Shown: one piece after another, positions 1 through 64,000 of the stretch | Layout of the letters: each line of letters starts with the position of its first letter | Numbering within the stretch: position 1 is the first letter of the stretch | Source of the DNA: a virus | Strand: one strand, 5' to 3' | DNA length: 64,000 nucleotides | Virus record (IMG/VR): IMGVR_UViG_3300044630_002434 | Coordinates: 1 to 64,000 of that record | Translations under genes and position numbers: made by a program | Notes under the pieces: generated by a model | The model's input: only the letters and a program-made list of their open reading frames with translations | Database searches by the model: none | What the model was told of the DNA's origin: nothing

Positions 1-498
1 AACAACCTGAGTAGATGTTGTCGAAAGAACTCTTTTAATACCAACAATACTTGTAGGTGCTGTGAATACTCCAACAGTTACGTTGTCTCCAGCAACAATT
101 CCGTGGCTTGAGCCAAGAACAACAGTTGCAGTGGTTCCACTAAAAGTAACTGCTGAAGTGGCAGTTACTGCAACTGCAGAGGATGTTGAGTAGTTCTTAG
201 ACAATAGAACGCCACCTGCAAGCAGAGCGGATAGTTCTGGGTCTGGTTCACAGATAGCAAGTTCCATTGTTGCACGCTTTAAGCGGTCTGGAGCCTTGTA
301 CGAGACACATACTGTGCCGTCGGCTGCCTTTTCTGTGATTTCTTCGCCGTCTTCATACTCTGGTGTGAAGGACATGCGAATGAATGCGGACGTTGTGTAA
401 CTGTCCAAGTCGCCATTCAGTAATCCGCCAGCCGCACTTAGGCGGGTGACGCGAATGGCAGCACCTTGAACGGATGCGGCGTAATCTTGAGTTGCCAT
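1..498 (-). CDS. Virion structural protein, probable tail protein (3' end outside window)
   Basis: The reading frame starts at the ATG at 498, preceded by AGGAGATAGCCC, and runs off the left edge after 166 codons, so it is truncated by the window and not broken. It follows the capsid genes in the transcription direction, where a head-tail or major tail protein is usual. The second half contains a segment with SHGIVAGDNVTV, the same kind of short beta-rich insertion seen in the upstream capsid-like protein (AHGFKVGDIVTV). The tail assignment rests on position only. Confidence 0.75.
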   Translation of the reverse strand, partial: MATQDYAASVQGAAIRVTRLSAAGGLLNGDLDSYTTSAFIRMSFTPEYEDGEEITEKAADGTVCVSYKAPDRLKRATMELAICEPDPELSALLAGGVLLSKNYSTSSAVAVTATSAVTFSGTTATVVLGSSHGIVAGDNVTVGVFTAPTSIVGIKRVLSTTSTQVV

Positions 499-524
499 GA
501 TGGGCTATCTCCTATGGTTGTTAA

Positions 525-1673
525 CTAGACGGATGCTGAAAAATCGACCCGGACTGCGTAATGACAATCTGGTTCAAAGTGGACAGCCGCTGCGCGGACG
601 GCTTTTATGCGCATGTCATTGGTGTTGGACGAAGCAGTTATGCCCTGTGCCAAACTTTCATTCACTACTTTAGTTGCACCAAGATGCACATCTACGTAAC
701 CAGTAGCAAACATCCACTCGGTTGTATTGCTTACTGCACGGTTAGCGTGTCCAATTGGACCAACTCCTGTGTACCCAGAACCCACAATTACTGGTGTTCC
801 TAGTTTGGTTACGAGAATCTGACCCTTTTTATTTACATCATCTTCATCAAGACGGGCTTGGAAATCTAAACGCTCTAAGAAGTCATAGCAAATACCAGCC
901 ATACGACGTGACATATGGATAACACCACGCAGACCTGCCGGGCTACCTGCAAGTGCGCCTTCAAGACGAGCCAAGGATACACGTGGTACGTCTCCGCCAG
1001 CAGTAACTGTTACATCTGTAGATGCTTTTTCTTTTACAAGATAATTGTTGCTTAGAGTAGCAATAGGGGTCGTGCCAAGCACTAGAGAGCCGTCTGTTGC
1101 GGTGTAAGCAATGATAAATGTTGTTGCAGTTCCAGCAGTGATTACGTAGTTATCGTAGCCACTTGCAGAAGTTAAGTTAAATACAGTAACAATGTCGCCA
1201 ACCTTAAACCCGTGGGCAGTTGCTGTTGTTACGGTAGCAAAGTTTGATGCCACAGTTGCGCTTGACACAACGTGTGAGGTGTAGCCAGTGAAGTGCTGAG
1301 CAGCAGAACCAAGCCATAGTTCGCTTTCTACAGCCTTTTGAGTTGCTGCATCCATAATCTTTTCAACGCGGTTGAAACGGTCCTGTGCAGGAAGGCTAAA
1401 AGTAGAGGAGAAGTCTTCAACTTCAATCCCGAAAGGAACATAGTTAGCAAAGCGTGGCTTTGTTGTTCCATCGTACAACTCGCCATTAGTAACGTCATCA
1501 TCGTTAATGGTAAGTAGACGCAAGGCAAATGCGTCAGAGTCAAACTCATGGGCTGCGAAACGTGCCCAATGGTCTTGTGCCTCGGTATATTGTGAAACGC
1601 TGGCGACGCTCAGAACCCCAAAAGGGTACGGAGTTAAGGGGTGAGGTGTCGTGATAGACAAATCCTGAGCCAT
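525..1673 (-). CDS. Second HK97-type capsid-like protein (possible capsid vertex or minor capsid protein)
   Basis: 382 residues, ATG preceded by AGGAGAAATAAG. The N- and C-terminal thirds read like an HK97-type shell protein: an N-arm, a helical segment around LEGALAGSPAGLRGVIHMSRR and a C-terminal strand region with TPVIVGSGYTG and EWMFATGYVDVHLG. Between about residues 135 and 225 sits an Ig-like, Thr/Ala-rich insertion with AHGFKVGDIVTV. It lies directly after the major capsid gene. Some actinophages encode separate hexamer and pentamer capsid proteins, which is one reading of this pair; a head-tail connector is the alternative. Confidence 0.6.
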   Translation of the reverse strand: MAQDLSITTPHPLTPYPFGVLSVASVSQYTEAQDHWARFAAHEFDSDAFALRLLTINDDDVTNGELYDGTTKPRFANYVPFGIEVEDFSSTFSLPAQDRFNRVEKIMDAATQKAVESELWLGSAAQHFTGYTSHVVSSATVASNFATVTTATAHGFKVGDIVTVFNLTSASGYDNYVITAGTATTFIIAYTATDGSLVLGTTPIATLSNNYLVKEKASTDVTVTAGGDVPRVSLARLEGALAGSPAGLRGVIHMSRRMAGICYDFLERLDFQARLDEDDVNKKGQILVTKLGTPVIVGSGYTGVGPIGHANRAVSNTTEWMFATGYVDVHLGATKVVNESLAQGITASSNTNDMRIKAVRAAAVHFEPDCHYAVRVDFSASV

Positions 1674-1732
1674 TATCTTATTTCTCCTATGTTCTGAGCG
1701 TCGCCGTCGAGTTTCTTTAGAGTCTAATTAGA

Positions 1733-3715
1733 TTAGAACTCTACAGTTGCTGATGCTGTACCAGCAAGAGTGTCGCGCAATGCAGAGCGAGCACCGTTGA
1801 TGCTGATTGTTGAAGTTACCTTGATGGATTGAACGCCAACCTTGGCGATTCCTTCAAAGGTTTCAACGAACATCTTGTAGTCGTTGGTGCCAACAAGGGT
1901 TGAGTCACGAATAACTCCAAGGTCAAGCGTGCCACCATCTAGGAACAAGAATGTTCCTTCAGCGAATAGGTACCATACGAATGTGTCGTAGAACTCATTC
2001 ATAGCACCTGAACTCTGCGCAGCGTATGCATTTGCATCGTCCAAGTGGAATGTAGCGTTTACGCCACGGTCACGTAGGTAACCTTCGATTTCGCTGTCAG
2101 ATACAGACAACTTGTTGTCGCCTGGCATTTGCAGAGCAAAGTCAGCGCGAATAGCAGCCTTAATCCATGCTGGAGCAACAAGACGCAACTGAGCATCATC
2201 AGCCATACGGTGACGTGCACGGTACTGAGAAGCAGCGCGACTAATCTGAAGCAGGAAGTCTACGCCAAGACCAAGTACGTTGGTGCTTGTTACAGCAGTG
2301 GAACCGCTACTTAGAGCAGAAAGAAGGTTCTCTTCTGCTTCACGAGCGTGCTGAATCAGACCTAGTTCGTTGTGACGAGCAATAAGTTCTGGGTAAGCAC
2401 GAGTAGCAAGGTTACCGAACTGCATCTGCAGGGTTACTGCATCTGCAACTGCGGTTGTTTCGGTTGCAGCAGTTACAACAAGGTTTGCCTTGGTAGCACT
2501 TGAAGTAGCCGAATCGGTTACGTAAGCGGTGTCAAGAGCAGTTGTCCATACGCCAACAGCGTTGCCATATGAAGACAATACTGGTGGAACGATGTAACGG
2601 ATACCGCCACGGTCTGCTTGGAATGATGGCAAAGAGTCGCGGATTGGGCGAACATTGGAGCCAATTCCAAAGATTTCGTAACGGGTAGCAAATGGAGACT
2701 GGTATGAACCAGAAGCGGTAAGAGCACTTGGAGCACCCTTAATCTTTTCCATGTTTGCTTCTGCATCGCTACCAAGTTGCATTGATTCTGGGTATGCGGT
2801 GCTAAATGATGCAACGATGTGCTGTTCGCCGTCGCCACCGTTTACGCGGCGCAAGCCGTGTAGACGCTTGGCGAATGCATCTGCTACATCGCTCATGTCG
2901 GATAGTTCTGTACCTGCAGTCACACCTGGGATGTCAGCGCCAGCAGTAATTGCTACTGGAATGGCAGTTGTCATCGAAGCGGGACGGCGGTCGGCTGGGA
3001 CTTCAGGAGTTACATCCTGAGCGTCAAAAGCAGCGGCGGTCACTGTTGCCTCTTCCTGCACCTCTACTGGTGCATCAATTGGGGTTTCGGTTTCTTCGGT
3101 TGAAAGTTCAACAACTTCTTCTGTTGATAATTCAACAGTTTCTTCGGTTGAAAGTTCAATAGTTTCTTCTGTTGATAGTTCTGCTTCTGCAACTGGTGCT
3201 TCTTCGGCAACAGGTGCTTCTTCAGTAACTTCTGGTTCTTCGGTAGAAAGTTCGATAACTTCTTCCGCAATAGTTGATGCTTCTTCAACTGCTGATACTT
3301 CATCGGCTTCAGCAGATGCCATAACTGGCTTCTCTTCTTCCTTTTCCATACCTTCAGCGTCATCCTCTACTGGAGTCTCAGTCTCGACCTCTACTTCGGT
3401 CTCTTCTGGCATTTTTTCCATGTCAGTATCTTCCTCTGGTTGTTCGGTCGCGGCTTCCATCTCCTCGCCGTGCACACGAGCACTGGCTTCACTTGCTGTT
3501 GCAGCAAGTTCTTCAGCCTGTACTTCGCGACGCTGTACTTCAGAACGAACTGAATCAAGCATGTCGGCTAGTGAGGTCATCGCCTCAACTGTTTGGGGAG
3601 TTGGTTCTTCGCTTTCGACCGATTCGAACTGGCTGATGATTTCACTCTGAAGTTCGACCATTTGTTCGTCGGATAATTCAGGCATGTTTTCCATCATGTT
3701 TATAATGCGGTCCAC
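1733..3715 (-). CDS. Major capsid protein with fused acidic scaffold-like N-terminal region
   Basis: The start is placed at the GTG at 3715 because GGAGGAGG lies 7 bases upstream; an ATG 36 bases earlier has no ribosome-binding site. The product is 660 residues. Roughly residues 1-230 are a helical and then very acidic, repetitive region (ELSTEE and EEAPVAE repeats) resembling a scaffolding or delta domain removed by the prohead protease. The rest is an HK97-fold capsid domain: a G/F-rich N-arm, LPSFQADRGGIRY, a long helix, and a C-terminal region ending in FVETFEGIAKVGVQSIKV. It lies between the protease and the second capsid-like gene, the usual order. The protease presumably cleaves after the acidic segment; the site is not identifiable by eye. 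Confidence 0.88.
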   Translation of the reverse strand: MDRIINMMENMPELSDEQMVELQSEIISQFESVESEEPTPQTVEAMTSLADMLDSVRSEVQRREVQAEELAATASEASARVHGEEMEAATEQPEEDTDMEKMPEETEVEVETETPVEDDAEGMEKEEEKPVMASAEADEVSAVEEASTIAEEVIELSTEEPEVTEEAPVAEEAPVAEAELSTEETIELSTEETVELSTEEVVELSTEETETPIDAPVEVQEEATVTAAAFDAQDVTPEVPADRRPASMTTAIPVAITAGADIPGVTAGTELSDMSDVADAFAKRLHGLRRVNGGDGEQHIVASFSTAYPESMQLGSDAEANMEKIKGAPSALTASGSYQSPFATRYEIFGIGSNVRPIRDSLPSFQADRGGIRYIVPPVLSSYGNAVGVWTTALDTAYVTDSATSSATKANLVVTAATETTAVADAVTLQMQFGNLATRAYPELIARHNELGLIQHAREAEENLLSALSSGSTAVTSTNVLGLGVDFLLQISRAASQYRARHRMADDAQLRLVAPAWIKAAIRADFALQMPGDNKLSVSDSEIEGYLRDRGVNATFHLDDANAYAAQSSGAMNEFYDTFVWYLFAEGTFLFLDGGTLDLGVIRDSTLVGTNDYKMFVETFEGIAKVGVQSIKVTSTISINGARSALRDTLAGTASATVEF

Positions 3716-3864
3716 TACTGTCCCTCCTCCGGGGCAGTCGGGGGAAACCATCTATGTATATGATTTCCCGGCTTATGTAGTCGAGATTGAGGGACTCCAA
3801 ACAGAAACCTGTAGGAGGCACTCCACCTATATCTGATAATACAGTATTCTTAAATACGCTATTT

Positions 3865-6800
3865 TTAAGTTAGCAGTCTAAGAAGTCTATTCATTTTGCT
3901 TGAAATCTCGCTCTGACTGTATACGTCTCCGCCAGCCATAAAAGATTTTAAGTCTTTAGTTACTTCGCCAGCATCTTCTTTACCAATTTTGGCTTCAACT
4001 TTTTGTATCATATCTTTCATTAAATCAGCCAAGGCAGATGGGACATCACTAAAGCGAATCTTCTGGGACTGGTTTTCGAAAGGTAAAGGTAGGTTTGAAA
4101 TTGTCTCTGCCAAAGCAGTAGCGCCAGTACGAACATTTGTTAAGGCTGTACTGTCCAAAGCACCTGTATCTATACGATTAACAGTGTCAATCACATCCCG
4201 AGCGCCCTGAGCAGCGCGGGCATAGTTACCAACATTGTCAAGGTTTTCTACCTCACCAATACGCTTAGAAAGCGCATCAAGTGATGCAACTCCTGAGTCC
4301 TTCTTCAAACGGGCTAAAACTAAGCGAAACTTGCCTCGAGCATCTCTAGGCTGAGTTTGGGCAGTGTATTTACCTTCAGACTGAGGAGCCTCGTTAGAGG
4401 CTGGTACTTTTGGGTCAACACCACCTGTGGCTTCCACAGTTGCGTCGGCTTGCATAATATCTGCAGCAGCAGTCAAAGAATTAGTAGAGATTTTGCTTCT
4501 CATATCTGCTAGAGAGATTGAAAGTTCCATTCTGCTTGCAGAAAGGTTTTTCCACTCATCTGGGACAAGGTCTGGTTTACCAAGAGCCTTAGCACGCTTA
4601 GTGATGTGACGACGAACTTTAGCGCGGTCAGATGGCTTAGAGCGACCATATGCTCTAACTGCTTTGCGCAAGTCAGATACGTTGCGGATTGGGTAAGAGC
4701 CATTTGGCAGTGCTTCACCTGATTCAGCCAACTTCTCGCGGATGGCTTCAGACGGACCAGCAGCAACTAAACCTTGCTCTTCAAGTGCTGAAAAAACTGT
4801 TTCAAAATTTATTTCTACAGGCTCATTTTCAGTCATTAGTAGTTCTACTTCACTAAGCGAAGAAGATAACTGCCATTGCCACTTCTGATGCATGTCAATT
4901 CGACCAGCAATAAAGTCAGCAACACCCTGCTCATTTGCAGCCTCAAGCATTTGGAACATAGCCTTAAGTTCATCAATTACTACTTCATTTGCAAGAAGCA
5001 AGTCTGCAGCGAGTGCCCGTGGGCTTCCGCCTGACAATTCAGAACCTGAAAGGCTAGACATATGTGCGTAGTCCGCTATAGAAATCTTAGGGAATCCTCC
5101 GAGTTTGCGGATATTTTCTCCCATAGGGTCTATTGAACTGTAGACATCTTCGTAGATTTCTTGGAATAGTTCGTGGTACTGAGCAAAGTCCGCACCAACT
5201 ACATTCCAGTGATAACCATGAGCACGGAAATATAGATTTACTACATCTGCCATTAAAGAGTGTAGAGAACTTAAGTAAAGAGGCTCTATGTCTCCTGCTC
5301 CACCTGCCGTGATACCAGACTCATTAATGAATTCTTCTTTAAGTGATGCAAAACGACTCTTTGCAATTTCTGCATATTGATTAAGCAATTCTGGGTCATC
5401 TTTTAGTCTCGCTAGGTAGTTTGCACCAGCAGCAACAAGAGCCATTACTTCGCCAGACGCTACGCGAGCGCGTGCAATTGGGAAACCTGGAACATTTACT
5501 TGGCAAACAGCAACAAGTTCAAGAGCGCCTTGAATTGGTCGCCAGTCACCTGATGGAGCAGAAGCGCGAATAGCGCGAACTTGGTGAGGAGTTACCTCTG
5601 GGCGAAGTGAGCCAGAGACCCAGATTCCAAATGAATCTTCGCCAGCGTGGACATCGGCAAATGCTGAAGCGGTATCGTCATAATGCTTTGCAGCAGACTT
5701 AGCCGATGCTTCTAGTGGAGCGTGTCCACCAGCAAGAGTTAGTTGACCTACTGGAACATCTGCGCCTTCTTCAGTACGGCAAACACCTGTATGGAAGTAG
5801 GAGTATCCGCTCTTTGAGCGAGGAGGCTTTGTTCCAAAACTAAGACCAATATGGTCTACATGCCAAGCAGCAATATGACCAAACACGCGACCGTCGTCAG
5901 TTACTGTAAGAGGTGTTGGACCAGTCAACTTAGGGTTTTCAAACCATGACTTAGGCGGGGTCATAGGGATGGAAGCAACTACAGCAGCACAAGCCACCAA
6001 AGCGCTCTCGCTAGAAACAGGCTTCTTAACCTGCATACCGATTGAACTCACAGGTTCCTCCTGTACATCGACGATTTCGTCAGTTAATAGTATTCTACAC
6101 TCTTGAAAGGCTGGCTTAGGAACTAAAGTAACGCCCATGATGCGTCCCTTAGTAATTTTTATTTTTCCTGTGCCCATTTTCTTATTTTCTTCAGAGGATG
6201 TTTCTTCCTCTGCGTCTGCTTCAAATCTATCTAAATCTGCAGATATTCCACGAATGAAACCACCGCGAACTAGACGCTCTGCTTCACGACCGTACTCACC
6301 TGAATCAAATACGCCATAGGCATTTCCAACACCATCAGCAGTACGTTCCATTTTGTCGATACGACCAACAACTACAGAACCGTCATGCCCTTGAGCAGTT
6401 TTAATCTGCCACATCAATGGAAGCGGAAGTTGACGCATGGTAACAGCACCTATAGAGAAACTCCGACCATCACCTGACTCTGCTCCTTCAGGTAGAACAA
6501 CAGGAATAAAAAACTCTGCTCCAGATGTTGCAGGGGCTTGGAATCCACCAGAAGCAACAAGAACTCTATTCTTTATCTCTTCTGCCTGAGCCGATAGTTC
6601 TGCGTTCGAAATAATCTCCGCACTAGAGCGAATGTAATCATCACTGTAGGTATTGAAAGCGCCCTTACGACCATACATTTGACGATGAGCCTTGTCGCCA
6701 GTCCAAAGACCAGTCATTTCTTTGTGACGAAGTGCGCAGTAGCCCTTGGCACGAGGACCCATGTATTTGGATAGTTGACGTACACAGCGAGTCCAATCTC

Positions 6801-8994
6801 CGCCAGTTCCCCAACGAATCTTTGCACCACCCTCACCAACAGTCCAATAACGACGTAGTGTCTCAGCGTTGCCACGGTTACGGTCCGCGCCACCTGCAGC
6901 AATAATTGCTAGAAGGTCACCAGTTGGACCCCAAAGAACAGACAATTGAGAATTAATCTCTTCTTGTTTTTGTAGTTCTTCTTGCTTCTCCATGCCATTT
7001 TTCTCCATCTGAACCATGACATCAGAGAGTGTTTCATCATCTAAAACAACTACAGGAGGTGGAGTAGGGCTGTTTAGGTCAGTTAAAATTGCTTCGTCTT
7101 TAACCCATTTACCTTCGTGACGCTTGAAGAGAGTAGGAGTTGTTGACTTATTGTCAGCAGGAATAAGAGCAACTAAATTCATTACAGCCTGGGGGTCATC
7201 CTGAGCAACAATTGCCATATAAATTGCTGGAATATCTGAATTTTCCGGGGTCAGAGCAGTCAAATCTGCAGCAGCAGTGATACTTTCGTAGACTGAAGTG
7301 TAGTTCTTAGTCGTTGTGACAATTCCATTTTTCATAGAGACATTTTTAGTCCACTTACCTGAGCCACTACCAGAACCGCCACTACGAGAAGGACCTCTGT
7401 ATCCTACAGATTTAGCACTTTCTTGTGATTCAATATCGTCAGTTCGTACTGGGTTATACCAAGAACGATTAGGGTAGGTTTTATTTGAACCCTTACCATA
7501 TACAGTATCCAACCAACGACGTAAGTATGGGTCGTTGTAAGCATTTGGAGCCAACTCATCGTCAGCCTGTGTATTAACTTTAACTTTAGGAATTTCTTGT
7601 CTATTTGCTTCATAAGATGCGCGCTGGTCTGAGACCCATGAGCCCCAGTCGTTAAGCATTATCTGCATACTGTCTGCAGTCAGAGGTGGAAGACGGTTAG
7701 GTAGTCCAGCAAGTTTAGGGTTTGTTGACTGACGAGGCTCTCCAAGAATTCCTGAAACATCTAGCGGTTGACCATAACGAGGTGGCGGAACTGCTGCAGG
7801 TGCTTGTTCTGCTGGTCTAGTGTCGCTAACAGCAACATCGGCAGTATTTCCGTTATCAAACTCGATGGTAGCCGTACCGCCACTTACCGCTCTGATAGTT
7901 CCTGTAGCCTGTGGGTTGTTTGCAACAGTTACTCGTCCGCCCATTTTTGCAAATTTGCCAGAAGCATCTCGTACTTGGCTTTCCACATTTTCTGCACGCT
8001 CGTCAGAAGTATAGTTTCCGTCAGCGTCAGATGCCTCAGCAAATGTAAGAGAATCTATGTAGCCCCAGTCGATGTCTGCAGATGCTGCTAATACCATTTC
8101 AGTTTCTGTAATATCGATGTTTTGGATGCCAGTAGCCAAAAATGGACTGGAATCTAAAAGAGCAGAAGCAACAAGAGCAGCCTCTTGGTCTACAGGGAAG
8201 TGATAGAAAAACTTTCCATCTACGTCAAAATCTAGGACAGAATCTATGTCTTGGAAAGATTTACAAGTCTCTCCTAAATTAAACCAAGAACCGTTATCCC
8301 AAACTTCAACTGAGTTGTCTTGGTGAACTGCATATAAGCGGTCAATGCCAGAGCCATTACCTTGAACTCTAATAGCAAAATCTACATTAGTAGAGTTTGA
8401 AAAATATGAAACATCAATGTTGTCTACTTTTTTATATATTGATGCAGTTACAGCCTTTTTGTTTTCGCGCTCTACAATTGCTGAAGCCCAACTCTTAGCA
8501 GAGTCACCACCCCAAAGTGCCCAAGCAATACGACCATTAGATGGGTAACCATCTTCTGCTGGTTTGTATCCCTTACCTCTTTTATCTACCTCATGGCGAG
8601 GAAAGTATTTTGCAATGTGACGAACCTTGCGAATACCGATTTGTCCGCCTTTTGCAAGGGTACGAGCAGTGTTAAGACCTACAGGAGTTCCACCGCGTCC
8701 TTCTTCTTTGCGCCACTCAAGTGCACGCTTGGCTTCTGACTGTACAGACTTTGGAATGGTGTACATGCGGTCGCTATCTGCAAAAACTTTAATGTCTAAA
8801 TCAACTGCATATCCCGTAGCAATCTCATAGGAAGTGGTTGAGGGTTCTTCCCCATGTTCGTTCCAAGAAACTGAAGCAAGTACTGAAGCAATATTATCTA
8901 CGGGGCTAACCTCGTTGGTGTCTTCGTTTACAATGACAGATACATTGTCGGATGTCAGGAGAACATCACTACCGTTGCGACCGACAAATTGCAT
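3865..8994 (-). CDS. Capsid maturation protease in a 1709-residue multidomain protein with an embedded Dps/ferritin domain
   Basis: ATG with GGAGACGAAAAC upstream. Visible parts in order: an actinophage virion domain at about 84-165 (GGQIGIRKVRHIAKYFPRH); a SGKFAKMGG beta module near 345; a conserved domain at about 705-765 (KIRWGTGGDWTRCV, PKGYC-like AKGYCALRH); the prohead protease at about 815-970, with the His of QGHDGS and the Ser of RGISADL as likely catalytic residues and ending VTLVPKPAFQECRI; a second conserved segment to about 1190; a Dps-like four-helix domain at about 1235-1380; a segment ALPNGSYPIRNVSDLRKAV resembling DUF6582 near 1425-1480; and a helical tail. The Dps part has HWN, then His +12, Asp +15 and Glu +4, matching the ferroxidase residues His51, His63, Asp78 and Glu82 of E. 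coli Dps. Self-processing into separate internal virion proteins is likely but inferred. Confidence 0.88.
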   Translation of the reverse strand: MQFVGRNGSDVLLTSDNVSVIVNEDTNEVSPVDNIASVLASVSWNEHGEEPSTTSYEIATGYAVDLDIKVFADSDRMYTIPKSVQSEAKRALEWRKEEGRGGTPVGLNTARTLAKGGQIGIRKVRHIAKYFPRHEVDKRGKGYKPAEDGYPSNGRIAWALWGGDSAKSWASAIVERENKKAVTASIYKKVDNIDVSYFSNSTNVDFAIRVQGNGSGIDRLYAVHQDNSVEVWDNGSWFNLGETCKSFQDIDSVLDFDVDGKFFYHFPVDQEAALVASALLDSSPFLATGIQNIDITETEMVLAASADIDWGYIDSLTFAEASDADGNYTSDERAENVESQVRDASGKFAKMGGRVTVANNPQATGTIRAVSGGTATIEFDNGNTADVAVSDTRPAEQAPAAVPPPRYGQPLDVSGILGEPRQSTNPKLAGLPNRLPPLTADSMQIMLNDWGSWVSDQRASYEANRQEIPKVKVNTQADDELAPNAYNDPYLRRWLDTVYGKGSNKTYPNRSWYNPVRTDDIESQESAKSVGYRGPSRSGGSGSGSGKWTKNVSMKNGIVTTTKNYTSVYESITAAADLTALTPENSDIPAIYMAIVAQDDPQAVMNLVALIPADNKSTTPTLFKRHEGKWVKDEAILTDLNSPTPPPVVVLDDETLSDVMVQMEKNGMEKQEELQKQEEINSQLSVLWGPTGDLLAIIAAGGADRNRGNAETLRRYWTVGEGGAKIRWGTGGDWTRCVRQLSKYMGPRAKGYCALRHKEMTGLWTGDKAHRQMYGRKGAFNTYSDDYIRSSAEIISNAELSAQAEEIKNRVLVASGGFQAPATSGAEFFIPVVLPEGAESGDGRSFSIGAVTMRQLPLPLMWQIKTAQGHDGSVVVGRIDKMERTADGVGNAYGVFDSGEYGREAERLVRGGFIRGISADLDRFEADAEEETSSEENKKMGTGKIKITKGRIMGVTLVPKPAFQECRILLTDEIVDVQEEPVSSIGMQVKKPVSSESALVACAAVVASIPMTPPKSWFENPKLTGPTPLTVTDDGRVFGHIAAWHVDHIGLSFGTKPPRSKSGYSYFHTGVCRTEEGADVPVGQLTLAGGHAPLEASAKSAAKHYDDTASAFADVHAGEDSFGIWVSGSLRPEVTPHQVRAIRASAPSGDWRPIQGALELVAVCQVNVPGFPIARARVASGEVMALVAAGANYLARLKDDPELLNQYAEIAKSRFASLKEEFINESGITAGGAGDIEPLYLSSLHSLMADVVNLYFRAHGYHWNVVGADFAQYHELFQEIYEDVYSSIDPMGENIRKLGGFPKISIADYAHMSSLSGSELSGGSPRALAADLLLANEVVIDELKAMFQMLEAANEQGVADFIAGRIDMHQKWQWQLSSSLSEVELLMTENEPVEINFETVFSALEEQGLVAAGPSEAIREKLAESGEALPNGSYPIRNVSDLRKAVRAYGRSKPSDRAKVRRHITKRAKALGKPDLVPDEWKNLSASRMELSISLADMRSKISTNSLTAAADIMQADATVEATGGVDPKVPASNEAPQSEGKYTAQTQPRDARGKFRLVLARLKKDSGVASLDALSKRIGEVENLDNVGNYARAAQGARDVIDTVNRIDTGALDSTALTNVRTGATALAETISNLPLPFENQSQKIRFSDVPSALADLMKDMIQKVEAKIGKEDAGEVTKDLKSFMAGGDVYSQSEISSKMNRLLRLLT

Positions 8995-9075
8995 GTTTTC
9001 GTCTCCAGATTCTAGACAGATATACTAATAATAACAAAAGAACAGAATGGTTATTTTGTTAAATTACTCGAATTA

Positions 9076-9774
9076 CTACTTTTCTTCGGTTACTGGTCCG
9101 CCAGCGACCCATGCATCACAGGTACGGGAAGAAGCGCACTTAAAATCAAATGCCTCGCAGTAGCCAAGTTCTCCAGCGTTAATAACGCCCCAAGCGTCGT
9201 TTCCTTGCTCGTTACCTAAGCCAGACTCGATGCAGTCAAGCATTCTAGGTGTCTTAATAAATACTGCGCAGTTTCCGCAAGTAGAAGACTTTGCCTCTTC
9301 AATATCCGTAGACCAGCGCTCAGCCTTTTTTTGCCAAAACTCGTTGTTTGGGCGAGCAGGGTTTAGTGGACCGTAGGCAGCAACCTTTATTGCGTTTTCA
9401 CGGTTCTGTAGGTTTAGACCGATATCTTGAGTTGCAGGTGGACAAGACCCGTTAGCAGCAGCAGTTATAGTTTCAGGACCAAACTCAAATTCTGGAGCAA
9501 CACCATAATCTTCTTGAACTGACTTTTGTTCTATACTCTGACCAACAGTGCCTGTAATAAGGTCAAATTCGTCAATAAAGTTTGGATTAACAAAAACAAT
9601 GTTTGCCCCAGAACCAATTGGAGATGTTTGACTAGTCAAAGGCAACCATTCGTTACGGATGCGTGAAAACGAACCCTCATTTGATTTATAAATAAGACCA
9701 GTTAAACGACCTTTTATATCAAAAGTTGCATACAAGTCCTGAGGCTTATCAGGTTTTTCGGGGGTAAATGCCAT
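9076..9774 (-). CDS. Cysteine-rich structural-module protein of unknown function
   Basis: 232 residues; the ATG overlaps the stop of the preceding gene by one base (TAATG), so translation is coupled. The C-terminal third holds six cysteines: CGNC, then Cys in MLDC, GYC, KC and TC ending in DAWVAGGP. This spacing suggests a small metal or Fe-S binding fold; a related cysteine pattern occurs in the protein encoded at 22754-23749. It sits between the giant virion protein and the protease fusion, so it is probably a virion or assembly protein. I do not recognise the family. Confidence 0.75.
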   Translation of the reverse strand: MAFTPEKPDKPQDLYATFDIKGRLTGLIYKSNEGSFSRIRNEWLPLTSQTSPIGSGANIVFVNPNFIDEFDLITGTVGQSIEQKSVQEDYGVAPEFEFGPETITAAANGSCPPATQDIGLNLQNRENAIKVAAYGPLNPARPNNEFWQKKAERWSTDIEEAKSSTCGNCAVFIKTPRMLDCIESGLGNEQGNDAWGVINAGELGYCEAFDFKCASSRTCDAWVAGGPVTEEK

Positions 9775-10385
9775 TAGTCTTTTTCCTTTGTCTCTGGTTC
9801 TTCGTAATTATATTTAGTGTTGTACCGATTAAGCACTAAACCTTTAGAGAAGTCTAATCCCTCAGTTTGACCAGCAAGCCAAGGCTCTAGCCAAGGATTT
9901 AAGTCGCGAGTTCCAGCAGCGTCAATCATGGAAAAAATAAAAGCCTTTTCTGCATCCTCCGAAATTGTGTCAGATTCCCCAATTGAGTAAGCATGAAAGT
10001 CTGGGTCCTCCAGCATTATATCTGCAGCAATATTCATTTTTTGCTCTGATAGACGTAAACCACTGACACCTGAAGGCTCTTTTAAAACTTTCTGCTCTTG
10101 ATTTACTGCATCTTTTACTGCCTTATACGGCTTTTCAGGCTGTACTTCTGAAGCAACATAGGAGTTAAGGTTAAATAAAGCAATGTTAAGCCAACCATTT
10201 GCAGTTGTTGGTTTTACACCGCCACGCGCTTCAATGATTCTATTAACTCTGTCAGCCCCATCAAAAGACTCTTGACCTTCAGGAAAGACATATCTAACAG
10301 AAGTGTCTGAGGCAACAATAGAGAAACTATGCTTTCCATCTCCATAGATAGAGTCACTCAGCCGTACTACTTTAATATTTGCCAC
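9774..10385 (-). CDS. Hypothetical protein of the head module
   Basis: 203 residues, starting at a GTG at 10385 with AGGAATG upstream. The N-terminal 60 residues look like a small beta domain (HSFSIVASDTSVRYVFPEG); the rest is mixed helical with no recognisable motif and a charged tail (EEPETKEKD). It lies 12 bases after the giant protein gene and overlaps the next gene by one base, so it is part of the same head operon. No function can be assigned. Confidence 0.75.
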   Translation of the reverse strand: MANIKVVRLSDSIYGDGKHSFSIVASDTSVRYVFPEGQESFDGADRVNRIIEARGGVKPTTANGWLNIALFNLNSYVASEVQPEKPYKAVKDAVNQEQKVLKEPSGVSGLRLSEQKMNIAADIMLEDPDFHAYSIGESDTISEDAEKAFIFSMIDAAGTRDLNPWLEPWLAGQTEGLDFSKGLVLNRYNTKYNYEEPETKEKD

Positions 10386-10397
10386 TTGATGTCATTC

Positions 10398-13300
10398 CTA
10401 TCCGTAAATATCTGACCAGTTGTCAGTGGTGTAATTTAGTATCTCACTGGCTCTGTCAGAAATCATATCTAACACATCCTGTGGCATATATCCACTACTG
10501 TATCTGCTTTTTAGTTCTTGTAAAGCCTGTGCAATTCTTTTATCCATTAACATCTTGAATGTTACAGGACCCACTCTATCAAATATTTGCTTTCCAAGGT
10601 CATTACTTACTCCAAGACTTGTAGTTAGATAGTCGTAAGGACTTTGGTATCCATTACTAGTCTGTTCTATAGCAGTGCGAATAGCAACAGCATCAGCATG
10701 GTCAAACGGTATTGGAATCCATGCTTCAGCCACATTTTCGTGGACTGGAGTGTTGGGAACATCGTTTCCACGTACCATCATAACATTATTTGACCCGCGG
10801 TCATTATTCTGGATAATAGCATCCATAGCCAATATACCAAGAGCATTGTTAATGCTAACGTGACTAGCAACATCTACAGCATTTACATCAAATATTCCTG
10901 ATTCAGACATGCGGACTAGATGAGGAGTGTCAAGTTCTGGGCTACTATTTGCACCAACAACAAGTTCGTCACTGTTGATAGAAGGGATACTTAGGTTAGT
11001 CCCAAGTTCACTGGTGATTATTCTGGTGCTGTTTGCATCTCCTTGACGGTCAACAACTGGAAGACCAACAATACCAAGAGCGCGACCAACAATATTAGAT
11101 GCTATTTCGGACTGGACGTTGGTCTCTGTTGATACATTTTTTACAAAGAAACGCTCTTCAGTTTTGGTGCTTTGTACCAACCAGATATCACTTGCACCAG
11201 CGTAAGCACCTGAAATTGTAGGTCCATCCTCTGGGCTAGTTGTATTCTGTTGAACCAACTTTGTAATGGTGAATGGTAGAATCTCACCAGTTTCTTGGTT
11301 AGTAACATTTTTTGTTTCTCCAGGAGTCATGCTCGTATCAAATACTTCACTAGGAAGATTCTTTACAGTCTCTCCAGCCTCACTTAACTTTGTGCGGTTA
11401 GGCTCGAATGACAACCTATCTCTTTGAAGAGCATCAAGCATAGAAACAAAGTCAGCCTTAATTGAAGCATCCTTAGCCTTATCACTAGGGCTGTCTCCGT
11501 TAGTAAATACTGGGTCATTGCCATCAGCAAGAATAGTAGCAAGATACTTACCAAGTGCAGCCTTGGCAGGAGGCGATAGTTGGGATACAGAACGCTTTCC
11601 TTCGTAGCCAGTAAGTTGCGTCAACTCATCTGCATAAGGTGCAAGAATCTCTCCAATACCGTCATAGGTACTACGAGTAGCAAAATGGCTTTTAATTTTC
11701 TCATTATTTTCAAATGCATTAGCGCCACTAGCAGCCAACTTATCAATAGCCTTTTTCATGTTTTCGTATGCGCTGTTCTGGACTCGCTCTGTAGATGTTG
11801 GTATTAGAGTTTTCTTTCCTGAGAACCCTGTATCCATCGAGTAAGCCTTACCAAACCAATGCTGTTCGTTAGCGCGTAGGTCTGGTGTCCAACCAATCAT
11901 TGCCATTTCACGAGGAGTCGGGAATGTAGGAGCAAGTTCAGCATCTGATGTCATTGCTTGTCTTAGACCTTCCCAGTCTGAGACTCCATAAGCGTCAAAT
12001 GCTTGCTGAACAACTTTATCCATACTAGCCTTTGCTCTAGCATAGCCAGTACTACTACCGTAATAATCTACTCTTTCTCCACTAGTGTAGCCACGCTGTA
12101 TGTAGTCATAACGCGATTTTAGTTGGTTGTACCCTACCCCAGCGCCATTCCAGTTAAATCCAGTGATAGCCCAGACGTAACCGCCAGTAGCAGACCCAGG
12201 ATGGCTGAAGCCACCAGCCGCAGCAGATACCGTTATGGATTTAGCGCCATTTGCAATGTACCAGTTTTCAGCGTATTGATTGAATAGAGAAGAGAACCCT
12301 GAAGGTTTTGCTCCTTCAATAAACATGCTTGCATTGTAAACATTATCAAGTTTTCCATCTACAAATCTGAATTGCCTAGATGCACTGTAAGTTTTACCTG
12401 TTTCAGTACTCTTAATTCTTACACTTACATCCATGTTGCCAGTGCCAGATGAGTTAATACGTCCGCCAGCGCTAACGCCTTCAATAGTTAAATCGCCACC
12501 AAAGACGTTACCTACGCCCATGCCAAGTGCTACAGCCTTGTTTAGTTCTCTGCTGTCGCCACTTCTAATAAGTTCTATAACTCGGTCAATTGATGGTCTA
12601 GAAACACCAGCGTGCGCAATCTGGGCAGCCTTTTCTGCTTCCCATCCTTGGTCTTGGAAGTGCTTTTGAGTAACAGGGTCACCGTTAGGTGTTACTACAA
12701 AGTTGTCATCTATCCTGTCAAAGTTAGGATTAGAGACTCCTGCCATAGAACCATCAAACTCTATTTGCTGAACAGGGGTAAGTAGATTCTTAGCAATATT
12801 GAGGAATCTTCTGTGTAGAGGGATAGGATTTGGAGCAAGTTGTAGGTTAAGTTCAGCCTCTAATATCTCTTCAGCCTTAGCATCAGCGCGGGCTCGTTTT
12901 GTAGCCAAACTTTCTTCACTATTTGTTGTAGCAAGTTCGTCTACTTTGGTCTTAACGCTCTCTAATACAGTATCAAGATTAGCATTTGATGGAATTTCAT
13001 AACTATCCATAGTTCCATCAGGAGAAACAACAGTAACAATAGCAGTATTCTCACCCTTAGGGTCGATGTTTACATCAACTCTATACTCATTGACATATCC
13101 TGCTGGCTTATGAGTAAAGCCGTAGTCCCATGTTCCTTCAGAACCAGCAGAATCTACTCTAGCGCTCGCGCGGGAATTAGGTACGTAATCTTTTAACTCT
13201 TGCTGGAGAGTTTGCATACGAGTACGCTGAGCCTGAACCCTAGCCATGTGATAACCATCAACAGCATTTCTAGAAGACAAATTTATTCTATCTAGTGCTT

Positions 13301-16300
13301 CTTCTGTTCTTCTATAGCGTCCACTATTCTTAATAGTCCCATCGGTATTTAATGAAGAAAGAGTCCAACCACCTTGACTAGTATCTTGAGTTAAAATCAT
13401 TTCATGCTCTACTGAAGGAACACTAATCTTGTAGGAAAGACCAGTAAAACTATTATCATCAGATGCAATAGATACTTCTACTGGAGCACTTGCATTTAGT
13501 GCGGCTAGTCTTCCTTCAATAGCACTCTTAAGATTTGCTACTTCACGAGCATTAAGACGCTTTTCTCTAGGTGCTAGAGGATAAGGACGCGAAGCCGTTC
13601 CGCCAGTAGACCTTGGAACTTCAATAGCCTCTCGTTTTTCTAAGAACTTTTGTATGACCGCGTCGCCAGCGTCATCAACAGTGTCAAACTTGTTTGGGAA
13701 TTCAACACCGTCAGCAGTTGCTACATATTTACCACTTGCAGTTTCGTAGTAAACCATTCCTTGAGTCCCAGTTACCCTGTCAGTCATGTTGATTTCTTTT
13801 GTAGCCGAAGACTGAGAAACAGACAAGTTTTGACGAGCACCTGGAACTGCATAAGCCCTACTAGGGTATGACTCCAAATCCTGAATGTAAGCGTATGTGT
13901 TTGGTGCTTCGGTTATAGGATTACCTGGAAGAACCTGAGGATTAGCACCAGCAGGTCCTGAGTCTCCTCGCGAAGATGGGGAACCATTAGCACCAGCAAG
14001 ATAAAGATTTGCTTGCGCTGCTGCTTCATTTAGAGTATCAAAATCATCTGAGAAATCAGGATTTCTACCTTGTTGCATTGCCATTGACGCTAACCAAGCA
14101 GATGTTCTAAACTTACCCTCAGGAGTAGCAGTGATTGATACTGCTCTACCACTTGAACTATTTTCGTAGCCGCGTCTTGTCCAGAAAACACCCTTAAGGT
14201 TTTCATCTACTGTAGACATATTAGTTATTGCATATGAACCTGGAGCCTGAAGACCTGCATTTATAATCTTTTGATAAGCCTCTGTCTGCACATCAGGAGC
14301 ATCAGTGTCGGTAGGAGTGTCGCCCTCTCGAGAAGGTCTCAAATCAAGGAGACGGAACTCTGCTCGCGCAATTGCTACATCAAGGTTAGAAATGTACTCA
14401 GTCTCAAGTGAATCAAAATCAGATTCTATATCTACTGAATAGGTCTTACGGTCTTCATCCCATTCAATAGTAGCAACATTTGTCGCATCTATTTTATCGC
14501 TTAAGTCTCTTAATTTAATAAATTTGTTGCCTGCACTAGCCTCTATTGCCTTGTCATTTCTAACATTAAATGAGTCTGCAGAGTTTTGTAGTGCTCTTGT
14601 TCTTTCCTCATCAGTCATAGGGATAGGAGTCGGAGCCTGTGGAGTAGTAGGAGTTGGAGTGGTAGTAGAAGCGCGGTCTATATTTTCTTGTTCAATAGTG
14701 TTGATAATCTGTTTCGCTCTATAAGTTACACCTCCAAGGTTGTCAAAATACTCAATCTCTCCATAAGGACTTCCCTCAGCAAATGCTTGCAAAGAATAAG
14801 CCTGACGGTTTTCAGCCCATTCAATGTTTACTTGACCATCGCTGTCATCGCCTACGTTAGATATTTTAAGGATGTCTCCATCCATTTCAGCATCTCTTAG
14901 CCCATTATCTCTGTCAGCATTAAATATTTGCACATAGGTCTCTAGCGCTGCTGTTCTTTCTTCAGAGGATATTGCAGTAGGTGATGGCTCTGGTGTCGGG
15001 GTAGGAGTAGGTGTTTGAACCTGTGGAGTAGTAGGAGTTGGTTCTTCGCCTCTACCAGTAGCGCGTCGCCAAATTGGACCAAGAACTCGGTCTTTAGGGT
15101 CAGCAAGTTCAACAATTCTCTCGGATAGAGGCGGAAGACCAGCACGTTCGCGGTACTCGCGTACTCTTTCTTGGCGGTCTAGCCACATTTGGTAGGCACG
15201 GCGTGTTTCAGCAACACCCTTACTTAAACCAGTTCCACCTCGCTTTGATACGTATGGACGGATTACTGTCTTAAATTGAGCACCAGCACCTCTACCAGTG
15301 CCTTCAACTCTACGTACTTCAACAGTGTATTTTTCAGTTGTCTCAAACTTACGAGGCGCTTCAATTCCTTTTTGAATATTCAATAAAGGACGTTCCATGT
15401 TTCGTGCTTCGTCGGAAACTGGAGGAGCGAATCTTAGGTCTTCCGTATCTCTACCGCGACCATTCAAGAATAAGAAGTCAGTAGCATACGTTCCATAAGA
15501 ACCATCAGCAAATGCTACATAGGCATAACCCTTACGGGCACGGTCTCCTGAGTTTTCAATTGTCTCCCAAGCGACAATAACTCCTTCGCCTCTACCTTCG
15601 TTCCATCCGTCATACTGGTGAACGACGCGGTCGCCAAGACGAGCCTGATTTTGTCCATCGGCAAATATGTAGTTTTCTTCAGAGTAGCGTTGCCAATCTT
15701 TATCGCCAATCATTCTTACTCGGAAAGGCTCTTCTCCTGGTAGAAGTCCACTAGTAACAAATGGAGATGAGTCTCCAGCAGTAGCATCCTTTATATCCTG
15801 ACCAAAGTTAGGGTCACTGTTGTAGACTACTCGACCTTCAGCAAGAGCGCGTTGTAGGTCTGCATACATAATGTCTGCTTCTCCACGGCTTGATGCTTCT
15901 TGGTATGCAAGTTCAATATTGTTACGCTCTGGGTCACGAATGATTACGTTGTAGTGCTCTGGGTCGCCTTCAAAACCAGCGCCAGATTGAAGTTCAATAC
16001 TGAACTCTCTGCCATTAGGGTCAACTACTGTAGTACTATCAATCTGCCCATGAGGACGAACAATCCTATCTCCAATAGGAGTTCCAGGAGCAAATACTGT
16101 TGGCTCGTCTAACGCTTCTTCGCCAACATCAACAGTAGAGAGCGTGTCGCGGATTGCTTCTCCACCATCGATAATACGGGTAGCAGGCTGACCAAATACA
16201 CGACCTTCTGTTAGGTCTCCTGCTTGTTCAGGGTCACTCATGTCTAGTGGAACTTTTGAACCATCTGGATTTACCCAGTTAAATATGTCCACCCAGTCGC

Positions 16301-19300
16301 CACGGTCTGTCCAAGCCCGTCGCTCTGCACGATTGTCGCGCTCTAAATAAGCGCCATCTTGAATTCGCGAGCGTCTTTCATTTTGCTTTTGTTCCTTTGA
16401 GCGGGCTGGCTTCTTAGGAGTTTTTACTTCTGGCTGTAGGGACTTGCTAATTTCTTTGCCAGCAGATTTTGCATCCTCTAGAGTTTCAAATCTTTGGAAG
16501 TTGTCAATATCTGGTGCTTCTTCCCAGTTGCTTAAGCCACTATCCTTGAAGACACCAACTTCATAACCGCCACCAAAACGCTTAGGCATCTGCATAATTG
16601 TAATTCTGTAAGCATTGGCATCTTTATCAAATACTATTTCTTCAGACCTCTGTGTTGGGTAAGTAATATCTGAAATCTGCGAAGGCTTTTCTTCATTAGT
16701 AGGTTTTGTACCTTCCATAGATTCAAACATCTCTAAAGTAAGAGCAACAATGTCTTCATGCAATGCGCGTAATACGCTGTCTCCGACCTCTTGGGCTTCT
16801 TCAACAGAATTAACAATATTTTCTTGCTCGCCAACTAAGTCGCCATTGTCGTCAAATACCTTGGTAGTAGCGGTTAGTACTCCATCGCCACTTTCTTCAA
16901 TAGTTGTTTCAGCACTGAAATCATCAATGTTTTCATCAGAGTGCTCTAATCTTGGAGCAGGTTTTTCACTAGGCTCTACAACATTAGTTAGCGATGAGTC
17001 GCCTTCTTCACCAGTGTTTAGAGAGTTGGCGCTGATTGGACGACGAACATTATCAAGACGTGTTCCGCCCCAATAAGGACCGCTAGTAAATTCTTCGCCA
17101 GTTTCTAGGTCAACTCGGTGAATAGTAAATCGGTTTTCTTCAACCTCTTCAACTCCAACAACCTGAGACCAACGGTCACCCTTACGGGTACGCATAAAGT
17201 CACCAACTTCAAGAGAGTTAGCACGAACATCTTCGCGGTCTATTGGACGAGTGTTAGCGTCATCTAATACCCATTCGGCTGTACCTAAACGAGTTGGCTT
17301 TGATACTAAGTCTTTAGATGCCTTTACGCCAGCGATATCTTCAGCAGATTCTGGAGTAATAGTTGGAGTAGTGTTTTTTGAATCTTCAATTAACTGTTCA
17401 ACAGTGACCTCTTGACCAGCAAGTGCATTCTCCACAGCCTGAGCCATGTTCCATGCTTCAAGGTCGCGTAAGTAATTAGGGTAAGTTACTGAGTCGTAGA
17501 AGGCTAAATCCTCTGCGTGCTTAGCAGCAATTGCATCAACATCAAATTGACCATTGGCAAGATTTTCTGCTTGAGCGCGGTCTAGAAGTTTTTCAAAGAT
17601 TAACGCTGCTGCTTCTGCATCAGCATCGGCGCTATGCCAATTCTCTAGTGATACTCCATACTCTTCTGCAAGTTTACCTAATGCAACTCCCTTACGAGGG
17701 ACACCAGCATCAGCATTAATTGCTCTAGCAAGAGACTGAGGGTCAATGTAACCTGTAGGAGTGAAATCTACGCCTGTGTTAGATAGTGCATTCTCCAAGA
17801 ACCTACGGTCAAATCTAGAGTTCTGAGCGCCAAGAATTGTATCGGCTCCAGCCCAATCAGCAAATGCTTGATGAGCATCTGCCATGCTTGCTTGTTGTTG
17901 TAAGAAATCATCCGATAAAGGATTTCCATCGCCATCTTTAAGGTTGTCTTTTGACCAACCTTCAAGCGGTCTGCCTGGATTCATGTACATATTGAATCGG
18001 TCTACTACAACGCCATCTTTAATCTTTACAGCACCAAGTTGGACAGGGTTTTCTGTATTAGGGTCAAGACCAGTTGTTTCGTAGTCAAAGAACGTGAAAG
18101 TCATACCCTTTATATTTTCTCGAAGTTGTTCCCAACTTCCAGCGTCGCGCAACATCTGAGCAAATGCGCCCTGTGCGAATGGGTCACTTACTTCGAATGG
18201 GGAGCGTGGCTCGCGTGTAGGAACTGCGCGAGGTGCTTCTCTAAGGGCAGGATTGACTTCCTGAGGGTAGTCAACTTCTGGAGCATCGCTTGGGAAGTTA
18301 TAGAGTGATGCAGCGTTAGCAATATTTTGGTTGTACTGCTTAACAAACTCTGGGTCAGTGTTACGAACATAAACGCCGTCAATGACTTCGCCTTGATTAA
18401 TTGCAGGTAGCGGACCAGAATCAGGAAGTTCACTGTTACGAATAACTTCCATTTTGTATTCGCGACCGTTACGACCCTCTTGACGAGGTTTCCACATCTT
18501 TTCCTGTAATTCGTGTCCTGGGTAGTAACCCTTAACTACAAGAAGACCTTGAGAGATTGCATCTGCATGGTCTGGATTGTTTGGGTTAGGGTCGGAAACA
18601 CTAGCAATAACAAAATTACCCTTAGTTGGGTCAGCCATAACATCGCCAGGCTTAAGTTCATTTGCATGAACTTTTACGCGGTGAATGTCCGTGCCTGCGT
18701 CAAATTCGTAAGAGGCTACGTCGTATTTATTAGACCAACGCGCACGCGCTGCATTAATCATGCCGCGCCATCTAGCGTAGGTAAGTTTGAATTCTTGGCT
18801 GTTGCTTCCTCCAAGGAAATCCCCGTACTGAGGCTTATGAATCTCTGGGAGATTGCCTGACATAGGCATGTCTTCTTCTGGTATACCTCTTACAAAGTTA
18901 ATAGGAGTTATGTTCTTCCACAACTTCTCTTGTACTGGATGTCCTGGGAAGTAACCCTTAACAGAAAGTTTTCCGCGAGAATCTGGCTCGGTTCCAACTT
19001 CAGTAATAGTGAAGCAGTCGCCGATTGTTAAATCTCCAGGTTGCATACTTGTAACAGGAGCACTGAACTTTACAATGCTTGCTTTACTAGGAAGATTACT
19101 TTCCGTATTAGGACCCCAGATATCCTCAGGTAGAGTTCCATCTTTAGGAGGGTCTTGCATTATGAAATCAACAGTTTCTTTTGAAGTTTTATCTCTAGGA
19201 TAATCGTCCATTACGTACTCAAAGATTTCTTTTGAAGTTCCGCCCTTAGGAGGGTCTTGCATTATAAAATCTTCTCGCGGAGCCTGCTCAGGTACAACAA

Positions 19301-22300
19301 CTTTTTTCTGGGCACCTACAGCATCGCCGTAGTCAGAGAACATTTCGCCCTGACCAGCAGTATAACCAGCAGTGTCTTCTGGGTCGTAAGCCATAAATGT
19401 GACATCAGGCTGACCATTGTTAAAGTCTGAGAAGGTATCTTTGTTCCAGTCAGATGGCGCTTGTGAATCGTCCCAAGGTAGGCGGGCTACAGTCTTTAGA
19501 CCGTGGTCACCGTAGATTTCTGGAAGGGTGGTGTCAAATGCATCAGCAGTGATAGCACCTTCTTGCGTAGCAAGAGGAACCATTGCATGTGCGACACGCT
19601 TATCCTGCGTGTCACCCTTGAAAACAGAAACAAGGTCAGTACCCTTAAGGGCAAAACCTGACTTGCCATCTGCAGAAATAAACATACGCATATCTACGTA
19701 CTCTTCTGGGGTATAGATAAACACAGACGCGCCAAATTCGTTAGCATTCTTTGCATCAGTAATAGCCTGATGGAAAATTGCAGCATTTTCTGGACTTGAC
19801 TTTAGTTCGTGCATAGTTAGTGGTGTAATACCACCATCTTGCATTAATTCTATTGCTTCAGTAGACGGAGTGAATGAGTTTGCCGTCTCTACATTGCCTA
19901 CAGGTAAAGAGACATTGCCTTCGCCTGCTGAGGTGTAAAGTCGTACTCCTTCGCCATCTCTAAGTCCACGAAGTCGGTAGACGCTTGCTCTGGCTGGTTT
20001 TCCTGCACTGGCAAGTTCGTCTGCTCTGGCGTTGAGTCTTGAGGCTCGTTCTGCATTTGGTTCTCCAATTCTTTCTGGCTCTGGCTGAGCCTCTGTAATA
20101 ATACCCGATGGTACCTCTGGCTTGTCAAGTTCAGGCTCAATGCCTTCGCCGTCCATCATTGCTTGCATTTCTTCGTCAGATAGGTCACCAGATGAGCGAC
20201 CCTCTTCTACGTCAGAGGCAACTGGCTTGTTTTCAGCCTGTGCAGCCCAAGCGCGGTCTGCAATTTCTTGAAGGATTTCGTTGGTGTCTTCACCTTGAAG
20301 TTGGAGCGCATCTCGTATAAATTCTGAGGCAATGTCTACATAGAACTCATCGCCGTTTTCATCGAAGTATGTAAATGGTGTTACTCCTACTTCGTATTTG
20401 CTGCCCTCTTCGCGAGGCTCTAAGGAAAATTCGAGATTGTCAATTAATTCTTGAGTATCAAAATTTTGTGCAAGAACATATGGGTCATTAGTCCAACCTA
20501 CAGAAAAACCATCTTGATTTAAAGCATCGCCTTCTTCAACTGTGGTGATGTCTTCAAGAGCGACTGGATTAGGGTCAATCTGCGTGTAGCCTTCTGGAAG
20601 TTTAATATCTTCATTACTTGGCAAGAATGGAACGTGGTCAAAACCACTATCAACCCATGACTGCAGTTCATCTTCAGTCAAACCTTCAATAAGTGCTGGG
20701 TAGTTAGGGTCCTCTTCCTGAGCGTCTTCTTCGGCAGTGTTTACATCTTCAATTGGCTGTTCGCCCTTTGCAGGGGTTACTTCGCTAACTTCTGGAATAT
20801 CTTTAATGCGGTCAAGAGCGTCTGCAACATCCTCTCCCTTGACTTCTTCAATAAATCCACTCTTAGGAGGGTCGTAAAATGCAGTAATTTCTTCTTCGTC
20901 TTCTGCCTTGCTAGGTCCACTCTTAGGAGGGTCAGAAATTATATTAATTTCTTCGTCTTTTGCGCGGTCTAGACGAGCCTTACCCTTTTCATAAGTATCA
21001 GCAACAAACTTATCTGCATTCTTACCTTGCTTCTTAAGAGCAAAGTAAAGTGCTTCTGCTGAAACCTCTTCTATACCCTCGTTAAACTCTAAACCGCCGT
21101 ATCCTAATCCGTTAATACGGTCTAGGCTGTCTCCGATAAGAGCCTCTTGCAAAGCGTTAGCAATTTCCCGTGGCTTAAATTTAGTAGCAAGTGTTTCAGG
21201 GTCATCGGTGAAGTCAGTGCTGTCTTCATTTACGCGACCACTTGGGGTGTAGTCTCCTTGCTCAAGTTCGTAAGCGCCCTGCGGAACTTCAAGAGCAGGA
21301 ACAACTTTCTTAGGAAGTTGTGCAATAGGTTGTTTTTCTTCTTTTTTGTCTTGCTGTATTTCCTGTCCACCAAGTTTTTTAGTAATAGCCTCTGAGCCCT
21401 TACGGAAATCATCTTCAAAGCCTTGAAACTTCTTTTCAAATGTTTTTTGGTTAGGGTTTGTAGTTTCTTTATCGCCAGCAATTGCGTCAGCAATTCTTTT
21501 TGCTTGCTCGGCAAGTTGTTCAGGAGTTCGGTCTGAAGGAGCAGTACCGTCACGCAAAAAGTTTGCAATATTACTTGCTACGTCGCGAAGCGAACCTGCG
21601 GTTTCGTTGTTTGCAATTTCATCAAGACCACTAAGAAGCATGTCGTCAGTAAGTTCTGAAGGAGTTTCTGCTCCACCAAGAGCATCCTTGATGGACTCAT
21701 CAAGCATTGAGGTCCAGTTGTCGCCCTTAGCAACTTCGCCTCCGTTTTCGTCAATTAAACGGTAAGACTTGGAGCCATATTCATTGTTAGTCTGAGCAAC
21801 AGTGTAAACGCCATCCGAGAAAGCCTTTTCTCCTGCGTTTCCTTGGAAGTTCTCTACTGCTTCCCAGCCTGCAGGGGAGTCCACAAACTCTAAATCTGCT
21901 TCTGCAATAATGTCGGACTCATCTGCTGCTGTAGTACGAGCAGTGGCAGGGCTGTAGCCGTCTTTAGTTTTTCCTGGAAGATATGCTTCAATGCCTTCTG
22001 CAGAACTTGCAGGAACACGAACAATACCTTTAGGAGTTTCAACATCAAAAGTATTTGAATCAGCAGCAGCGCCAACCGAGCGACCAGTTAGCCAACGAAC
22101 TGAACCATCGCCAGTACGCACAAGAAGACGCATACCGCCACCTTGTTCAGCGAATCGACCTAAGCGGTCACGACGCTGGCGCATAGCACGCATACGACGT
22201 GCCCAGTACGAGTTGCCATCTCCAGAGAATGCTGCAGTAATTGTTTCAAAGGCTTGTACGCCTTCTTGAGTAGCACCTAAGCGAGTTGTAGCGTACTTAC

Positions 22301-22757
22301 GCTGTTCTTCGGTTGACTCAACCGAGAAAGCAGAAGCAAGAAGAGGAGCGTGTTCTTCAGAAATACGAGGGTCAGCCAAGTACCACTGCATTTGAGCATC
22401 TGCAAGAGCAGAAGCAGTCATTGCATGAGGTGCTGCTGAGAATGGGTGAGCGGTTGTAAGAAGGTCAGAGTACTTAGAAACTGAAGAGAAAGAAACGTGA
22501 CCTTGCGCAAGATTAATAAATGACTTAAGTTCATTGAATGCATAGTTACGACGACCAGCAAAAGAACTAAAGTGACGGCTTTCATTTAAAGCGCGCCAAA
22601 CTACTTCGACAGCAGATGTATCAGTTACTTGACGTAGTGGAGCAACTCTGGAGTTAGCAGAGGCAACAACAGCCAATACGTCTTGGCGGATTAAAAGAGC
22701 CTGTTCAACTGCGGAACGACGCTTTACGCCTTTAGTTACTTTAATTCTGTTATTCAC
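10398..22757 (-). CDS. Giant 4119-residue virion protein with DEDDh exonuclease and C-terminal kinase-like domains
   Basis: GTG start overlapping the previous stop (GTGA), with GAAGGG upstream. The N-terminal 250 residues include RDRLGRFAEQGGGMRLLVRTGDG, a type of segment found in actinophage MuF-like minor capsid proteins. About residues 600-1200 are acidic with DPPKxG repeats. Residues 1550-1725 form a DnaQ-like exonuclease: FFDYETTGLDP, NSRFDRRFL and WHSADADAEAA supply the DEDDh residues. Two repeats with GY(F/Y)PGH..QEK(L/M)WK precede it. Two related repeats around 2560-2800 are separated by TPTPTP linkers. Near 3440-3560 is a domain with GGYVWAITGFNWNG. Residues about 3840-4119 resemble a PI4K/HipA-like kinase: FFVKN, AMDAIIQNNDRGSNN and IPFDHADA. 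Length and position after the portal suggest an internal or ejected protein. Confidence 0.9.
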   Translation of the reverse strand: MNNRIKVTKGVKRRSAVEQALLIRQDVLAVVASANSRVAPLRQVTDTSAVEVVWRALNESRHFSSFAGRRNYAFNELKSFINLAQGHVSFSSVSKYSDLLTTAHPFSAAPHAMTASALADAQMQWYLADPRISEEHAPLLASAFSVESTEEQRKYATTRLGATQEGVQAFETITAAFSGDGNSYWARRMRAMRQRRDRLGRFAEQGGGMRLLVRTGDGSVRWLTGRSVGAAADSNTFDVETPKGIVRVPASSAEGIEAYLPGKTKDGYSPATARTTAADESDIIAEADLEFVDSPAGWEAVENFQGNAGEKAFSDGVYTVAQTNNEYGSKSYRLIDENGGEVAKGDNWTSMLDESIKDALGGAETPSELTDDMLLSGLDEIANNETAGSLRDVASNIANFLRDGTAPSDRTPEQLAEQAKRIADAIAGDKETTNPNQKTFEKKFQGFEDDFRKGSEAITKKLGGQEIQQDKKEEKQPIAQLPKKVVPALEVPQGAYELEQGDYTPSGRVNEDSTDFTDDPETLATKFKPREIANALQEALIGDSLDRINGLGYGGLEFNEGIEEVSAEALYFALKKQGKNADKFVADTYEKGKARLDRAKDEEINIISDPPKSGPSKAEDEEEITAFYDPPKSGFIEEVKGEDVADALDRIKDIPEVSEVTPAKGEQPIEDVNTAEEDAQEEDPNYPALIEGLTEDELQSWVDSGFDHVPFLPSNEDIKLPEGYTQIDPNPVALEDITTVEEGDALNQDGFSVGWTNDPYVLAQNFDTQELIDNLEFSLEPREEGSKYEVGVTPFTYFDENGDEFYVDIASEFIRDALQLQGEDTNEILQEIADRAWAAQAENKPVASDVEEGRSSGDLSDEEMQAMMDGEGIEPELDKPEVPSGIITEAQPEPERIGEPNAERASRLNARADELASAGKPARASVYRLRGLRDGEGVRLYTSAGEGNVSLPVGNVETANSFTPSTEAIELMQDGGITPLTMHELKSSPENAAIFHQAITDAKNANEFGASVFIYTPEEYVDMRMFISADGKSGFALKGTDLVSVFKGDTQDKRVAHAMVPLATQEGAITADAFDTTLPEIYGDHGLKTVARLPWDDSQAPSDWNKDTFSDFNNGQPDVTFMAYDPEDTAGYTAGQGEMFSDYGDAVGAQKKVVVPEQAPREDFIMQDPPKGGTSKEIFEYVMDDYPRDKTSKETVDFIMQDPPKDGTLPEDIWGPNTESNLPSKASIVKFSAPVTSMQPGDLTIGDCFTITEVGTEPDSRGKLSVKGYFPGHPVQEKLWKNITPINFVRGIPEEDMPMSGNLPEIHKPQYGDFLGGSNSQEFKLTYARWRGMINAARARWSNKYDVASYEFDAGTDIHRVKVHANELKPGDVMADPTKGNFVIASVSDPNPNNPDHADAISQGLLVVKGYYPGHELQEKMWKPRQEGRNGREYKMEVIRNSELPDSGPLPAINQGEVIDGVYVRNTDPEFVKQYNQNIANAASLYNFPSDAPEVDYPQEVNPALREAPRAVPTREPRSPFEVSDPFAQGAFAQMLRDAGSWEQLRENIKGMTFTFFDYETTGLDPNTENPVQLGAVKIKDGVVVDRFNMYMNPGRPLEGWSKDNLKDGDGNPLSDDFLQQQASMADAHQAFADWAGADTILGAQNSRFDRRFLENALSNTGVDFTPTGYIDPQSLARAINADAGVPRKGVALGKLAEEYGVSLENWHSADADAEAAALIFEKLLDRAQAENLANGQFDVDAIAAKHAEDLAFYDSVTYPNYLRDLEAWNMAQAVENALAGQEVTVEQLIEDSKNTTPTITPESAEDIAGVKASKDLVSKPTRLGTAEWVLDDANTRPIDREDVRANSLEVGDFMRTRKGDRWSQVVGVEEVEENRFTIHRVDLETGEEFTSGPYWGGTRLDNVRRPISANSLNTGEEGDSSLTNVVEPSEKPAPRLEHSDENIDDFSAETTIEESGDGVLTATTKVFDDNGDLVGEQENIVNSVEEAQEVGDSVLRALHEDIVALTLEMFESMEGTKPTNEEKPSQISDITYPTQRSEEIVFDKDANAYRITIMQMPKRFGGGYEVGVFKDSGLSNWEEAPDIDNFQRFETLEDAKSAGKEISKSLQPEVKTPKKPARSKEQKQNERRSRIQDGAYLERDNRAERRAWTDRGDWVDIFNWVNPDGSKVPLDMSDPEQAGDLTEGRVFGQPATRIIDGGEAIRDTLSTVDVGEEALDEPTVFAPGTPIGDRIVRPHGQIDSTTVVDPNGREFSIELQSGAGFEGDPEHYNVIIRDPERNNIELAYQEASSRGEADIMYADLQRALAEGRVVYNSDPNFGQDIKDATAGDSSPFVTSGLLPGEEPFRVRMIGDKDWQRYSEENYIFADGQNQARLGDRVVHQYDGWNEGRGEGVIVAWETIENSGDRARKGYAYVAFADGSYGTYATDFLFLNGRGRDTEDLRFAPPVSDEARNMERPLLNIQKGIEAPRKFETTEKYTVEVRRVEGTGRGAGAQFKTVIRPYVSKRGGTGLSKGVAETRRAYQMWLDRQERVREYRERAGLPPLSERIVELADPKDRVLGPIWRRATGRGEEPTPTTPQVQTPTPTPTPEPSPTAISSEERTAALETYVQIFNADRDNGLRDAEMDGDILKISNVGDDSDGQVNIEWAENRQAYSLQAFAEGSPYGEIEYFDNLGGVTYRAKQIINTIEQENIDRASTTTPTPTTPQAPTPIPMTDEERTRALQNSADSFNVRNDKAIEASAGNKFIKLRDLSDKIDATNVATIEWDEDRKTYSVDIESDFDSLETEYISNLDVAIARAEFRLLDLRPSREGDTPTDTDAPDVQTEAYQKIINAGLQAPGSYAITNMSTVDENLKGVFWTRRGYENSSSGRAVSITATPEGKFRTSAWLASMAMQQGRNPDFSDDFDTLNEAAAQANLYLAGANGSPSSRGDSGPAGANPQVLPGNPITEAPNTYAYIQDLESYPSRAYAVPGARQNLSVSQSSATKEINMTDRVTGTQGMVYYETASGKYVATADGVEFPNKFDTVDDAGDAVIQKFLEKREAIEVPRSTGGTASRPYPLAPREKRLNAREVANLKSAIEGRLAALNASAPVEVSIASDDNSFTGLSYKISVPSVEHEMILTQDTSQGGWTLSSLNTDGTIKNSGRYRRTEEALDRINLSSRNAVDGYHMARVQAQRTRMQTLQQELKDYVPNSRASARVDSAGSEGTWDYGFTHKPAGYVNEYRVDVNIDPKGENTAIVTVVSPDGTMDSYEIPSNANLDTVLESVKTKVDELATTNSEESLATKRARADAKAEEILEAELNLQLAPNPIPLHRRFLNIAKNLLTPVQQIEFDGSMAGVSNPNFDRIDDNFVVTPNGDPVTQKHFQDQGWEAEKAAQIAHAGVSRPSIDRVIELIRSGDSRELNKAVALGMGVGNVFGGDLTIEGVSAGGRINSSGTGNMDVSVRIKSTETGKTYSASRQFRFVDGKLDNVYNASMFIEGAKPSGFSSLFNQYAENWYIANGAKSITVSAAAGGFSHPGSATGGYVWAITGFNWNGAGVGYNQLKSRYDYIQRGYTSGERVDYYGSSTGYARAKASMDKVVQQAFDAYGVSDWEGLRQAMTSDAELAPTFPTPREMAMIGWTPDLRANEQHWFGKAYSMDTGFSGKKTLIPTSTERVQNSAYENMKKAIDKLAASGANAFENNEKIKSHFATRSTYDGIGEILAPYADELTQLTGYEGKRSVSQLSPPAKAALGKYLATILADGNDPVFTNGDSPSDKAKDASIKADFVSMLDALQRDRLSFEPNRTKLSEAGETVKNLPSEVFDTSMTPGETKNVTNQETGEILPFTITKLVQQNTTSPEDGPTISGAYAGASDIWLVQSTKTEERFFVKNVSTETNVQSEIASNIVGRALGIVGLPVVDRQGDANSTRIITSELGTNLSIPSINSDELVVGANSSPELDTPHLVRMSESGIFDVNAVDVASHVSINNALGILAMDAIIQNNDRGSNNVMMVRGNDVPNTPVHENVAEAWIPIPFDHADAVAIRTAIEQTSNGYQSPYDYLTTSLGVSNDLGKQIFDRVGPVTFKMLMDKRIAQALQELKSRYSSGYMPQDVLDMISDRASEILNYTTDNWSDIYG

Positions 22758-23749
22758 GAAGAAGTACCCTTCTCGAACTGAGGCAATAAGTCAGCGTCTT
22801 TACTGTCGTATGTATATTCTGCCATATTTTTTACACGGCTATATGGGTCTTCGTTATCTTTGACTGCTCGCAACCAAGTTGCGCGAAGTGCTGGGATAAC
22901 TTCGTAACCTAAACCAGAAAATTCTGCCAAAGCAGTAATAGCATTCTCTGTTGATTCATATTCTTCTAAATCTTTAATAGTTACAGAAAGTTCTTCTTCG
23001 TAGTAAACATCGTCTACGTCTTGCTTTAGTTTTGCTCTGTCGTATTCAATGATTGCATCGGCACTAACAACACCGTCAGGAATTACAGCAAAACGACACT
23101 TACCTAAGTCTTCAATTGGAAGAGAGATAATTTGGCAGACATCTCCCTGCTCTGTCTCTTGGTAGAAGACGCAGTTCATGCAAACAACACCAATTTTTGC
23201 AACTTCGTTCTCTGCAGCAGGGGTGTAGCCAGCCCAAACGCCAATTTGGTCTTCGTTAAACTTTCCGTGCTTAGCAACAACTTCAAGTAGAGCCTTTGCT
23301 AGGTCTTGCTCTTCTGGAACCAAGCGAGCAGATGCCGTCAATGCCAAAGCAGAAGCAGAACTCTTCGTGCTACGAGGGTGAGAGGCAGGAAGCAAATCGT
23401 TATCTTGCTTGTAAGCAGAGTTAGAAGGCTTTCCAGACTTAAGAAGTTTTAGATAAGCGTTAACGCGACCCATAGCCCACTGGTCGCGACTCATTCCGGG
23501 ACGGTGGCTTGTTGAGAAAGCACCAGCACCTCGGCGGTAGACAGCCTTAAGCATTCCTAAAGTAGCCTTGCGACCTTCTTTAGCGTTTTCGTTGTGCTCG
23601 GAAACTTTATTCTCTAAAGACTTCTCTACTTTGGCAGAAAACTTAATAGCCTTAGATTTTCCAGTCGAAGCAGAGCCTTTAGGGTTCGTGCTAGAACCTT
23701 TGATTCTGTCTTTCTTTGGAGCAGGAGTCTTCGGGTCTGATTTAGGCAT
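22754..23749 (-). CDS. DUF5824-type head-module protein with a cysteine cluster
   Basis: 331 residues; overlaps the portal stop by 8 bases and the next start by 4. The basic N-terminus (about 1-55) is rich in Lys, Ser and Pro. Residues about 60-130 carry YRRGAGAF, SHRPGMSRDQWAMGRVNAYL and a DNDLLPASHP ending, the pattern I associate with DUF5824 in phages. Residues about 190-230 contain CMNCVFY, C and GKCRF, a four-cysteine module of possible metal-binding type. The domain is common beside portal genes in actinophages, but its role is unknown; an assembly or connector function is a guess from context. Confidence 0.8.
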   Translation of the reverse strand: MPKSDPKTPAPKKDRIKGSSTNPKGSASTGKSKAIKFSAKVEKSLENKVSEHNENAKEGRKATLGMLKAVYRRGAGAFSTSHRPGMSRDQWAMGRVNAYLKLLKSGKPSNSAYKQDNDLLPASHPRSTKSSASALALTASARLVPEEQDLAKALLEVVAKHGKFNEDQIGVWAGYTPAAENEVAKIGVVCMNCVFYQETEQGDVCQIISLPIEDLGKCRFAVIPDGVVSADAIIEYDRAKLKQDVDDVYYEEELSVTIKDLEEYESTENAITALAEFSGLGYEVIPALRATWLRAVKDNEDPYSRVKNMAEYTYDSKDADLLPQFEKGTSS

Positions 23750-25493
23750 TTTCTACACCTTCTGTAGGTGGACCAAACAATTCAGGAAAGTTCTCTACTG
23801 TTGGCTCTAAGGGCGTGCCAACTTCAACTGGTTCTTCTGTAGGTGCCTGCGGAGTCTCTGGTGATGCTGGCTCTACTGGTGCTTCTGTTACTGGTTCACC
23901 TGAAAGGGCTTGCGCAACATTTTCAGGTAGCGGACCAACAGATGAAGCCTGTTGCGCACCCTTAATCTTTGTCATCATGTCAGGAGCAAGGGCAGCGAGT
24001 GCTGCTTCGGTAAGTTCAGGTGAGAGCATACCCTTTTCAAAGAACATTCGGATTGCAAGTTCTTCGGGGGTAGGTGCATCTGCATCAGAGAAACCGTGAG
24101 CATGTCGCCAAGTAGAAAGCGAGATTGCCATCTTGTCGAAACCTGCATCAGCATCAGCAGCGCGGTCATTACGAGTTGAAATTGCTGATGGGTCATACCA
24201 AACAACGATGCGGTCTACGTCTGATTCTGCAAAACCGTTTGCAAGTAGGTATGGACGCAAGTAAACAACTGTAAGAGCGTCTGCAATAAGAAGCATGAGT
24301 GGCTCAATGTGGGTCTTGTAGAGCGTCTCATCAATCTGCAGGGCGTTTGAGTACTTGACGTTGGCTAAGCCAGTGATTACGTCCTTAGGCACGTCTACGC
24401 CCTGCAGAATGCGTTCCAGTACGCGGTCAGCACGTTGGGCTAGGGCAGGGTCGAAGGAACGCTCAAACTTGAATTGCTTAATAGCATCGCCAAGTTCTGC
24501 AGGACCACGAATAATAAGTGGAACAACTGCGCTGGCAGAGTCCTCATCCTTAATAGGAGTTGTCATCGCGTCGATAAGTTGCTCTTCGAAGTCGTCTTGC
24601 TGTTCTTCAATAAGAATTTCTGGGTCTACATCTACATCATCAGAGTATGGGTAGTCAGGTTGAGCGTTTGCTGCAACGCTTAATCCATCTGGCAAGTAAA
24701 GTGCGCCAGCGTTTAGGCGTGAGCGCGCTGTTGCGCGGAATGTACGGTTAAGAAGTAGAAGTTCGGCGCAAAGGTCTAACAAACCACGTAGTGATGAATC
24801 TGCTTCATCAGAGAAGCGTGGGTGTGAGCGCCAAATGCGTCCTACAAATGCTTGATTACCTAGTTGATGAACAGACTTGTTCTGAGAACCACTCATACCG
24901 CTACCAGTTGATTGTTCTCTGCGACCAATTACGTTGTAGCCACCCTTAGGGTCTGCAAGAATTTCATCTACAGACTTAATATCCCAAGATTCAGAGGTTC
25001 CGTAGTTAGGTCGTGAAGGCATTTGCACTAAGTAGCATTCGCCAGCAACAGAAAGGTTAAGAGCAGCGTCGCGCAAGAGACCAGCCTGACCACCGTAAGC
25101 AGAATCTAAACGATTAAGAGCGCGTTCTGCGCCATCTTTCATGCGCTGGTCAATAATCGAGGAATCTCTAACATTTACAGGAGTTTCAGCAGGATTTTCT
25201 ACAACTGCTGCGTAAATACGGATACGTGAGATTACAGAGGCTACAAGATTGAATGCGTATTTAAGTTCGCCGATTGCATCGTAGTATTCCCAAGCCTCTT
25301 GTTGCCAAGAAGATGAGTTGGCAGAGCGACGTTGACGAAATTGTTCTGATTCCCCTTTGTCCCCAATTTTTACTTGTTGCGCTGCAGCAGTTAGAGGACG
25401 GATTGCTGAATATGGTAGCGGTTCTAGTGGAGTACCACCAGAATTGAAAGCGCGTACTGGACGGTCGGCATCATCGCGACTAAATACACCCAT
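23742..25493 (-). CDS. Portal protein
   Basis: 583 residues with AAAGGAG 7 bases before the ATG. Portal-type features include an N-terminal helical region (WEYYDAIGELKYAFNLVASVISR), a stretch AALNLSVAGECYLV, an acidic insertion (SDDVDVDPEILIEEQQ), and RVLERILQGVDVPKDVITGLANVKYSNALQI with IEPLMLLIADALTVVYLRP, which is characteristic of actinophage portals. The C-terminus is a Pro/Glu-rich tail. Portals form a dodecameric ring at the packaging vertex and nucleate assembly. It is the first large gene of the head operon, but the large terminase that normally precedes it is absent from this window. Confidence 0.93.
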   Translation of the reverse strand: MGVFSRDDADRPVRAFNSGGTPLEPLPYSAIRPLTAAAQQVKIGDKGESEQFRQRRSANSSSWQQEAWEYYDAIGELKYAFNLVASVISRIRIYAAVVENPAETPVNVRDSSIIDQRMKDGAERALNRLDSAYGGQAGLLRDAALNLSVAGECYLVQMPSRPNYGTSESWDIKSVDEILADPKGGYNVIGRREQSTGSGMSGSQNKSVHQLGNQAFVGRIWRSHPRFSDEADSSLRGLLDLCAELLLLNRTFRATARSRLNAGALYLPDGLSVAANAQPDYPYSDDVDVDPEILIEEQQDDFEEQLIDAMTTPIKDEDSASAVVPLIIRGPAELGDAIKQFKFERSFDPALAQRADRVLERILQGVDVPKDVITGLANVKYSNALQIDETLYKTHIEPLMLLIADALTVVYLRPYLLANGFAESDVDRIVVWYDPSAISTRNDRAADADAGFDKMAISLSTWRHAHGFSDADAPTPEELAIRMFFEKGMLSPELTEAALAALAPDMMTKIKGAQQASSVGPLPENVAQALSGEPVTEAPVEPASPETPQAPTEEPVEVGTPLEPTVENFPELFGPPTEGVENA

Positions 25494-25532
25494 TTATTAC
25501 TCCTTTGTCGTTTTTATTACGGAGCATGAGGG

Positions 25533-25832
25533 TTATTCCTTGTTCTCATACGCGGTAAGCAATCCAGCCATCGCAGAAAGTGCTAATGCAACTGCAAAAA
25601 AGCGGAATGTTGTTGAGTCGATTGTATACCAAGTTGCAAAGCCTAATCCTAGCCACACGCTGGAGCACCACTCGCAAGTAAGTAGGTATCCTGTGTGTGT
25701 AGTTTCTGGTGGATAGCGGTTCCATATCTTATTTCTGACGTTAGAAAAGATTTCATCCTGCGTAATTAGCCTTGTAGCGCGGTAAATTGCAAGTGAAAAC
25801 ACAATAAAATCAACAATATTTAGAGTTTGCAT
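25533..25832 (-). CDS. DUF1360-like membrane protein
   Basis: 99 residues with AAGGAATTAC before the ATG. N-terminal hydrophobic segment (about 8-22), a central TGYLLTCEWCSSVWLGLGF containing a Cys-x2-Cys, and a second hydrophobic segment (about 75-93). The L-x-C-x-W-C-x-S-x-W pattern is that of DUF1360 membrane proteins, found in phages and bacteria without known function. It sits 39 bases upstream of the portal in the same orientation. Confidence 0.75.
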   Translation of the reverse strand: MQTLNIVDFIVFSLAIYRATRLITQDEIFSNVRNKIWNRYPPETTHTGYLLTCEWCSSVWLGLGFATWYTIDSTTFRFFAVALALSAMAGLLTAYENKE

Positions 25833-25840
25833 GTAATTCC

Positions 25841-26200
25841 TTAGTTAGCGCTCAAAATTGAGCCAACTGGTGACCAGTTTTTTAGCCGTGAACCGCACCC
25901 ACAAGATTTATCTTTTTTAACTGCGATAATTTTATTCGTAACTGTGATAAAACGTGTTATTTTTTGCTCGTCTGCTTCCCTTTTTGTGTATTGCTCCCTA
26001 AAAAACGTAACAGGACCAGTACTAGAGTCAACAGCAATGTAAATAGTTGTCTCATCTGCAATAACGCGAGCAGTAGGAAGCAATTTTGAGCCTCTTAGGG
26101 CTGAACTTTGGTGGTGGTTGATTTCATACATATCTACGTTGGGGTAGGTATCGCTCGGAGTGATGTGAACATTGGCTGGAAAAGTGTCAAAAAGTCTCAA
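25841..26200 (-). CDS. Small head-module protein of unknown function
   Basis: The start is placed at the TTG at 26200, which has AGGA 6 bases upstream and lies just after the previous stop; an earlier TTG at 26245 lacks a ribosome-binding site. The product is 119 residues, beta-rich, with a lysine-rich C-terminal stretch followed by CGCGSR. No recognised domain. Its co-orientation with the DUF1360 and portal genes suggests the same late transcript. Confidence 0.65.
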   Translation of the reverse strand: MRLFDTFPANVHITPSDTYPNVDMYEINHHQSSALRGSKLLPTARVIADETTIYIAVDSSTGPVTFFREQYTKREADEQKITRFITVTNKIIAVKKDKSCGCGSRLKNWSPVGSILSAN

Positions 26201-26208
26201 GGGGGTTC

Positions 26209-26496
26209 CTATCGGACGTAGTGCGTGAATTGAAAGTCTTCCCAACCGAGAATTTCGGTAGCAAGTTCGGTGGAAATGATAATAGGCGATTCGGGGCTTG
26301 AACTGTTCAGACTTTTCTGGAAATCGTCTTCTGAATAAATGTAAGTAGCGTTTTTGAAGGCTTGTAGTTCCTCACGGGGGATGGAAAGTGGTTTTGGTGG
26401 GGTTCCGTGACTAGTTAGGGCTTGAAGAAGTCTTGATTGGGGGTGGTCTATACGTGATGGGTTTAGCCACACAACACAGCAAAGGTCAGTTGTCAT
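26209..26496 (-). CDS. Hypothetical 95-residue protein
   Basis: The ATG overlaps the preceding stop by four bases (ATGA), so it is translationally coupled to the HTH gene. AAAGGA lies 11 bases upstream. The N-terminus reads as a beta strand (LCCVVWLNPSRI), the rest is mixed. No motif I recognise. Confidence 0.65.
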   Translation of the reverse strand: MTTDLCCVVWLNPSRIDHPQSRLLQALTSHGTPPKPLSIPREELQAFKNATYIYSEDDFQKSLNSSSPESPIIISTELATEILGWEDFQFTHYVR

Positions 26497-26960
26497 AAGG
26501 TCGATAATCCTTTACTTACTCGGCGGAACATTGCCCGTGAAGAAACCCCGCAGGCTTTAGCGATTCTTTGGACAGGAACGCCTTTTAGGTATAACTCGGT
26601 GGCAAGTTGAGTTAGGTCGTCATTTGCTAGGCGAAACGGCGAAGATGGGGGCGTTTTTGCCCGACAGCGTTGCGCTAGATGAGCAAGACGCTTAAGTTCT
26701 GGGACAAGTTTAGGTGGGACCTTAGGGGATATTGGGCGTATAGGAAGATTAGGAGTTGGCAGAGGGGCTGGGTTCTCTTTGTCTATGTAGCCAGTGTTTT
26801 CCTGTTTAATCCAGTTGTAAACCGTAGATTTTGGGCGCGGAGGTGTTAAGGAGTCGCCTAGTTCTTTGAGAGACCAGCCAGCCTCGTGGAGCGCCAAAAG
26901 ACGGTTTGGAATAAGTGGTCCAAGTGAGTTCAGAAACTCTTTTTCAGATTCTGGGAGCAT
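26493..26960 (-). CDS. Helix-turn-helix protein with two HTH segments
   Basis: 155 residues. Residues about 18-52 (LHEAGWSLKELGDSLTPPRPKSTVYNWI) and 118-150 (LYLKGVPVQRIAKACGVSSRAMFRRV) each read as resolvase/terminase-like helix-turn-helix motifs, joined by a proline-rich linker with PTPNLPIRP repeats. Two DNA-binding units at the head of a portal operon would suit a packaging-site recognition protein or a late-operon regulator; the sequence does not decide between them. Its ATG has no clear ribosome-binding site and lies 4 bases after the stop of the 41-codon gene upstream, implying coupled translation. Confidence 0.75.
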   Translation of the reverse strand: MLPESEKEFLNSLGPLIPNRLLALHEAGWSLKELGDSLTPPRPKSTVYNWIKQENTGYIDKENPAPLPTPNLPIRPISPKVPPKLVPELKRLAHLAQRCRAKTPPSSPFRLANDDLTQLATELYLKGVPVQRIAKACGVSSRAMFRRVSKGLSTL

Positions 26961-26964
26961 GGCT

Positions 26965-27090
26965 CTATTGTACAGAGTTTTCTCTTAAGTGTTTCTCCTC
27001 GCAGTCACGGGCGAGTTGGGGGACAACGTATTGTTTTCCGCACCAATCGCAGAACCAGAGATGGTCGTAGTTTGACTTCGAGTTGGACAA
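26965..27090 (-). CDS. 41-residue zinc-ribbon-like protein (TTG start)
   Basis: A short frame starting at a TTG with AAAGGA 5 bases upstream encodes a peptide with WFCDWCGKQYVV followed by a Cys and His (RDCEEKHL), a plausible Cys2-Cys-His zinc site. It ends 4 bases before the HTH gene start. It is probably the first gene of the leftward head operon on this side. A longer frame on the same strand at 27005-27229 overlaps it but has no comparable motif. Confidence 0.5.
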   Translation of the reverse strand: MSNSKSNYDHLWFCDWCGKQYVVPQLARDCEEKHLRENSVQ

Positions 27091-27228
27091 AGAGTTCCTT
27101 TCGACACTTACATTCTAAGCCGGGATAAGTTGAACGGAAAGACGAAAAAGGTGAACAGTAACTATATTTGGATTTGGTCGCTGAGGCGGCTGTCGTTGTT
27201 TCGTACACTTGTTCTAATCGTTTCGGCA

Positions 27229-27310
<82 letters not shown>

Positions 27311-27610
27311 TTTGTCTGCCTGCCTACTTGCCTGCCTGCCTACCTGCCTTTGTTCTTGTGCCTATGCGCCTATGCCTATGCCTTGTGTTGCCTATGACTA
27401 TGCCTATGCCTATGTGCCTATGCCTATGTGCTGCCTATGCCTATGTGCTTACTATGTCTATGTGCCTATGCCTATGTGCTGCCTATGCCTATGTGCTTAC
27501 TATGTCTATGTGCCTATGCCTATGTGCCTATGCCTATGTGCTTACTATGTCTATGCCTATGTGCTTACTATGTCTATGTGCCTATGCCTATGTGCCTATG
27601 TGTCTTGTGT
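27311..27610. repeat. CCTATG/TGTGC tandem repeat block
   Basis: Starts with four to five TGCCTGCC/TACC units and continues as interleaved repeats of GCCTATGCCTATGTGC and CTTACTATGTCTATGT over about 250 bases. Three plus-strand frames are open through it only because the period avoids stop codons; their Cys/Leu/Tyr/Met repeats are not protein-like. Confidence 0.9.
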
Positions 27611-27832
27611 GTGTGTGTGATGTGTGTGATGTGTATGTGGTGTATGTGTGGTGTGTATATGTGTGGTGTGTGTATGTGATGTATGCGCTTAGTGCGTATG
27701 TATGTGGTGTATGTGATGTGATGTGATGTGATGTATATGTATGTGTGATGTATGTGTATGCGTATGTGTGATGTATGTGTATGCGTATGTGTGATGTATG
27801 TGTATGCGTATGTGTGATGTATGTATGTGCGT
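27611..27832. repeat. GT-rich repeats ending in four 23-bp tandem units
   Basis: Degenerate GTGTGATGT/GTATGTGTG repeats run to about 27740. From 27741 a 23-bp unit (ATGTGTGATG then TATGTGTATG then CGT) is repeated: three perfect copies at 27741-27763, 27764-27786 and 27787-27809, and a fourth with a local rearrangement to 27832. There are no spacers, so it is not a CRISPR array. Confidence 0.9.
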
Positions 27833-27943
27833 ATGTAGGTAAGGGCTTAGAGGGCTATCCGCAAGGGATAGGCAAGGGATAAGGTTATCCGCAAGGGGTT
27901 AGATAGTGTGACCTAACTCACACAACTAATTGAGTGAACTACC

Positions 27944-27971
27944 TTGCACTAAGTCAGGTATCTGATAGTCT
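27944..27971 (+). promoter_or_regulatory. Candidate sigma-70 promoter for the 28029 gene
   Basis: TTGCAC, 16 bases, TAGTCT. It is the first promoter-like signal after the repeat block. The leader that follows contains CCGC-AAGG-CGCGG, a possible 5' hairpin. Confidence 0.4.
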
Positions 27972-28028
27972 TATCTTATAAGCAACACCGCAAGGCGCGG
28001 AACTGCTAAGAACTAAGGGAGTAACACA

Positions 28029-28280
28029 ATGGAACTATCAAACACACTAACCGCAGAACTAGCAACCTCTTTTGGAGTAGTGTTCGTAACTACTGACGGT
28101 ATGACCTACTCATACCACTTAGACACACTAGCCAGCGTTATCGAGTTAGTAGAGTCCGCTAAGAGAGTCATTAGCGTAGAGGTTACCGCTCAGCGTGACA
28201 ACAACTACAAGACTCTAAGCGTAGATGAGTTGCGCTCAGCAATCTACCTACACAACAACCCTCTATCTATCGCTATCTAA
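28029..28280 (+). CDS. Small phage protein of unknown function
   Basis: 83 residues, with AAGGGAG 6 bases before the ATG. The sequence is a mixed alpha/beta small protein (FVTTDGMTYSYHLDTLASVIELVESAKRV), acidic to neutral, no motif recognised. It is followed at once by a strong terminator, so it forms a single-gene unit like most genes to its right. Confidence 0.75.
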   Translation: MELSNTLTAELATSFGVVFVTTDGMTYSYHLDTLASVIELVESAKRVISVEVTAQRDNNYKTLSVDELRSAIYLHNNPLSIAI

Positions 28281-28292
28281 CTAGACAGCACC

Positions 28293-28332
28293 GCAACCCT
28301 CTAGCCGAAAGGTTAGGGGGTTGCTTGCTTTA
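28293..28332 (+). terminator. Intrinsic terminator
   Basis: Stem GCAACCCTCTAGCC / GGTTAGGGGGTTGC with a GAAA tetraloop, then TTGCTTT. Confidence 0.8.
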
Positions 28333-28346
28333 TGGTGTGTCTTAGT

Positions 28347-28375
28347 TTGACTATTGTCATAGATAGCCGTATACT
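28347..28375 (+). promoter_or_regulatory. Promoter and hairpin leader for the 28421 gene
   Basis: TTGACT, 17 bases, TATACT. The transcript would start with the hairpin GGTTGC-AGGGA-GTAACC (28385-28402), the leader type used throughout 29-51 kb. Confidence 0.7.
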
Positions 28376-28420
28376 TTAGGTATGAGGTTGCAGGGAGTAA
28401 CCGCAGAGAGGGGCAAGACA

Positions 28421-28531
28421 ATGGCTAAAGGTACTGGTGCTTTCACACCTAATCCAAATTGCGATAAGTGTAAAGATGATGACGCTGCTTGCATTAGTTG
28501 CTATATGAGCGCAGGCGGATACAACGACTAA
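28421..28531 (+). CDS. 36-residue zinc-ribbon-like peptide
   Basis: ATG with GAGGGG about 8 bases upstream; stop at 28529-28531. The peptide contains NCDKCKDDDAACISCYM, that is Cys-x2-Cys-x6-Cys-x2-Cys, a compact zinc site. It has its own promoter, leader hairpin and terminator, which argues that this very short frame is a real gene. Confidence 0.65.
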   Translation: MAKGTGAFTPNPNCDKCKDDDAACISCYMSAGGYND

Positions 28532-28544
28532 CCGCAAAGGATAG

Positions 28545-28588
28545 CCCTCAACCCGCAAGGGTTGGGGGTTATTTTTTTTTTTTTTTTT
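28545..28588 (+). terminator. Intrinsic terminator with a 17-T run
   Basis: CCCTCAACCC-GCAA-GGGTTGGGGG stem followed by A and an uninterrupted run of 17 T residues, the longest homopolymer in the window. Confidence 0.85.
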
Positions 28589-28735
28589 GGCTAACAGCAG
28601 GGAGATAGTTACCAGCCCAGAAGAGTTAGAAATTTTTAAGATAGATAACTGAAATTTTTTAGGGAAGGGGGAAGAACAGACAAAACGGACACCGCAAGCG
28701 TTACCAAATTGTGACACGCCGTATGTCTTTTTAGT

Positions 28736-28763
28736 TTGCATTAACCTGACTTTTGTGTAATAA
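28736..28763 (+). promoter_or_regulatory. Promoter and hairpin leader for the 28805 gene
   Basis: TTGCAT, 16 bases, TAATAA; the spacer contains TTAACCTGAC. The leader hairpin is GGTTGC-AAGGG-GCAACC (28775-28791), followed by GAGGGAAG and the ATG. Confidence 0.55.
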
Positions 28764-28804
28764 TTGTTCTATGAGGTTGCAAGGGGCAACCGCGAGAGGG
28801 AAGA

Positions 28805-29119
28805 ATGACAGTATCAGAATTAATCGAACAGTACCTAGAGGTTCTAAACGAGAAGGCAACTACTATTTCAACAACCGCTTACGGAGTAAGCAAGGGTCGT
28901 AAGTTTGCAAAGGTATTAGCACACGGTTCACAAACATCAGTCCACGCTTTTGTTAATCTAGAGAATGGTGATGTGATTAAGCCAGCAACATTCAATGCAC
29001 CGCAGAAGAACGCAGATGGTACTTTTGCAGTCCGCTACAACCTAGTAGACGACGAGTCACGCGAGTTGCTATTCGAGAAGGCAGAGTTTAGTGGGGGCTA
29101 CCTCTACCTTAATAGGTAG
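28805..29119 (+). CDS. Conserved small actinophage protein
   Basis: 104 residues; GAGGGAAGA precedes the ATG. The central part KGRKFAKVL...SVHAFVNLENGDVIKPATF...RYNLVD resembles a family of small actinophage proteins that I know only as uncharacterised. Single-gene unit with own promoter and a strong terminator shared with the opposing gene at 29178. Confidence 0.75.
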   Translation: MTVSELIEQYLEVLNEKATTISTTAYGVSKGRKFAKVLAHGSQTSVHAFVNLENGDVIKPATFNAPQKNADGTFAVRYNLVDDESRELLFEKAEFSGGYLYLNR

Positions 29120-29126
29120 CCAAATA

Positions 29127-29165
29127 GAAAGACCCCCCTCACCGCAAGGTGAAGGGGGCTTTCTT
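29127..29165. terminator. Bidirectional terminator between convergent genes
   Basis: GAAAGCCCCC-type stem: GAAAG ACCCCCCTCACC, GCAA loop, GGTGAAGGGGGC TTTC. T-rich on both strands, serving the plus gene at 28805 and the minus gene at 29178. Confidence 0.85.
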
Positions 29166-29177
29166 ATTTACGAAAGA

Positions 29178-29447
29178 TTAAACGCTTTCGCTTTTCTTGC
29201 CCTTTGACTTTGTATCAACCGAGTTGAACACTTCATCAATTTCTGCATCAGACAAGTCACCGTCATTAATGTAGGCGCGTGATAAGCCCTCCACTACGGT
29301 AGCGACTCCACCGACTCCAGCCATAAGAATTGCTTGCCAGAGTTCTACTCCAGCAAGCGCTCCTGCACCGATAACCGATAGACCTGACGCAGAGAATACG
29401 GCAAGAATACGCAAGGTAATCTTCTGTATTTTTTTAGTTACTGTCAT
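29178..29447 (-). CDS. Small membrane protein, holin-like
   Basis: The start is taken at the ATG at 29447 (GGAAGGA 9 bases upstream); an ATG 18 bases earlier is inside that ribosome-binding site. 89 residues. A basic N-terminus (TVTKKIQKITLR) is followed by two hydrophobic segments (about 13-32 and 38-56) and a charged C-terminus ending in KSKGKKSESV. The shape (two TM segments, charged tail) fits a holin or a membrane anchor protein. A more typical holin is encoded at 53629-53850. Confidence 0.7.
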   Translation of the reverse strand: MTVTKKIQKITLRILAVFSASGLSVIGAGALAGVELWQAILMAGVGGVATVVEGLSRAYINDGDLSDAEIDEVFNSVDTKSKGKKSESV

Positions 29448-29486
29448 AGTGTGTCGTCCTTCCAAGTTTTCACACGATGCTAAAAC

Positions 29487-29538
29487 AATTTCAGCACCCA
29501 GTATTACGAGTTTATCGCAGGTACTGAGTGCTGAAATT
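29487..29538. repeat. 17-bp inverted repeat containing AATTTCAG at both ends
   Basis: AATTTCAGCACCCAGTA at 29487-29503 and its near-complement TACTGAGTGCTGAAATT at 29522-29538 (16 of 17 pairs) are separated by 18 bases. It lies between two leftward genes and could terminate the upstream one, since T-rich sequence follows on the minus strand. Both arms carry the core of the dispersed AACTGAAATTTTTT motif. Confidence 0.7.
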
Positions 29539-29548
29539 TTTGTGGCAA

Positions 29549-29824
29549 CTACTTAACAACAATTCTCATCGCTGTAGGTGGAGTTACTTCAACAATTGGT
29601 GCAGATGCAGGTTCGACAACTGGTTCAATAATTGGTTCTGGTTCTGGCTCAACCGTAGGTTCAACTACGACTGGTGCAGGTGCAGACTTCCTACCTTTGT
29701 ATGTCTTTGCATCTGGTTCTTCTACCGTAACTTCCGCTACTGGTTCGACAATTAATTCAGGTGCAGACTCTTCGAGTTCTGCAACTTCATCAACTATCAC
29801 TTCAAGTTCTGGATTCAGTTCCAT
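29549..29824 (-). CDS. Pro/Glu/Val-rich low-complexity protein
   Basis: Start at the ATG at 29824, with AAAGGAATACT upstream. 91 residues with irregular repeats of VEP, VVEPTVEPEPEP and IIEPVVEPAS and a basic patch KTYKGRKSAPAP in the middle. It is probably unstructured. Such repeats are common in phage linker or tether proteins; nothing identifies a specific role. Confidence 0.65.
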   Translation of the reverse strand: MELNPELEVIVDEVAELEESAPELIVEPVAEVTVEEPDAKTYKGRKSAPAPVVVEPTVEPEPEPIIEPVVEPASAPIVEVTPPTAMRIVVK

Positions 29825-29880
29825 AGTATTCCTTTGTTGAGGTTGTGCCTTGTATCTATTGTAAGACACAACCTAACTTC

Positions 29881-30033
29881 CTAGTTCTCTCTAATAGAGA
29901 GCAACGCAAGGCTAATGGCATTAAGACCGAAAGCAAGTGTTAGTAAGTCCTTGCCTAGAGTTGCCGAAACTATCGCCAATACTCCTGAGGCAAGTGAGGC
30001 TACCGCCACCCAAATAATTTCAGTTCTATTCAC
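29881..30033 (-). CDS. 50-residue two-helix membrane protein (GTG start)
   Basis: A GTG at 30033 with AAGG 6 bases upstream opens a 50-codon frame to a TAG at 29881. It overlaps the end of the HTH gene by 8 bases. The peptide is almost entirely hydrophobic (IIWVAVASLASGVLAIVSATLG, then LLTLAFGLNAISLALL) with a short charged tail, giving two likely membrane helices. It resembles tiny class II holin-like proteins; function unproven. Confidence 0.6.
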   Translation of the reverse strand: MNRTEIIWVAVASLASGVLAIVSATLGKDLLTLAFGLNAISLALLSIREN

Positions 30034-30220
30034 TAGAAACCTTTTTCGGTCGGGTTCTACCCTTCAATCGAGTAGACGAGTCACGCAATTCAACGCCTTC
30101 AGCCCACACCGCTTTGCGAGCAGTACGGTAGCAAACATCTAGTTCACTAGCAATTGTTTCAATTGACTTACCTTCTAAATACATTTCGCTTGCTTGCTTA
30201 CTAATTTTCTTTACAATCAT
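30026..30220 (-). CDS. Small resolvase-type HTH protein
   Basis: 64 residues; AAAAGGAAAAATAAATA precedes the ATG. The central LEGKSIETIASELDVCYRTARKAVWAEG matches the Hin/resolvase-type helix-turn-helix (x-G-x-S-I-x-x-I-A-x-x-L-x-V-x-x-x-T-x-x), followed by a basic tail (RLKGRTRPKK). It lacks any catalytic domain, so it is probably a DNA-binding regulator. It is transcribed ahead of the small membrane protein at 29881. Confidence 0.75.
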   Translation of the reverse strand: MIVKKISKQASEMYLEGKSIETIASELDVCYRTARKAVWAEGVELRDSSTRLKGRTRPKKVSSE

Positions 30221-30268
30221 TATTTATTTTTCCTTTTCCTTTTCTATGTAAGGGCTTGCCCTACCCCC

Positions 30269-30427
30269 TTAGGGGTAGAGCAAGTCTTTACAACCTTGAG
30301 ACATCTGACTGATATCTACCTTGCACTTGTCTGGTGTAGTTGCGTTATCTACTGCCACGAACACTACGACTAGTAGTACCGCAATAAATAAGTTCCGTAC
30401 AATAACTCCGCGCTTAGTAAGTTTCAT
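30269..30427 (-). CDS. 52-residue single-pass membrane protein
   Basis: Start at the ATG at 30427 (GGAG 6 bases upstream). Short basic N-terminus (KLTKRGVIVR), a hydrophobic segment LFIAVLLVVVFVAV, then a polar domain with two cysteines (DKCKVD, GCKDLL) that could form a disulfide outside the membrane. Alternatively the hydrophobic part is a signal anchor. Unknown role. Confidence 0.65.
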   Translation of the reverse strand: MKLTKRGVIVRNLFIAVLLVVVFVAVDNATTPDKCKVDISQMSQGCKDLLYP

Positions 30428-30465
30428 CTTGCTCTCCTTTTCGTTGAACCATTCAACTAAAGACA

Positions 30466-30494
30466 ATCTTACGCATTAACCTGCACTTTGTCAA
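30466..30494 (-). promoter_or_regulatory. Promoter and hairpin leader for the 30427 gene
   Basis: TTGACA, 17 bases, TAAGAT, lying over the 3' end of the deacetylase gene. Leader hairpin GTTGAA-TGG-TTCAAC at 30442-30456. Confidence 0.7.
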
Positions 30495-31413
30495 ACCCAG
30501 ACACGCGAGTCTTTTCATAGACATTAGCCACTACTTCCGCCCAGATAGACGGGGTATGTGTATGAGGTTGGTAGCCTCCAGCACCGCCAATCAATACGCG
30601 CCCTTGCGAGTAAGTATTAGCAATGTCCGCAACTATGTCTGATGCGTATGCGTAGCCATCATAGTCAAATTGCAAACTAGCAAGCGGGTCAGTCTTGTGA
30701 CCATCCGCACCAGTAGCAAGCAACACAACGTCAGGCTTATACCTATCCGCAAGTTCGCGTATCTCATCCATAGCGTTAGCAAACTCCAAGTTTCCAGCAC
30801 CTCTAGGCAATGCCCAGTTGTAAACTGAATTCTTTTCGTCGTGACCACTACGCCCAGTTCCGGGGAATACAGTTCCGTCGTGAATACTCATAGTAGGAAT
30901 GTCGGTGTTGTAAAGCAATGCCTCAACTCCGTCGCCGTGATGAGCATCCCAGTCGATGTAGATAGTCCGCAAACCTGCTTCAGCAAACTTTTTAGCAGAC
31001 CAAGCAATGTCATTAAACACGCAGAAACCACTTGAGTAGTCATAGTTAGCGTGATGCTTTGCGCCTTGAGGATTAAAGCCAACTTGCACTTCTCCAGCAA
31101 TCATCTTCTCAACTAACCGAGCCGTACCTGCAAACATCTTGAGCGCAGTAAGACCAAGTTCTGGTTTAGTTCCTGCCCACTCATTCGATAAGCCAAGTAG
31201 CACTTCTTGAATGTAGGCAGGGTGATGCACTTTGTGTAGTTCTTTAATGTCTGCATCTGTGTATTTGGGTGCAACAATCTTCACGCTATCCTTACCTAAC
31301 TTGTCAATAAGCAAGTCGGCAGCAAGTAATGCGCGTTCTGGATTAGTAGGGTGACCTTCACCTAACTGCCAATCAAGATAATCATTTCCGTATGCAATGT
31401 GTAATTTTGTCAT
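30469..31413 (-). CDS. Histone-deacetylase-like zinc amidohydrolase (AcuC/acetylpolyamine amidohydrolase family)
   Basis: 314 residues, a complete class I/II-like deacetylase core. Visible active-site elements: the His pair H120-H121 in GAKHHANYDYSSGFCVFND, zinc ligands D156 and H158 in IDWDAHHGDG, the third ligand D237 in ATGADGHKTDPL, and the catalytic Tyr Y281 in GGAGGYQPHTHT. Family members remove acetyl or related acyl groups from lysines, polyamines or small molecules; the substrate cannot be read from sequence. The ATG is fused to the stop of the phosphatase gene (TAAATG), so the two are one operon. Deacetylases are rare in phages. Confidence 0.9.
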   Translation of the reverse strand: MTKLHIAYGNDYLDWQLGEGHPTNPERALLAADLLIDKLGKDSVKIVAPKYTDADIKELHKVHHPAYIQEVLLGLSNEWAGTKPELGLTALKMFAGTARLVEKMIAGEVQVGFNPQGAKHHANYDYSSGFCVFNDIAWSAKKFAEAGLRTIYIDWDAHHGDGVEALLYNTDIPTMSIHDGTVFPGTGRSGHDEKNSVYNWALPRGAGNLEFANAMDEIRELADRYKPDVVLLATGADGHKTDPLASLQFDYDGYAYASDIVADIANTYSQGRVLIGGAGGYQPHTHTPSIWAEVVANVYEKTRVSGFDKVQVNA

Positions 31414-31920
31414 TTAGTCGTTTCCTTTCTCTTCTAAATTTAGTAACCACTTCTCGTAGTCTTTGTTGCAAAGGACAAGAACACTTCTTGTCTTTCGCAG
31501 GTGTGTAATAGTTTCTTCAGCCGTGTAGCCTCTACTGATTAACACTAATGCGCTAACTAATCCAGACCTATTAAGCCCAGACAAGCAACGAATCAAAACA
31601 TTCTTTCCCGCATCAAGTTCGTAGTTTACAAAGTCCACCAAAAATTTCAGTTCTTCTTCGTTAAACTCGGTAACACTTCCGTCTTGAAAGTGTTGCCGAA
31701 ACTCTCTAACGTGCCAATCCACGGGATTACTCCAAGCGTGTAGTGTCACCACGGTATCAAAGTCCTGCTTAGTAATCCGTGGCTCTATCTCTGGCTTGCC
31801 AACAATGTCATCTTCATCAGTACCACCCATAAATAAATTGGGATACACTTCTGTCCATAACTCTTTTGGCATCAGTTCCGCATAAGTTCCGAGTCCTTCT
31901 TCTTTTTCGTATTTCGTCAT
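31414..31920 (-). CDS. Dual-specificity protein phosphatase
   Basis: 168 residues. The P-loop C112-LSGLN-R118-SG (CX5R) follows a strand VLIRC, the signature of cysteine-based dual-specificity phosphatases; the Asp in SNPVDWHVREF is a candidate general acid. The C-terminal helices (ETITHLRKTRSVLVL) also match the fold. It would dephosphorylate host or phage proteins, or a small phospho-metabolite. AGAAAGGAAGAAATG-type ribosome-binding site. First gene of a two-gene operon with the deacetylase. Confidence 0.85.
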   Translation of the reverse strand: MTKYEKEEGLGTYAELMPKELWTEVYPNLFMGGTDEDDIVGKPEIEPRITKQDFDTVVTLHAWSNPVDWHVREFRQHFQDGSVTEFNEEELKFLVDFVNYELDAGKNVLIRCLSGLNRSGLVSALVLISRGYTAEETITHLRKTRSVLVLCNKDYEKWLLNLEEKGND

Positions 31921-31937
31921 TTCTTCCTTTCTCCTGA

Positions 31938-31966
31938 ACTATAACAAGTTAATAACCTCTTGTCAA
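31938..31966 (-). promoter_or_regulatory. Promoter of the phosphatase-deacetylase operon
   Basis: TTGACA, 17 bases, TATAGT. The spacer lacks the ATGTCAGG element found in most promoters of this region. Confidence 0.7.
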
Positions 31967-31983
31967 ATTGACAGGAAAGAAAT

Positions 31984-32013
31984 AACCCCCGCACCGCAAG
32001 CGGTACAGGGGCT
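31984..32013 (-). terminator. Intrinsic terminator after the 32026 gene
   Basis: On the minus strand AGCCCCTGTACCGC-TTGC-GGTGCGGGGGTT, followed by ATTTCTTTCC. Confidence 0.75.
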
Positions 32014-32025
32014 AGACCTTTTAGA

Positions 32026-32184
32026 CTATTCCGCCCAATGATGATTAAGTAGTTCCAACTCATCCGAGTTGTCAGACCACGCTTTCATCCTGATGATGTT
32101 CACTATCTGGTCAAAGGTTAGTTCCTCGTCTGCCTTGTAAGTGATGTTCAAGGTTAAAGGAATCTTTGCTGTGTAGTTTTCCAT
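32026..32184 (-). CDS. 52-residue small phage protein
   Basis: Start at the ATG at 32184 with GAGGGAAACCCAGACA upstream. A beta strand (AKIPLTLNITYKA) precedes a helix (TFDQIVNIIRMKAW) and an acidic end. Single-gene unit with own promoter and terminator. Family not recognised. Confidence 0.65.
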   Translation of the reverse strand: MENYTAKIPLTLNITYKADEELTFDQIVNIIRMKAWSDNSDELELLNHHWAE

Positions 32185-32233
32185 TGTCTGGGTTTCCCTC
32201 TTTTCAGTTATACACCAACTTGGTGATAACACC

Positions 32234-32262
32234 ATTCTATCATCTAACCTGACATTTGTCAA
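32234..32262 (-). promoter_or_regulatory. Promoter and hairpin leader for the 32184 gene
   Basis: TTGACA, 17 bases beginning AATGTCAGG, TAGAAT. Leader hairpins GGTG-TTAT-CACC or CACCA-AGT-TGGTG follow. Confidence 0.8.
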
Positions 32263-32294
32263 ACACAAGTATTTACCGCGTGTCTGGTGTCAAT

Positions 32295-32324
32295 TTGCTT
32301 TTTGTCAGGTTAATGTGGTATGCT
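32295..32324 (+). promoter_or_regulatory. Plus-strand promoter with the TGTCAGG element
   Basis: TTGCTT, 18 bases beginning TTTGTCAGG, TATGCT. It is divergent from the promoter at 32234-32262 and has no gene in front of it before the terminator at 32356. Confidence 0.5.
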
Positions 32325-32330
32325 TATCTT

Positions 32331-32388
32331 GTAGGACAACGAAGGGTCACACAGAAGAAAGCCTCCCGAAAGGGGGGCTTTCTTTATT
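32331..32388 (+). ncRNA. Putative short transcript: cassette leader without a gene
   Basis: The expected transcript has a small 5' hairpin TTGT-AGG-ACAA and a ribosome-binding-site-like GAAGGG, then runs directly into the terminator stem at 32356-32385 with no start codon. It is either a short regulatory RNA or an empty cassette that lost its coding part. Confidence 0.35.
32356..32385. terminator. Bidirectional terminator
   Basis: GAAAGCCTCCC-GAAA-GGGGGGCTTTC with T/A-rich flanks on both sides. It ends the plus-strand unit and the minus-strand gene at 32384. Confidence 0.8.
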
Positions 32389-32569
32389 TGTCTAGAATTC
32401 TAAATACGGGTTCGCAAGGGTCGCCACCCTCTTCAGCGTATTCCTGTTCTTCAGGTGTTAGGTAGTCCCAGCCACTATCGTGTACCGCACAATACTGTTC
32501 GCTAATCCACCCTTTTGTTATACCGAACAGCACCCATTCTGCGCGTTCATCCCATTCTTCGTCTTGCAT
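32384..32569 (-). CDS. Small acidic phage protein (W/E-rich)
   Basis: 61 residues; AAGGGG 5 bases before the ATG, with the AACTGAAATTTTT motif immediately upstream of that site. Contains WDERAEWVLFGITKGWISEQYC and EEGGDPCEPVFRI, a pattern recurring in small actinophage proteins that lack assigned functions. Downstream partner of the Ntn hydrolase gene. Confidence 0.75.
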   Translation of the reverse strand: MQDEEWDERAEWVLFGITKGWISEQYCAVHDSGWDYLTPEEQEYAEEGGDPCEPVFRILDK

Positions 32570-32587
32570 CTCGACCCCTTAAAAATT

Positions 32588-33148
32588 TCAGTTATCTTTA
32601 TACTGTACCGTAATGTGAATAGTTCCGCCAGTACCTGAATCCAAGTAAGACGAGATAGTTATGGCTTCCTTTAGGTAAGCCTTTGCTTCTTCCACTGTGA
32701 CCTTAGCCCCAACCATTGAATGCAATGCGCCAAGCGCGAATGATGAACCGCTACCAATACCGTAAATACCTGCAACATCTCTTGCCCAGCAGTAGTCGTT
32801 AGCAATTTCATAGACAATCCCATTGACACAAACTATGATGTCAAACTCTTGGTTTCCGTCTTTTGCGTAGCCATTTGTTTCAAAGTAGCCTCTGATTACT
32901 GGAATCAGTTTAGTAGAAACAAACTTATCGAGTTTAACTCCACTCAAGTTCTCCGCATCAGGCAAAGGAATGTCCGCAAGTAAGTTCACAGCCCTTAAAT
33001 CTCCCGCTGCGCCTACGAGATAGTTTCCGTTCTTAGATACTTTCTTTATCCCATTTGGTAAAAGATAGACTCTGTTGTCTGAGGAAATCTGAGAGTCGAA
33101 CCCAACAACCGTGAAACCCTCTCCCTGAATTGCTGCAATAGTTGTCAT
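32588..33148 (-). CDS. Proteasome/HslV-like Ntn hydrolase
   Basis: 186 residues beginning MTTIAAIQ, so removal of Met would expose a catalytic N-terminal Thr. The following GFTVVGFDSQIS, GIKKVSKNGNYLVGAAGDLRAVNLL and YGIGSGSSFALGALHSM are arranged as in HslV and proteasome beta subunits (Asp17-like, Lys33-like and the GSG-S-ALGA stretch). Phage members of this family have been proposed to degrade host or phage proteins; alone, without an HslU-type ATPase beside it, its partner is unknown (a MoxR ATPase lies at 47850). Confidence 0.75.
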   Translation of the reverse strand: MTTIAAIQGEGFTVVGFDSQISSDNRVYLLPNGIKKVSKNGNYLVGAAGDLRAVNLLADIPLPDAENLSGVKLDKFVSTKLIPVIRGYFETNGYAKDGNQEFDIIVCVNGIVYEIANDYCWARDVAGIYGIGSGSSFALGALHSMVGAKVTVEEAKAYLKEAITISSYLDSGTGGTIHITVQYKDN

Positions 33149-33165
33149 TGGAAAAAATTTCAGTC

Positions 33166-33432
33166 CTAAACTTCGTAGTCAATCGCGTCATCCCAAAGTA
33201 AATCTTTTAGTTCACTTTCGTATTTTGCTGAGTTCCAGCCATTAGTTTTTTCGGAGATGTCTTCCTCATCAACAATTGAATCTAAAGATAATACTGCCGT
33301 GTAGCCGTCATCCTCGAACATAACTATTAACTTGGTGTCATCTCTGTCCGCGTCATCAACAATAGCAACGACAAAGGACTCGCCCATACGATTAACGTGA
33401 TACGCGCTCTGGAGAATTTCTAATCTGCTCAT
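33166..33432 (-). CDS. Hypothetical acidic protein
   Basis: 88 residues, rich in Asp and Glu (IVDDADRDDTKLIVMFEDDG), beta-rich with an acidic C-terminus. No clear ribosome-binding site; a 37-base gap separates it from the gene upstream. It precedes the Ntn hydrolase in the same direction, with the GACTGAAATTTTTT motif in the 17-base gap between them. Confidence 0.65.
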   Translation of the reverse strand: MSRLEILQSAYHVNRMGESFVVAIVDDADRDDTKLIVMFEDDGYTAVLSLDSIVDEEDISEKTNGWNSAKYESELKDLLWDDAIDYEV

Positions 33433-33469
33433 AGCAAAAACATTACCGCATCCTAAGAGAGGCTATTTT

Positions 33470-33715
33470 TTACTTAGAAACCCTGCCTACATACACGGTA
33501 GTACGCCTATCGCTTAGGCTCACTACCTTGACAATCTTGCTAGTGTTGTCGAGATTAAGTTCTCTAATCAACGCACTAGCCCTTGGGTTATTGACCGTGC
33601 TAAGTTGCTTATGCGCGTAGGCAATCGCCAACCCCAAAGAGGTTTGAGTTCTACTCTCTAGGGGAGGCTTTATTTCCTTGCCCTTAGAGTTCATTAGTGT
33701 TACTGAATACTTCAT
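33470..33715 (-). CDS. Small basic protein from a leaderless transcript
   Basis: 81 residues, with a strand-helix-strand look (KYSVTLMNSKGKEIKPPL, SLGLAIAYAHKQLS, KIVKVVSLSDRRTTVYVGR). The -10 box TAGACT ends 6 bases before the ATG, so the message probably begins at or next to the start codon. It heads a unit that continues through 33166, 32588 and 32384. Confidence 0.7.
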   Translation of the reverse strand: MKYSVTLMNSKGKEIKPPLESRTQTSLGLAIAYAHKQLSTVNNPRASALIRELNLDNTSKIVKVVSLSDRRTTVYVGRVSK

Positions 33716-33721
33716 ACCTCT

Positions 33722-33749
33722 AGTCTACCTAAAAATTTCAGTTTGTCAA
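33722..33749 (-). promoter_or_regulatory. Leaderless promoter with the AACTGAAATTTTT motif as spacer
   Basis: TTGACA, 16 bases (AACTGAAATTTTTAGG), TAGACT, then six bases to the ATG at 33715. This is the only copy where the dispersed motif forms the promoter spacer. Confidence 0.7.
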
Positions 33750-33989
33750 GTTAGTCAAAATACTCTATGACAACCGCGCCCACGAAAGAAACCGCACCAA
33801 TTACTAGAGTTGCGATTAGGTAGGTAGGTGTTATAACTACTGGCTTTAGTAATCCAATAAACATAAGTTGTAGTTCCAGTAATGCCAATGGCAATGAGCC
33901 AATAGCAACATAAGTTAGTACGGCTTGTAAGTTAAATAAAAACATCTTGCTCTCCTTTTCTTTATCGCCCCTTGCGATAACTCTATTAT
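33742..33989 (-). repeat. 248-bp exact duplication, copy 1
   Basis: Identical base for base to 40198-40445. It covers the whole 64-codon gene, its ribosome-binding site, leader hairpin and part of the -10 box. Confidence 0.95.
33751..33945 (-). CDS. 64-residue membrane protein, copy 1 of an exact duplicate
   Basis: ATG at 33945 with GGAG 6 bases upstream. Two to three hydrophobic segments (FLFNLQAVLTYVAIGSLPLALL, LMFIGLLKPVV, LIATLVIGAVSFVGAVVI) and a short acidic end. The same protein is encoded at 40207-40401. Holin-like or a membrane modulator; not determinable. Confidence 0.75.
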   Translation of the reverse strand: MFLFNLQAVLTYVAIGSLPLALLELQLMFIGLLKPVVITPTYLIATLVIGAVSFVGAVVIEYFD

Positions 33990-34013
33990 AACATAACTCT
34001 TTTGGCTTGTCAA
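33985..34013 (-). promoter_or_regulatory. Promoter and hairpin leader for the 33945 gene
   Basis: TTGACA, 17 bases, TATAAT (perfect boxes). Leader hairpin TTATCGC-AAGGG-GCGATAA at 33962-33980. Confidence 0.85.
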
Positions 34014-34019
34014 GCATTA

Positions 34020-34133
34020 CTAAACATACGGCAACATTTGATGAAACCAAGACAAATCGTCTTTAGTAATCTTTCCTAGTTTAAGACCAAGGTAGTAAAG
34101 GTCGGCAACTTTTTTCTTGTAGTTTCTATCCAT
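34020..34133 (-). CDS. 37-residue peptide from a leaderless transcript
   Basis: ATG at 34133, stop at 34020-34022. The TATAAT box ends six bases before the ATG, so no leader or ribosome-binding site exists. The peptide is basic at its N-terminus (DRNYKKKVADLYYLGLKLGK) and helical. The perfect promoter supports it as a real gene. Confidence 0.6.
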   Translation of the reverse strand: MDRNYKKKVADLYYLGLKLGKITKDDLSWFHQMLPYV

Positions 34134-34139
34134 AAAACT

Positions 34140-34168
34140 ATTATAGAGTATTAACCTGACTTTGTCAA
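34140..34168 (-). promoter_or_regulatory. Leaderless promoter for the 34133 gene
   Basis: TTGACA, 17 bases beginning AAGTCAGG, TATAAT, then six bases to the ATG. Confidence 0.85.
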
Positions 34169-34179
34169 GTTAAACGCCA

Positions 34180-34292
34180 GACGCGCCACCGAAAGGGGTT
34201 AAGGTGACGCGCCTAGCATTTGTGAGTGGGGAGAAAGGGGGGCAACCCCACTCGTATTCGGAGCATAGGGAGAAGGGAGTAAACCCTTGCTC
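34180..34292. ncRNA. Three consecutive strong hairpins, possible structured RNA
   Basis: No gene fits here. Stems on the plus strand: GACGCGCCACC (34180-34190) with GGTGACGCGCC (34203-34213); GAGTGGGG (34224-34231) with CCCCACTC (34246-34253); GAGCA (34261) with TGCTC (34288-34292), containing AGGG/CCCT. None is followed by a T-run, so they are not ordinary terminators. Strand of transcription unknown. Confidence 0.4.
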
Positions 34293-34350
34293 TACGAACT
34301 CCTCTACTTTAGCATAAAAAAATTTCAGTTATGCTTCCGTGTCGGAATTT

Positions 34351-34443
34351 TTAACAATCTCCGCAGACTGACTTGCTCGAAACTTTCTTCGAGTCAAGCC
34401 CAAACCTTTTACCGCATCTCCAGCAGTTAGTAAAGATAGTCAC
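34351..34443 (-). CDS. 30-residue zinc-ribbon peptide (GTG start)
   Basis: GTG at 34443, with GGGGAG upstream formed by the end of the preceding gene. The peptide has CWRCGKRF and CGDC, a Cys4 zinc site. It starts four bases after the stop of the 34448 gene, so it is coupled. The same frame is open further upstream, but that part overlaps the previous gene. Confidence 0.55.
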   Translation of the reverse strand: MTIFTNCWRCGKRFGLDSKKVSSKSVCGDC

Positions 34444-34447
34444 TACT

Positions 34448-34666
34448 TCACTCCCCAATCTCTGGAATGTCGTAGTCATTAAGAGTCTGGCACTTCGGGC
34501 AAGTCCAAACACCGCGACCCCAATCGTCAAAAGATACTTCCTCTTGACCCTCGTACTGGCAAGCAACTTCATCTAAACCAAGTTCGATAGTGCCTAAACA
34601 AACTACTTCAATGTCTGCTGAATCCGCGTAGAATCCTGACCCTCTTAGTGAACCTTCGTAACTCAT
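34448..34666 (-). CDS. Small zinc-binding phage protein
   Basis: 72 residues; GAAGGGAAACAAA precedes the ATG. Acidic and aromatic N-terminal part, then WTCPKCQTLNDYDIPEIGE with a Cys-x2-Cys. Possibly completes a zinc site with the Cys in VACQYEG or VVCLG. Expressed from its own hairpin-leader promoter. Confidence 0.7.
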   Translation of the reverse strand: MSYEGSLRGSGFYADSADIEVVCLGTIELGLDEVACQYEGQEEVSFDDWGRGVWTCPKCQTLNDYDIPEIGE

Positions 34667-34703
34667 TTTGTTTCCCTTCTTTATCGCCCCTTGCGATAAC
34701 TCT

Positions 34704-34733
34704 ATTATAGCATACTTCTTTTTAAGTTGTCAA
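34704..34733 (-). promoter_or_regulatory. Promoter and hairpin leader for the 34666 gene
   Basis: TTGACA, 18 bases, TATAAT. Leader hairpin TTATCGC-AAGGG-GCGATAA at 34681-34699, the same as that of the duplicated membrane gene. Confidence 0.85.
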
Positions 34734-34734
34734 G

Positions 34735-34908
34735 TTATCTAACAACCGTGCCGTTCCAGTCTGACGGTAGTAGGTATTTAGCCTTCAATGAGTCGTGACA
34801 GGTATCTACAACTATCTGACAAACATCATCTATTATGTGTTCGCCTATCCCGTCAAGGTAGGCTCTTAAATTTTCCTGCAACTGTTCTTGCAAATCTTTA
34901 ATGCTCAT
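34735..34908 (-). CDS. 57-residue helical protein
   Basis: ATG at 34908 with AAAGGAG 7 bases upstream; stop at 34735. Mostly helical (SIKDLQEQLQENLRAYLDGIGEHI) with two cysteines and a C-terminal DWNGTVV. Its 3' end meets the promoter of the next gene. Unknown function. Confidence 0.6.
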   Translation of the reverse strand: MSIKDLQEQLQENLRAYLDGIGEHIIDDVCQIVVDTCHDSLKAKYLLPSDWNGTVVR

Positions 34909-34939
34909 TTATTTCTCCTTTCATAAAAATAAATAAAAG

Positions 34940-34984
34940 TTCCCCGACCCTAAATTTCCAAAATTATCTAGGGGCGGGGAATTC
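34940..34984 (-). terminator. Intrinsic terminator after the 34986 gene
   Basis: Long stem TTCCCCGCCCCTAGATAATTT / AAATTTAGGGTCGGGGAA in minus orientation (each arm under 22 bases, imperfect), then CTTTTATTTATTTT. Confidence 0.8.
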
Positions 34985-34985
34985 T

Positions 34986-35180
34986 TTAGTTGTCGTTAAT
35001 ACCTAGCAAAGCGAAAATTTCATCTTCGTTTAAGACAGTAACCTTTTCTCCACTATCATCAACAATCTTTACGCTAGTCACGCGGTAAGAGTTAGCAACC
35101 AAGTCACGAACTTCTTGCGCCGTGTTAGCGGTAAAACTGTATTCGTTATCTTTCGACTTCATTGTTACGTTGTAAGCCAT
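34986..35180 (-). CDS. 64-residue phage protein with a long structured leader
   Basis: Start at the ATG at 35180 (AGAAGGGAGAACGAA upstream); earlier in-frame starts fall inside structured RNA. Beta-rich N-terminal part (YNVTMKSKDNEYSFTA) and helix (AQEVRDLVANS). A hairpin TTTCCGC-AAAGT-GCGGAAA lies just before the ribosome-binding site, and three larger RNA elements lie further upstream. Confidence 0.7.
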   Translation of the reverse strand: MAYNVTMKSKDNEYSFTANTAQEVRDLVANSYRVTSVKIVDDSGEKVTVLNEDEIFALLGINDN

Positions 35181-35239
35181 TTCGTTCTCCCTTCTTGGCT
35201 CTACCCTTTCCGCACTTTGCGGAAAAGTTTTCAGTTTAT

Positions 35240-35309
35240 GAAGTAGGTAGGTGGCTCTCTCAACCACCTGTATGCGCTTCCCCACGCTTCCTATTCGGCT
35301 ACCTACTTC
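35240..35309 (-). ncRNA. Structured RNA element 3: 11-bp stem enclosing hairpins
   Basis: GAAGTAGGTAG and CTACCTACTTC pair perfectly as the closing stem; inside is AGGTGGT-TGAGAGA-GCCACCT plus a weaker GCG/CGC stem-loop. 70 bases, no reading frame. Possible riboswitch-like leader of the 35180 gene. Confidence 0.5.
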
Positions 35310-35313
35310 AGTT

Positions 35314-35377
35314 TTGACTGGCGAACTACGCACCGCACTCCAGTTGTAGTTGTCTTATCTAGTGCAAGACCAGTCAA
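35314..35377 (-). ncRNA. Structured RNA element 2: tRNA-like fold without a T-arm
   Basis: An 8-bp closing stem TTGACTGG/CCAGTCAA encloses a D-arm-like hairpin GTCTT-loop-AAGAC and a second arm AACTAC/GTAGTT. 64 bases. The outline resembles a reduced tRNA, but there is no TTCGA loop. Confidence 0.5.
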
Positions 35378-35386
35378 GTCTTAATA

Positions 35387-35489
35387 AAGTGAGCCTTGGT
35401 CTGCAATCATTGTTAGGTAGTTGTAGTCAGGCTATTTGCCTTTTCCGTTCACTAACGACCCGTTACCCGTTTATCCTCGGCACTCACTT
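35387..35489 (-). ncRNA. Structured RNA element 1 with a closing stem and two hairpins
   Basis: AAGTGAG-(T)-GCC pairs with GGC-TCACTT as a closing stem; inside are TAACG-GGT-CGTTA and AGGC-AAATA-GCCT. About 103 bases, followed on the minus strand by TTATTAAG. A promoter-like CTAGTATGATAGACTAG lies just upstream, nearly the same as that before tRNA-Tyr. Confidence 0.5.
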
Positions 35490-35544
35490 CGTATCTCTAT
35501 TTAGTTATAACCCTAGTCTATCATACTAGGTCTGCTTTCGCAAG

Positions 35545-35623
35545 TCCCAAGAGTAGGAATCGAACCTACCGTGCCAAAGCGAGTGATTTACAGTCACCTT
35601 CCCCACCTTGGGGAATCCTTGGG
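35545..35623 (-). tRNA. tRNA-Tyr (anticodon GTA)
   Basis: Acceptor stem CCCAAGG/TCTTGGG, anticodon loop CTGTAAA (anticodon at 35589-35591), a longer variable region (TCGCTTTGGCACG) as in bacterial tRNA-Tyr, and T-arm GTAGG-TTCGATT-CCTAC. The 3' CCA is not encoded. The D-arm is a little unusual (TCCCC-AAGGT-GGGGA). Confidence 0.88.
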
Positions 35624-35642
35624 GTTATTTAATTATGAGTCT

Positions 35643-35671
35643 AGTTTATCATACTAGTTATCTCTTGTCAA
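35643..35671 (-). promoter_or_regulatory. Promoter of tRNA-Tyr and the RNA elements
   Basis: TTGACA, 17 bases, TAAACT, with the -35 box inside the last codons of the 35825 gene. The tRNA begins about 20 bases after the -10 box. Confidence 0.75.
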
Positions 35672-35825
35672 GTTCCTCGATTAGTCTTGTTCGGCGTACA
35701 ACATCTTTGGTACTCCAACCTTGACCAATCTCGGCGCAAGACTGTAAGTAATAATCTAAGTCTTGAATTTCATCGTGAAGTTCATTGACCGTGAGTTCTT
35801 CTACTTGTTTGTTTCTTGTAAGCAT
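35658..35825 (-). CDS. 55-residue helical protein
   Basis: ATG at 35825 with AAAGGGG 6 bases upstream. Helical and acidic first half (LTVNELHDEIQDLDYYLQSC), then WSTKDVVRRTRLIEEL. Own promoter. Unknown function. Confidence 0.65.
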   Translation of the reverse strand: MLTRNKQVEELTVNELHDEIQDLDYYLQSCAEIGQGWSTKDVVRRTRLIEELDKR

Positions 35826-35846
35826 CTTTGCCCCTTTCGTTCCTCA

Positions 35847-35875
35847 AGTCTATAACATCTACCTGACAAATGCAA
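35847..35875 (-). promoter_or_regulatory. Promoter of the 35825 gene
   Basis: TTGCAT, 17 bases beginning TTGTCAGG, TAGACT. Confidence 0.75.
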
Positions 35876-35935
35876 GTCACGGGGAAAGATAGTTTAACGA
35901 AGGCGGGACTCAGAATAAAAAATTTCAGTTATGCC

Positions 35936-35970
35936 CAAAAAAGAAACCCGCATTTCTGCGGGCTTCCATT
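35936..35970 (-). terminator. Intrinsic terminator after the 35977 gene
   Basis: AGCCCGCAGAAATGCGGGTTTC then a run of six T; the AACTGAAATTTTTT motif follows about ten bases later. Confidence 0.85.
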
Positions 35971-35976
35971 TTTAGA

Positions 35977-36150
35977 TTAGTAGTTTTCGTTCACCCAATC
36001 CACAACGTCTTGCATTGTGTCCGCGCTACGCGCTACCGCTAGAAAGTTCTCATCTTCTAGCAATAGGTGTTCGGAAACCGTAGTTTCTCCCGCAACGAAA
36101 CCTAGTACCACTCTCAAATTTAGAGTTGTCATTAGTTGTCCTGTTGTCAT
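35977..36150 (-). CDS. 57-residue small phage protein
   Basis: Start at the ATG at 36150 (GAGAGGGGTGAAAAA upstream). Sequence features: TLNLRVVLGFVAGETTVSEHLLL and an acidic C-terminus MQDVVDWVNENY. Single-gene cassette. Function unknown. Confidence 0.65.
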   Translation of the reverse strand: MTTGQLMTTLNLRVVLGFVAGETTVSEHLLLEDENFLAVARSADTMQDVVDWVNENY

Positions 36151-36179
36151 TTTTTCACCCCTCTCCGTGTGATAACACG

Positions 36180-36208
36180 AGTCTATCATACCTACCTGAC
36201 AATTGCAA
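36180..36208 (-). promoter_or_regulatory. Promoter and hairpin leader for the 36150 gene
   Basis: TTGCAA, 17 bases beginning TTGTCAGG, TAGACT. Leader hairpin CGTGT-TATC-ACACG. Confidence 0.8.
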
Positions 36209-36215
36209 GCAAATA

Positions 36216-36245
36216 AGAAAACCCCCGTATTAACGGGGGCTTTCT
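36216..36245 (-). terminator. Intrinsic terminator after the 36255 gene
   Basis: GAAAGCCCCCGT-TAAT-ACGGGGGTTTTC on the minus strand with T-rich 3' end. Confidence 0.85.
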
Positions 36246-36254
36246 CCGTATCGC

Positions 36255-36419
36255 TTAGGCGTAGATAACCTTAAACACTAAGTCCATAGCGTGACGCTCG
36301 GCATCTGACCAAGCACTTTCACCTCTAAACTTTTTAACTGTCTTGCCATTGACGCGAACGATACCACTCATTGAATCTGACTCAACGGTGATGCCGTGTC
36401 CATAATCTGTAGTTTCCAT
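36255..36419 (-). CDS. 54-residue small phage protein
   Basis: ATG at 36419, AAAGGGG 6 bases upstream. Beta-strand rich start (GHGITVESDSMSGIVRVNGKTVKKF) and a C-terminal helix (SDAERHAMDLVFKVIYA). Own promoter and terminator. Unknown function. Confidence 0.65.
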   Translation of the reverse strand: METTDYGHGITVESDSMSGIVRVNGKTVKKFRGESAWSDAERHAMDLVFKVIYA

Positions 36420-36441
36420 AACTACCCCTTTCGTTATCTCT

Positions 36442-36470
36442 ATTGTAGCGTATTAACCTGACAAATGCAA
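36442..36470 (-). promoter_or_regulatory. Promoter of the 36419 gene
   Basis: TTGCAT, 17 bases beginning TTGTCAGG, TACAAT. The leader could pair ATAAC with GTTAT across the ribosome-binding site. Confidence 0.8.
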
Positions 36471-36477
36471 GTCATAA

Positions 36478-36507
36478 AGAAAACCCCCTCCGTAGAGGGG
36501 GCTTTCC
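36478..36507 (-). terminator. Intrinsic terminator after the 36520 gene
   Basis: AAAGCCCCCTCTACGGAGGGGGTTTTC on the minus strand followed by TTT. Confidence 0.85.
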
Positions 36508-36519
36508 AAGGGGTTCGCG

Positions 36520-36828
36520 CTATACGTTGAATAGGTTCTGCACGGCGGTTAATGCTTTTGTATCTTTGCCACCAACGTGCCAACGGTAGTAACCGTAGTT
36601 AATTCCATTTTCGTAGTTCTTCCAATCGTAGATACTCGCGACAAAAACCTCGCCAGTTTCTTCATCTTCAAACTTTAGTAACCATTCTGCCTGTACCTTA
36701 TCTTCGGGGTATCCCGTGTAGTGAGGTTCTCCCAACTTTTCTACAATAGTTGCGTAGGTTGTATTGACGTACCCAACTAATGAAGTTCCGCTTATGTCTA
36801 CAGAATTACTTTTCTCTATAAGTTTCAT
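36520..36828 (-). CDS. Conserved phage protein (VDISGTSLVGYVNTTY family)
   Basis: Start at the ATG at 36828 (AAAAGGAGAAAAA upstream). 102 residues. The first 60 residues with VDISGTSLVGYVNTTYATIVEKLGEP and VQAEWLLKFEDEETGEVFVASIYDWK match a family spread through actinophages and some other phages, without known function. Single-gene cassette. Confidence 0.8.
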   Translation of the reverse strand: MKLIEKSNSVDISGTSLVGYVNTTYATIVEKLGEPHYTGYPEDKVQAEWLLKFEDEETGEVFVASIYDWKNYENGINYGYYRWHVGGKDTKALTAVQNLFNV

Positions 36829-36862
36829 TTTTTCTCCTTTTCGTGGCATCTCCACTACCTAA

Positions 36863-36891
36863 AGTAAACCATACAACCTGACCTTTGTCAA
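36863..36891 (-). promoter_or_regulatory. Promoter and hairpin leader for the 36828 gene
   Basis: TTGACA, 17 bases beginning AAGGTCAGG, TTTACT. Leader hairpin GTGG-AGATG-CCAC. Confidence 0.75.
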
Positions 36892-36945
36892 GTTGTGCAA
36901 ACTCCCGCGCGTCCCTAAAAAATTTCAGTTTTAAGTTCCCGCGCA

Positions 36946-36979
36946 AAAAATAATCCGCCCCGTAGGGCGGACCATTTTT
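36946..36979 (-). terminator. Intrinsic terminator after the 36985 gene
   Basis: GGTCCGCCC-TACG-GGGCGGATTA then TTTTTTG on the minus strand. Confidence 0.85.
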
Positions 36980-36984
36980 GTAGG

Positions 36985-37458
36985 TTAGAATCTGCGAGCG
37001 CAGACTGGACCAATACCGCGAGCAACCGAAACCTCATCAGTTAGTTCACGACCGCAAGCGACACACACGCCAAACTGCAAACCGTAGTCGCAAGCCTGTT
37101 CAAGAGTCATCTTGTCATTAGCCGAGATAGCGCGAATGTAACTAGGGTCATACTGGAATGACCCCCCAACCAATTTGGTTGCGTATGGGCGACCTGACGA
37201 CTGCGAAATTTTAACGCGGTAGACAACGCCCTCCTTAAAGTAAACGCCGACCTCAAGCGCGACAACTGGCGCGGTAGTGCGTGACTCGCGCGGTGCGTAT
37301 GGAAACGACCGCAGGGTGTCAATGAGGGTACTGGCTTCGCGCTTGGATAGCACGGTGATGTCGCCAATGGTGGCGCGGAATGTGTCCGAAACTTCGCGTG
37401 ACGCGAGCAGGGACTGGGCATACGAGATTTGGCTCTCGGTGGCTTGTGTTGTGTTCAT
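36985..37458 (-). CDS. DUF6011-type protein from a leaderless transcript
   Basis: 157 residues. The C-terminus CVACGRELTDEVSVARGIGPVCARRF is the zinc-binding signature of DUF6011-like proteins common in actinophages and actinobacteria. The N-terminal half (ATESQISYAQSLLASREV) is a helical segment also typical of them. Function is unknown. There is no ribosome-binding site; the -10 box ends six bases before the ATG. Confidence 0.85.
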   Translation of the reverse strand: MNTTQATESQISYAQSLLASREVSDTFRATIGDITVLSKREASTLIDTLRSFPYAPRESRTTAPVVALEVGVYFKEGVVYRVKISQSSGRPYATKLVGGSFQYDPSYIRAISANDKMTLEQACDYGLQFGVCVACGRELTDEVSVARGIGPVCARRF

Positions 37459-37464
37459 AGAACA

Positions 37465-37493
37465 ACACTATCAAGTAACCTGACAAAAGTCAA
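37465..37493 (-). promoter_or_regulatory. Leaderless promoter for the 37458 gene
   Basis: TTGACT, 17 bases beginning TTTGTCAGG, TAGTGT, then six bases to the ATG. Confidence 0.75.
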
Positions 37494-37591
37494 GCGAAGA
37501 ACTCAGAACTATTTTTTCCGGGCTGAGCCTGGCAAAAAGCCTGGCGACAAAACTGAAATTTTTTACCCCGCGCAAAATTAAAAAATTAAAA

Positions 37592-37622
37592 CCAAAAACC
37601 CCCAGCGATTTGCTAGGGGTCA
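37592..37622 (-). terminator. Intrinsic terminator after the 37641 gene
   Basis: GACCCCTAGC-AAATC-GCTGGGGGTTTTTGGTTTT on the minus strand. Confidence 0.8.
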
Positions 37623-37640
37623 TTGGCTAGGGGTTATTCG

Positions 37641-37865
37641 TTAAGCACTTATCTTTTCGCCGAGATAGATTTCTAACTCCGTGCTGTTTTCTCTTGTCTT
37701 TCGGTCTAGAACTTCTTGAACTTCGTCAAGAGATTTTCCAAACTCATACGACACGGTAAGAATTGCAGACAATACGCCGTATTCGTTTGTGTCTAGGCTT
37801 GGGTACTTTGCTATGTGCAAAGCATTGTAAGACTTTAGAAAGTCTTGAGTATTTAGTGTTTTCAC
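37641..37865 (-). CDS. 74-residue helical protein (GTG start)
   Basis: The start is assigned to the GTG at 37865 because AAAAAGGAG lies 6 bases upstream; the earlier ATG is inside the leader hairpin. Helical with SLDTNEYGVLSAILTVSYEFGKSLDEVQEVL. Single-gene cassette. Not recognised. Confidence 0.65.
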   Translation of the reverse strand: MKTLNTQDFLKSYNALHIAKYPSLDTNEYGVLSAILTVSYEFGKSLDEVQEVLDRKTRENSTELEIYLGEKISA

Positions 37866-37907
37866 TTCATTCTCCTTTTTAGTTGCCCTTTGCAACTTCA
37901 TAAAACA

Positions 37908-37936
37908 ATCATAACACACTTGTCTGACAAATGCAA
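37908..37936 (-). promoter_or_regulatory. Promoter and hairpin leader for the 37865 gene
   Basis: TTGCAT, 17 bases beginning TTGTCAGA, TATGAT. Leader hairpin GTTGC-AAAGG-GCAAC at 37882-37896. Confidence 0.8.
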
Positions 37937-37973
37937 GTAAGGTGCGCCAGCCGTAGCCAGCGCACCCGTGAAC

Positions 37974-38318
37974 TTAAACGGCTAACCCAAATTCCTTTAG
38001 GAACTCTAATTGCTTTTGGGTGAGTCCAGTAGTTTCGCCCTCTCCGTCATTAGATGTAAGAAATACATCTCCAACGATTATGTCCGTACCAATTCCGTAC
38101 TTGTCCCAGAATAGGTTAGTGGCAATTCTGTTTGGCTCAAGTCCAATTAGTTTGCCTTCCTCGTTTAGCCATAGGTCAATGTCCTCGCCTACAACCGCGC
38201 ACTCAATCCAACCATTGACCGCGTTACGAATTACCTCGTAAGACTCGCCAACTGTGAACTCACGAGTTTCAACTGTGCCATCTACTCCAATGAATAGACC
38301 CTTTGCTTTGTCGCTCAT
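37974..38318 (-). CDS. DUF3846-like protein
   Basis: 114 residues, AAAGGGAAGAG before the ATG. The order of elements, VGESYEVIRNAVNGWIECAVV, LWLNEEGKLIGLEPNRIAT and IGTDIIVGDVFLTSND, is that of DUF3846 proteins found in phages and mobile elements of Gram-positive bacteria. The function of the family is not established. Single-gene unit. Confidence 0.75.
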   Translation of the reverse strand: MSDKAKGLFIGVDGTVETREFTVGESYEVIRNAVNGWIECAVVGEDIDLWLNEEGKLIGLEPNRIATNLFWDKYGIGTDIIVGDVFLTSNDGEGETTGLTQKQLEFLKEFGLAV

Positions 38319-38354
38319 CTCTTCCCTTTCTTTGTGGTATTTCCACTAATAGAA

Positions 38355-38383
38355 ATAATACCACATCTCCCTGACATTTGCAA
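38355..38383 (-). promoter_or_regulatory. Promoter and hairpin leader for the 38318 gene
   Basis: TTGCAA, 17 bases beginning ATGTCAGG, TATTAT. Leader hairpin GTGG-AAATA-CCAC. Confidence 0.8.
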
Positions 38384-38445
38384 GTTAATTTTTCCGTGTG
38401 GGTTTCCGACCTAAAAAATTTCAGTTATCTAACTCAGCGCAAAAA

Positions 38446-38577
38446 TTATTCTTCTATCGAATCAAAATAGTTGTTCACATCAACGATTGAGCAAGGTTCG
38501 CATTGCTCATAGTCACCATCAAGGCTGAACTTGTCTAGCGCATTACCGCACTCAATGCAAAGTTTTAATTCGTTCAT
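38446..38577 (-). CDS. 43-residue zinc-ribbon peptide
   Basis: ATG at 38577 overlapping the previous stop by one base. Two knuckles, LCIECGNAL and QCEPCS, give a Cys4 zinc site in a 43-residue acidic peptide. Second gene of a two-gene unit with the 38577 zinc protein. Confidence 0.65.
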   Translation of the reverse strand: MNELKLCIECGNALDKFSLDGDYEQCEPCSIVDVNNYFDSIEE

Positions 38578-38765
38578 TACGCACCCCCTAATTCAGTTTC
38601 GAACTCGTATAAATCTTCGTCGTGTTCTGGACAGACCGCGTAGTAACCTTTGGTCACATCTTCGAAACTAACTTCAGTCTTGCAACGAGCGCAAACAACG
38701 CTTTCATCTTCGCCTAGTGCTTCTTCCGCACCGCGTAGTAACCATTCATCAAATCCTTGTAGCAC
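38577..38765 (-). CDS. 62-residue zinc-binding protein (GTG start)
   Basis: GTG at 38765, with GGGAGG 7 bases upstream, is preferred over an earlier ATG lacking such a site. Acidic; CARCKTEVSFEDV and a following Cys-x-x-His (VCPEH) could bind zinc. Coupled to the 43-residue zinc peptide downstream. Confidence 0.7.
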   Translation of the reverse strand: MLQGFDEWLLRGAEEALGEDESVVCARCKTEVSFEDVTKGYYAVCPEHDEDLYEFETELGGA

Positions 38766-38792
38766 TTTGCTACCTCCCTTTCTTGTATTTCT

Positions 38793-38821
38793 ATTGTAGC
38801 GCATTAGTCTGACATTTGCAA
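38793..38821 (-). promoter_or_regulatory. Promoter for the two zinc-protein genes
   Basis: TTGCAA, 17 bases beginning ATGTCAGA, TACAAT. Confidence 0.8.
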
Positions 38822-38831
38822 GTAACCGCGC

Positions 38832-38866
38832 AAAAAGAAAGAGCGAGCCTTTCGGCTCGCCCCTCC
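38832..38866 (-). terminator. Intrinsic terminator after the 38873 gene
   Basis: GGGGCGAGCC-GAAA-GGCTCGCTCTTTCTTTTT on the minus strand. Confidence 0.85.
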
Positions 38867-38872
38867 TAGAGT

Positions 38873-39283
38873 TTAGTAACTCGCGTGAGTTCGATTAGAA
38901 CCTAAGTCACTAGCAAGTTCGTAAATGTGGTCAATGTTAATTGTCCGACTCTCGCCCTTGTTGTTGTACGCAGTAGCATCACCCGTAAAGTAGCGATACT
39001 TCTCGTAACCATTAGTAATGATTACCGCGACCCAATCATCTTGCAAGTGACGCTTAAATACATCAGCCCAGTCAATCTCGTCAAACTCTTCTGTTTCGTC
39101 ATTGTAGATTGACCAAATTTCTCCAGAACCATCATCATCATTGTCAAGAAATCCGTAAAGTGTTACGCCATCTTTCTCTTGAGTAATTACCTTTACAGGG
39201 TAGTTCTCAAGTTCTGCTGTAAACGCTTCCGCATCTTTTACCGCAAAGTAGTTGCTTCGCGTCTGTCCGTAGTAATTAGCCAT
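38873..39283 (-). CDS. Conserved phage protein (MANYYGQTRSNYF family)
   Basis: 136 residues; GGAAGGGACAGCCAA before the ATG. The opening MANYYGQTRSNYFAVKDAEAF is a distinctive start shared by a family in phages and some bacteria, otherwise uncharacterised. The body is acidic with predicted strands (GVTLYGFLDNDDDGSGEIWSI). Single-gene cassette. Confidence 0.8.
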   Translation of the reverse strand: MANYYGQTRSNYFAVKDAEAFTAELENYPVKVITQEKDGVTLYGFLDNDDDGSGEIWSIYNDETEEFDEIDWADVFKRHLQDDWVAVIITNGYEKYRYFTGDATAYNNKGESRTINIDHIYELASDLGSNRTHASY

Positions 39284-39328
39284 TTGGCTGTCCCTTCCGC
39301 AAGTAAGCCCTTCTCACTCGCTGTATCT

Positions 39329-39357
39329 ATTATTTCTTATTACCTAACATTTGTCAA
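39329..39357 (-). promoter_or_regulatory. Promoter and hairpin leader for the 39283 gene
   Basis: TTGACA, 17 bases beginning AATGTTAGG, AATAAT. Leader hairpin GCGAGTGAG-AAGGG-CTTACTTGC (G-U pairs included). Confidence 0.75.
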
Positions 39358-39656
39358 GTTGATTTAATAATTACGAGTCCCGTGTCCTGCGTTTCAAGTC
39401 CATAGCCCTCAGACAGTTCTTCTTCTAGCCATTGAGTTGAGTAATCAAAAACATAAAACAAATCTCTTTGCATTTCTTCGTCTGACTCTCCCGCAAAAAA
39501 ATTCAGTTTATCTTCTTCCCAGATTTCGGTGTTGATGTCATACCCATACTTCATAGCAAGTTCGACTACCGCAATCTGAAACCTGATGTGCGGGTCAGGT
39601 AGTTCACTCTCGTACCTAACCCACACGCCTAAGTCTTTCTCTGTGACCTTAATCAA
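39354..39656 (-). CDS. Hypothetical acidic protein (TTG start)
   Basis: 100 residues. The frame starts at a TTG that overlaps the previous gene's end by 8 bases; the ribosome-binding site is weak, so a later start is possible. Acidic, with ESELPDPHIRFQIAVVELAMKYGYD and FYVFDYSTQWLEEEL. Third gene of an operon headed at 40136. Confidence 0.6.
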   Translation of the reverse strand: MIKVTEKDLGVWVRYESELPDPHIRFQIAVVELAMKYGYDINTEIWEEDKLNFFAGESDEEMQRDLFYVFDYSTQWLEEELSEGYGLETQDTGLVIIKST

Positions 39657-39909
39657 CTCTTACTTCTTTCTCTCCTTGTAGTAATCCGCAAGACGAGCAA
39701 GGATAGTCGTCAATGTTGATGTCGTACACAAATCGGTGTTCGCAGTCTACACGCCAAATACCGTAGCACTCACAAACAAAACAACGGTGCTTGTCCTCGC
39801 CAAGTTCGATTACTTCATCTCGCTGGATAATCCAATTACAATCATCACACCGAAAAGATTTCACTTTTTCGTTCGAGTTGTTGCTGACAAAAATCCACTC
39901 TTCTGCCAT
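39649..39909 (-). CDS. Cysteine-rich zinc-binding protein
   Basis: 86 residues; ATG overlaps the preceding stop by one base. Six or more cysteines in pairs: FRCDDCNWII, RCFVCECYGIW, CEH and YPCSSCG, giving two probable zinc sites. Second gene of the three-gene unit. Confidence 0.75.
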   Translation of the reverse strand: MAEEWIFVSNNSNEKVKSFRCDDCNWIIQRDEVIELGEDKHRCFVCECYGIWRVDCEHRFVYDINIDDYPCSSCGLLQGEKEVRVD

Positions 39910-40136
39910 TAGAACACTCTCCCGTACTCGTTCATAACTACTCCCCCGCCACCGCTAGGTGATGTAACTTCCCATTGTTCGTATGGTGTTGGGTCGTAAT
40001 TATCTCGGCACTCTTTACACCACAGAATGTCCATTCTGTCGTACTTCTCAAACATTTCCACTTTTGGGAAATCTTGTTCGCAGTCCACGCAGAAATCGTT
40101 TTCTGCTGGTATCTCAATTCCAAGCCATTGTGTCAT
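39909..40136 (-). CDS. 75-residue zinc-binding protein
   Basis: Start at the ATG at 40136 (AAAAGGGAGAACAAA upstream). CVDCEQDFPKVEMF and WCKECRDNY form a Cys4 zinc ribbon, followed by a glycine-rich tail (SPSGGGGVV). First gene of a three-gene zinc-protein operon. Confidence 0.75.
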   Translation of the reverse strand: MTQWLGIEIPAENDFCVDCEQDFPKVEMFEKYDRMDILWCKECRDNYDPTPYEQWEVTSPSGGGGVVMNEYGRVF

Positions 40137-40176
40137 TTTGTTCTCCCTTTTCTTTATCGCCCTTTGCGATAGTTCT

Positions 40177-40205
40177 ATCTTACGGACTTTTCTAACTTTT
40201 GTCAA
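40177..40205 (-). promoter_or_regulatory. Promoter and hairpin leader for the 40136 operon
   Basis: TTGACA, 17 bases, TAAGAT. Leader hairpin TATCGC-AAAGG-GCGATA at 40155-40171. The -35 lies in the duplicated 248-bp segment. Confidence 0.8.
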
Positions 40206-40445
40206 GTTAGTCAAAATACTCTATGACAACCGCGCCCACGAAAGAAACCGCACCAATTACTAGAGTTGCGATTAGGTAGGTAGGTGTTATAACTACTGGC
40301 TTTAGTAATCCAATAAACATAAGTTGTAGTTCCAGTAATGCCAATGGCAATGAGCCAATAGCAACATAAGTTAGTACGGCTTGTAAGTTAAATAAAAACA
40401 TCTTGCTCTCCTTTTCTTTATCGCCCCTTGCGATAACTCTATTAT
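40198..40445 (-). repeat. 248-bp exact duplication, copy 2
   Basis: Identical to 33742-33989; the two copies are 6456 bases apart in direct orientation. Sequence diverges at the -10 box (AATAAT here, TATAAT in copy 1) and upstream. Confidence 0.95.
40207..40401 (-). CDS. 64-residue membrane protein, copy 2 of an exact duplicate
   Basis: Same protein, ribosome-binding site and leader as the gene at 33751-33945. The absence of any nucleotide difference, including third codon positions, means the duplication is recent or maintained by gene conversion. Confidence 0.75.
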   Translation of the reverse strand: MFLFNLQAVLTYVAIGSLPLALLELQLMFIGLLKPVVITPTYLIATLVIGAVSFVGAVVIEYFD

Positions 40446-40469
40446 TCCATAAGGATTGACATTTGTCAA
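40441..40469 (-). promoter_or_regulatory. Promoter and hairpin leader for the 40401 gene
   Basis: TTGACA, 17 bases beginning AATGTCA, AATAAT. Leader hairpin TTATCGC-AAGGG-GCGATAA as in copy 1. Confidence 0.8.
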
Positions 40470-40471
40470 GC

Positions 40472-40624
40472 CTAGTTCGCTTCCGCGATAGCGTGTCGGC
40501 GTTGGGCAGACCTATCGCGGTTACGGCGTGTACGCCTATCCGCAAACTTTGCAGACTTCTGGTTTAGGACATAGTGTCCCGAACCTGTCACTAGATTGTC
40601 TAGTGGACTCTTGCGCTTAGCCAT
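40472..40624 (-). CDS. 50-residue strongly basic protein
   Basis: ATG at 40624 with AAAGGAG 6 bases upstream. Arginine-rich second half (FADRRTRRNRDRSAQRRHAIAEAN) after GSGHYVLNQKSAK. Probable nucleic-acid or ribosome-binding peptide; family seen in actinophages but not characterised to my knowledge. Confidence 0.65.
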   Translation of the reverse strand: MAKRKSPLDNLVTGSGHYVLNQKSAKFADRRTRRNRDRSAQRRHAIAEAN

Positions 40625-40647
40625 CTCTGACTCCTTTCAATAAATCT

Positions 40648-40677
40648 ATTGTAGCACACTTCCCTGACATTTGTAAA
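40648..40677 (-). promoter_or_regulatory. Promoter for the 40624 gene
   Basis: TTTACA, 18 bases beginning AATGTCAGG, TACAAT. Confidence 0.75.
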
Positions 40678-40728
40678 ATTACCCGCGCAAACTTTTAGTA
40701 AAAAATTTCAGTTATGAATTTTAAGAAA

Positions 40729-40763
40729 AAAGAAAACCTCGCCCTTTCGGGTGAGGCTCTCTT
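40729..40763 (-). terminator. Intrinsic terminator after the 40772 gene
   Basis: AGAGCCTCACCC-GAAA-GGGCGAGGTTTTCTTTTTTC on the minus strand. Confidence 0.85.
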
Positions 40764-40771
40764 TCTACCTA

Positions 40772-40975
40772 CTAGACGGAAACTAACCGCCATTGTAGTT
40801 CCTCGAAACTATGGTGAGTGCGTAAGTCTTTGCACTCGGCTAGACAGTCTACGCAGACCTCAACTTCCGTTGAGTAGACAACTTTGCCTGAACCAACCAC
40901 ATCATACTGTGCCTTTACTATTTCAAAAGTGTTTGCTGACTCTACTCCGCAAGTGGCACATTCTAAGTTACTCAT
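40772..40975 (-). CDS. 67-residue zinc-ribbon protein
   Basis: GAGGGAGAACAAA before the ATG. ECATCGVESANTF and VCVDCLAEC give a Cys4 zinc ribbon. A C-terminal helix follows (SFEELQWRL). Single-gene cassette. Confidence 0.75.
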   Translation of the reverse strand: MSNLECATCGVESANTFEIVKAQYDVVGSGKVVYSTEVEVCVDCLAECKDLRTHHSFEELQWRLVSV

Positions 40976-41020
40976 TTTGTTCTCCCTCTATCAGTCACTC
41001 CCTGCAACTTGATAAATCAA

Positions 41021-41050
41021 GTTTAACATACTTACCTGACATTTGTCAAG
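41021..41050 (-). promoter_or_regulatory. Promoter and hairpin leader for the 40975 gene
   Basis: TTGACA, 18 bases beginning AATGTCAGG, TAAACT. Leader hairpin AGTTGC-AGGGA-GTGACT (two G-U pairs). Confidence 0.8.
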
Positions 41051-41118
41051 TCACCGCGTGTTCGGCGTGTCGCAATTTTGTAGCACCCCTTTCCCTAAAA
41101 AATTTCAGTTATGAAAAT

Positions 41119-41150
41119 AAGAAAACCCCACCTTTCGGTGGGGCTTTCCT
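41119..41150 (-). terminator. Intrinsic terminator after the 41158 gene
   Basis: AAAGCCCCACC-GAAA-GGTGGGGTTTTCTTATTTTC on the minus strand. Confidence 0.85.
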
Positions 41151-41157
41151 TTGGTGG

Positions 41158-41310
41158 CTACTTACTTGGGTGACGGTGCATAGCCGAGTGAAGGTTGAGA
41201 TAACCCAACACATCATTACGAGTTAGGACTTCGCGACCCTGCGAGCAGGTTGGGCAGATAACTAACTTGCCTAGTCCTAGTGAAACTAGTGTGCGCTTTA
41301 GTGTATTCAC
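41158..41310 (-). CDS. 50-residue C2H2-like zinc peptide (GTG start)
   Basis: GTG at 41310, AAAGGAG 7 bases upstream; stop at 41158. ICPTCSQGREV followed by LHSAMHRH gives a Cys-x2-Cys...His-x3-His arrangement. A weak promoter (TACAAT at 41336-41341, ATGTCAT in the spacer, poor -35) precedes it. Confidence 0.65.
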   Translation of the reverse strand: MNTLKRTLVSLGLGKLVICPTCSQGREVLTRNDVLGYLNLHSAMHRHPSK

Positions 41311-41372
41311 GCTTTTCTCCTTTCCTTATGTAATAATTGTATCATACCTTTATGACATTTTCTGTATTTCGA

Positions 41373-41408
41373 GAAAATAAACCCCGCCCGTAGGCGGGGC
41401 TTATTTTA
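41373..41408 (-). terminator. Intrinsic terminator after the 41413 gene
   Basis: AAGCCCCGCC-TACG-GGCGGGGTTTATTTTC on the minus strand. Confidence 0.85.
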
Positions 41409-41412
41409 GTGG

Positions 41413-41604
41413 CTAACTAACTTGCACCACTTTTAGTTCCCGCGCGTAGCGAACCAATACTTTGTAGCCTAAACGCTTTGCGTCAGATTTATTTAGGTAT
41501 TGACCCGTGTAAGACTGAAAATCCAAATCGGCGTTCCAATCTGCTTTCACTTCGGCTTGAGATTTGTATTCTCTGCCGTATGCTGGCTTTGCTTCAATAA
41601 ACAT
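41413..41604 (-). CDS. 63-residue small phage protein
   Basis: Start at the ATG at 41604 (GGAAGGGAGGACACAA upstream). Basic, with AKPAYGREYKSQAEVKADWNADLDF and GQYLNKSDAKRLGYKVLVRYAREL. Single-gene cassette; not recognised. Confidence 0.7.
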   Translation of the reverse strand: MFIEAKPAYGREYKSQAEVKADWNADLDFQSYTGQYLNKSDAKRLGYKVLVRYARELKVVQVS

Positions 41605-41629
41605 TTGTGTCCTCCCTTCCGTTAAAACT

Positions 41630-41658
41630 ATTCTAGCGTACTTACCTGACATTATCAA
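41630..41658 (-). promoter_or_regulatory. Promoter for the 41604 gene
   Basis: TTGATA, 17 bases beginning ATGTCAGG, TAGAAT. Confidence 0.8.
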
Positions 41659-41718
41659 GTTAAACGCCAATTTATTTTTTTCCTCGTGTTCATAACTGAA
41701 ATTTTTTAGCGAGGCGAC

Positions 41719-41755
41719 AAAAAAATCCGCGCAATCTTCCGCGCGGGCTTCTTTG
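41719..41755 (-). terminator. Intrinsic terminator after the 41759 gene
   Basis: AAGCCCGCGCGGAAGATTGCGCGGATTTTTTTG on the minus strand. Confidence 0.85.
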
Positions 41756-41758
41756 TGT

Positions 41759-42034
41759 TTAGTATTTGTAGGTGATGTTTAGGTATTGGTACTTGTAAGG
41801 AATTGTGACTTCCCTGCGTACTGGCTCTTCATCATCTTCGTCAAAACTTTCGTCAGTTTCGTAGCGCACTAGGATTTCGCTATCCTCTAAAGTCACTTCG
41901 ATTAACTCGGTAGCGCGGTAATCATCTACATAGTTTTTCCATTGACTAGTAATGTCCGCGATAGCGGTGTCTAGTGTGTCGTACAACACTTCGCCGTCTA
42001 GTTCGATAATGTCTACTGTTCTAACATCTGACAT
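41759..42034 (-). CDS. 91-residue acidic phage protein
   Basis: Start at the ATG at 42034 (GAAAGGGAACAAA upstream). Very acidic (SFDEDDEEPVRREVTI), beta-rich, ending YKYQYLNITYKY. Single-gene cassette. Unknown function. Confidence 0.7.
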   Translation of the reverse strand: MSDVRTVDIIELDGEVLYDTLDTAIADITSQWKNYVDDYRATELIEVTLEDSEILVRYETDESFDEDDEEPVRREVTIPYKYQYLNITYKY

Positions 42035-42074
42035 TTTGTTCCCTTTCTTTTGCAACTCCCTGTTGCTAGTACCT

Positions 42075-42103
42075 AGCGTACACTACTTCCCTGACATTTG
42101 CAA
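42075..42103 (-). promoter_or_regulatory. Promoter and hairpin leader for the 42034 gene
   Basis: TTGCAA, 17 bases beginning ATGTCAGG, TACGCT. Leader hairpin GCAAC-AGGGA-GTTGC at 42052-42066. Confidence 0.8.
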
Positions 42104-42107
42104 GTTG

Positions 42108-42136
42108 AAAGGGGGGCGAGTTTCCCCGCCCCCTTT
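42108..42136 (-). terminator. Intrinsic terminator after the 42158 gene
   Basis: AAAAGGGGGCGGGG-AAAC-TCGCCCCCCTTT on the minus strand. Confidence 0.75.
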
Positions 42137-42157
42137 TCGTGCGCCCCTTAGCGCGGA

Positions 42158-42631
42158 TTACCACGAACTATCGTAGGCAAAACTCCAGCCCTCTGGGACT
42201 TTAGATAGTATGCGCCCTAGTTGGACTAGGGTGTCCTCAATCTGTTCCCAATACCACTCGTCAATTTCAATCGAGCCGTAGAAGAAACCTACTTGAGTTG
42301 GTAGCAATTCTTCCGCCACTTCTTTGCTCTTGCTTGTCCAAACTTTCATACAGACATCATTAAGTTCCTGCAACTCTTCGCGAGTGACATAATGCTCTTT
42401 GCAATTATCCTCGCCGTCTTGCACATTGTCCACGAACCATTGGTGTATCTGGTTAGCCTTGCGCCAGTAGCCAACTTTTACATTGACTGAAATTGACGGC
42501 ATCTCCTCGTTCTCAAAATCGCCCGTGCCAAGCACTTCCGCAACTTTTGCGTATGCTTCTTGCTTTGCTTGCTCTTGCCACAAACCACCTGATAGGTAGT
42601 TAGTCGCATAAAGGTACTGGTCTAGTCCCAT
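42158..42631 (-). CDS. Conserved MGLDQYLYA-family protein
   Basis: 157 residues, AAGGAGAAAACTAAA before the ATG. The MGLDQYLYATNYL opening, KVGYWRKANQIHQWFVDNVQDGEDNCKEHYVTREEL and the C-terminal SFAYDSSW are those of a family widespread in phages and prophages with no established function. It is coupled to the small gene upstream (TAAAATG). Confidence 0.8.
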   Translation of the reverse strand: MGLDQYLYATNYLSGGLWQEQAKQEAYAKVAEVLGTGDFENEEMPSISVNVKVGYWRKANQIHQWFVDNVQDGEDNCKEHYVTREELQELNDVCMKVWTSKSKEVAEELLPTQVGFFYGSIEIDEWYWEQIEDTLVQLGRILSKVPEGWSFAYDSSW

Positions 42632-42632
42632 T

Positions 42633-42803
42633 TTAGTTTTCTCCTTCTTGTTCTTCGATTACTTCTACATAAACTTCGTCTTTTTTGTAGGTTTCAATTT
42701 CAGAGAAGAAACGATTTTTAACTTCAATTTCTATCTCTTGGTCGGTAAGGTTTTCACCTTTTATTTCAATGGTGATACTAGCCGTACAGATGTAGGTAGT
42801 CAT
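42633..42803 (-). CDS. 56-residue small phage protein
   Basis: ATG at 42803, GGGAAATACA upstream; stop at 42633. Strand-rich (TTYICTASITIEIKGENLT) then acidic helix (DEVYVEVIEEQEGEN). First gene of a two-gene unit with the MGLDQYLYA-family gene. Confidence 0.6.
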   Translation of the reverse strand: MTTYICTASITIEIKGENLTDQEIEIEVKNRFFSEIETYKKDEVYVEVIEEQEGEN

Positions 42804-42846
42804 TGTATTTCCCTTCTGTAAGCAAGTCCCTCTTGCCTACTCTGTA

Positions 42847-42875
42847 AGTGTATCATACTACTCTGACATTTTCAA
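42847..42875 (-). promoter_or_regulatory. Promoter and hairpin leader for the 42803 unit
   Basis: TTGAAA, 17 bases beginning ATGTCAGA, TACACT. Leader hairpin GCAAG-AGGGA-CTTGC at 42822-42836. Confidence 0.8.
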
Positions 42876-42930
42876 CTTGAACGCGAAACTATTTTTTCCG
42901 CGCCCGCCCCCGTAAAAAATTTCAGTTTTG

Positions 42931-42968
42931 AAAAATAGAGAAAGCGCGAATCTCTCCGCGCTCTCTCA
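42931..42968 (-). terminator. Intrinsic terminator upstream of the 42803 promoter
   Basis: GAGAGAGCGCGGAGAGATTCGCGCTTTCTC then TATTTTTC on the minus strand; it ends the 43032 gene. Confidence 0.8.
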
Positions 42969-43031
42969 TTTGTTATTCGACTTCATTATCCGTAAGGATT
43001 TGCTCTACTAAATACTCAACCGTGTATTCTA

Positions 43032-43328
43032 TTATCGTACCTCGTACTCTCTGCTGACACCGTGGTATTCATAAAGGTTTAAGCCGTTGCTATCGCACTC
43101 TAGGCAATACAGTTCGGTATCGGTGACATCAGTAATGTCAAAATCTTCTGACAGGATTATGTCGCCGTTCTCATCTACTGTTGTCTTGTATTTATTCGCG
43201 ACAGACATGTAGTAATTTAAGTTGTGTTCTGGGTAATAACCCTGCTCGCCTTCACAAGTTTTGCAGAACGGTGTGCAGTCGAAACCGCCCCCGTGTTCTG
43301 GACACTCAATCATTTCTTGTTCGCTCAT
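43032..43328 (-). CDS. 98-residue zinc-binding protein
   Basis: Start at the ATG at 43328 (AAGAAGGGAAACAAA upstream). CPEHGGGFDCTPFCKTCEGEQGYYPEH and LYCLECDSNG give several Cys/His pairs, enough for two zinc sites. Single-gene cassette. Confidence 0.7.
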   Translation of the reverse strand: MSEQEMIECPEHGGGFDCTPFCKTCEGEQGYYPEHNLNYYMSVANKYKTTVDENGDIILSEDFDITDVTDTELYCLECDSNGLNLYEYHGVSREYEVR

Positions 43329-43370
43329 TTTGTTTCCCTTCTTAGAGTGAGTCCCTCTCGCTCTATGATA

Positions 43371-43400
43371 AGTATACGCCCCTAGCCTGACATTTGTCAA
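43371..43400 (-). promoter_or_regulatory. Promoter and hairpin leader for the 43328 gene
   Basis: TTGACA, 18 bases beginning AATGTCAGG, TATACT. Leader hairpin GAGCGAG-AGGGA-CTCACTC at 43345-43363. Confidence 0.85.
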
Positions 43401-43422
43401 ATCAGGGGCGCATACCGCGTGT

Positions 43423-43650
43423 TTAATCTTGATGTGTCGTGTCTAGTAGCCGTGCAAGGCTGTCCTCAACTTCGTAGAGTCGGCTATGCATTTGGGGGTC
43501 GTCGCCTTCGCGTGGCTTGTACCACTCGTCGCCTGTCCAAACCTGACCGTCATAAAACTTTGCGTCAGTCGTTTCGGCATCTACAAAAAACTTCTTTGCT
43601 TCTGGGTCATACCTAACAACAAAGTGCATCTCAAAATCTAATTCGCTCAT
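43423..43650 (-). CDS. 75-residue small phage protein
   Basis: ATG at 43650 overlapping the previous stop (TGATG). SELDFEMHFVVRYDPEAKKFFVDAETTDAKFYDGQVW is strand-rich; the end is helical. Third gene of a coupled three-gene unit. Confidence 0.65.
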   Translation of the reverse strand: MSELDFEMHFVVRYDPEAKKFFVDAETTDAKFYDGQVWTGDEWYKPREGDDPQMHSRLYEVEDSLARLLDTTHQD

Positions 43651-43871
43651 CACAAATCCTCGCCGTTTTCGTCTTGGAAGATTAGGTCGCCTAAATTATT
43701 TTCGTGACCAAATCCGCAACCAAAATCCTCGTTTACCCAGCCCTCTATGTATTCCATAATGTCTGGCAGACTTACGTTAGTTCTACCTTGCTCTTGTAGT
43801 TCAGCAGTAATCCGCTCAACGTCATAGGTGACAACTTTCATCACATTTATGCGCTTTGGTAGTTCGCTCAT
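43650..43871 (-). CDS. 73-residue small phage protein
   Basis: ATG at 43871 overlapping the previous stop (TGATG). Contains VTYDVERITAELQEQGRTNVSLPDIMEYIEGWVNEDFGCGFGH; acidic. Middle gene of the three-gene unit. Confidence 0.65.
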   Translation of the reverse strand: MSELPKRINVMKVVTYDVERITAELQEQGRTNVSLPDIMEYIEGWVNEDFGCGFGHENNLGDLIFQDENGEDL

Positions 43872-44059
43872 CACGCCACTTCCTCTTCTACTTGCCACGC
43901 ATCGGCAACCTGTGTTCCGTTGCTTTCGGTAATGTAATCTGACTCTGGGCTATTCATTACAATTTCCCAGCCTATCTTTCGCGCCTCTTGCTCGCTACTG
44001 GCTTCCACCTGTAATGAGTGAGTCAGGCGTTCGTCTATGCGTACTTCGTACTTAGCCAT
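43871..44059 (-). CDS. 62-residue small phage protein
   Basis: Start at the ATG at 44059 (GAGAAGGGAAAAAA upstream). AKYEVRIDERLTHSLQVEASSEQEARKIGWEIV reads as strand-helix. First gene of the three-gene unit; function unknown. Confidence 0.65.
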   Translation of the reverse strand: MAKYEVRIDERLTHSLQVEASSEQEARKIGWEIVMNSPESDYITESNGTQVADAWQVEEEVA

Positions 44060-44099
44060 TTTTTTCCCTTCTCGGTAAGTCCCTCTCACCAATAACTCT

Positions 44100-44128
44100 A
44101 TAATACACTACTAGCCTGACATACGCAA
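44100..44128 (-). promoter_or_regulatory. Promoter and hairpin leader for the 44059 unit
   Basis: TTGCGT, 17 bases beginning ATGTCAGG, TATTAT. Leader hairpin GGTGAG-AGGGA-CTTACC at 44074-44090. Confidence 0.85.
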
Positions 44129-44198
44129 GTCGAACACGAAATTATCTTTTCCCGCGCCTTCGCTGAGTCCGCCAGAAAAAATTTCAGTTATCGCTAAA

Positions 44199-44234
44199 CC
44201 AAGAAACCCCTAGCCTTTCGGCTAGAGGCATCTT
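44199..44234 (-). terminator. Intrinsic terminator after the 44240 gene
   Basis: GCCTCTAGCC-GAAA-GGCTAGGGGTTTCTTGGTTT on the minus strand. Confidence 0.85.
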
Positions 44235-44239
44235 TTGGA

Positions 44240-44416
44240 TTAAGCGGTGATGAGTCCCTCATCTATCAAGGTGCTGGCAATCCTGCCGTAAGAACCTTGC
44301 AGTTGCCACGCTAGTCGCGTATCAACTAGTTTCTGAAACAAGTCAATCGTTTCTTCTCTGTCGAGAGTTCCTTCCTCAAACGCGATAATGAGGTTTGTTA
44401 TGTTGTCTAGTGACAT
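44240..44416 (-). CDS. 58-residue conserved phage protein (LQGSYGR family)
   Basis: Start at the ATG at 44416 (GAAAGGGAAGCAA upstream). LIIAFEEGTLDREETIDLFQKLVDTRLAWQLQGSYGRIASTLIDEG is the compact signature of a small helical family very common in actinophages; function unknown. Single-gene cassette. Confidence 0.8.
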   Translation of the reverse strand: MSLDNITNLIIAFEEGTLDREETIDLFQKLVDTRLAWQLQGSYGRIASTLIDEGLITA

Positions 44417-44458
44417 TTGCTTCCCTTTCGTATTCGCCGTACTTCGGCTTATGTAATA

Positions 44459-44488
44459 AGGATACACTAAACCCCTGACATTTGTCAA
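44459..44488 (-). promoter_or_regulatory. Promoter and hairpin leader for the 44416 gene
   Basis: TTGACA, 18 bases beginning AATGTCAGG, TATCCT. Leader hairpin GCCG-AAGTA-CGGC at 44436-44448. Confidence 0.8.
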
Positions 44489-44509
44489 GGGCTTAGTGTC
44501 CCTGCGTGT

Positions 44510-44791
44510 TTAGGCTACTTCTTCTTCTTCGGCATCAGGGCAAGTAACGCGCCCCCAATAAACGATTGTGTCGTACCCCATTGAGTCGGTACTGCTGTTG
44601 CTGATTAGTTCATCGCGCAGTTCCTCATCTTCTACTAGGCGTGAGATTGCTACGCCAAGTTCTAACAGATTGTGCGCCACAATACCTACGCAACTATCGC
44701 CGAACATTCCGCGCCCTGAATAATCGGCGCGTACACTTCCTTCAACTTCTTGAGCAATTTCTTCAAGTAGTTCGAGTGAGATTGTAAACAT
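44510..44791 (-). CDS. 93-residue acidic phage protein
   Basis: GAAGGAGAGCAAG before the ATG. Helical N-terminus (ISLELLEEIAQEVEGSV), a middle with MFGDSCVGIVAHNLLELGVAISRL and an acidic end (CPDAEEEEVA). Single-gene cassette; not recognised. Confidence 0.7.
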   Translation of the reverse strand: MFTISLELLEEIAQEVEGSVRADYSGRGMFGDSCVGIVAHNLLELGVAISRLVEDEELRDELISNSSTDSMGYDTIVYWGRVTCPDAEEEEVA

Positions 44792-44834
44792 CTTGCTCTC
44801 CTTCTATCAGTAAGTCCTTCTTGCTGATAAAACT

Positions 44835-44863
44835 ATTATAACATACTTCCCTGACATTTGCAA
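44835..44863 (-). promoter_or_regulatory. Promoter and hairpin leader for the 44791 gene
   Basis: TTGCAA, 17 bases beginning ATGTCAGG, TATAAT. Leader hairpin TATCAGCAAG-AAGGA-CTTACTGATA at 44805-44829. Confidence 0.85.
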
Positions 44864-44911
44864 ATTAAGATTTTTAGCGCGTGTCGCCCTAAAAAATTTC
44901 AGTTTTGCCAA

Positions 44912-44947
44912 ACAAAAAAATCCGCGCACTTGGCGCGGACTTTTTGT
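44912..44947 (-). terminator. Intrinsic terminator after the 44952 gene
   Basis: AAAGTCCGCGC-CAAGT-GCGCGGATTTTTTTG on the minus strand. Confidence 0.85.
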
Positions 44948-44951
44948 GAGG

Positions 44952-45263
44952 TTAGCGTTTCGAGCATTCCTCGTCGTGTTCAATTTCGCCCTCGTACTTG
45001 TCTGTTATTGAGTAACACTCTTGACAAGTTTCTATTGGCATCAACTTGTATTTGTAAACCGCGCTGGCTTCGTTATCGTCCAGTAGCGACTCCGCGATTT
45101 CGTCTGTCCAGTTCCACCACTTGCTAATAATGCTTTCGGCATCTGCGTATTCGTTGTGCTGTAAGTCGAAAGCAAACTTGCCAACTACTGTCGCAAACCT
45201 AATTGAATCCATTTCGGCTATTGCGTGGTACATACGCCTTGCGTTAATTGTTTCTCGACTCAT
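44952..45263 (-). CDS. 103-residue helical phage protein with a Cys pair
   Basis: Start at the ATG at 45263 (AAAGGGGACTCAA upstream). Helical N-terminal two thirds (ARRMYHAIAEMDSIRFATVVGKFAF, ISKWWNWTDEIAESL), then ETCQECYSITDKYEGEIEHDEEC, a possible Cys3His zinc site. Single-gene cassette. Confidence 0.7.
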   Translation of the reverse strand: MSRETINARRMYHAIAEMDSIRFATVVGKFAFDLQHNEYADAESIISKWWNWTDEIAESLLDDNEASAVYKYKLMPIETCQECYSITDKYEGEIEHDEECSKR

Positions 45264-45304
45264 TTGAGTCCCCTTTCGTTTTGTCGTATTTCGACTATGA
45301 GATA

Positions 45305-45334
45305 AGGTTACACCCAACCCCTGACATTTGTCAA
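45305..45334 (-). promoter_or_regulatory. Promoter and hairpin leader for the 45263 gene
   Basis: TTGACA, 18 bases beginning AATGTCAGG, TAACCT. Leader hairpin GTCG-AAATA-CGAC at 45283-45295. Confidence 0.8.
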
Positions 45335-45355
45335 GGGCTGGGCTAACCTGCGTGT

Positions 45356-45670
45356 TTAGAGATTATTTAGTTCTATGTATTCGTAGGCTTTCTCGAAAGA
45401 CTTGACGACACTTTCTCTAGTTGCATCTAAGTCCTCAACAATAAAGTCCAGATACTTTTCATTAGCGTGGTCAATCAGGTAAGCAACATACTTTCCTGTA
45501 TCTGGGTTTTGGTTGAAACAAAACTCAAGCCCATCTTTTGGAAACGCGCTGGCTATGTAGCCAACCCCTGCGTCAAAGGTGTAAGCCATAAAACGAGGGT
45601 CAGTAATGCTTGCTAATAGTTCGCGCTGGTCTTTTGCATCTTGCGTTATGTAATCTGCGTGAGTATTCAC
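45356..45670 (-). CDS. 104-residue phage protein (GTG start)
   Basis: GTG at 45670. AAAAGGA lies 12 bases upstream, but a small hairpin CACT-CAA-AGTG between them would shorten the distance. DPRFMAYTFDAGVGYIASAFPKDGLEFCFNQNPDTGKYVAYLI reads as a small beta domain. Single-gene cassette; unknown function. Confidence 0.65.
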   Translation of the reverse strand: MNTHADYITQDAKDQRELLASITDPRFMAYTFDAGVGYIASAFPKDGLEFCFNQNPDTGKYVAYLIDHANEKYLDFIVEDLDATRESVVKSFEKAYEYIELNNL

Positions 45671-45717
45671 TTTGAGTGTTTATCCTTTTCTGTTAGTGAC
45701 TTTCACCAACAAGTACC

Positions 45718-45746
45718 ACTTTAGCAGATTACCCTGACATTTCCAA
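45718..45746 (-). promoter_or_regulatory. Promoter and hairpin leader for the 45670 gene
   Basis: TTGGAA, 17 bases beginning ATGTCAGG, TAAAGT. Leader hairpin TGTTGGTGA-AAG-TCACTAACA at 45691-45711. Confidence 0.8.
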
Positions 45747-45796
45747 ATCGAGATTTTTGATGCGTGTTGCGGTAAAAAATTTCAGTTTTGCGCAAA

Positions 45797-45833
45797 CGAA
45801 AACCCGCACCGAAAAAATTTCAGTACGGGCTTC
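45797..45833 (-). terminator. Terminator whose loop is the dispersed motif
   Basis: On the minus strand AGCCCGTACTG, then AAATTTTTT, then CGGTGCGGGTTTTCG: the motif ACTGAAATTTTTT is the loop and part of the stem. A second folded stretch (CTGTCGG...CCGACAG, 45844-45893) lies between it and the VWA gene. Confidence 0.7.
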
Positions 45834-45906
45834 GCTTAGAAACTGTCGGAAGGCTGACACACGCTGGAAGGACGATACCCCCCGACAGGGCTTATGGGTT
45901 ATTCAA

Positions 45907-47715
45907 TTATCCGTTACGGTTTCCCATAGCGGTTAGTGCTTTCGCACACGCTTGTCCGATAGCGTTGGACGCTTCCGTTGGAGAAGTCACTCCGCTTAAC
46001 GGCTCTACCGTTGTCCCCCTTAGGAGACTTCTGGCACTAGACCCGTTGTCGAACGGTATCCATACTACCGCAACGCCGTTACTCTCACATTGCGACACCC
46101 AACTCCTTGCTTTCTGGGACTCCTCATAGGTGAACACGCCGTCCGATACCACAACTAGAAGCCTAGCACCGTCGCCGTTAAGCAGATTTAACTCGCCGTC
46201 TACTGCCTTGAACGCCTTGTCAAACTTTTCAGTTCCGTCTGGCGCTGTGTAGACCGTTACATCCGTTAGGTGCTGACCACTCTTAAGGGTAGGGAACACA
46301 TCGTCACCGTAGTAAACCATCGCGCACTTACCTTGCACTCGCCGAGTTGCTTCCGACATTACCCACGCCGTTGTCGCCATCGGTTGCATAGCCGAGTTCA
46401 TCGAACCGCTAATGTCTACCAGCACGCCGACCTTTAGTGTTGGCTCGTCCGTTGTCTTGCGGACTCGCTTACGCCAAGGTTGCGCCGTTGGTTGCACGCC
46501 GATTGATTTGTGCGCTTCGTTCTGGATAGCCGAGCGAGTTCGTAGCCGTCCACCGGGGACAATGCTACGCACTTCGATAACATCGCGCTCGCGATACTTC
46601 GCACGCTCTAGTGCGCTCGCCACTTTCACCGCGCTAATGCGCTCGTCTGCCGTAGGCTTGCGAACCTCTATTGCGCGACTACGAGTACGGCTAGAGTCTG
46701 ATGGACCAGTGCCACGCCCGAAAACTTCTTGAGCAACTTTAATGTTCTCACGACTTTGCTTTGCACTGTCCGCGCGATTCTTAACTTCGTCTTTCCATTC
46801 CTCTGACTCCTCTTGGTCAGCAAGTTCGGAGTAGTTAGATACCGCAACATTGTCAGATGCTTCTTTCAACCTCTCAAGTAATTCTTTTAGTGCTTCACCA
46901 ATTTCAGATGTGGATTCGCCACTGCCACCAGAAGTGCTTTCGCTACCAGACGTATCCTCGCCACGTTCGTTTGCAAGGTCACGAATAATCTGTGCCCACT
47001 CACGCGCTAGAGGATAAACAGGTTCTAGGTTTCTGTGGTCTGTGTGTGTAATGAAACGCTCGATAACATTAGATAACTTTTCAACAGTTTCGTTGCCTAA
47101 GTATTCCTCTACAAAATCTGTAACTTCTAGAACATCATCGCGCTCTAAGATTCCACCAATGATTCGACCATGCACTAGTCCAACTAAAGTTGCAATGTTT
47201 GAAACAGTGCCTTGCGTTAAATCTGATGATTCAAAATCTGCGATAACAATTTCCATCGCGCTTGAGCGTAGGAATGCGCGATACCTAGCATCAAGCAAAA
47301 TACCTTGTGCTTCGATTCGTGTTTCCTCGAGTAGCATTAGTGCTTCGTATTCGTCTGACTTTAATGCGTCATAAGCAGACTCTAGACTCCACTTTGAGAA
47401 CCGCGCGTGAAATGCTTCGTGCATCACTGCGCCAGTAGCCTTTGGGAATTCGTACTGCGTTGAGCGTTCGTTGATGTCGCCAATGTGTTCTGGCTTAATG
47501 CCAAACCCAAAAGCAATTTCTGTGTTTACTTCAATCTCTGCAATCGCTGGTTTGTAGCACGCTGGCGCATTGCTACCTGCAACAGGAGATGCAAGCCCAA
47601 CTAAATCGCTACGACCTGCTACGCCATTTGCTAGTTGTGCAATCTGCGAACCAACTGCGTACCATTCTGGATGTCTATCTCCAGAAGTCTTACTATGTGT
47701 GTCAATGTGTGCCAT
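45907..47715 (-). CDS. VWA-domain protein with an HExxH motif, partner of the MoxR ATPase
   Basis: 602 residues; GGAAGGAGCCAGAG before the ATG. N-terminal region includes ATGAVMHEAFHARFS, an HEAFH (H99-H103) metallopeptidase-like motif. A Ser/Gly/Glu-rich linker (about 255-285) and a charged middle precede a C-terminal von Willebrand A domain whose MIDAS starts VGVLVDISGSMNSAM (about residue 431). The pairing with a MoxR/CobS-type ATPase upstream follows the bacterial MoxR-VWA and CobS-CobT systems, in which the ATPase remodels a target with the VWA protein as adaptor. In phages its target is unknown. Confidence 0.85.
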   Translation of the reverse strand: MAHIDTHSKTSGDRHPEWYAVGSQIAQLANGVAGRSDLVGLASPVAGSNAPACYKPAIAEIEVNTEIAFGFGIKPEHIGDINERSTQYEFPKATGAVMHEAFHARFSKWSLESAYDALKSDEYEALMLLEETRIEAQGILLDARYRAFLRSSAMEIVIADFESSDLTQGTVSNIATLVGLVHGRIIGGILERDDVLEVTDFVEEYLGNETVEKLSNVIERFITHTDHRNLEPVYPLAREWAQIIRDLANERGEDTSGSESTSGGSGESTSEIGEALKELLERLKEASDNVAVSNYSELADQEESEEWKDEVKNRADSAKQSRENIKVAQEVFGRGTGPSDSSRTRSRAIEVRKPTADERISAVKVASALERAKYRERDVIEVRSIVPGGRLRTRSAIQNEAHKSIGVQPTAQPWRKRVRKTTDEPTLKVGVLVDISGSMNSAMQPMATTAWVMSEATRRVQGKCAMVYYGDDVFPTLKSGQHLTDVTVYTAPDGTEKFDKAFKAVDGELNLLNGDGARLLVVVSDGVFTYEESQKARSWVSQCESNGVAVVWIPFDNGSSARSLLRGTTVEPLSGVTSPTEASNAIGQACAKALTAMGNRNG

Positions 47716-47757
47716 CTCTGGCTCCTTCCTTTGTACGCCCCTTTGACGTACTCTGTG

Positions 47758-47786
47758 AGTTTATCATACCTTTCTGGAATCTCCAA
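47758..47786 (-). promoter_or_regulatory. Promoter and hairpin leader for the VWA gene
   Basis: TTGGAG, 17 bases, TAAACT. Leader hairpin GTACG-TCAAAGGGG-CGTAC. Confidence 0.6.
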
Positions 47787-47795
47787 ATTGGGGTA

Positions 47796-47832
47796 GGGGA
47801 GTCGGAAAACACTCACGAAAACCGACTCCCCC
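47796..47832 (-). terminator. Terminator after the MoxR gene
   Basis: GGGGAGTCGG and CCGACTCCCC flank a T-rich loop on the minus strand. The 3' side has few T, so efficiency is uncertain. Confidence 0.6.
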
Positions 47833-47849
47833 TTTAGCAAGGAAAGGGA

Positions 47850-48881
47850 CTAAATCCTTGCTGGCTTATACTCCGCACCAAACACTCGCGACAAAACATC
47901 TGCCACGATTGGTCTGTCCATCTCTGGTGCAGAAGCAAGTAAGTTCGAGATACCAAACGGAACCCCGAATGTTGTAACGATGTCGCGAAACGCTAGGAGT
48001 TCGCGCATCTGTGGAGCCCAAGATACTTCACCAGACTCTTGCTTCTTAGCAAGGTTCTGCGCAACAGTAACTAGGTTGCTAGGTACACCTAAGGTGCGAG
48101 CAAGTGACCAGTCAGTTGCCATCTCTGCTTGAACAGTAAAGCGAGATAGTAACGCTTCTGAAAGTCGTACCCCCGGAGCATTAGGGTTAGTTGCGCCCAC
48201 GACATAGAAGTCAGGGTGAACCTTGACAGTACCTCTATCTGGATTAGCAGTAACAGTAATTTCGCCACGTCCATCCATTGCGCCATACAAACCTGAAAGT
48301 TGCTTAGGGTCAATCAGACCAATTTCGTCAATAAACAAAACCGCACCTTCCTCTGCTGCTCGTACAAGTGGACCATCTACCCACTCGAAACCACCTGATG
48401 GATTCTGTACGAAACCACCAAGGAAGTCTGACATTTCAATGTCAGCAGTTCCAAGCACTGTGTACATGTTTCCAGCAAACGCTGCTTCGACTAATGCAGT
48501 CTTACCAGTTCCCGGTGCGCCATAAAGCAACGCGAACATTGGCGAACCAACTTTGTCTGTAACAGCCAAGGTAGTTGCTTCACGAGCCTTGCGTAGTGTC
48601 GCAACATCTTGATGCTCGCCCCAAGTTCGAGCGTGGTACACACTTCCATTTGGGCGAGTGTATTGACTACCACTTGACTCAAGTGTTACACCTGATGTTG
48701 TGATTGGTGTCGCTACGCGAGCCACGCGAGGTGCGCGTTCTACGAAACGACCTTGTGGTGATACCTGCGAGATTACTCTCATAGATGCTTCTGGTGATAC
48801 TGACTGCGCAACCATGTCGTCTAACATGGAAGTGAATTCAGTTCCCCACTTTGAATAAATTTCATTTTCTTTGATGCTCAT
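47850..48881 (-). CDS. MoxR/CobS-like AAA+ ATPase
   Basis: 343 residues. Walker A GAPGTGKT at 121-128, Walker B VLFIDEI at about 181-187, sensor-type VVGATNPNAP near 235 and the arginine-rich LSEALLSRFTVQ after it, as in MoxR and CobS dynein-related ATPases. AAAGGGACTGAAAATT precedes the ATG. It lies downstream of the 49365 gene and upstream of the VWA gene, all in one direction, and together they form the cassette's largest functional set. Confidence 0.88.
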   Translation of the reverse strand: MSIKENEIYSKWGTEFTSMLDDMVAQSVSPEASMRVISQVSPQGRFVERAPRVARVATPITTSGVTLESSGSQYTRPNGSVYHARTWGEHQDVATLRKAREATTLAVTDKVGSPMFALLYGAPGTGKTALVEAAFAGNMYTVLGTADIEMSDFLGGFVQNPSGGFEWVDGPLVRAAEEGAVLFIDEIGLIDPKQLSGLYGAMDGRGEITVTANPDRGTVKVHPDFYVVGATNPNAPGVRLSEALLSRFTVQAEMATDWSLARTLGVPSNLVTVAQNLAKKQESGEVSWAPQMRELLAFRDIVTTFGVPFGISNLLASAPEMDRPIVADVLSRVFGAEYKPARI

Positions 48882-48897
48882 AATTTTCAGTCCCTTT

Positions 48898-49365
48898 CTA
48901 CGCTGTGAACATTTCTGGATAAGATAATGCAGTTCGAGTCTGATTGATTCGATGCACGACCTTAGTTGGAGTCTTGCTGTTTGTTACGTCAGTCAAGTCT
49001 TTCTGTGAAACTTCCACAAAAAATGGCTTGCCAACGATTGTGCTACTAATTGAAACGCGCTTCATAAGCCACGCTAGTGTCTCAATTCGTCCCTCGCGAT
49101 GTTCATCTGATGTAGACCCTGTTACTGGGTCAACAAGTTGACGCTGGAGTGTTTGTATTTTCCATTGCTTCTTTGGTTGTGAAACCGAAAGACGACGATA
49201 GTAAGCACGTGCTATTGAGAAATTTCCATGTTCGTTCCAACCATCTGGTGTAATGAACATCTGAAAAATCTGATGGTATTCATTTTTGAATTCCACATAC
49301 AAGGCAGTGCCTTGTACTTTCTTTTCTGGGTCTGTAAGCAGACCAAGAGGTGTTTCTAGTGACAT
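48898..49365 (-). CDS. Protein of unknown function linked to the MoxR-VWA genes
   Basis: Start at the ATG at 49365 (GGGAAGGAAACACTC upstream). 155 residues. Central ALYVEFKNEYHQIFQMFITPDGWNEHGNFSIARAYYRRLSVSQ is aromatic and strand-rich; the second half is basic (LAWLMKRVSISSTIVGKPFFVEV). The 16-base gap to the ATPase suggests a co-expressed substrate or adaptor. Not recognised. Confidence 0.7.
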   Translation of the reverse strand: MSLETPLGLLTDPEKKVQGTALYVEFKNEYHQIFQMFITPDGWNEHGNFSIARAYYRRLSVSQPKKQWKIQTLQRQLVDPVTGSTSDEHREGRIETLAWLMKRVSISSTIVGKPFFVEVSQKDLTDVTNSKTPTKVVHRINQTRTALSYPEMFTA

Positions 49366-49409
49366 GAGTGTTTCCTTCCCTTTATGTCTTTGTCCCTGTG
49401 ACAAGTCTT

Positions 49410-49438
49410 ACTTTAGCATAACTCTATGATGTAGTCAA
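49410..49438 (-). promoter_or_regulatory. Promoter and hairpin leader for the 49365-MoxR operon
   Basis: TTGACT, 17 bases, TAAAGT. Leader hairpin TTGTC-ACAGG-GACAA. Confidence 0.75.
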
Positions 49439-49440
49439 AT

Positions 49441-49474
49441 CGGGGTAGGAGTTTTTCTAAGGAGACCTACCCCG
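49441..49474 (-). terminator. Hairpin after the 49488 gene
   Basis: CGGGGTAGG and CCTACCCCG pair around a 16-base loop on the minus strand; the next promoter's -35 starts directly after it, so a T-run is missing. Confidence 0.6.
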
Positions 49475-49487
49475 ACCTGACCCCTAA

Positions 49488-49820
49488 CTACTTAGCGACA
49501 ATGATGTCGTAAGTAGAAACCTTGGCGCATTGTTCATACGCTTCGGGGTTCGACAACTTCAACTTCTCGGAGTCGATAGTCGTGCGAGAGCGTGGTGCGA
49601 GTTCAACCACTGGTAAACCCTTGACAGTACCTGTCTTGGCTGAACCAATGAGTTCGCGAATAGCATTGTCAATTTCTGACTTTGCCTTTTCGAGTTCCTT
49701 GATTGCAAGTTTTGCGTTAGCAAAATCTGCAAGCAGGTTCGCGATGTTGGTGTCGTCCAATTCAACAGTGGACGTTTCTGTGACAACCTGTGTTGTCGTT
49801 ACCTGTGTGCGTATGCTCAC
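49488..49820 (-). CDS. 110-residue coiled-coil protein (GTG start)
   Basis: GTG at 49820 with AAAGGGGAATCGCCAAA upstream. Residues about 24-60 form a coiled coil (ANLLADFANAKLAIKELEKAKSEIDNAIRELI), followed by a small domain with VELAPRSRTTIDSEKLKLSNPEAYEQCAK. The layout resembles small proteins encoded next to YqaJ-type phage recombinases, but no such nuclease is adjacent here, so the resemblance is only suggestive. Confidence 0.7.
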   Translation of the reverse strand: MSIRTQVTTTQVVTETSTVELDDTNIANLLADFANAKLAIKELEKAKSEIDNAIRELIGSAKTGTVKGLPVVELAPRSRTTIDSEKLKLSNPEAYEQCAKVSTYDIIVAK

Positions 49821-49874
49821 TTTGGCGATTCCCCTTTCAGGAGTATTCGATAGACCATCTAACGAACAGTTGCA

Positions 49875-49904
49875 ACTTTACACGATGTCCCTGACATTTG
49901 TCAA
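49875..49904 (-). promoter_or_regulatory. Promoter for the 49820 gene
   Basis: TTGACA, 18 bases beginning AATGTCAGG, TAAAGT. It lies inside the 22-codon frame at 49878-49946. Confidence 0.75.
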
Positions 49905-49946
49905 ATCGAGCGTGTCCACCCCAATTTCTTGGGCTGTTTCGTTCAT
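49878..49946 (-). CDS. Possible 22-codon leaderless gene
   Basis: ATG at 49946 seven bases after a TTACAT box, stop at 49878. It encodes MNETAQEIGVDTLDLTNVRDIV; the codons for DLTNVR are themselves the -35 and ATGTCAGG elements of the next promoter. Only the promoter geometry supports it. Confidence 0.3.
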   Translation of the reverse strand: MNETAQEIGVDTLDLTNVRDIV

Positions 49947-49953
49947 AGAACCA

Positions 49954-49982
49954 ATGTAACACACGAACCTGACAAAGCGCAA
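49954..49982 (-). promoter_or_regulatory. Leaderless-type promoter
   Basis: TTGCGC, 17 bases beginning TTTGTCAGG, TTACAT, then seven bases to an ATG. Confidence 0.55.
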
Positions 49983-49987
49983 CTTAT

Positions 49988-50009
49988 TTAGATAACGATT
50001 TGATAACGG
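49988..50009. repeat. GATAAC-type 22-bp repeat, copy 1
   Basis: TTAGATAAC, four bases, TGATAACGG. The same frame with different four middle bases occurs at 53895-53916 (18 of 22 identical). Confidence 0.6.
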
Positions 50010-50082
50010 ACCCGGAAATAAAAAATTTCAGTTCTGGGTTGTTGGAGGCAGGCTTCAATAAAAAATTTCAGTTTTAGGCAAA

Positions 50083-50128
50083 AAGAAACCCCCGTCCGAA
50101 ACTCGCTGGTTTCGATTTAACGGGGGCT
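50083..50128 (-). terminator. Intrinsic terminator after the 50134 gene
   Basis: Stem AGCCCCCGTTAAA...GACGGGGGTTTC enclosing a smaller GAAAC/GTTTC hairpin, then TTTTTGCC on the minus strand. Confidence 0.75.
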
Positions 50129-50133
50129 AATCT

Positions 50134-50331
50134 TTATGGGGTTTCTAGTTCTTGTTCCCACTTTATGGTGTCGTACATTCCCCAGATTTCATCATCTGTG
50201 AAGTTCTCGTGCAACCAGATAGAGGCGCGAGTCTGGGTTACTGGGTTTTCGTCTACTGGCTTAGCAGTTCCGAAGATGCTACCCATAAGGGCGTTGTATG
50301 CGTGTGCGTTTGCTTCATGCGGTTTGTTCAT
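50134..50331 (-). CDS. 65-residue small phage protein
   Basis: ATG overlaps the previous stop (ATGA). Helical (PHEANAHAYNALMGSIFG) then FTDDEIWGMYDTIKWEQELETP. Last gene of a four-gene coupled unit; unknown function. Confidence 0.65.
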   Translation of the reverse strand: MNKPHEANAHAYNALMGSIFGTAKPVDENPVTQTRASIWLHENFTDDEIWGMYDTIKWEQELETP

Positions 50332-50792
50332 ACTCCTACGGTAACACGAGGCACTGACATTTCTTCAGGTGTCCAAATGTAGGGGAGGTCACTTGGCGTA
50401 TCAGAAAAAAATTCAGAATAATACTCAGGTGCTTTCCGTAAAAGATTCGAACGGTGTGATTCGTGGAACGCTAGGTTTCCGATGAACCACGGCAAGCCTT
50501 CGTACCGCTTACCTTCGACCGTCAGTTCTCGCATCCGTTGCACGAAGTACGGTAACAGGTTGTCCACGTATCCGCGACTCTTCCACTCCGACGACATCGC
50601 TGAACCGTAGTACGCGAGCACGAACTCGTAACCCGTCCACATCTTGGTCGCGGGATGGTTCACCCATCCCTTGGTCTCGCCGTTAAGTGCCATCAGTATC
50701 TGCTTGGTCTCTACCCGTTGCTTCCCAAGCCGTCGGTAGTCCAATACGCTCGCCGTCTTCTCGAAGTCCGCGTATGGCAGGAACGTCTGCAT
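50328..50792 (-). CDS. MSMEG_6728-family pyrimidine-dimer-glycosylase-like protein
   Basis: Start at the ATG at 50792, overlapping the previous stop (TAATG). 154 residues. MQTFLPYADFEKTASVLDYRRLGKQRVETKQILMAL, GWVNHPATKMWTGYEFVLAYYGSAM and a C-terminal FHESHRSNLLRKAPEYY match the actinobacterial MSMEG_6728 family, which I recall as related to the T4 endonuclease V type (Pyr_excise). Role in repair is inferred from the family; catalytic residues are not obvious. Confidence 0.75.
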   Translation of the reverse strand: MQTFLPYADFEKTASVLDYRRLGKQRVETKQILMALNGETKGWVNHPATKMWTGYEFVLAYYGSAMSSEWKSRGYVDNLLPYFVQRMRELTVEGKRYEGLPWFIGNLAFHESHRSNLLRKAPEYYSEFFSDTPSDLPYIWTPEEMSVPRVTVGV

Positions 50793-50953
50793 TAGCGCTC
50801 GCCGTTCTCTCGAACTAGCGCGATTGCTCTCGCCATGCCTGCAGACCATCCGTCGTTGAACGCGACATCCACTTCGTTCTCTTCTTCAGCGTCCGTCATG
50901 TCTTCTTCGGTTACCCGTTCCCACTCCTCCATTAAAATTTCTAACAGCGTCAT
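50792..50953 (-). CDS. 53-residue acidic protein
   Basis: ATG at 50953 overlapping the previous stop (ATGA). Helical and acidic (LLEILMEEWERVTEEDMTDAEEENEVDV) with a C-terminal DGWSAGMARAIALVRENG. Coupled to both neighbours. Confidence 0.65.
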   Translation of the reverse strand: MTLLEILMEEWERVTEEDMTDAEEENEVDVAFNDGWSAGMARAIALVRENGER

Positions 50954-51111
50954 GCGGTCACGCCCGCCAACTTCCACGCCTTCTTTAGGTCGCGGTCGAA
51001 GTCGCGTTGCAGTTTAGCCCACGCCGTTTCGTCAAAAAGAATTGGGTGGACCTCTTGCTTGTTTCGGTTAAGTACTCGCCGTATAAAAGATTTCAGTTCT
51101 GTGTAGTTCAT
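50950..51111 (-). CDS. 53-residue basic protein
   Basis: ATG at 51111, AAAGGAGG 9 bases upstream; stop at 50950. MNYTELKSFIRRVLNRNKQEVHPILFDETAWAKLQRDF: basic and helical. First gene of the four-gene unit with the glycosylase-like gene. Confidence 0.65.
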   Translation of the reverse strand: MNYTELKSFIRRVLNRNKQEVHPILFDETAWAKLQRDFDRDLKKAWKLAGVTA

Positions 51112-51171
51112 GTTTTGGTTCCTCCTTTGCCAAGCAAGGCACGCCGTGTGCCTCGCCGTCTTGATGTATTA

Positions 51172-51200
51172 ACTTTATGATAAAAGTTTTTAGATGTCAA
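51172..51200 (-). promoter_or_regulatory. Promoter and hairpin leader for the 51111 unit
   Basis: TTGACA, 17 bases, TAAAGT. Leader hairpin GGCAC-ACGGC-GTGCC. Confidence 0.8.
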
Positions 51201-51474
51201 GCGCGTACTCTGGAAGTTCTAGACCTGCTCCGTTTAACGCTCGCCGTATTAAACCTTGCTGACGCGAGGTTGTCTGCGAGTATTTACCTACGTTCAGATA
51301 AGTAACCTGACGTTTTTCTGTGTTTACACTAGCCATCCGTGTTGAGTACGAGTAGATGTCGTAGATGATGTCGCCACTGGCATCAGACCACTTAGAGGCT
51401 TTCATGCTGTGACCGTGCTTGAATGGTTTAAACGCTGGAATAAATTCTTCTGCAATTTCTTTGTAACTAGGCAT
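51190..51474 (-). CDS. 94-residue conserved phage protein
   Basis: AGAAGGGAACTAAGAA before the ATG. DIIYDIYSYSTRMASVNTEKRQVTYLNVGKYSQTTSRQQGLIRRAL is a pattern met in many phage small proteins (strands around YSYxTRxA, then a TTSRxQ helix) without a known function. Single-gene cassette. Confidence 0.75.
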   Translation of the reverse strand: MPSYKEIAEEFIPAFKPFKHGHSMKASKWSDASGDIIYDIYSYSTRMASVNTEKRQVTYLNVGKYSQTTSRQQGLIRRALNGAGLELPEYALDI

Positions 51475-51516
51475 TTCTTAGTTCCCTTCTGTTGACGTGT
51501 CTCATCAACAAGAGCA

Positions 51517-51546
51517 ACTCTATCATACCAACCTGACATCCGTCAA
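51517..51546 (-). promoter_or_regulatory. Promoter and hairpin leader for the 51474 gene
   Basis: TTGACG, 18 bases beginning GATGTCAGG, TAGAGT. Leader hairpin TGTTGA-TGAGACACG-TCAACA. Confidence 0.75.
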
Positions 51547-51560
51547 CTCAGGGCACGCCG

Positions 51561-51908
51561 TTAAATTTCTTCAGGGTCAAGGTCAAAAAGATTTTCTTCG
51601 ACCATTCCCCAGAAAGTTTCGAAGGTCTTGGACTTCTCTTGAAGTTCCTCAATCGGTTCGTTGTACTCAACAACCGTTAGTTCAGGAACATGGTCCTCTT
51701 CGGGTTCGATGTGGTGGCTTTGGTAAATGTAGTCTCCGTCTTCGGTAATCAGGTACATGATTACGTACGCGCCACATTCGTTCTCGAATATGACTTGGTA
51801 CATTTTGGTCAACGGGTCGTAGATAGGGCATGACACAGAAAGCATGTCGTGCATGTAGGTCCCTTTGTGGATGATACGGCTTGGGTGAATCTTGTGGCGT
51901 TTGTTCAT
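51561..51908 (-). CDS. 115-residue acidic phage protein, probably leaderless
   Basis: Two starts are possible: the ATG at 51908, six bases after an AATACT box (leaderless), or the ATG at 51854, which has AAAGGG 6 bases upstream. The body is beta-rich (MYQVIFENECGAYVIMYLITEDGDYIYQSHHIEPEEDHV) and ends in an acidic helix. Not recognised. Confidence 0.65.
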   Translation of the reverse strand: MNKRHKIHPSRIIHKGTYMHDMLSVSCPIYDPLTKMYQVIFENECGAYVIMYLITEDGDYIYQSHHIEPEEDHVPELTVVEYNEPIEELQEKSKTFETFWGMVEENLFDLDPEEI

Positions 51909-51914
51909 ACCAGC

Positions 51915-51943
51915 AGTATTGCACGCCTGCCTGACATTTGCAA
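51915..51943 (-). promoter_or_regulatory. Leaderless-type promoter for the 51908 gene
   Basis: TTGCAA, 17 bases beginning ATGTCAGG, AATACT, six bases to the ATG. Confidence 0.7.
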
Positions 51944-52079
51944 ATCGGTCGGGGGCACGCCGTCATAAAAAATTTCAGTTTTTAATTTGCACGGATGGAT
52001 TTTACGGACCCCTCCCGGAAAATATAAAAAGGAGGCGGGTGTGGCCTGGCGGCTTCTTCCAGGCTCAGCGGCTATCCGT

Positions 52080-52157
52080 TTAAAAAATTACGTCGACAAT
52101 CAGTGCGGCTATGAGAAGCGCTCCAAGTAGCGCGAATGGAAACTTAAACTCGGTCAT
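52080..52157 (-). CDS. 25-residue membrane peptide
   Basis: ATG at 52157 inside the last codons of the previous gene, stop at 52080. MTEFKFPFALLGALLIAALIVDVIF is one hydrophobic helix. Tiny single-helix peptides of this kind occur near phage lysis genes; hairpins GCCTGG/CCAGGC follow it. Confidence 0.45.
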   Translation of the reverse strand: MTEFKFPFALLGALLIAALIVDVIF

Positions 52158-52311
52158 CGGTTGACTCGGCGGTTAGTAGGTTGAACAGTTCAGTCGCGCG
52201 GTTTGCTCTCGCCGTTACGCGGATGTGCTCTTCGCGGGTTTTGCATAGCGGGATGTCATCCGTTAAGTTCCGGGCTAGTTCTTCAGCAATCGCTAGTAAA
52301 TTATTCGGCAT
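52144..52311 (-). CDS. 55-residue helical protein
   Basis: The ATG at 52311 overlaps the end of the terminase-like gene by 11 bases; an earlier in-frame ATG at 52344 would add an Arg-rich start. Helical: NNLLAIAEELARNLTDDIP, EEHIRVTARANRATELFNLL. Unknown function. Confidence 0.6.
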   Translation of the reverse strand: MPNNLLAIAEELARNLTDDIPLCKTREEHIRVTARANRATELFNLLTAESTDDRV

Positions 52312-53287
52312 CCGTGCTCGCCGCCTGGCCGCCTGAGATGTCATCCGTTATTATATTTTCCGGGCTCTCTTCAGGATTGGATACAATCTCAGCATCCGTT
52401 ATCTCGTAGGTTTCAAACGCTTTTGCTTGGGACTCTTCTGGGGACAGGACGCTATAGACACTCGCCGCTCCTGCAGCAAGCCGTTGTAATCTTTCGGCAA
52501 CAATGACATGCGGTGGACGCGCATCGTTAACTTCGATGTCCACACTCAGGTCCGTTCCTCCGCGCACGCCTGCACGGTCAAGAATTTCTGTAGCGGCTTT
52601 AAGTTTTACGGGTTCCGACTCAGCGTTCTCCATCATATCTTCTAGAACGTCGACTGCGTATGGTGCGGCTTGGATGAGTTTGCGTCTCGCCCGTTCCACA
52701 TCTTCGCCCGGTTTGCGGACGGACTTTAAGTGGGCTCGGCACAAGCCGTCATCTTTGAGGCGACCCGATGCCCAAAGCATGCATCGCAAGCCGTCTTCCT
52801 TTACGGTTCGGCATCGAGTCGGAAGAACTGCGGGTTGCTTCCTTTCGCTCGCCGTTGGTTCGTTTTGCTCCGTTACCCACTTACGGGTCGCGCCGATAAC
52901 CCAAGGTGGGGAAATCTTCATGGCGGTGTCATCAAGGAGAAGGTCCACGCCCGTTAGGTAATCTGAATTATTATTTGAACCGTCAACTAAAAGCGGTCGC
53001 TTCTCAACCAGTGATAGGACACGCCGTTCGCGCATTGCCTCTGGAGACCGTGCGGCTATCATGCCCGTTGGGTTACCCGTTGCGTCGTAAACGGAATCCC
53101 AGTTGTAGTGGGCACGCCGTAATGTGGAACGGTTGTCGTAGGTGTCATCGCACACGCCCCGTTCGTGCTCTATGATACCGAGTTCCGAAAGGTCGGGGCG
53201 TAGGTCTAGTGGTGTATCAAGGCGTGGCGCTCTATCGGTTGGGTCATCTTTGGGACCCTCCGACTCGAATTTAATTACTTCGCTCAT
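52301..53287 (-). CDS. Small terminase subunit-like protein
   Basis: 328 residues. Middle part CRTVKEDGLRCMLWASGRLKDDGLCRAHL is a Cys/His segment (possible zinc site). Next, ARRKLIQAAPYAVDVLEDMMENAESEPVKLKAATEILDRAGVRGGTDLSVDIEV is the helical pattern of actinophage small terminase-like DNA-binding proteins, which recognise the packaging site and hand DNA to the large subunit. It is about 26 kb of small genes away from the portal, and no large terminase is next to it in the window. The assignment is by pattern only. Confidence 0.65.
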   Translation of the reverse strand: MSEVIKFESEGPKDDPTDRAPRLDTPLDLRPDLSELGIIEHERGVCDDTYDNRSTLRRAHYNWDSVYDATGNPTGMIAARSPEAMRERRVLSLVEKRPLLVDGSNNNSDYLTGVDLLLDDTAMKISPPWVIGATRKWVTEQNEPTASERKQPAVLPTRCRTVKEDGLRCMLWASGRLKDDGLCRAHLKSVRKPGEDVERARRKLIQAAPYAVDVLEDMMENAESEPVKLKAATEILDRAGVRGGTDLSVDIEVNDARPPHVIVAERLQRLAAGAASVYSVLSPEESQAKAFETYEITDAEIVSNPEESPENIITDDISGGQAASTDAE

Positions 53288-53405
53288 GTCTCGCCGTTCA
53301 ATAAAAAATTTCAGTTATCGTTCCACATTGTGAGACGACTTGCTCGCCGTTAAAAAATTTCAGTTTTCGCGTGCGGGGCAAGCCGCCTTCACCTGGAAGT
53401 TGTAA

Positions 53406-53612
53406 TTACTTTTTCTTGGGGGCGGGAGTCGCCGTCTTCTTCTTGGCGGGTGCCTTTTTAGCCGGGGCTTTCTTGGTTGGTGCCTTTGTTGCGGATGGTG
53501 CAACAATTGGTTCTGGGACTTTAAGGAACTTGCCGTCTTTGTCGCGTGGCATTTGTTCGGCGGCTTTGCGACGTGCGCGGCTGTTCAGGAAGTTCTTTAA
53601 TTTTTTAAGCAT
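53406..53612 (-). CDS. 68-residue lysine/alanine/proline-rich protein, histone H1-like tail
   Basis: Starts MLKKLKNFLNSRARRKAAEQMPRDKDGKFLKV and ends in repeats of KAPTKKAPAKKAPAKKK. The tail resembles histone H1 and actinobacterial HU C-terminal repeats, suggesting DNA or anionic-polymer binding. It lies directly after the holin gene in the same direction. Confidence 0.7.
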   Translation of the reverse strand: MLKKLKNFLNSRARRKAAEQMPRDKDGKFLKVPEPIVAPSATKAPTKKAPAKKAPAKKKTATPAPKKK

Positions 53613-53628
53613 GGAAGGGGGTTCCGTT

Positions 53629-53850
53629 CTAGTTTTTTGTCAGGGATGCGGACTCTGGGTCGCCGACCTGTGTGGATGCGATACTGGACAAAACGGACAA
53701 AAGAGCAGCGCCGAGTGAGACCTTTAGGGTGTCTACGGTTGCGATGGTAAAGATGCCAGCCATGTCTGAACCTGTGAGGGCAATGAAGGTCTGGGCAAAG
53801 GTTTTAATCGCTCTTTCGGCGAGGTCGTTCAAGAACTTTTTATTATACAT
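53629..53850 (-). CDS. Holin, r1t type
   Basis: 73 residues; CGGAGACATTTT before the ATG. MYNKKFLNDLAERAIKTFAQTFIALTGSD with a second hydrophobic segment VDTLKVSLGAALLSVLSSIAS and the end GDPESASL is the layout of actinophage r1t-family holins. It would make the membrane lesion that releases or triggers the lysin; no endolysin gene is visible here. A TTGACA-16-TATAAT pair straddles its start codon (TATAAT is codons 2-3). Confidence 0.82.
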   Translation of the reverse strand: MYNKKFLNDLAERAIKTFAQTFIALTGSDMAGIFTIATVDTLKVSLGAALLSVLSSIASTQVGDPESASLTKN

Positions 53851-53894
53851 AAAATGTCTCCGTTGTCAAATCCAGTGTGTATCTTTTATAACTA

Positions 53895-53916
53895 TTAGAT
53901 AACAAGATGATAACGG
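53895..53916. repeat. GATAAC-type 22-bp repeat, copy 2
   Basis: TTAGATAAC, four bases, TGATAACGG; partner of 49988-50009. It lies upstream of the holin gene. Confidence 0.6.
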
Positions 53917-53980
53917 TTTAAATCTCGGACGATTTTTTGGCGCGTGGAGAGACAGGCGAGCCGTTTTGCCCCTTCTATAA

Positions 53981-54015
53981 AGAGAACCCCATAGAATAAG
54001 GGTTTTCTAGAATCA
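53981..54015 (-). terminator. Weak terminator downstream of the 54069 gene
   Basis: AAAACCC-TTATTCTAT-GGGGTTC then TCTTTAT on the minus strand. Confidence 0.5.
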
Positions 54016-54068
54016 AAGTATTATATAAGTTTAGCCCGAAAAAAGTGTTTATATTTGGGCGTGTCGCA

Positions 54069-54164
54069 TTACTTTTTTGGGTCTAGAACTGCCCAGACTG
54101 CCCAAGCGCAGATTCCAACACCGATAAACAAACCAGCAACTAATCCAACTAGAAACGCAAACAT
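54069..54164 (-). CDS. 31-residue membrane peptide
   Basis: ATG overlaps the previous stop (TGATG). MFAFLVGLVAGLFIGVGICAWAVWAVLDPKK is a single glycine-rich hydrophobic helix with a basic end. Probably translated by coupling from the 54164 gene. Confidence 0.55.
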   Translation of the reverse strand: MFAFLVGLVAGLFIGVGICAWAVWAVLDPKK

Positions 54165-54637
54165 CAGACTTCCTCTCTACATTCCTGACATAATAAAGCA
54201 TCATACCCTGTTGGCTGGGATGTAGCGTGACCGCTCTTGGTTACAGGAACGGGTGTCACAATCTCGTCAACTTTTCCGCATCTGTCGCACTTCAAATCAA
54301 CAATCCATTCTGCTGATTTACCTGACATAATTAGCGCACTCAATCCGCGACTCAAGGCGTGCATAGCCCCACCGCCTACGGTCTTTCGCAGGAACGCACG
54401 AGTATCATCAACTTCTAGAACTGCTCTAGGAGATTTGCAAGGACAATCCAACCGAGACGGTTTGCACATAATCTGACCTGCATATTCCTTGTGTCGGGAC
54501 ATTCCGTGTCCACAGATACAGATTCGGCTATCCCTGTCCTTACCCCTTTGAGTATGGGCAGTATCCGTTATAACAGCCATATCTGGGTCAACCCCAATGG
54601 CAATCAAGGCATTTCTTGCGCTGTCGTCAGTCGTCAT
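54164..54637 (-). CDS. 157-residue cysteine-rich protein
   Basis: Three Cys/His clusters: RICICGHGMSRHKE, MCKPSRLDCPCKSP and LKCDRCGK with LCQECREE at the end, making at least two zinc sites. A small helical middle (AFLRKTVGGGAMHALSRGL). It overlaps its neighbours at both ends. Not recognised. Confidence 0.75.
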   Translation of the reverse strand: MTTDDSARNALIAIGVDPDMAVITDTAHTQRGKDRDSRICICGHGMSRHKEYAGQIMCKPSRLDCPCKSPRAVLEVDDTRAFLRKTVGGGAMHALSRGLSALIMSGKSAEWIVDLKCDRCGKVDEIVTPVPVTKSGHATSQPTGYDALLCQECREEV

Positions 54638-54827
54638 AATTTTCCATCTCTTTCGATAAGTTTTCCGCGATTTCGATAAAGGTCATTTCGTCCTCTATGC
54701 TCTTTTTCAACTCGGTATAGAACCCCAGCAAGGCTTGCGTTTTCTTGAAATTAAGGTATGATGTATAGCCAATTATAGCCAGACCTGCACCCAAGAAAGC
54801 GCTAATCCCCATCAACAGATATTCCAT
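54627..54827 (-). CDS. 66-residue membrane-anchored coiled-coil protein
   Basis: Start at the ATG at 54827, AGGGGA 7 bases upstream, overlapping the previous gene. N-terminal hydrophobic helix (MEYLLMGISAFLGAGLAIIGYTSYL) then a helical, acidic tail (LKKSIEDEMTFIEIAENLSKEM). The Rz/spanin shape is superficially similar but no partner is seen. Confidence 0.6.
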   Translation of the reverse strand: MEYLLMGISAFLGAGLAIIGYTSYLNFKKTQALLGFYTELKKSIEDEMTFIEIAENLSKEMENYDD

Positions 54828-55023
54828 CAGCGAATCCCCTATCTCTTGTTTCCAATAGTACTTCCGATACCCCGTGACTGTCAAGCAGTGAACTCACAAC
54901 TTCCTCAGCCTTGGCTTCCCATCTATCTTTTTCTTCCTGACTTAAGTCAGCCATTCCATCAGGGAACCAATACCTCAAGGTATCCTCCACAAAATCCTCA
55001 TAGGCTCTCTTCATCCGACTCAC
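54802..55023 (-). CDS. 73-residue acidic protein (GTG start)
   Basis: GTG at 55023 with TAAGGAG 5 bases upstream. Helical and acidic: KRAYEDFVEDTLRYWFPDGMADLSQEEKDRWEAKAEEVV. It is the first leftward gene next to the strand-switch region, so its promoter lies in the origin-like AT-rich sequence. Confidence 0.7.
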   Translation of the reverse strand: MSRMKRAYEDFVEDTLRYWFPDGMADLSQEEKDRWEAKAEEVVSSLLDSHGVSEVLLETRDRGFADGISVDGD

Positions 55024-55035
55024 GCTAACTCCTTA

Positions 55036-55408
55036 AAGTTATCCACAGGCTTGCTCTAAATATTTTATTAAAGTCAACCATAACATAAAAAAACCAAACA
55101 TAAAACCAGCAAACATAAAAGTCAACTATATTTTACCAACCCCCCTAAGCGTATGCATACGCGCGTAAGAGAAATATAGTTAACTTTTATGTATGGTGTA
55201 TAGTTACTTTTATAATACTAGTCAAAATAATTTATCCGAAAATGTTTTTTCTTGCTAGTAACACCATCATCAACCAAACATAAAAACATAAAAAAACCAT
55301 ACACCATTAAACCAAACATTAAACATAAAACAACCAAACACTAAACATAAAAGTCAACTATATTTCCCAGACTAAAAACGCAAATCCAGAGAAAAGTTAT
55401 CCACAGCC
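55036..55408. other. Candidate replication origin / divergent control region
   Basis: No gene. Two perfect DnaA boxes TTATCCACA lie at 55039-55047 and 55397-55405 in the same orientation, at the two ends of a very AT-rich stretch. Between them are repeats: CATAAAAGTCAACTATATTT at 55119 and 55342 (approximate starts), an inverted relative near 55172-55193, many copies of ACCAAACATAAAA, and a perfect 14-bp palindrome GCGTATGCATACGC at 55149-55162. It separates the leftward and rightward transcription blocks. Confidence 0.6.
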
Positions 55409-55452
55409 CTACCCCTCTTGACAGACCAAAATCCAAGGAGTAATCTACCGAT

Positions 55453-55752
55453 ATGAATTCTGAAATATACCTAACCCTTGAAGAGTACAACGACTTTGTT
55501 TCCAAAGCGCACTCTCAATATATGATAAACCGTCTGCAACATACTCCAGCACATGCCTATAAAAAGCATCACCCTGCTGACCTTGCAATCGAAACCGCAT
55601 CATTCTTTGAAGCATCCTATCTAGTCCTTGATTCCTATCTAGATGTAGTTACCGCACGACTAAGGGATGAGAGGGAACGAAAAGAGAAATCTCTAGAGCC
55701 CACCGAAAACAAGAAACCAAAGAAGGAAAGAAAACAGGTAAAAGAAAGATGA
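55453..55752 (+). CDS. Hypothetical protein, first gene of the rightward operon
   Basis: 99 residues; CAAGGAG about 12 bases before the ATG. Helical (LTLEEYNDFVSKAHSQYMINRL), with HAYKKHHPADLAIETASFFEASYLVLDSYLDVV and a Lys/Glu-rich tail. Unknown function; it overlaps the next gene by four bases. Confidence 0.7.
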   Translation: MNSEIYLTLEEYNDFVSKAHSQYMINRLQHTPAHAYKKHHPADLAIETASFFEASYLVLDSYLDVVTARLRDERERKEKSLEPTENKKPKKERKQVKER

Positions 55753-55835
55753 AATACCTACTAGATAAAATTAAAACAGCAAAGACTAACCGCTTACTAA
55801 AAAAGCACGTTGGCAAATCAACGTACTGGGATTAA
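55749..55835 (+). CDS. 28-residue basic peptide
   Basis: ATG overlaps the previous stop (ATGA); stop one base before the next ATG. MKYLLDKIKTAKTNRLLKKHVGKSTYWD is basic and helical. The tight coupling on both sides supports it. Confidence 0.5.
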   Translation: MKYLLDKIKTAKTNRLLKKHVGKSTYWD

Positions 55836-55836
55836 T

Positions 55837-56007
55837 ATGATTAAACAAGGTTTCTTTATTCGAACATTTACCTTAGTCACGTTTACAGGTCTTGCTTGGC
55901 TTTTACTTTTTGACCAGTTAAACCAAGAAACTATTATACAAACTACCCTGTTTTCATTATTTCTTTCTTTTGCACTATCTTTGATTAAGAGCAACCAAGA
56001 AAAATAA
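55837..56007 (+). CDS. 56-residue membrane protein
   Basis: ATG at 55837, immediately after the previous stop. Two hydrophobic segments, FIRTFTLVTFTGLAWLLLF and IIQTTLFSLFLSFALSLI, then a short basic tail. Unknown function. Confidence 0.6.
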   Translation: MIKQGFFIRTFTLVTFTGLAWLLLFDQLNQETIIQTTLFSLFLSFALSLIKSNQEK

Positions 56008-56080
56008 ATAAACAATTCATTATATCCGCAACGACAACAAAATTTGGACAATCGAAAAAGTCCAATAAAGAAAGGGTTTT

Positions 56081-56371
56081 ATGTTACTCAGAAAATATAT
56101 CGGAGAGACACTACTAAAAGAACGTACAAAGCAGGAAAGAACACTAAGAGATGTATCTGCTCAAGCAACCGTTTCCTTGGGCTACCTATCCGAACTAGAG
56201 AGAGGACTTAAAGAAGCGTCCTCCGAAGTCCTAAACTCAATCTGCGAAGCATTAGTTATGAGCCCTGTTGACCTACTAATAGATGTAACAGCATCTATGA
56301 GTAAAGACTTAGGAAGGGAATTAGATAATGAGTTTTATTCCGTCCAATCTAAAGAAACACTTAATATCTAG
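56081..56371 (+). CDS. ClgR-like Xre-family transcriptional regulator
   Basis: 96 residues; AAAGAAAGGGTTTT before the ATG. KYIGETLLKERTKQERTLRDVSAQATVSLGYLSELERGLKEASSEVLNSICEAL is the actinobacterial ClgR/Xre helix-turn-helix almost word for word (R-x-T-L-R-x-V-S...V-S-L-G-Y-L-S-E-x-E-R-G-x-K-E-A-S-S-E). In hosts ClgR activates clp protease and stress genes. Here the C-terminal portion is short, so it could compete with or mimic the host regulator or control phage genes. It supports an actinobacterial host. Confidence 0.85.
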   Translation: MLLRKYIGETLLKERTKQERTLRDVSAQATVSLGYLSELERGLKEASSEVLNSICEALVMSPVDLLIDVTASMSKDLGRELDNEFYSVQSKETLNI

Positions 56372-56603
56372 GCTAATAACTTTAGATGAAAAGATAGGAT
56401 TCCTTAGAGACCAGAACCCCTCTTTCAGGGCACTAACATGCACATCAATCTTTGAAGAAGTTGAGAAGGGGATTAGAGAGTGCATTGTAAGTGAGATATA
56501 TGCTTGGCATGATGTTGATTGCGCCAACGGTATTAACTGTAACTGCCCTGAAATTGCTAACTTAATTGCACCAGATTTAGGAGGATATGAAAGTGAAGAC
56601 TAA
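56328..56603 (+). CDS. 91-residue protein overlapping the regulator gene
   Basis: The ATG (GGAAGGGAATTAGATA upstream) lies 44 bases inside the regulator gene in another frame. SNLKKHLISRLITLDEKIGFLRDQNPSFRALT, then a Cys cluster CANGINCNCPE. Unknown function; the long overlap makes the exact start less sure. Confidence 0.65.
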   Translation: MSFIPSNLKKHLISRLITLDEKIGFLRDQNPSFRALTCTSIFEEVEKGIRECIVSEIYAWHDVDCANGINCNCPEIANLIAPDLGGYESED

Positions 56604-57042
56604 AGCAACTAGAGAAGTGTCAGGTAATCCGTTGACGCGGTTTTTATCCGATACCGCAATGAACGTAGCCTCAAGTCTAATAAAGGTTGCTTCATCTAGA
56701 GCACTTATGTATGAAGTTTACGACTGGGATGAAGATTTTGATTCAACAATATTTTACGAAGATACAGAGAACTTAGTAGAAATCTCCAGACTTTTAGATG
56801 AAGCATATGACAACTACTTCACTAAATCACCAGACGGTTCTGCTAAAGGTAGTGACGGTTCTTTGACTGCATCTTTCGGTACATATTTCGACCGCAAGGG
56901 TGCTGGAATAAAGGTAACCAATGTTCGTATCTTCTCTTACATTTTTTGTAAAGAAAGAAGCATAGATTTCTCTACCACCGAAAAAGCCCTAGCAGAAGTT
57001 AAGAAGTGGCACGCAAAAGAGACGGGACTTTCTAGTGACTAA
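56587..57042 (+). CDS. 151-residue protein of unknown function
   Basis: Start either at the ATG at 56587 or the GTG at 56593; AGGAGG serves both. The protein has an acidic middle (YDWDEDFDSTIFYEDTENLVEISRLL) and a SFGTYFDRKGAGIKVTNVRIFSYIF strand region. Overlaps both neighbours. Confidence 0.7.
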   Translation: MKVKTKATREVSGNPLTRFLSDTAMNVASSLIKVASSRALMYEVYDWDEDFDSTIFYEDTENLVEISRLLDEAYDNYFTKSPDGSAKGSDGSLTASFGTYFDRKGAGIKVTNVRIFSYIFCKERSIDFSTTEKALAEVKKWHAKETGLSSD

Positions 57043-57445
57043 GAACTCTGACTTCGACATTGACTTCTCTAACGGAAGAGCAGGGGAAGATTCGATTGCA
57101 TATGCACTAAACATCTCAACCGTTGAGGTTAAACGCGACCTAAAGTGGTTCGACACAAACAACTTCTTTATAGAGTACGAATGCTTTAACATAACCCAAA
57201 ACCAATACATCCCAAGCGGTTTGAAGACTACTAAATCTACGCATTATGTTTTTGTTTTAGGTGACACTTTTATAGGGCTCCCGACCCAACAACTAAAAGA
57301 TTTAATCAACAAGAAGCATCACGAAGGAACTCTTAGAGATGTAGACTGTTACATACCACCAAACCAAAGTAGGGGTTATCTTGTCACGGTTCAAGACATT
57401 CTGGAATTCCAAAAAGAAAAAGGAAGAGAACTCACAAATGCATAG
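57035..57445 (+). CDS. Putative PD-(D/E)XK nuclease
   Basis: 136 residues from a GTG at 57035 (overlaps the previous gene by 8 bases; weak ribosome-binding site). GRAGEDSIAYAL supplies an N-terminal Glu, followed by STVEVKRDLKWFDTNNFFIEYE, which reads as the E-x-K core strand and the next conserved Glu of Holliday-junction-resolvase or restriction-like nucleases. The expected catalytic Asp between them is replaced or displaced, so activity is uncertain. Confidence 0.6.
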   Translation: MTKNSDFDIDFSNGRAGEDSIAYALNISTVEVKRDLKWFDTNNFFIEYECFNITQNQYIPSGLKTTKSTHYVFVLGDTFIGLPTQQLKDLINKKHHEGTLRDVDCYIPPNQSRGYLVTVQDILEFQKEKGRELTNA

Positions 57446-57791
57446 TTCCACCAACCCAAATGATATTGCTTCCTATGGTGAACTCCTAGAGGAACTTCAT
57501 AGACACCAAAAGATGACTGCAAACCTTGCTAAGTTTCAAGACATTGTTTACGAGTTAGCAACCGTTCATCAAAGAAAAGGAGACATCTGTTTAGGTTGTC
57601 CCCGTTCTATGACTGCCAAAGATGGAGTTATTTACGGAAAGTATTCTGAATGTAGTGTTGCTATCTGCATTGAAAAGCATAAGATAACCTCTAACCTTAT
57701 GACCCGTCACGATATGGGCATACAGATTAACAGTCTTACAAATAAGATAAACAAACTAGAAGAGCAACTTAGAAAAACAGAAGAAGAATGA
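57438..57791 (+). CDS. 117-residue protein with a Cys motif and coiled coil
   Basis: Start at the ATG at 57438 (AAAGGAAGAGAACTCACAA upstream), overlapping the nuclease gene by 8 bases. LLEELHRHQKMTANLAKFQDIVYELATVHQ, then ICLGCPRSMTAKDG and a later Cys pair, then a coiled coil (NSLTNKINKLEEQLRKTEEE). Unknown. Confidence 0.65.
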   Translation: MHSSTNPNDIASYGELLEELHRHQKMTANLAKFQDIVYELATVHQRKGDICLGCPRSMTAKDGVIYGKYSECSVAICIEKHKITSNLMTRHDMGIQINSLTNKINKLEEQLRKTEEE

Positions 57792-57946
57792 ACCACTGCG
57801 AAGTAATAGAAGACGTTTGTAAGTTAGACCCCTGCCCAGTAAGGCATTTTTGCATAAAGGGCGGATTCACTAAACTGTCAGCACACTCACAACTACCTCA
57901 CCATCTAAAAGATTGGTCTCGCGAAGAAGAGAAGAATAAAAAGTAA
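57788..57946 (+). CDS. 52-residue Cys/His-rich peptide
   Basis: ATG overlaps the previous stop (ATGA). MNHCEVIEDVCKLDPCPVRHFCIKG carries four cysteines, a likely zinc or disulfide knot; the rest is basic. Coupled to the next gene (TAATG). Confidence 0.6.
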   Translation: MNHCEVIEDVCKLDPCPVRHFCIKGGFTKLSAHSQLPHHLKDWSREEEKNKK

Positions 57947-58116
57947 TGGAATACTACACACCTACATTTATAAAAAAGAACATGGATGCTATCAAGCGCA
58001 TCCGAGAACTACACCGCTCTGCAATATGGAGTTTGCATGATGTTAAAGATGCGTGTTCGGAGTGTAAAGTGCCTTACCCCTGTAACACCATAAAAGCATT
58101 AGAAGGAGAGAAGTAG
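57946..58116 (+). CDS. 56-residue protein with CSEC motif
   Basis: ATG shares a base with the previous stop. Helical and basic (FIKKNMDAIKRIRELHRSAIWSLHDVKDACSECKVPYPC): the three cysteines could bind a metal. Overlaps the next GTG by one base. Confidence 0.6.
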   Translation: MEYYTPTFIKKNMDAIKRIRELHRSAIWSLHDVKDACSECKVPYPCNTIKALEGEK

Positions 58117-58385
58117 TGCGCGAACAGTTAATTAAAAACATAGAAGAACTCTTAAACAGAGGGAACCCCGAAGAATTAAAATCTACTCTTACAATTAGTG
58201 TTATTGATTTATTTATTGAAGCAATAAACGAAATGATAAAAGAAGAAGTTGACCACATCAACAAAGCGTTAAGTAGTGAAGATAGCCAACCTGACATTAG
58301 ACAAGCATCTCTTTGCTACGAAGCAATGGCAGCGTATTCTGTTTTAAAAGATTCCTTATCTGAACCAAAAGAAGAAAACGCTTAG
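58116..58385 (+). CDS. 89-residue helical protein (GTG start)
   Basis: GTG overlapping the previous TAG (TAGTG), with GGAGAG upstream. All-helical, acidic: MREQLIKNIEELLNRGNPEELKS, IDLFIEAINEMIKEEVDHI. Unknown. Confidence 0.65.
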   Translation: MREQLIKNIEELLNRGNPEELKSTLTISVIDLFIEAINEMIKEEVDHINKALSSEDSQPDIRQASLCYEAMAAYSVLKDSLSEPKEENA

Positions 58386-58556
58386 ATGTTAAAGGCTCAT
58401 ACCTGCAAGTTTTGCGGAGAAGTTCTTAAAGCGACATCTATAAAAAAGATTGAAAAAGAGTACGAACTTCATATCAAAACCGACTACCATATATCACAGG
58501 TAGATTTAATAAAAGAGATACGCAAACAAAGACTTATTTCATTAGGAACCAGATGA
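58386..58556 (+). CDS. 56-residue zinc-finger-like protein
   Basis: ATG directly after the previous stop. HTCKFCGEVLK (Cys-x2-Cys) and HIKTDYH (two His) give a possible C2H2 site; the C-terminus is a basic helix (DLIKEIRKQRLISLGTR). Confidence 0.6.
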   Translation: MLKAHTCKFCGEVLKATSIKKIEKEYELHIKTDYHISQVDLIKEIRKQRLISLGTR

Positions 58557-58840
58557 GCGACCAAGAAAACGAAGAAGAGTTAGAGAAGTTCCTACTAGAA
58601 ACACGCGAATCTATAAAAGGTTTGTCTGATGCTCTAACAGCAAGACTAGAGAGAATGCAAATGTTTCATAAGTACACCCAAGCGATGATGAAAGATGACT
58701 TCGTTGGGATGATAGATGCTTTAGGTTATTCTGAAGAAATCCTTGAAGGTATGACATACCCAGAGATAATGGAATCAATGGTTGTACGAGTAGCAGACTT
58801 AGCAAAGGAAGTTGGCTTCGACATAAATGGGAAAGACTAA
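58553..58840 (+). CDS. 95-residue helical protein
   Basis: ATG overlaps the previous stop (ATGA). Acidic and all-helical (SDQENEEELEKFLLETRESIKGLSDALTARLERMQMFHKYTQ). Unknown. Confidence 0.65.
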   Translation: MSDQENEEELEKFLLETRESIKGLSDALTARLERMQMFHKYTQAMMKDDFVGMIDALGYSEEILEGMTYPEIMESMVVRVADLAKEVGFDINGKD

Positions 58841-58852
58841 AAGGTTTAAATA

Positions 58853-59026
58853 ATGTGTAATCAAATGGAAAATGCTGCGCATATCCATAAACTGAAAAAA
58901 GAAGTTTGGTTAGAAGTGTTAAGCGATTACCCAAGCGAAGGTGAAGAAGAGCGGTTATGGCATTGCTTGCATGGCAGGGCTTATGGAATCAACTGCAAGA
59001 AGTGTGAGAGAGACGACGATGAATAA
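58853..59026 (+). CDS. 57-residue protein with Cys/His pairs
   Basis: AAGGTTTAAATA before the ATG. LWHCLHGRAYGINCKKCERDDDE provides His/Cys pairs (C-x-x-H and C-x-x-C) for a zinc site. It overlaps the start of the phosphatase gene by 8 bases. Confidence 0.6.
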   Translation: MCNQMENAAHIHKLKKEVWLEVLSDYPSEGEEERLWHCLHGRAYGINCKKCERDDDE

Positions 59027-59435
59027 ACCAAAAGCAATCATTGTTGACATTGATGGAACTGTTGCGCACAAAACCGACAGAGATATCTATGAATACGAAA
59101 AGGCTCTTAGTGATTCCTCTGACGCAGTAATTATTGAAGTAATCAAAGCACTCTGGCTTCAGGATTATAAGATTATTTTTATCTCTGGACGTTCAGATGA
59201 ATGCATTCAAGTTACTCGCGAGTGGCTTCGACTTCACTGTCCTCCATATATCGGTCTCCATATGCGACAAGCAAAAGACTTTCGTAAAGATGCAATCGTT
59301 AAGAAAGAACTCTACGAACAATATGTTAAAGACCACTACGACGTACTCTGCGTTTTTGATGACCGTAATCAAGTTGTAGATATGTGGCGCGAGATTGGTC
59401 TTAAGTGTCTACAAGTACAGCCCGGAGATTTCTAA
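59019..59435 (+). CDS. HAD-family polynucleotide 3'-phosphatase-like protein
   Basis: Start at the ATG at 59019. 138 residues: IIVDIDGTVA (nucleophile Asp motif I), KIIFISGRSDECIQVTREWL (motif II), KDAIVKKEL (motif III Lys) and VLCVFDDRNQVVDMWREIGLKCLQVQPGDF (motif IV). This is the layout of the phosphatase half of T4 Pnkp and its phage relatives, here without the kinase domain. It removes 3'-phosphates from nucleic acid ends, which would help DNA or RNA repair. It is adjacent to a Mom-like gene. Confidence 0.8.
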   Translation: MNKPKAIIVDIDGTVAHKTDRDIYEYEKALSDSSDAVIIEVIKALWLQDYKIIFISGRSDECIQVTREWLRLHCPPYIGLHMRQAKDFRKDAIVKKELYEQYVKDHYDVLCVFDDRNQVVDMWREIGLKCLQVQPGDF

Positions 59436-60079
59436 TACATACATATGACGTAAGACAGATAGAATCCAAAGAGACGCATGACTACCTTCTTAATATCCAT
59501 TATGCAAAGCGTCTGCCACAGATTATGTATGCATACGGACTATTCAGAGACGACAACCTAGTAGGGGTTATTACTTATGGTCGTCCCCCTGCACCGTCTG
59601 TATCTAAAGGTGTTCTAGGAACAGAGCATAAAAACCTAGTCCTTGAACTCAATCGTTTATGTCTCAAAGACAATCTTAAAAACGAAGCATCACAACTTGT
59701 TGCAGGTTCTTTCAAACTTCTTCCTAAACCTCTTGCAGTTATTTCTTATGCGGATACATCACATGACCATCTCGGTATTGTTTATCAAGCAACAAACTTT
59801 TTTTACACAGGGCTTTCTTCCAAGCACACAGACTGGGCGGTAGAAGGAATGGAAGGAACTCATACGAGAACCTTTAACCATATTGCCGATGCAATTCCCG
59901 GAGATAAAAAGAATCTTGAAAAAATCAAAGAACTTTATGGTGACCGTTTTTACTACATTGACAGACCAAGAAAACATCGATACATTATCTTGTTAGGGAG
60001 CAAGTCAGAAAAAAGAACGCTAAAGAGTCTTCTAAAGTACCCAGTTCTTCCGTACCCAAAAAGGAGTAAAGATGCTTGA
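59405..60079 (+). CDS. Mom-like DNA modification protein (GNAT fold)
   Basis: 224 residues from a GTG at 59405 that overlaps the phosphatase gene by 31 bases; the true start could be later. HYAKRLPQIMYAYGLFRDDNLVGVITYGRPPAPSV, VLELNRLCLKDNLKNEASQLVAGSF, LAVISYADTSHDHLGIVYQATNFFYTGL match the phage Mu Mom family, which converts adenine to N6-carbamoylmethyladenine and blocks host restriction. Members are found in other phages as anti-restriction functions. The substrate here is not proven. Confidence 0.8.
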   Translation: MSTSTARRFLIHTYDVRQIESKETHDYLLNIHYAKRLPQIMYAYGLFRDDNLVGVITYGRPPAPSVSKGVLGTEHKNLVLELNRLCLKDNLKNEASQLVAGSFKLLPKPLAVISYADTSHDHLGIVYQATNFFYTGLSSKHTDWAVEGMEGTHTRTFNHIADAIPGDKKNLEKIKELYGDRFYYIDRPRKHRYIILLGSKSEKRTLKSLLKYPVLPYPKRSKDA

Positions 60080-60308
60080 TAAAAATGGGGATTATCACCC
60101 TAACGACCCATCTGCAGAGAATGAAAGACTGTACAGAATTTTAGATAAACTGAACAGTATTAGAAAGCATTCTCAAGTACGAGGAGACTCAGAGCAGTTT
60201 ATTCTTGGCATCTTACTAAGTACTGATATCGTAACTGCTGAAATACGTGGAGAAATTCACAAAATAGATGGCAGTACTATCCACCCCGACCAAATACCCC
60301 TAATCTAG
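60072..60308 (+). CDS. 78-residue protein of unknown function
   Basis: AAAAGGAGTAAAG before the ATG, overlapping the Mom-like gene by 8 bases. Helical (AENERLYRILDKLNSIRKHSQVRGDSEQFILGILLSTDIV). Not recognised. Confidence 0.65.
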   Translation: MLDKNGDYHPNDPSAENERLYRILDKLNSIRKHSQVRGDSEQFILGILLSTDIVTAEIRGEIHKIDGSTIHPDQIPLI

Positions 60309-60361
60309 CACTGCTAGTATTTTAACTCTTACTCAAATACCACCCCCAAAAAAGGATACCT

Positions 60362-62419
60362 ATGTCTACCGTTACTTTTGTTTTTCGTCTAAACGAAGAG
60401 TTTGTTGCTTCTTTCAAAGAAAAGAAAGCACCGTTTGGGTATAGAGATGCAGGTGGTAATTCGGTAGGCGAGATTACATTCTTACGCACATACTCACGCA
60501 AGAAAGAAGATGGAACTAAAGAGACTTGGGTAGATGTCTGCGAGCGAGTTATCAACGGTATGTACTCACTTCAAAAAGAACATTGCAAGACTAACCGTTT
60601 ACCTTGGTCAGATGCTAAGGCTCAGGCTTCTGCAAAAGAAGCGTTTGACCGTCTATTCAATCTAAAGTGGACACCACCAGGTCGCGGACTTTGGGTTATG
60701 GGAACCCCAATTGTAAACGTACAAAAGAACTCTGCTGCTCTGCAGAACTGTGCGTTTGTTTCAACACTTGAAATGACAAAACTAAATCCTGCTAAGCCAT
60801 TTGGTTTCTTGATGGAAGCGTCAATGCTTGGCGTTGGTGTTGGTTTTGATGATAAGGGCGCTGAAAAAGAATTCACCATCTACGCACCTAAGTCAGAGTG
60901 CACAACAATGGTTATCCCAGATACTCGCGAAGGCTGGGTCGAGTCAACCGTTGAACTTCTTAACTCATACCTAAAGGCAGACCATAATTGCCTAGAGTTT
61001 GACTACTCAGAGATTCGTCCTGAAGGTGCGCCTATTGCAACCTTTGGTGGAACTGCAGCAGGTCACGAACCACTAGAGCGTCTACATAACTACATCCACA
61101 AACTATTCAAAGGACGCGCTGGTGAACTCATCACTAAAAAAGATATTGCAGATATTGGCAATCTTATTGGTGTATGTGTGGTATCTGGCAATGTTCGTCG
61201 TAGTGCTGAACTCCTAATTGGTTCTATTGACGACCAAGACTTCTTAAATCTTAAGAACGCAGAAGTTTTCCCAGAACGTAACTCATACGACCCAGCAACA
61301 CCAGGCTGGGGCTGGATGTCTAACAACTCTGTTGCTGTCAGCGTAGGTCAAGACCTTTCTCCTATCGTTGATGGTATTGCTCGCAATGGAGAGCCCGGCG
61401 TTATTTGGATGGACGTATCTCGTAAGTATGGTCGTCTTGCAGATGCACCTAACAACAAAGACCATCGCATCGCTGGTTACAATCCTTGCGCAGAGCAATC
61501 CCTTGAGTCATTTGAGATGTGCACCTTGGTTGAAACATACCTAAACCGTCACGACTCACTAGAGGACTATAACCGAACTCTTAAGTTCGCGTACCTCTAC
61601 GCTAAGACTGTAACTCTTCTTCCAACCCATTGGGAAGAAACCAACGCAATCATGCAACGTAACCGTCGTATCGGAACTTCAATGTCTGGCGTAGCAAACT
61701 TTGCTGACCGTAAGGGCTTACCTGTTCTCCGTGACTGGATGGATAAAGGCTACGAGAACATCAAGAAGTATGACACCATCTATTCAGAATGGCTAGGTAT
61801 CCGTGAATCAATCAAGACAACAACCGTTAAGCCATCAGGCACAGTGTCTATCCTTGCTGGAGAGTCGCCCGGCGTTCACTGGACACCAGGTGGAAAGTTC
61901 TTCAACCGAGCAATACGCTTTGCAAATTCTGACCCTATGCTCCCACTTTTCAAGATGGCAAACTACCGAGTCGAACCAGCATCAGAATCCCCAGACACAA
62001 CCTCTGTCGTATTCTTCCCAATTAAGTCTGATGCAGAACGCGCAGAACGCGATGTAACAATCTTTGAGAAGATGTCACTTGCTGCAGTTGCGCAGCGTTA
62101 CTGGTCTGATAACTCGGTATCCGTTACCGTTTCGTTTGACCCAGAAACCGAAGCAGAGCATGTTGGAACTGTTCTACATATGTATGACGGTCAACTAAAG
62201 ACTGTTTCATTCTTACCATCTGGTAACTTCACCTATCCTCAAATGCCTTACACGCAGATTACTGAAGAGGAGTACCATGAAGATGGAGAACTAAAGTTGT
62301 TCCCTATTGACTTCTCAGGTGTTTATGCAGGTATGGCAGCAGACGCAATCGGCGAGGCTTACTGCACCACCGACGCTTGTGAAATCAAACTCATTACAGA
62401 AAACAATAAGGATAAGTAA
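60362..62419 (+). CDS. nrdJ: Class II (adenosylcobalamin-dependent) ribonucleoside-triphosphate reductase
   Basis: 685 residues; AAAAAAGGATACCT before the ATG. RTPR-type layout: NCAFVSTLE (first redox Cys, about 130), EASMLGVGVGFD, NPCAEQSLESFEMCTLVE (active-site Cys at about 376 and partner at about 387), RRIGTSMSGVANF and KPSGTVSILAGESPGVH, and a C-terminal redox pair YCTTDACEIK. It makes dNTPs for phage replication from ribonucleotides, using host coenzyme B12. Length fits the Lactobacillus-type monomeric reductase. A short CTAGCA/TGCTAG hairpin lies between it and the previous gene. Confidence 0.93.
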   Translation: MSTVTFVFRLNEEFVASFKEKKAPFGYRDAGGNSVGEITFLRTYSRKKEDGTKETWVDVCERVINGMYSLQKEHCKTNRLPWSDAKAQASAKEAFDRLFNLKWTPPGRGLWVMGTPIVNVQKNSAALQNCAFVSTLEMTKLNPAKPFGFLMEASMLGVGVGFDDKGAEKEFTIYAPKSECTTMVIPDTREGWVESTVELLNSYLKADHNCLEFDYSEIRPEGAPIATFGGTAAGHEPLERLHNYIHKLFKGRAGELITKKDIADIGNLIGVCVVSGNVRRSAELLIGSIDDQDFLNLKNAEVFPERNSYDPATPGWGWMSNNSVAVSVGQDLSPIVDGIARNGEPGVIWMDVSRKYGRLADAPNNKDHRIAGYNPCAEQSLESFEMCTLVETYLNRHDSLEDYNRTLKFAYLYAKTVTLLPTHWEETNAIMQRNRRIGTSMSGVANFADRKGLPVLRDWMDKGYENIKKYDTIYSEWLGIRESIKTTTVKPSGTVSILAGESPGVHWTPGGKFFNRAIRFANSDPMLPLFKMANYRVEPASESPDTTSVVFFPIKSDAERAERDVTIFEKMSLAAVAQRYWSDNSVSVTVSFDPETEAEHVGTVLHMYDGQLKTVSFLPSGNFTYPQMPYTQITEEEYHEDGELKLFPIDFSGVYAGMAADAIGEAYCTTDACEIKLITENNKDK

Positions 62420-62420
62420 T

Positions 62421-62696
62421 ATGAAAAGACGCACAAAGAAAAACAATGAAGAATCTATGCTAGTCAAAGAAGACCAATACCGCGCAGTCATTACCTACCT
62501 ACCAAATAAGAATGGATATAAAGCATCCGTTCAACGTAGAATCGGCATAGATGAGTGGGTTAAAGTTCAATGTGGACTTAAAGGAGTAGTTTTTGCTTCA
62601 AAAGAGTCTGCTGAAAACAGAGCAAGATATAAAATTAAAGAACAAAAAGGTATGGACAATGCAGAAAAAAACTCTTACATTGTTTACGATGATTAG
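62421..62696 (+). CDS. 91-residue basic protein
   Basis: ATG one base after the reductase stop (AAGGATAAGTAAT upstream). Basic N-terminus (KRRTKKNNEE); AVITYLPNKNGYKASVQRRIGIDEWVKVQCGLKGVVFASKESAENRARYKI has the look of an RNA- or DNA-binding small domain. Unknown. Confidence 0.65.
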   Translation: MKRRTKKNNEESMLVKEDQYRAVITYLPNKNGYKASVQRRIGIDEWVKVQCGLKGVVFASKESAENRARYKIKEQKGMDNAEKNSYIVYDD

Positions 62697-62710
62697 GATA
62701 GAATACTGAT

Positions 62711-62899
62711 ATGCCTACATACGACTACATCTGTTCAAGCGACCACCTCTATACAGAAGAGCGTTCAATCCACGAGGACCAAAAAGTATTTGAATGCCCA
62801 GAGTGCAAAGAAACTCTTAAGCGTGTTTTCATTGCTGTCCCAGTTACTTTCCAAGCACCCGGCTTCTACGCAAGCGAGCGAAAGGGTATGGGGTTATGA
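62711..62899 (+). CDS. FmdB-like zinc-ribbon protein
   Basis: 62 residues. MPTYDYICSSDHLYTEERSI then VFECPECKETLKRVFIAVPVTFQAPGFYASERKG is the FmdB/Zn-ribbon_8 pattern (Cys, Cys-x2-Cys and the P-x-x-F-x-x-x-GFY end); the first knuckle has CSSDH instead of the usual Cys-x2-Cys. Regulatory role is inferred for the family. Overlaps the next gene by four bases. Confidence 0.75.
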   Translation: MPTYDYICSSDHLYTEERSIHEDQKVFECPECKETLKRVFIAVPVTFQAPGFYASERKGMGL

Positions 62900-63165
62900 G
62901 CCTTCAACCACTAACAGGTTCAGGTATCCAATTGGATACAGTGACCGATACTGCTCCAGCAGAGCCCGGCGACCACGATAAGTTTGCTCACTATGCCCCG
63001 AAAGATGAGATTACCTACGCACTTATATATGGCGTTCCAATCATTGCCCTTTGCGGTAAACAATGGATTCCATCCAGAGACCCCAAGGGTTTTAGCGTTT
63101 GTCCTGCTTGTAAAGAAATCTACGAACAACTATCTAAAGACAATCCTGACGACTATATGTCTTGA
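62896..63165 (+). CDS. DUF3039 protein
   Basis: 89 residues. GDHDKFAHYAPKDEITYALIYGVPIIALCGKQWIPSRDPKGFSVCPACKEIYEQL is the DUF3039 signature, a family almost confined to actinobacteria, with one Cys plus a Cys-x2-Cys. Function unknown. Good host indicator. ATG overlaps the FmdB-like gene stop. Confidence 0.85.
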   Translation: MSLQPLTGSGIQLDTVTDTAPAEPGDHDKFAHYAPKDEITYALIYGVPIIALCGKQWIPSRDPKGFSVCPACKEIYEQLSKDNPDDYMS

Positions 63166-63176
63166 TAAACTGGACG

Positions 63177-63206
63177 TTGACATACGTTTGGCATAGTAAT
63201 TAGGAC
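63177..63206 (+). promoter_or_regulatory. Candidate promoter with hairpin leader for the 63242 gene
   Basis: TTGACA, 18 bases, TAGGAC (weak -10). The leader has GCCTGT and ACAGGC pairing around a 14-base loop, then AGGAAT and the ATG. Confidence 0.4.
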
Positions 63207-63241
63207 TGTGCCTGTTTGTAACTGGAAGTACAGGCAGGAAT

Positions 63242-63727
63242 ATGAAGAAGTTAGTAATTTTATTTGTTGTTTTTTCTCTATCCGTTTTTGGTGTTACCTC
63301 TTCTAAGGCTAATCCAATAAACAAAATGAAGAAAGATACAAGCACCGTAACATTAAAAATTGGTAAGTGGAGAGATGTTCCCTTTAATGGAAACAATGCT
63401 TTTACCTTAAACGGAGAGCGCACCCTATGGGCAGCCCAACTCCATGTAACCTGTAAAAAGGCTCCCAAGTATATTAAAATGAGATTTGCTCGTAACCTGC
63501 CAAATGGCAAGATAGACAGTACTGGAACCAATACTTGGATGCTTAATGGTAAGAAGCCTAATAAGTCTTGGCAAGGTTCCCTTGTCTGGGAAACAACCAG
63601 TGACCATCCCATGACTGTTCAATACAAGATTATGGGCGGTAAAAACTGCAAGTCTAACTCCCGTCAGTTTAAGTACTGGCAACCAGGAGATAGCGTTCAA
63701 GACTTGCTGATACCGCCAACAGGCTAA
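63242..63727 (+). CDS. Secreted protein with a signal peptide
   Basis: 161 residues. MKKLVILFVVFSLSVFGVTSSKA is a signal peptide with a likely cleavage after SKA. The mature part is basic and beta-rich (STVTLKIGKWRDVPFNGNNAFTLNGERTLWAAQLHVTC). Its middle resembles the protein encoded next (WAAQLHV...IKMRFARNL versus WAFYINV...MKIRFTRDI). Export by a phage protein is unusual; superinfection exclusion or a host-surface role are possibilities. Confidence 0.75.
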   Translation: MKKLVILFVVFSLSVFGVTSSKANPINKMKKDTSTVTLKIGKWRDVPFNGNNAFTLNGERTLWAAQLHVTCKKAPKYIKMRFARNLPNGKIDSTGTNTWMLNGKKPNKSWQGSLVWETTSDHPMTVQYKIMGGKNCKSNSRQFKYWQPGDSVQDLLIPPTG

Positions 63728-63769
63728 ATAGGTGTACACTTAAAGTTCACCACCTAGATAAGGATAACT

Positions 63770-64000
63770 ATGAGCATAGAATATGTTTCGTGGAAAGCGG
63801 GCGACCCAAAGATTAAGCCGTCCCCTCAAACCATTCGTCCAAAAGTATGGACACAACTTGATTTTGGCGCACAAGATTCAATTGTTCCAAAGAATACAGG
63901 TCACGCTAACTGGGCTTTTTACATTAACGTAAAAGAACTTGGCGGAGCCAAAGAAATGAAAATTCGTTTTACCCGCGATATCGGAACTAAAGATGCAGAC
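63770..64000 (+). CDS. Paralogue of the secreted protein, 3' end outside window
   Basis: Starts at the ATG at 63770 (AAGGATAACT upstream) and runs off the right edge after 77 codons. GDPKIKPSPQTIRPKVWTQLDFGAQDSIVPKNTGHANWAFYINVKELGGAKEMKIRFTRDIGTK. No signal peptide is present. The shared segment with the previous protein suggests tandem duplication of a small beta-sandwich domain, perhaps a virion surface or receptor-binding module. Confidence 0.7.
   Translation, partial: MSIEYVSWKAGDPKIKPSPQTIRPKVWTQLDFGAQDSIVPKNTGHANWAFYINVKELGGAKEMKIRFTRDIGTKDAD

Follow-up and report, generated by a model that had tools for sequence, protein, structure and literature searches.

What is a miniature ferritin doing inside the protein that matures a phage head? 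The question is raised by a single open reading frame in the window, the 64,000-nucleotide stretch analysed here, which covers positions 1 to 64,000 of the 119,711-base IMG/VR record IMGVR_UViG_3300044630_002434 from an uncultured virus of bacteria. An initial annotation had placed a Dps/ferritin domain at 4862–5290, within the capsid maturation protease protein. We found that this placement is borne out by Pfam, by a PDB sequence match and by the predicted fold, although the bounds of the domain are better set at 4840–5283 (residues ~1238–1385). The encoded protein consists, in order, of a phrog_2859-like region, a prohead protease, Dps, a 'GSYPIRN' domain and a C-terminal helical part. These parts and the head genes of the same module are located as follows:

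3865..8994, minus strand: head-maturation polyprotein, 1709 aa (open reading frame; PHROG and Pfam matches)
8449..8793, minus strand: phrog_2859-like domain of ~100 aa, residues 68–182 (PHROG match, E 1e-22)
5401..6501, minus strand: prohead (capsid maturation) protease region, residues ~832–1198 (phrog_18402, 29860 and 859)
4840..5283, minus strand: Dps domain, residues 1238–1385 (PHROG, Pfam, PDB sequence, AlphaFold2 and fold matches)
4480..4749, minus strand: conserved 'ALPNGSYPIRN' domain, from residue 1416, just behind Dps (locus comparison)
3865..4407, minus strand: C-terminal part, ~180 aa, which is a gene of its own in phage DSL-LC01 (comparison with DSL-LC01)
1733..3751, minus strand: major head protein, the adjoining downstream gene (phrog_777, E 3e-80)
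23742..25493, minus strand: portal protein, in the same head module as the polyprotein (phrog_776, E 6e-106)

Several other genes of the window are recorded here in their own right. Residues 1556–1721 of a 4119-aa protein encoded amid the head genes (10398–22757, minus strand) match the DnaQ-type exonuclease family (RNase_T, E 1e-16). Two head-module proteins close to the Dps-bearing protease (9076–9774 and 22754–23749, both minus strand) have HiPIP-like four-cysteine motifs (C-x2-C ... C ... C); such motifs also occur in the comparison loci L070 (6977–9019), L004 (6106–8166) and L007 (DSL-LC01), and one DSL-LC01 head-module protein with the motif is annotated as a high potential iron-sulfur protein. 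These could be zinc or iron-sulfur sites, with a possible iron/redox theme. The window further encodes a histone-deacetylase-family protein (30469–31413, minus strand; PF00850, E 2e-51), a pyrimidine dimer DNA glycosylase, which is a UV-damage repair enzyme (50328–50849, minus strand; PF03013, E 9e-22), and a Mom-family DNA modification protein (59405–60079, plus strand; PF25680, E 3e-40) adjoined by a B12-type ribonucleotide reductase (60362–62419).

The Pfam Ferritin profile PF00210 matches residues 1244–1385 (E 4e-15, 56.4 bits against a cut-off of 24.5), phrog_3636 matches residues 1243–1381 (E 4e-22) and the P. aeruginosa Dps in PDB entry 8ff9 matches residues 1242–1380 by sequence (E 2e-18); matches to the NCBIfam Dps equivalogs fall under their own cut-offs. 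Structure prediction, which the initial annotation had proposed as a check, returned a ferritin-like bundle of the Dps type. The AlphaFold2 model, a monomer prediction, is a confident four-helix bundle with a short BC helix (helices A, B, BC, C and D; pLDDT 86, pTM 0.80), and the linkers on either side score under pLDDT 50, as flexible tethers would. Its best PDB folds are HP-NAP/Dps chains (HP-NAP, E 2e-8, TM 0.93 on target), and the best 50 PDB fold matches listed are all Dps-family chains. A conserved stretch of the phage Dps clade reads QYHELFQEIYEDVYSSIDP. A chance match to a helical scaffold was ruled out by the profile, fold and active-site evidence. Its profile matches and modelled fold mark the domain as a true mini-ferritin (Dps), fused into a predicted head-maturation polyprotein.

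Relatives of this domain are encoded on at least 524 IMG/VR stretches found in a four-seed search, and the best 80 were retained; together with the seeds, two phage-like loci from bacterial bins (L091 and L092) and the window, they yielded 74 distinct domains. Against this set we examined the ferroxidase centre, which in E. coli Dps numbering we take to comprise H51, H63, D67 (H51+16), D78 and E82. The equivalent codons in the window are:

5209..5211, minus strand: ferroxidase His1262 (E. coli Dps H51; alignment)
5173..5175, minus strand: ferroxidase His1274 (E. coli Dps H63; alignment)
5161..5163, minus strand: Gln1278, at the fifth-ligand position (E. coli D67; comparison of the clade with cellular Dps)
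5128..5130, minus strand: ferroxidase Asp1289 (E. coli D78; kept in 74/74 phage-clade Dps)
5116..5118, minus strand: ferroxidase Glu1293 (E. coli E82; kept in 74/74 phage-clade Dps)

The spacing had been described as exactly that of the E. coli centre. It does hold, from His1262 to His1274 (+12), Asp1289 (+15) and Glu1293 (+4), but the description is slightly overstated for the centre as a whole: the acid at D67 is replaced by Gln1278, so that four of the five ferroxidase residues are retained. The H/H/D/E set is invariant in 74/74 distinct phage-clade domains, a count in which retrieval by pattern partly dictates the His of HWN but has no bearing on D78 and E82, which the patterns do not cover. 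At the fifth position, D or E is found in 13/74 phage-clade domains versus 40/46 unselected cellular Dps, two of which (2/46) also have Gln there. In a 40-sequence alignment, H, H, D and E belong to the 16 invariant columns, and dN/dS between the domain and its L003 counterpart is 0.08, indicating purifying selection; the residue pattern is therefore not a product of chance.

A further suggestion, that the domain binds DNA as Dps proteins do, was not supported. A lysine-rich or basic DNA-binding tail was looked for at the domain and its flanking linker and was absent; linker residues 1198–1238 comprise 9 acidic and 4 basic residues, and the net charge of the domain is about -13. With no such tail and with both linker and domain acidic, DNA binding is not indicated. 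Binding through a basic tail is a trait of some Dps proteins and not a defining one.

The fusion partner had been named as a capsid maturation protease, and this identification agrees with our searches. The head maturation protease family phrog_18402 matches the polyprotein with E 1e-54, and GenBank homologues in DSL-LC01, Cece and Arthrobacter phages are annotated as capsid maturation proteases. PF04586 (S78) gives a weak match at residues 867–969 (E 0.011), under its cut-off, as it likewise does on the DSL-LC01 homologue (E 9e-4, 19.9 bits against 21). Fold matches to the AlphaFold2 model of the protease region include herpesvirus assemblins (E 5e-4 for the best) and T4 gp21 (probability 0.97), the kin to be expected for a prohead protease; because the model is weak (pLDDT 58), we take these fold matches as supportive only. 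From profile and fold matches, the polyprotein is thus predicted to contain an S78/assemblin-type (herpes/T4-like) prohead protease.

The junction behind the protease was compared across 80 IMG/VR loci that have a window-type protease. Dps stands between the protease and the 'GSYPIRN' domain in 5/80 of them, and no Dps was found in 74/80. The gap between the two domains is 217–264 aa with Dps versus 42–83 aa without it; in relatives without Dps the 'GSYPIRN' domain comes directly behind the protease, and in DSL-LC01 and Big4, where Dps is missing from this place, 68 aa separate the protease from the next domain. Close relatives of the protease do without it, so Dps is an optional insert where two domains meet. 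Its position also varies among related loci: in L273 it has its own gene, 28 bp upstream of the one for the window-type protease, and on another contig (L070/L299) it is fused to a cysteine-rich/DUF5824 protein right after the portal gene, the protease there being without Dps. A survey of related phages had been put forward as another check, and it showed the fusion recurring on separate contigs of related and unrelated phages. We considered and rejected a chimeric assembly or frame artefact, as no fewer than five further contigs (L003, L012/L237, L015, L236 and L276) show the same fusion, with 52–90% domain identity. The cleanness of the insertion would also suit neutral domain shuffling, with Dps tolerated in a linker and without a role in the virion. 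Purifying selection, the invariant active-site residues and the recurrence across head modules and protease families all argue against this, and we regard it as highly improbable.

Among the 74 distinct phage-clade domains, 42 share an open reading frame with a prohead protease (29 phrog_2859-Dps-S78, 7 Dps-S78, 2 S78-Dps and 4 with the window-type protease), where frequencies among the 80 best viral matches lean to the seeds and are not population estimates. Fusions thus occur in both domain orders and with at least two prohead-protease families, and elsewhere Dps adjoins a third. A phrog_2859-like domain such as that of the window polyprotein starts the Dps-S78 fusions of other phages, and at representative S78 fusion loci the portal gene comes before and the major head protein gene after. 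In L004, Dps is a free-standing gene flanked by one for an XkdF-type protease and one for a putative scaffold, the latter followed by the major head protein; in L005, one protein runs from S78 protease through Dps to an acidic scaffold-like tail. The head link is not universal: for about 20/74 clade members, all free genes, the neighbours examined included nothing that could be assigned to a head module. Two observations at these loci stand apart: a short motif 'KHLQGQHDQSSHGSW' is repeated several times in head-module reading frames of L004 (2172–8166, plus strand), possibly as a processing or targeting tag, and in L028 (6566–8962, plus strand) Dps lies upstream of, and fused to, a kinase domain resembling zeta toxin (PF06414, E 6e-19); the gene for this protein comes right before an XkdF-type protease gene.

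The position of Dps between protease and scaffold-like parts in L005 and L004, together with the free domain order, could mean that Dps serves assembly, clustering protease and scaffold chains in the procapsid core through its propensity for 12-mers, while iron chemistry is secondary. Dps proteins do make 12-subunit cages (PMC11202242). However, a purely structural module would not need the H/H/D/E set that is invariant in 74/74 domains, closely related proteases function without Dps, and the clade includes free-standing genes. We consider such a structural role unlikely.

Phage redox and iron genes are customarily interpreted as aiding the infected host cell. In the present loci, head-assembly machinery repeatedly includes a ferroxidase module, joined in either order to proteases of different families, and this points to a function within the particle. 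If that is so, virion durability against sunlight-made oxidants and iron, as well as the iron content of environmental virus particles, would become testable by proteomics and elemental analysis. Prohead-type proteases work within the procapsid, and from this we infer that Dps copies are carried into the head. The protease or scaffold part would bring them into the procapsid, where they would be released by maturation cleavage or left tethered; they would probably pair or assemble the usual cage, and would bind and oxidise Fe(II) with peroxide or oxygen. Less Fenton damage to packaged DNA or head proteins would result, whether in the finished virion or near the site of late assembly. We give a probability of about one half to this main reading, in which the fusion ferries Dps into the head as cargo and the binding and oxidation of iron limit Fenton damage to the packaged DNA. 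That the domain is packaged in the capsid and that it acts as an antioxidant, both raised by the initial annotation, are plausible, and the frequent fusion of relatives to capsid proteases, or their placement beside them, suggests that some phages load an iron or oxidant scavenger into their heads. Against the cargo reading, Dps could be cleaved off and degraded or could work in the cell, the fifth ferroxidase ligand is missing, and 74/80 loci with the window-type protease do without Dps.

It is also conceivable that Dps is an auxiliary antioxidant for the infected cell, acting in the cytoplasm before lysis, and that fusion to an abundant head protein made late just secures its expression. Genes for ferritin and other defences against ROS occur in freshwater phages and were interpreted as help for the host (PMC6802176); free Dps genes are described from Gratiaviridae (PMC8008677) and Lactobacillus phages (PMC6669764), and free genes of the present clade also occur outside recognised head modules. 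Late expression with head proteins would nevertheless be poor timing for protecting a cell, and the repeated fusion or adjacency is to proteases and not to any abundant late protein, which suggests that the location of Dps matters. We think a purely cytoplasmic role unlikely.

Iron might instead travel with the virion, as in a capsid 'Ferrojan horse', with Dps-bound iron entering the cell or serving the incoming phage. The HiPIP-like cysteine motifs in the same head modules would fit such delivery, but we know of no head-interior protein that contacts receptors. In a study of Sajous1, mass spectrometry found a ferritin-like protein, gp217, that its authors tied to the 'Ferrojan horse', whereas Sajous1-like phages were without dependence on TonB or FeoB (PMC10892097). 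We rate iron delivery as very unlikely.

Returning to Dps as head cargo, a wider claim would be that in an environmental phage clade the capsid is an iron- and peroxide-scavenging particle, with many Dps copies as ferroxidase cages beside the DNA. We advance this only tentatively and with more doubt than the cargo reading itself. If true, phages would have their own equivalent of encapsulins loaded with ferritin, in which the prohead protease or scaffold is the 'cargo tag'.

When 102 domains were placed in a tree, the 43 rows of the phage clade grouped together (SH-aLRT 99, stem of 1.9 changes per column), and all 58 cellular rows fell outside this group; the window domain is 45–90% identical to the phage clade versus 19–31% to the cellular sample. 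Architectures switch several times within the clade, where many forks are unresolved. A recent theft of a host gene is not supported, because the phage domains form this single clade outside the 58 cellular rows; a host source outside the cellular sample is possible. The clade has so far been found almost only in phage contigs. Among 50,697 GenBank phage records, at the sensitivity used, there was no isolated phage with the fusion and there were only distant matches to the clade. The top fold matches in BFVD are 'uncultured Caudovirales phage' UniProt entries named Dps (498–679 aa) or Prohead protease (333, 432 and 763 aa), with 32–48% identity for the best seven. These entries probably represent the same clade and fusions, so that the fusion has already been in databases, unremarked. 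A full-text search, with most subscription journals and preprints outside its coverage, found no description of a Dps/ferritin–prohead protease fusion. Phage Dps as such was already known; the variation seen here is a clade of it that forms part of capsid-maturation proteins.

Compared with bacterial Dps (PF00210; PA0962 in 8ff9, HP-NAP and B. subtilis MrgA), the phage domain has the same fold, length and H/H/D/E residues, but it lies inside a 1709-aa protein, belongs to a separate clade, has the D67 acid replaced and is without the basic DNA-binding tail. The free-standing Dps of tailed phages (Privateer, SU10 and kuraviruses, Lactobacillus phages and Gratiaviridae) is likewise phage-encoded, but by separate genes; GenBank phage Dps matches the window clade only weakly and is not reported as fused to head proteases. 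A protease fusion is not reported in the available parts of the papers on Dps genes of gut phages (PMC8008677) and Lactobacillus phages (PMC6669764) or on freshwater phage ferritins, noted as ROS defence for the host (PMC6802176). Mass spectrometry of phage preparations detected the Dps of Privateer (PMC7881722) and, by 6 peptides in virion-preparation proteomics, a Dps-family protein of SU10 (PMC4281155); since the SU10 proteomics listed replication proteins too, its detection is no proof of packaging. In protease domain and gene order, the polyprotein is like the S78/assemblin-type prohead proteases of Caudoviricetes (T4 gp21; DSL-LC01 and Microbacterium phage Big4), whereas the DSL-LC01 and Big4 homologues lack Dps at the junction.

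Encapsulins offer a further comparison: ferritin-like cargo (FLP, IMEF and the P. furiosus fusion-FLP) places a ferroxidase in an HK97-fold shell and is sometimes fused to it (PMC11202242). Those cargo proteins belong to other ferritin-like families and are shell-fused or carry a targeting peptide, whereas here the carrier of the Dps is a maturation protease, and the phage it serves packages DNA. Membership in FLP/IMEF-type cargo was not found for the window domain: its matches are to Dps chains, and the shell is a phage major head protein accompanied by portal and protease. The phage Dps may still work like encapsulin cargo, and the fusion would then be a natural route for loading enzymes into phage heads. 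As an analogy, the ferritin-like cargo of encapsulins is the nearest working model for a Dps in the head.
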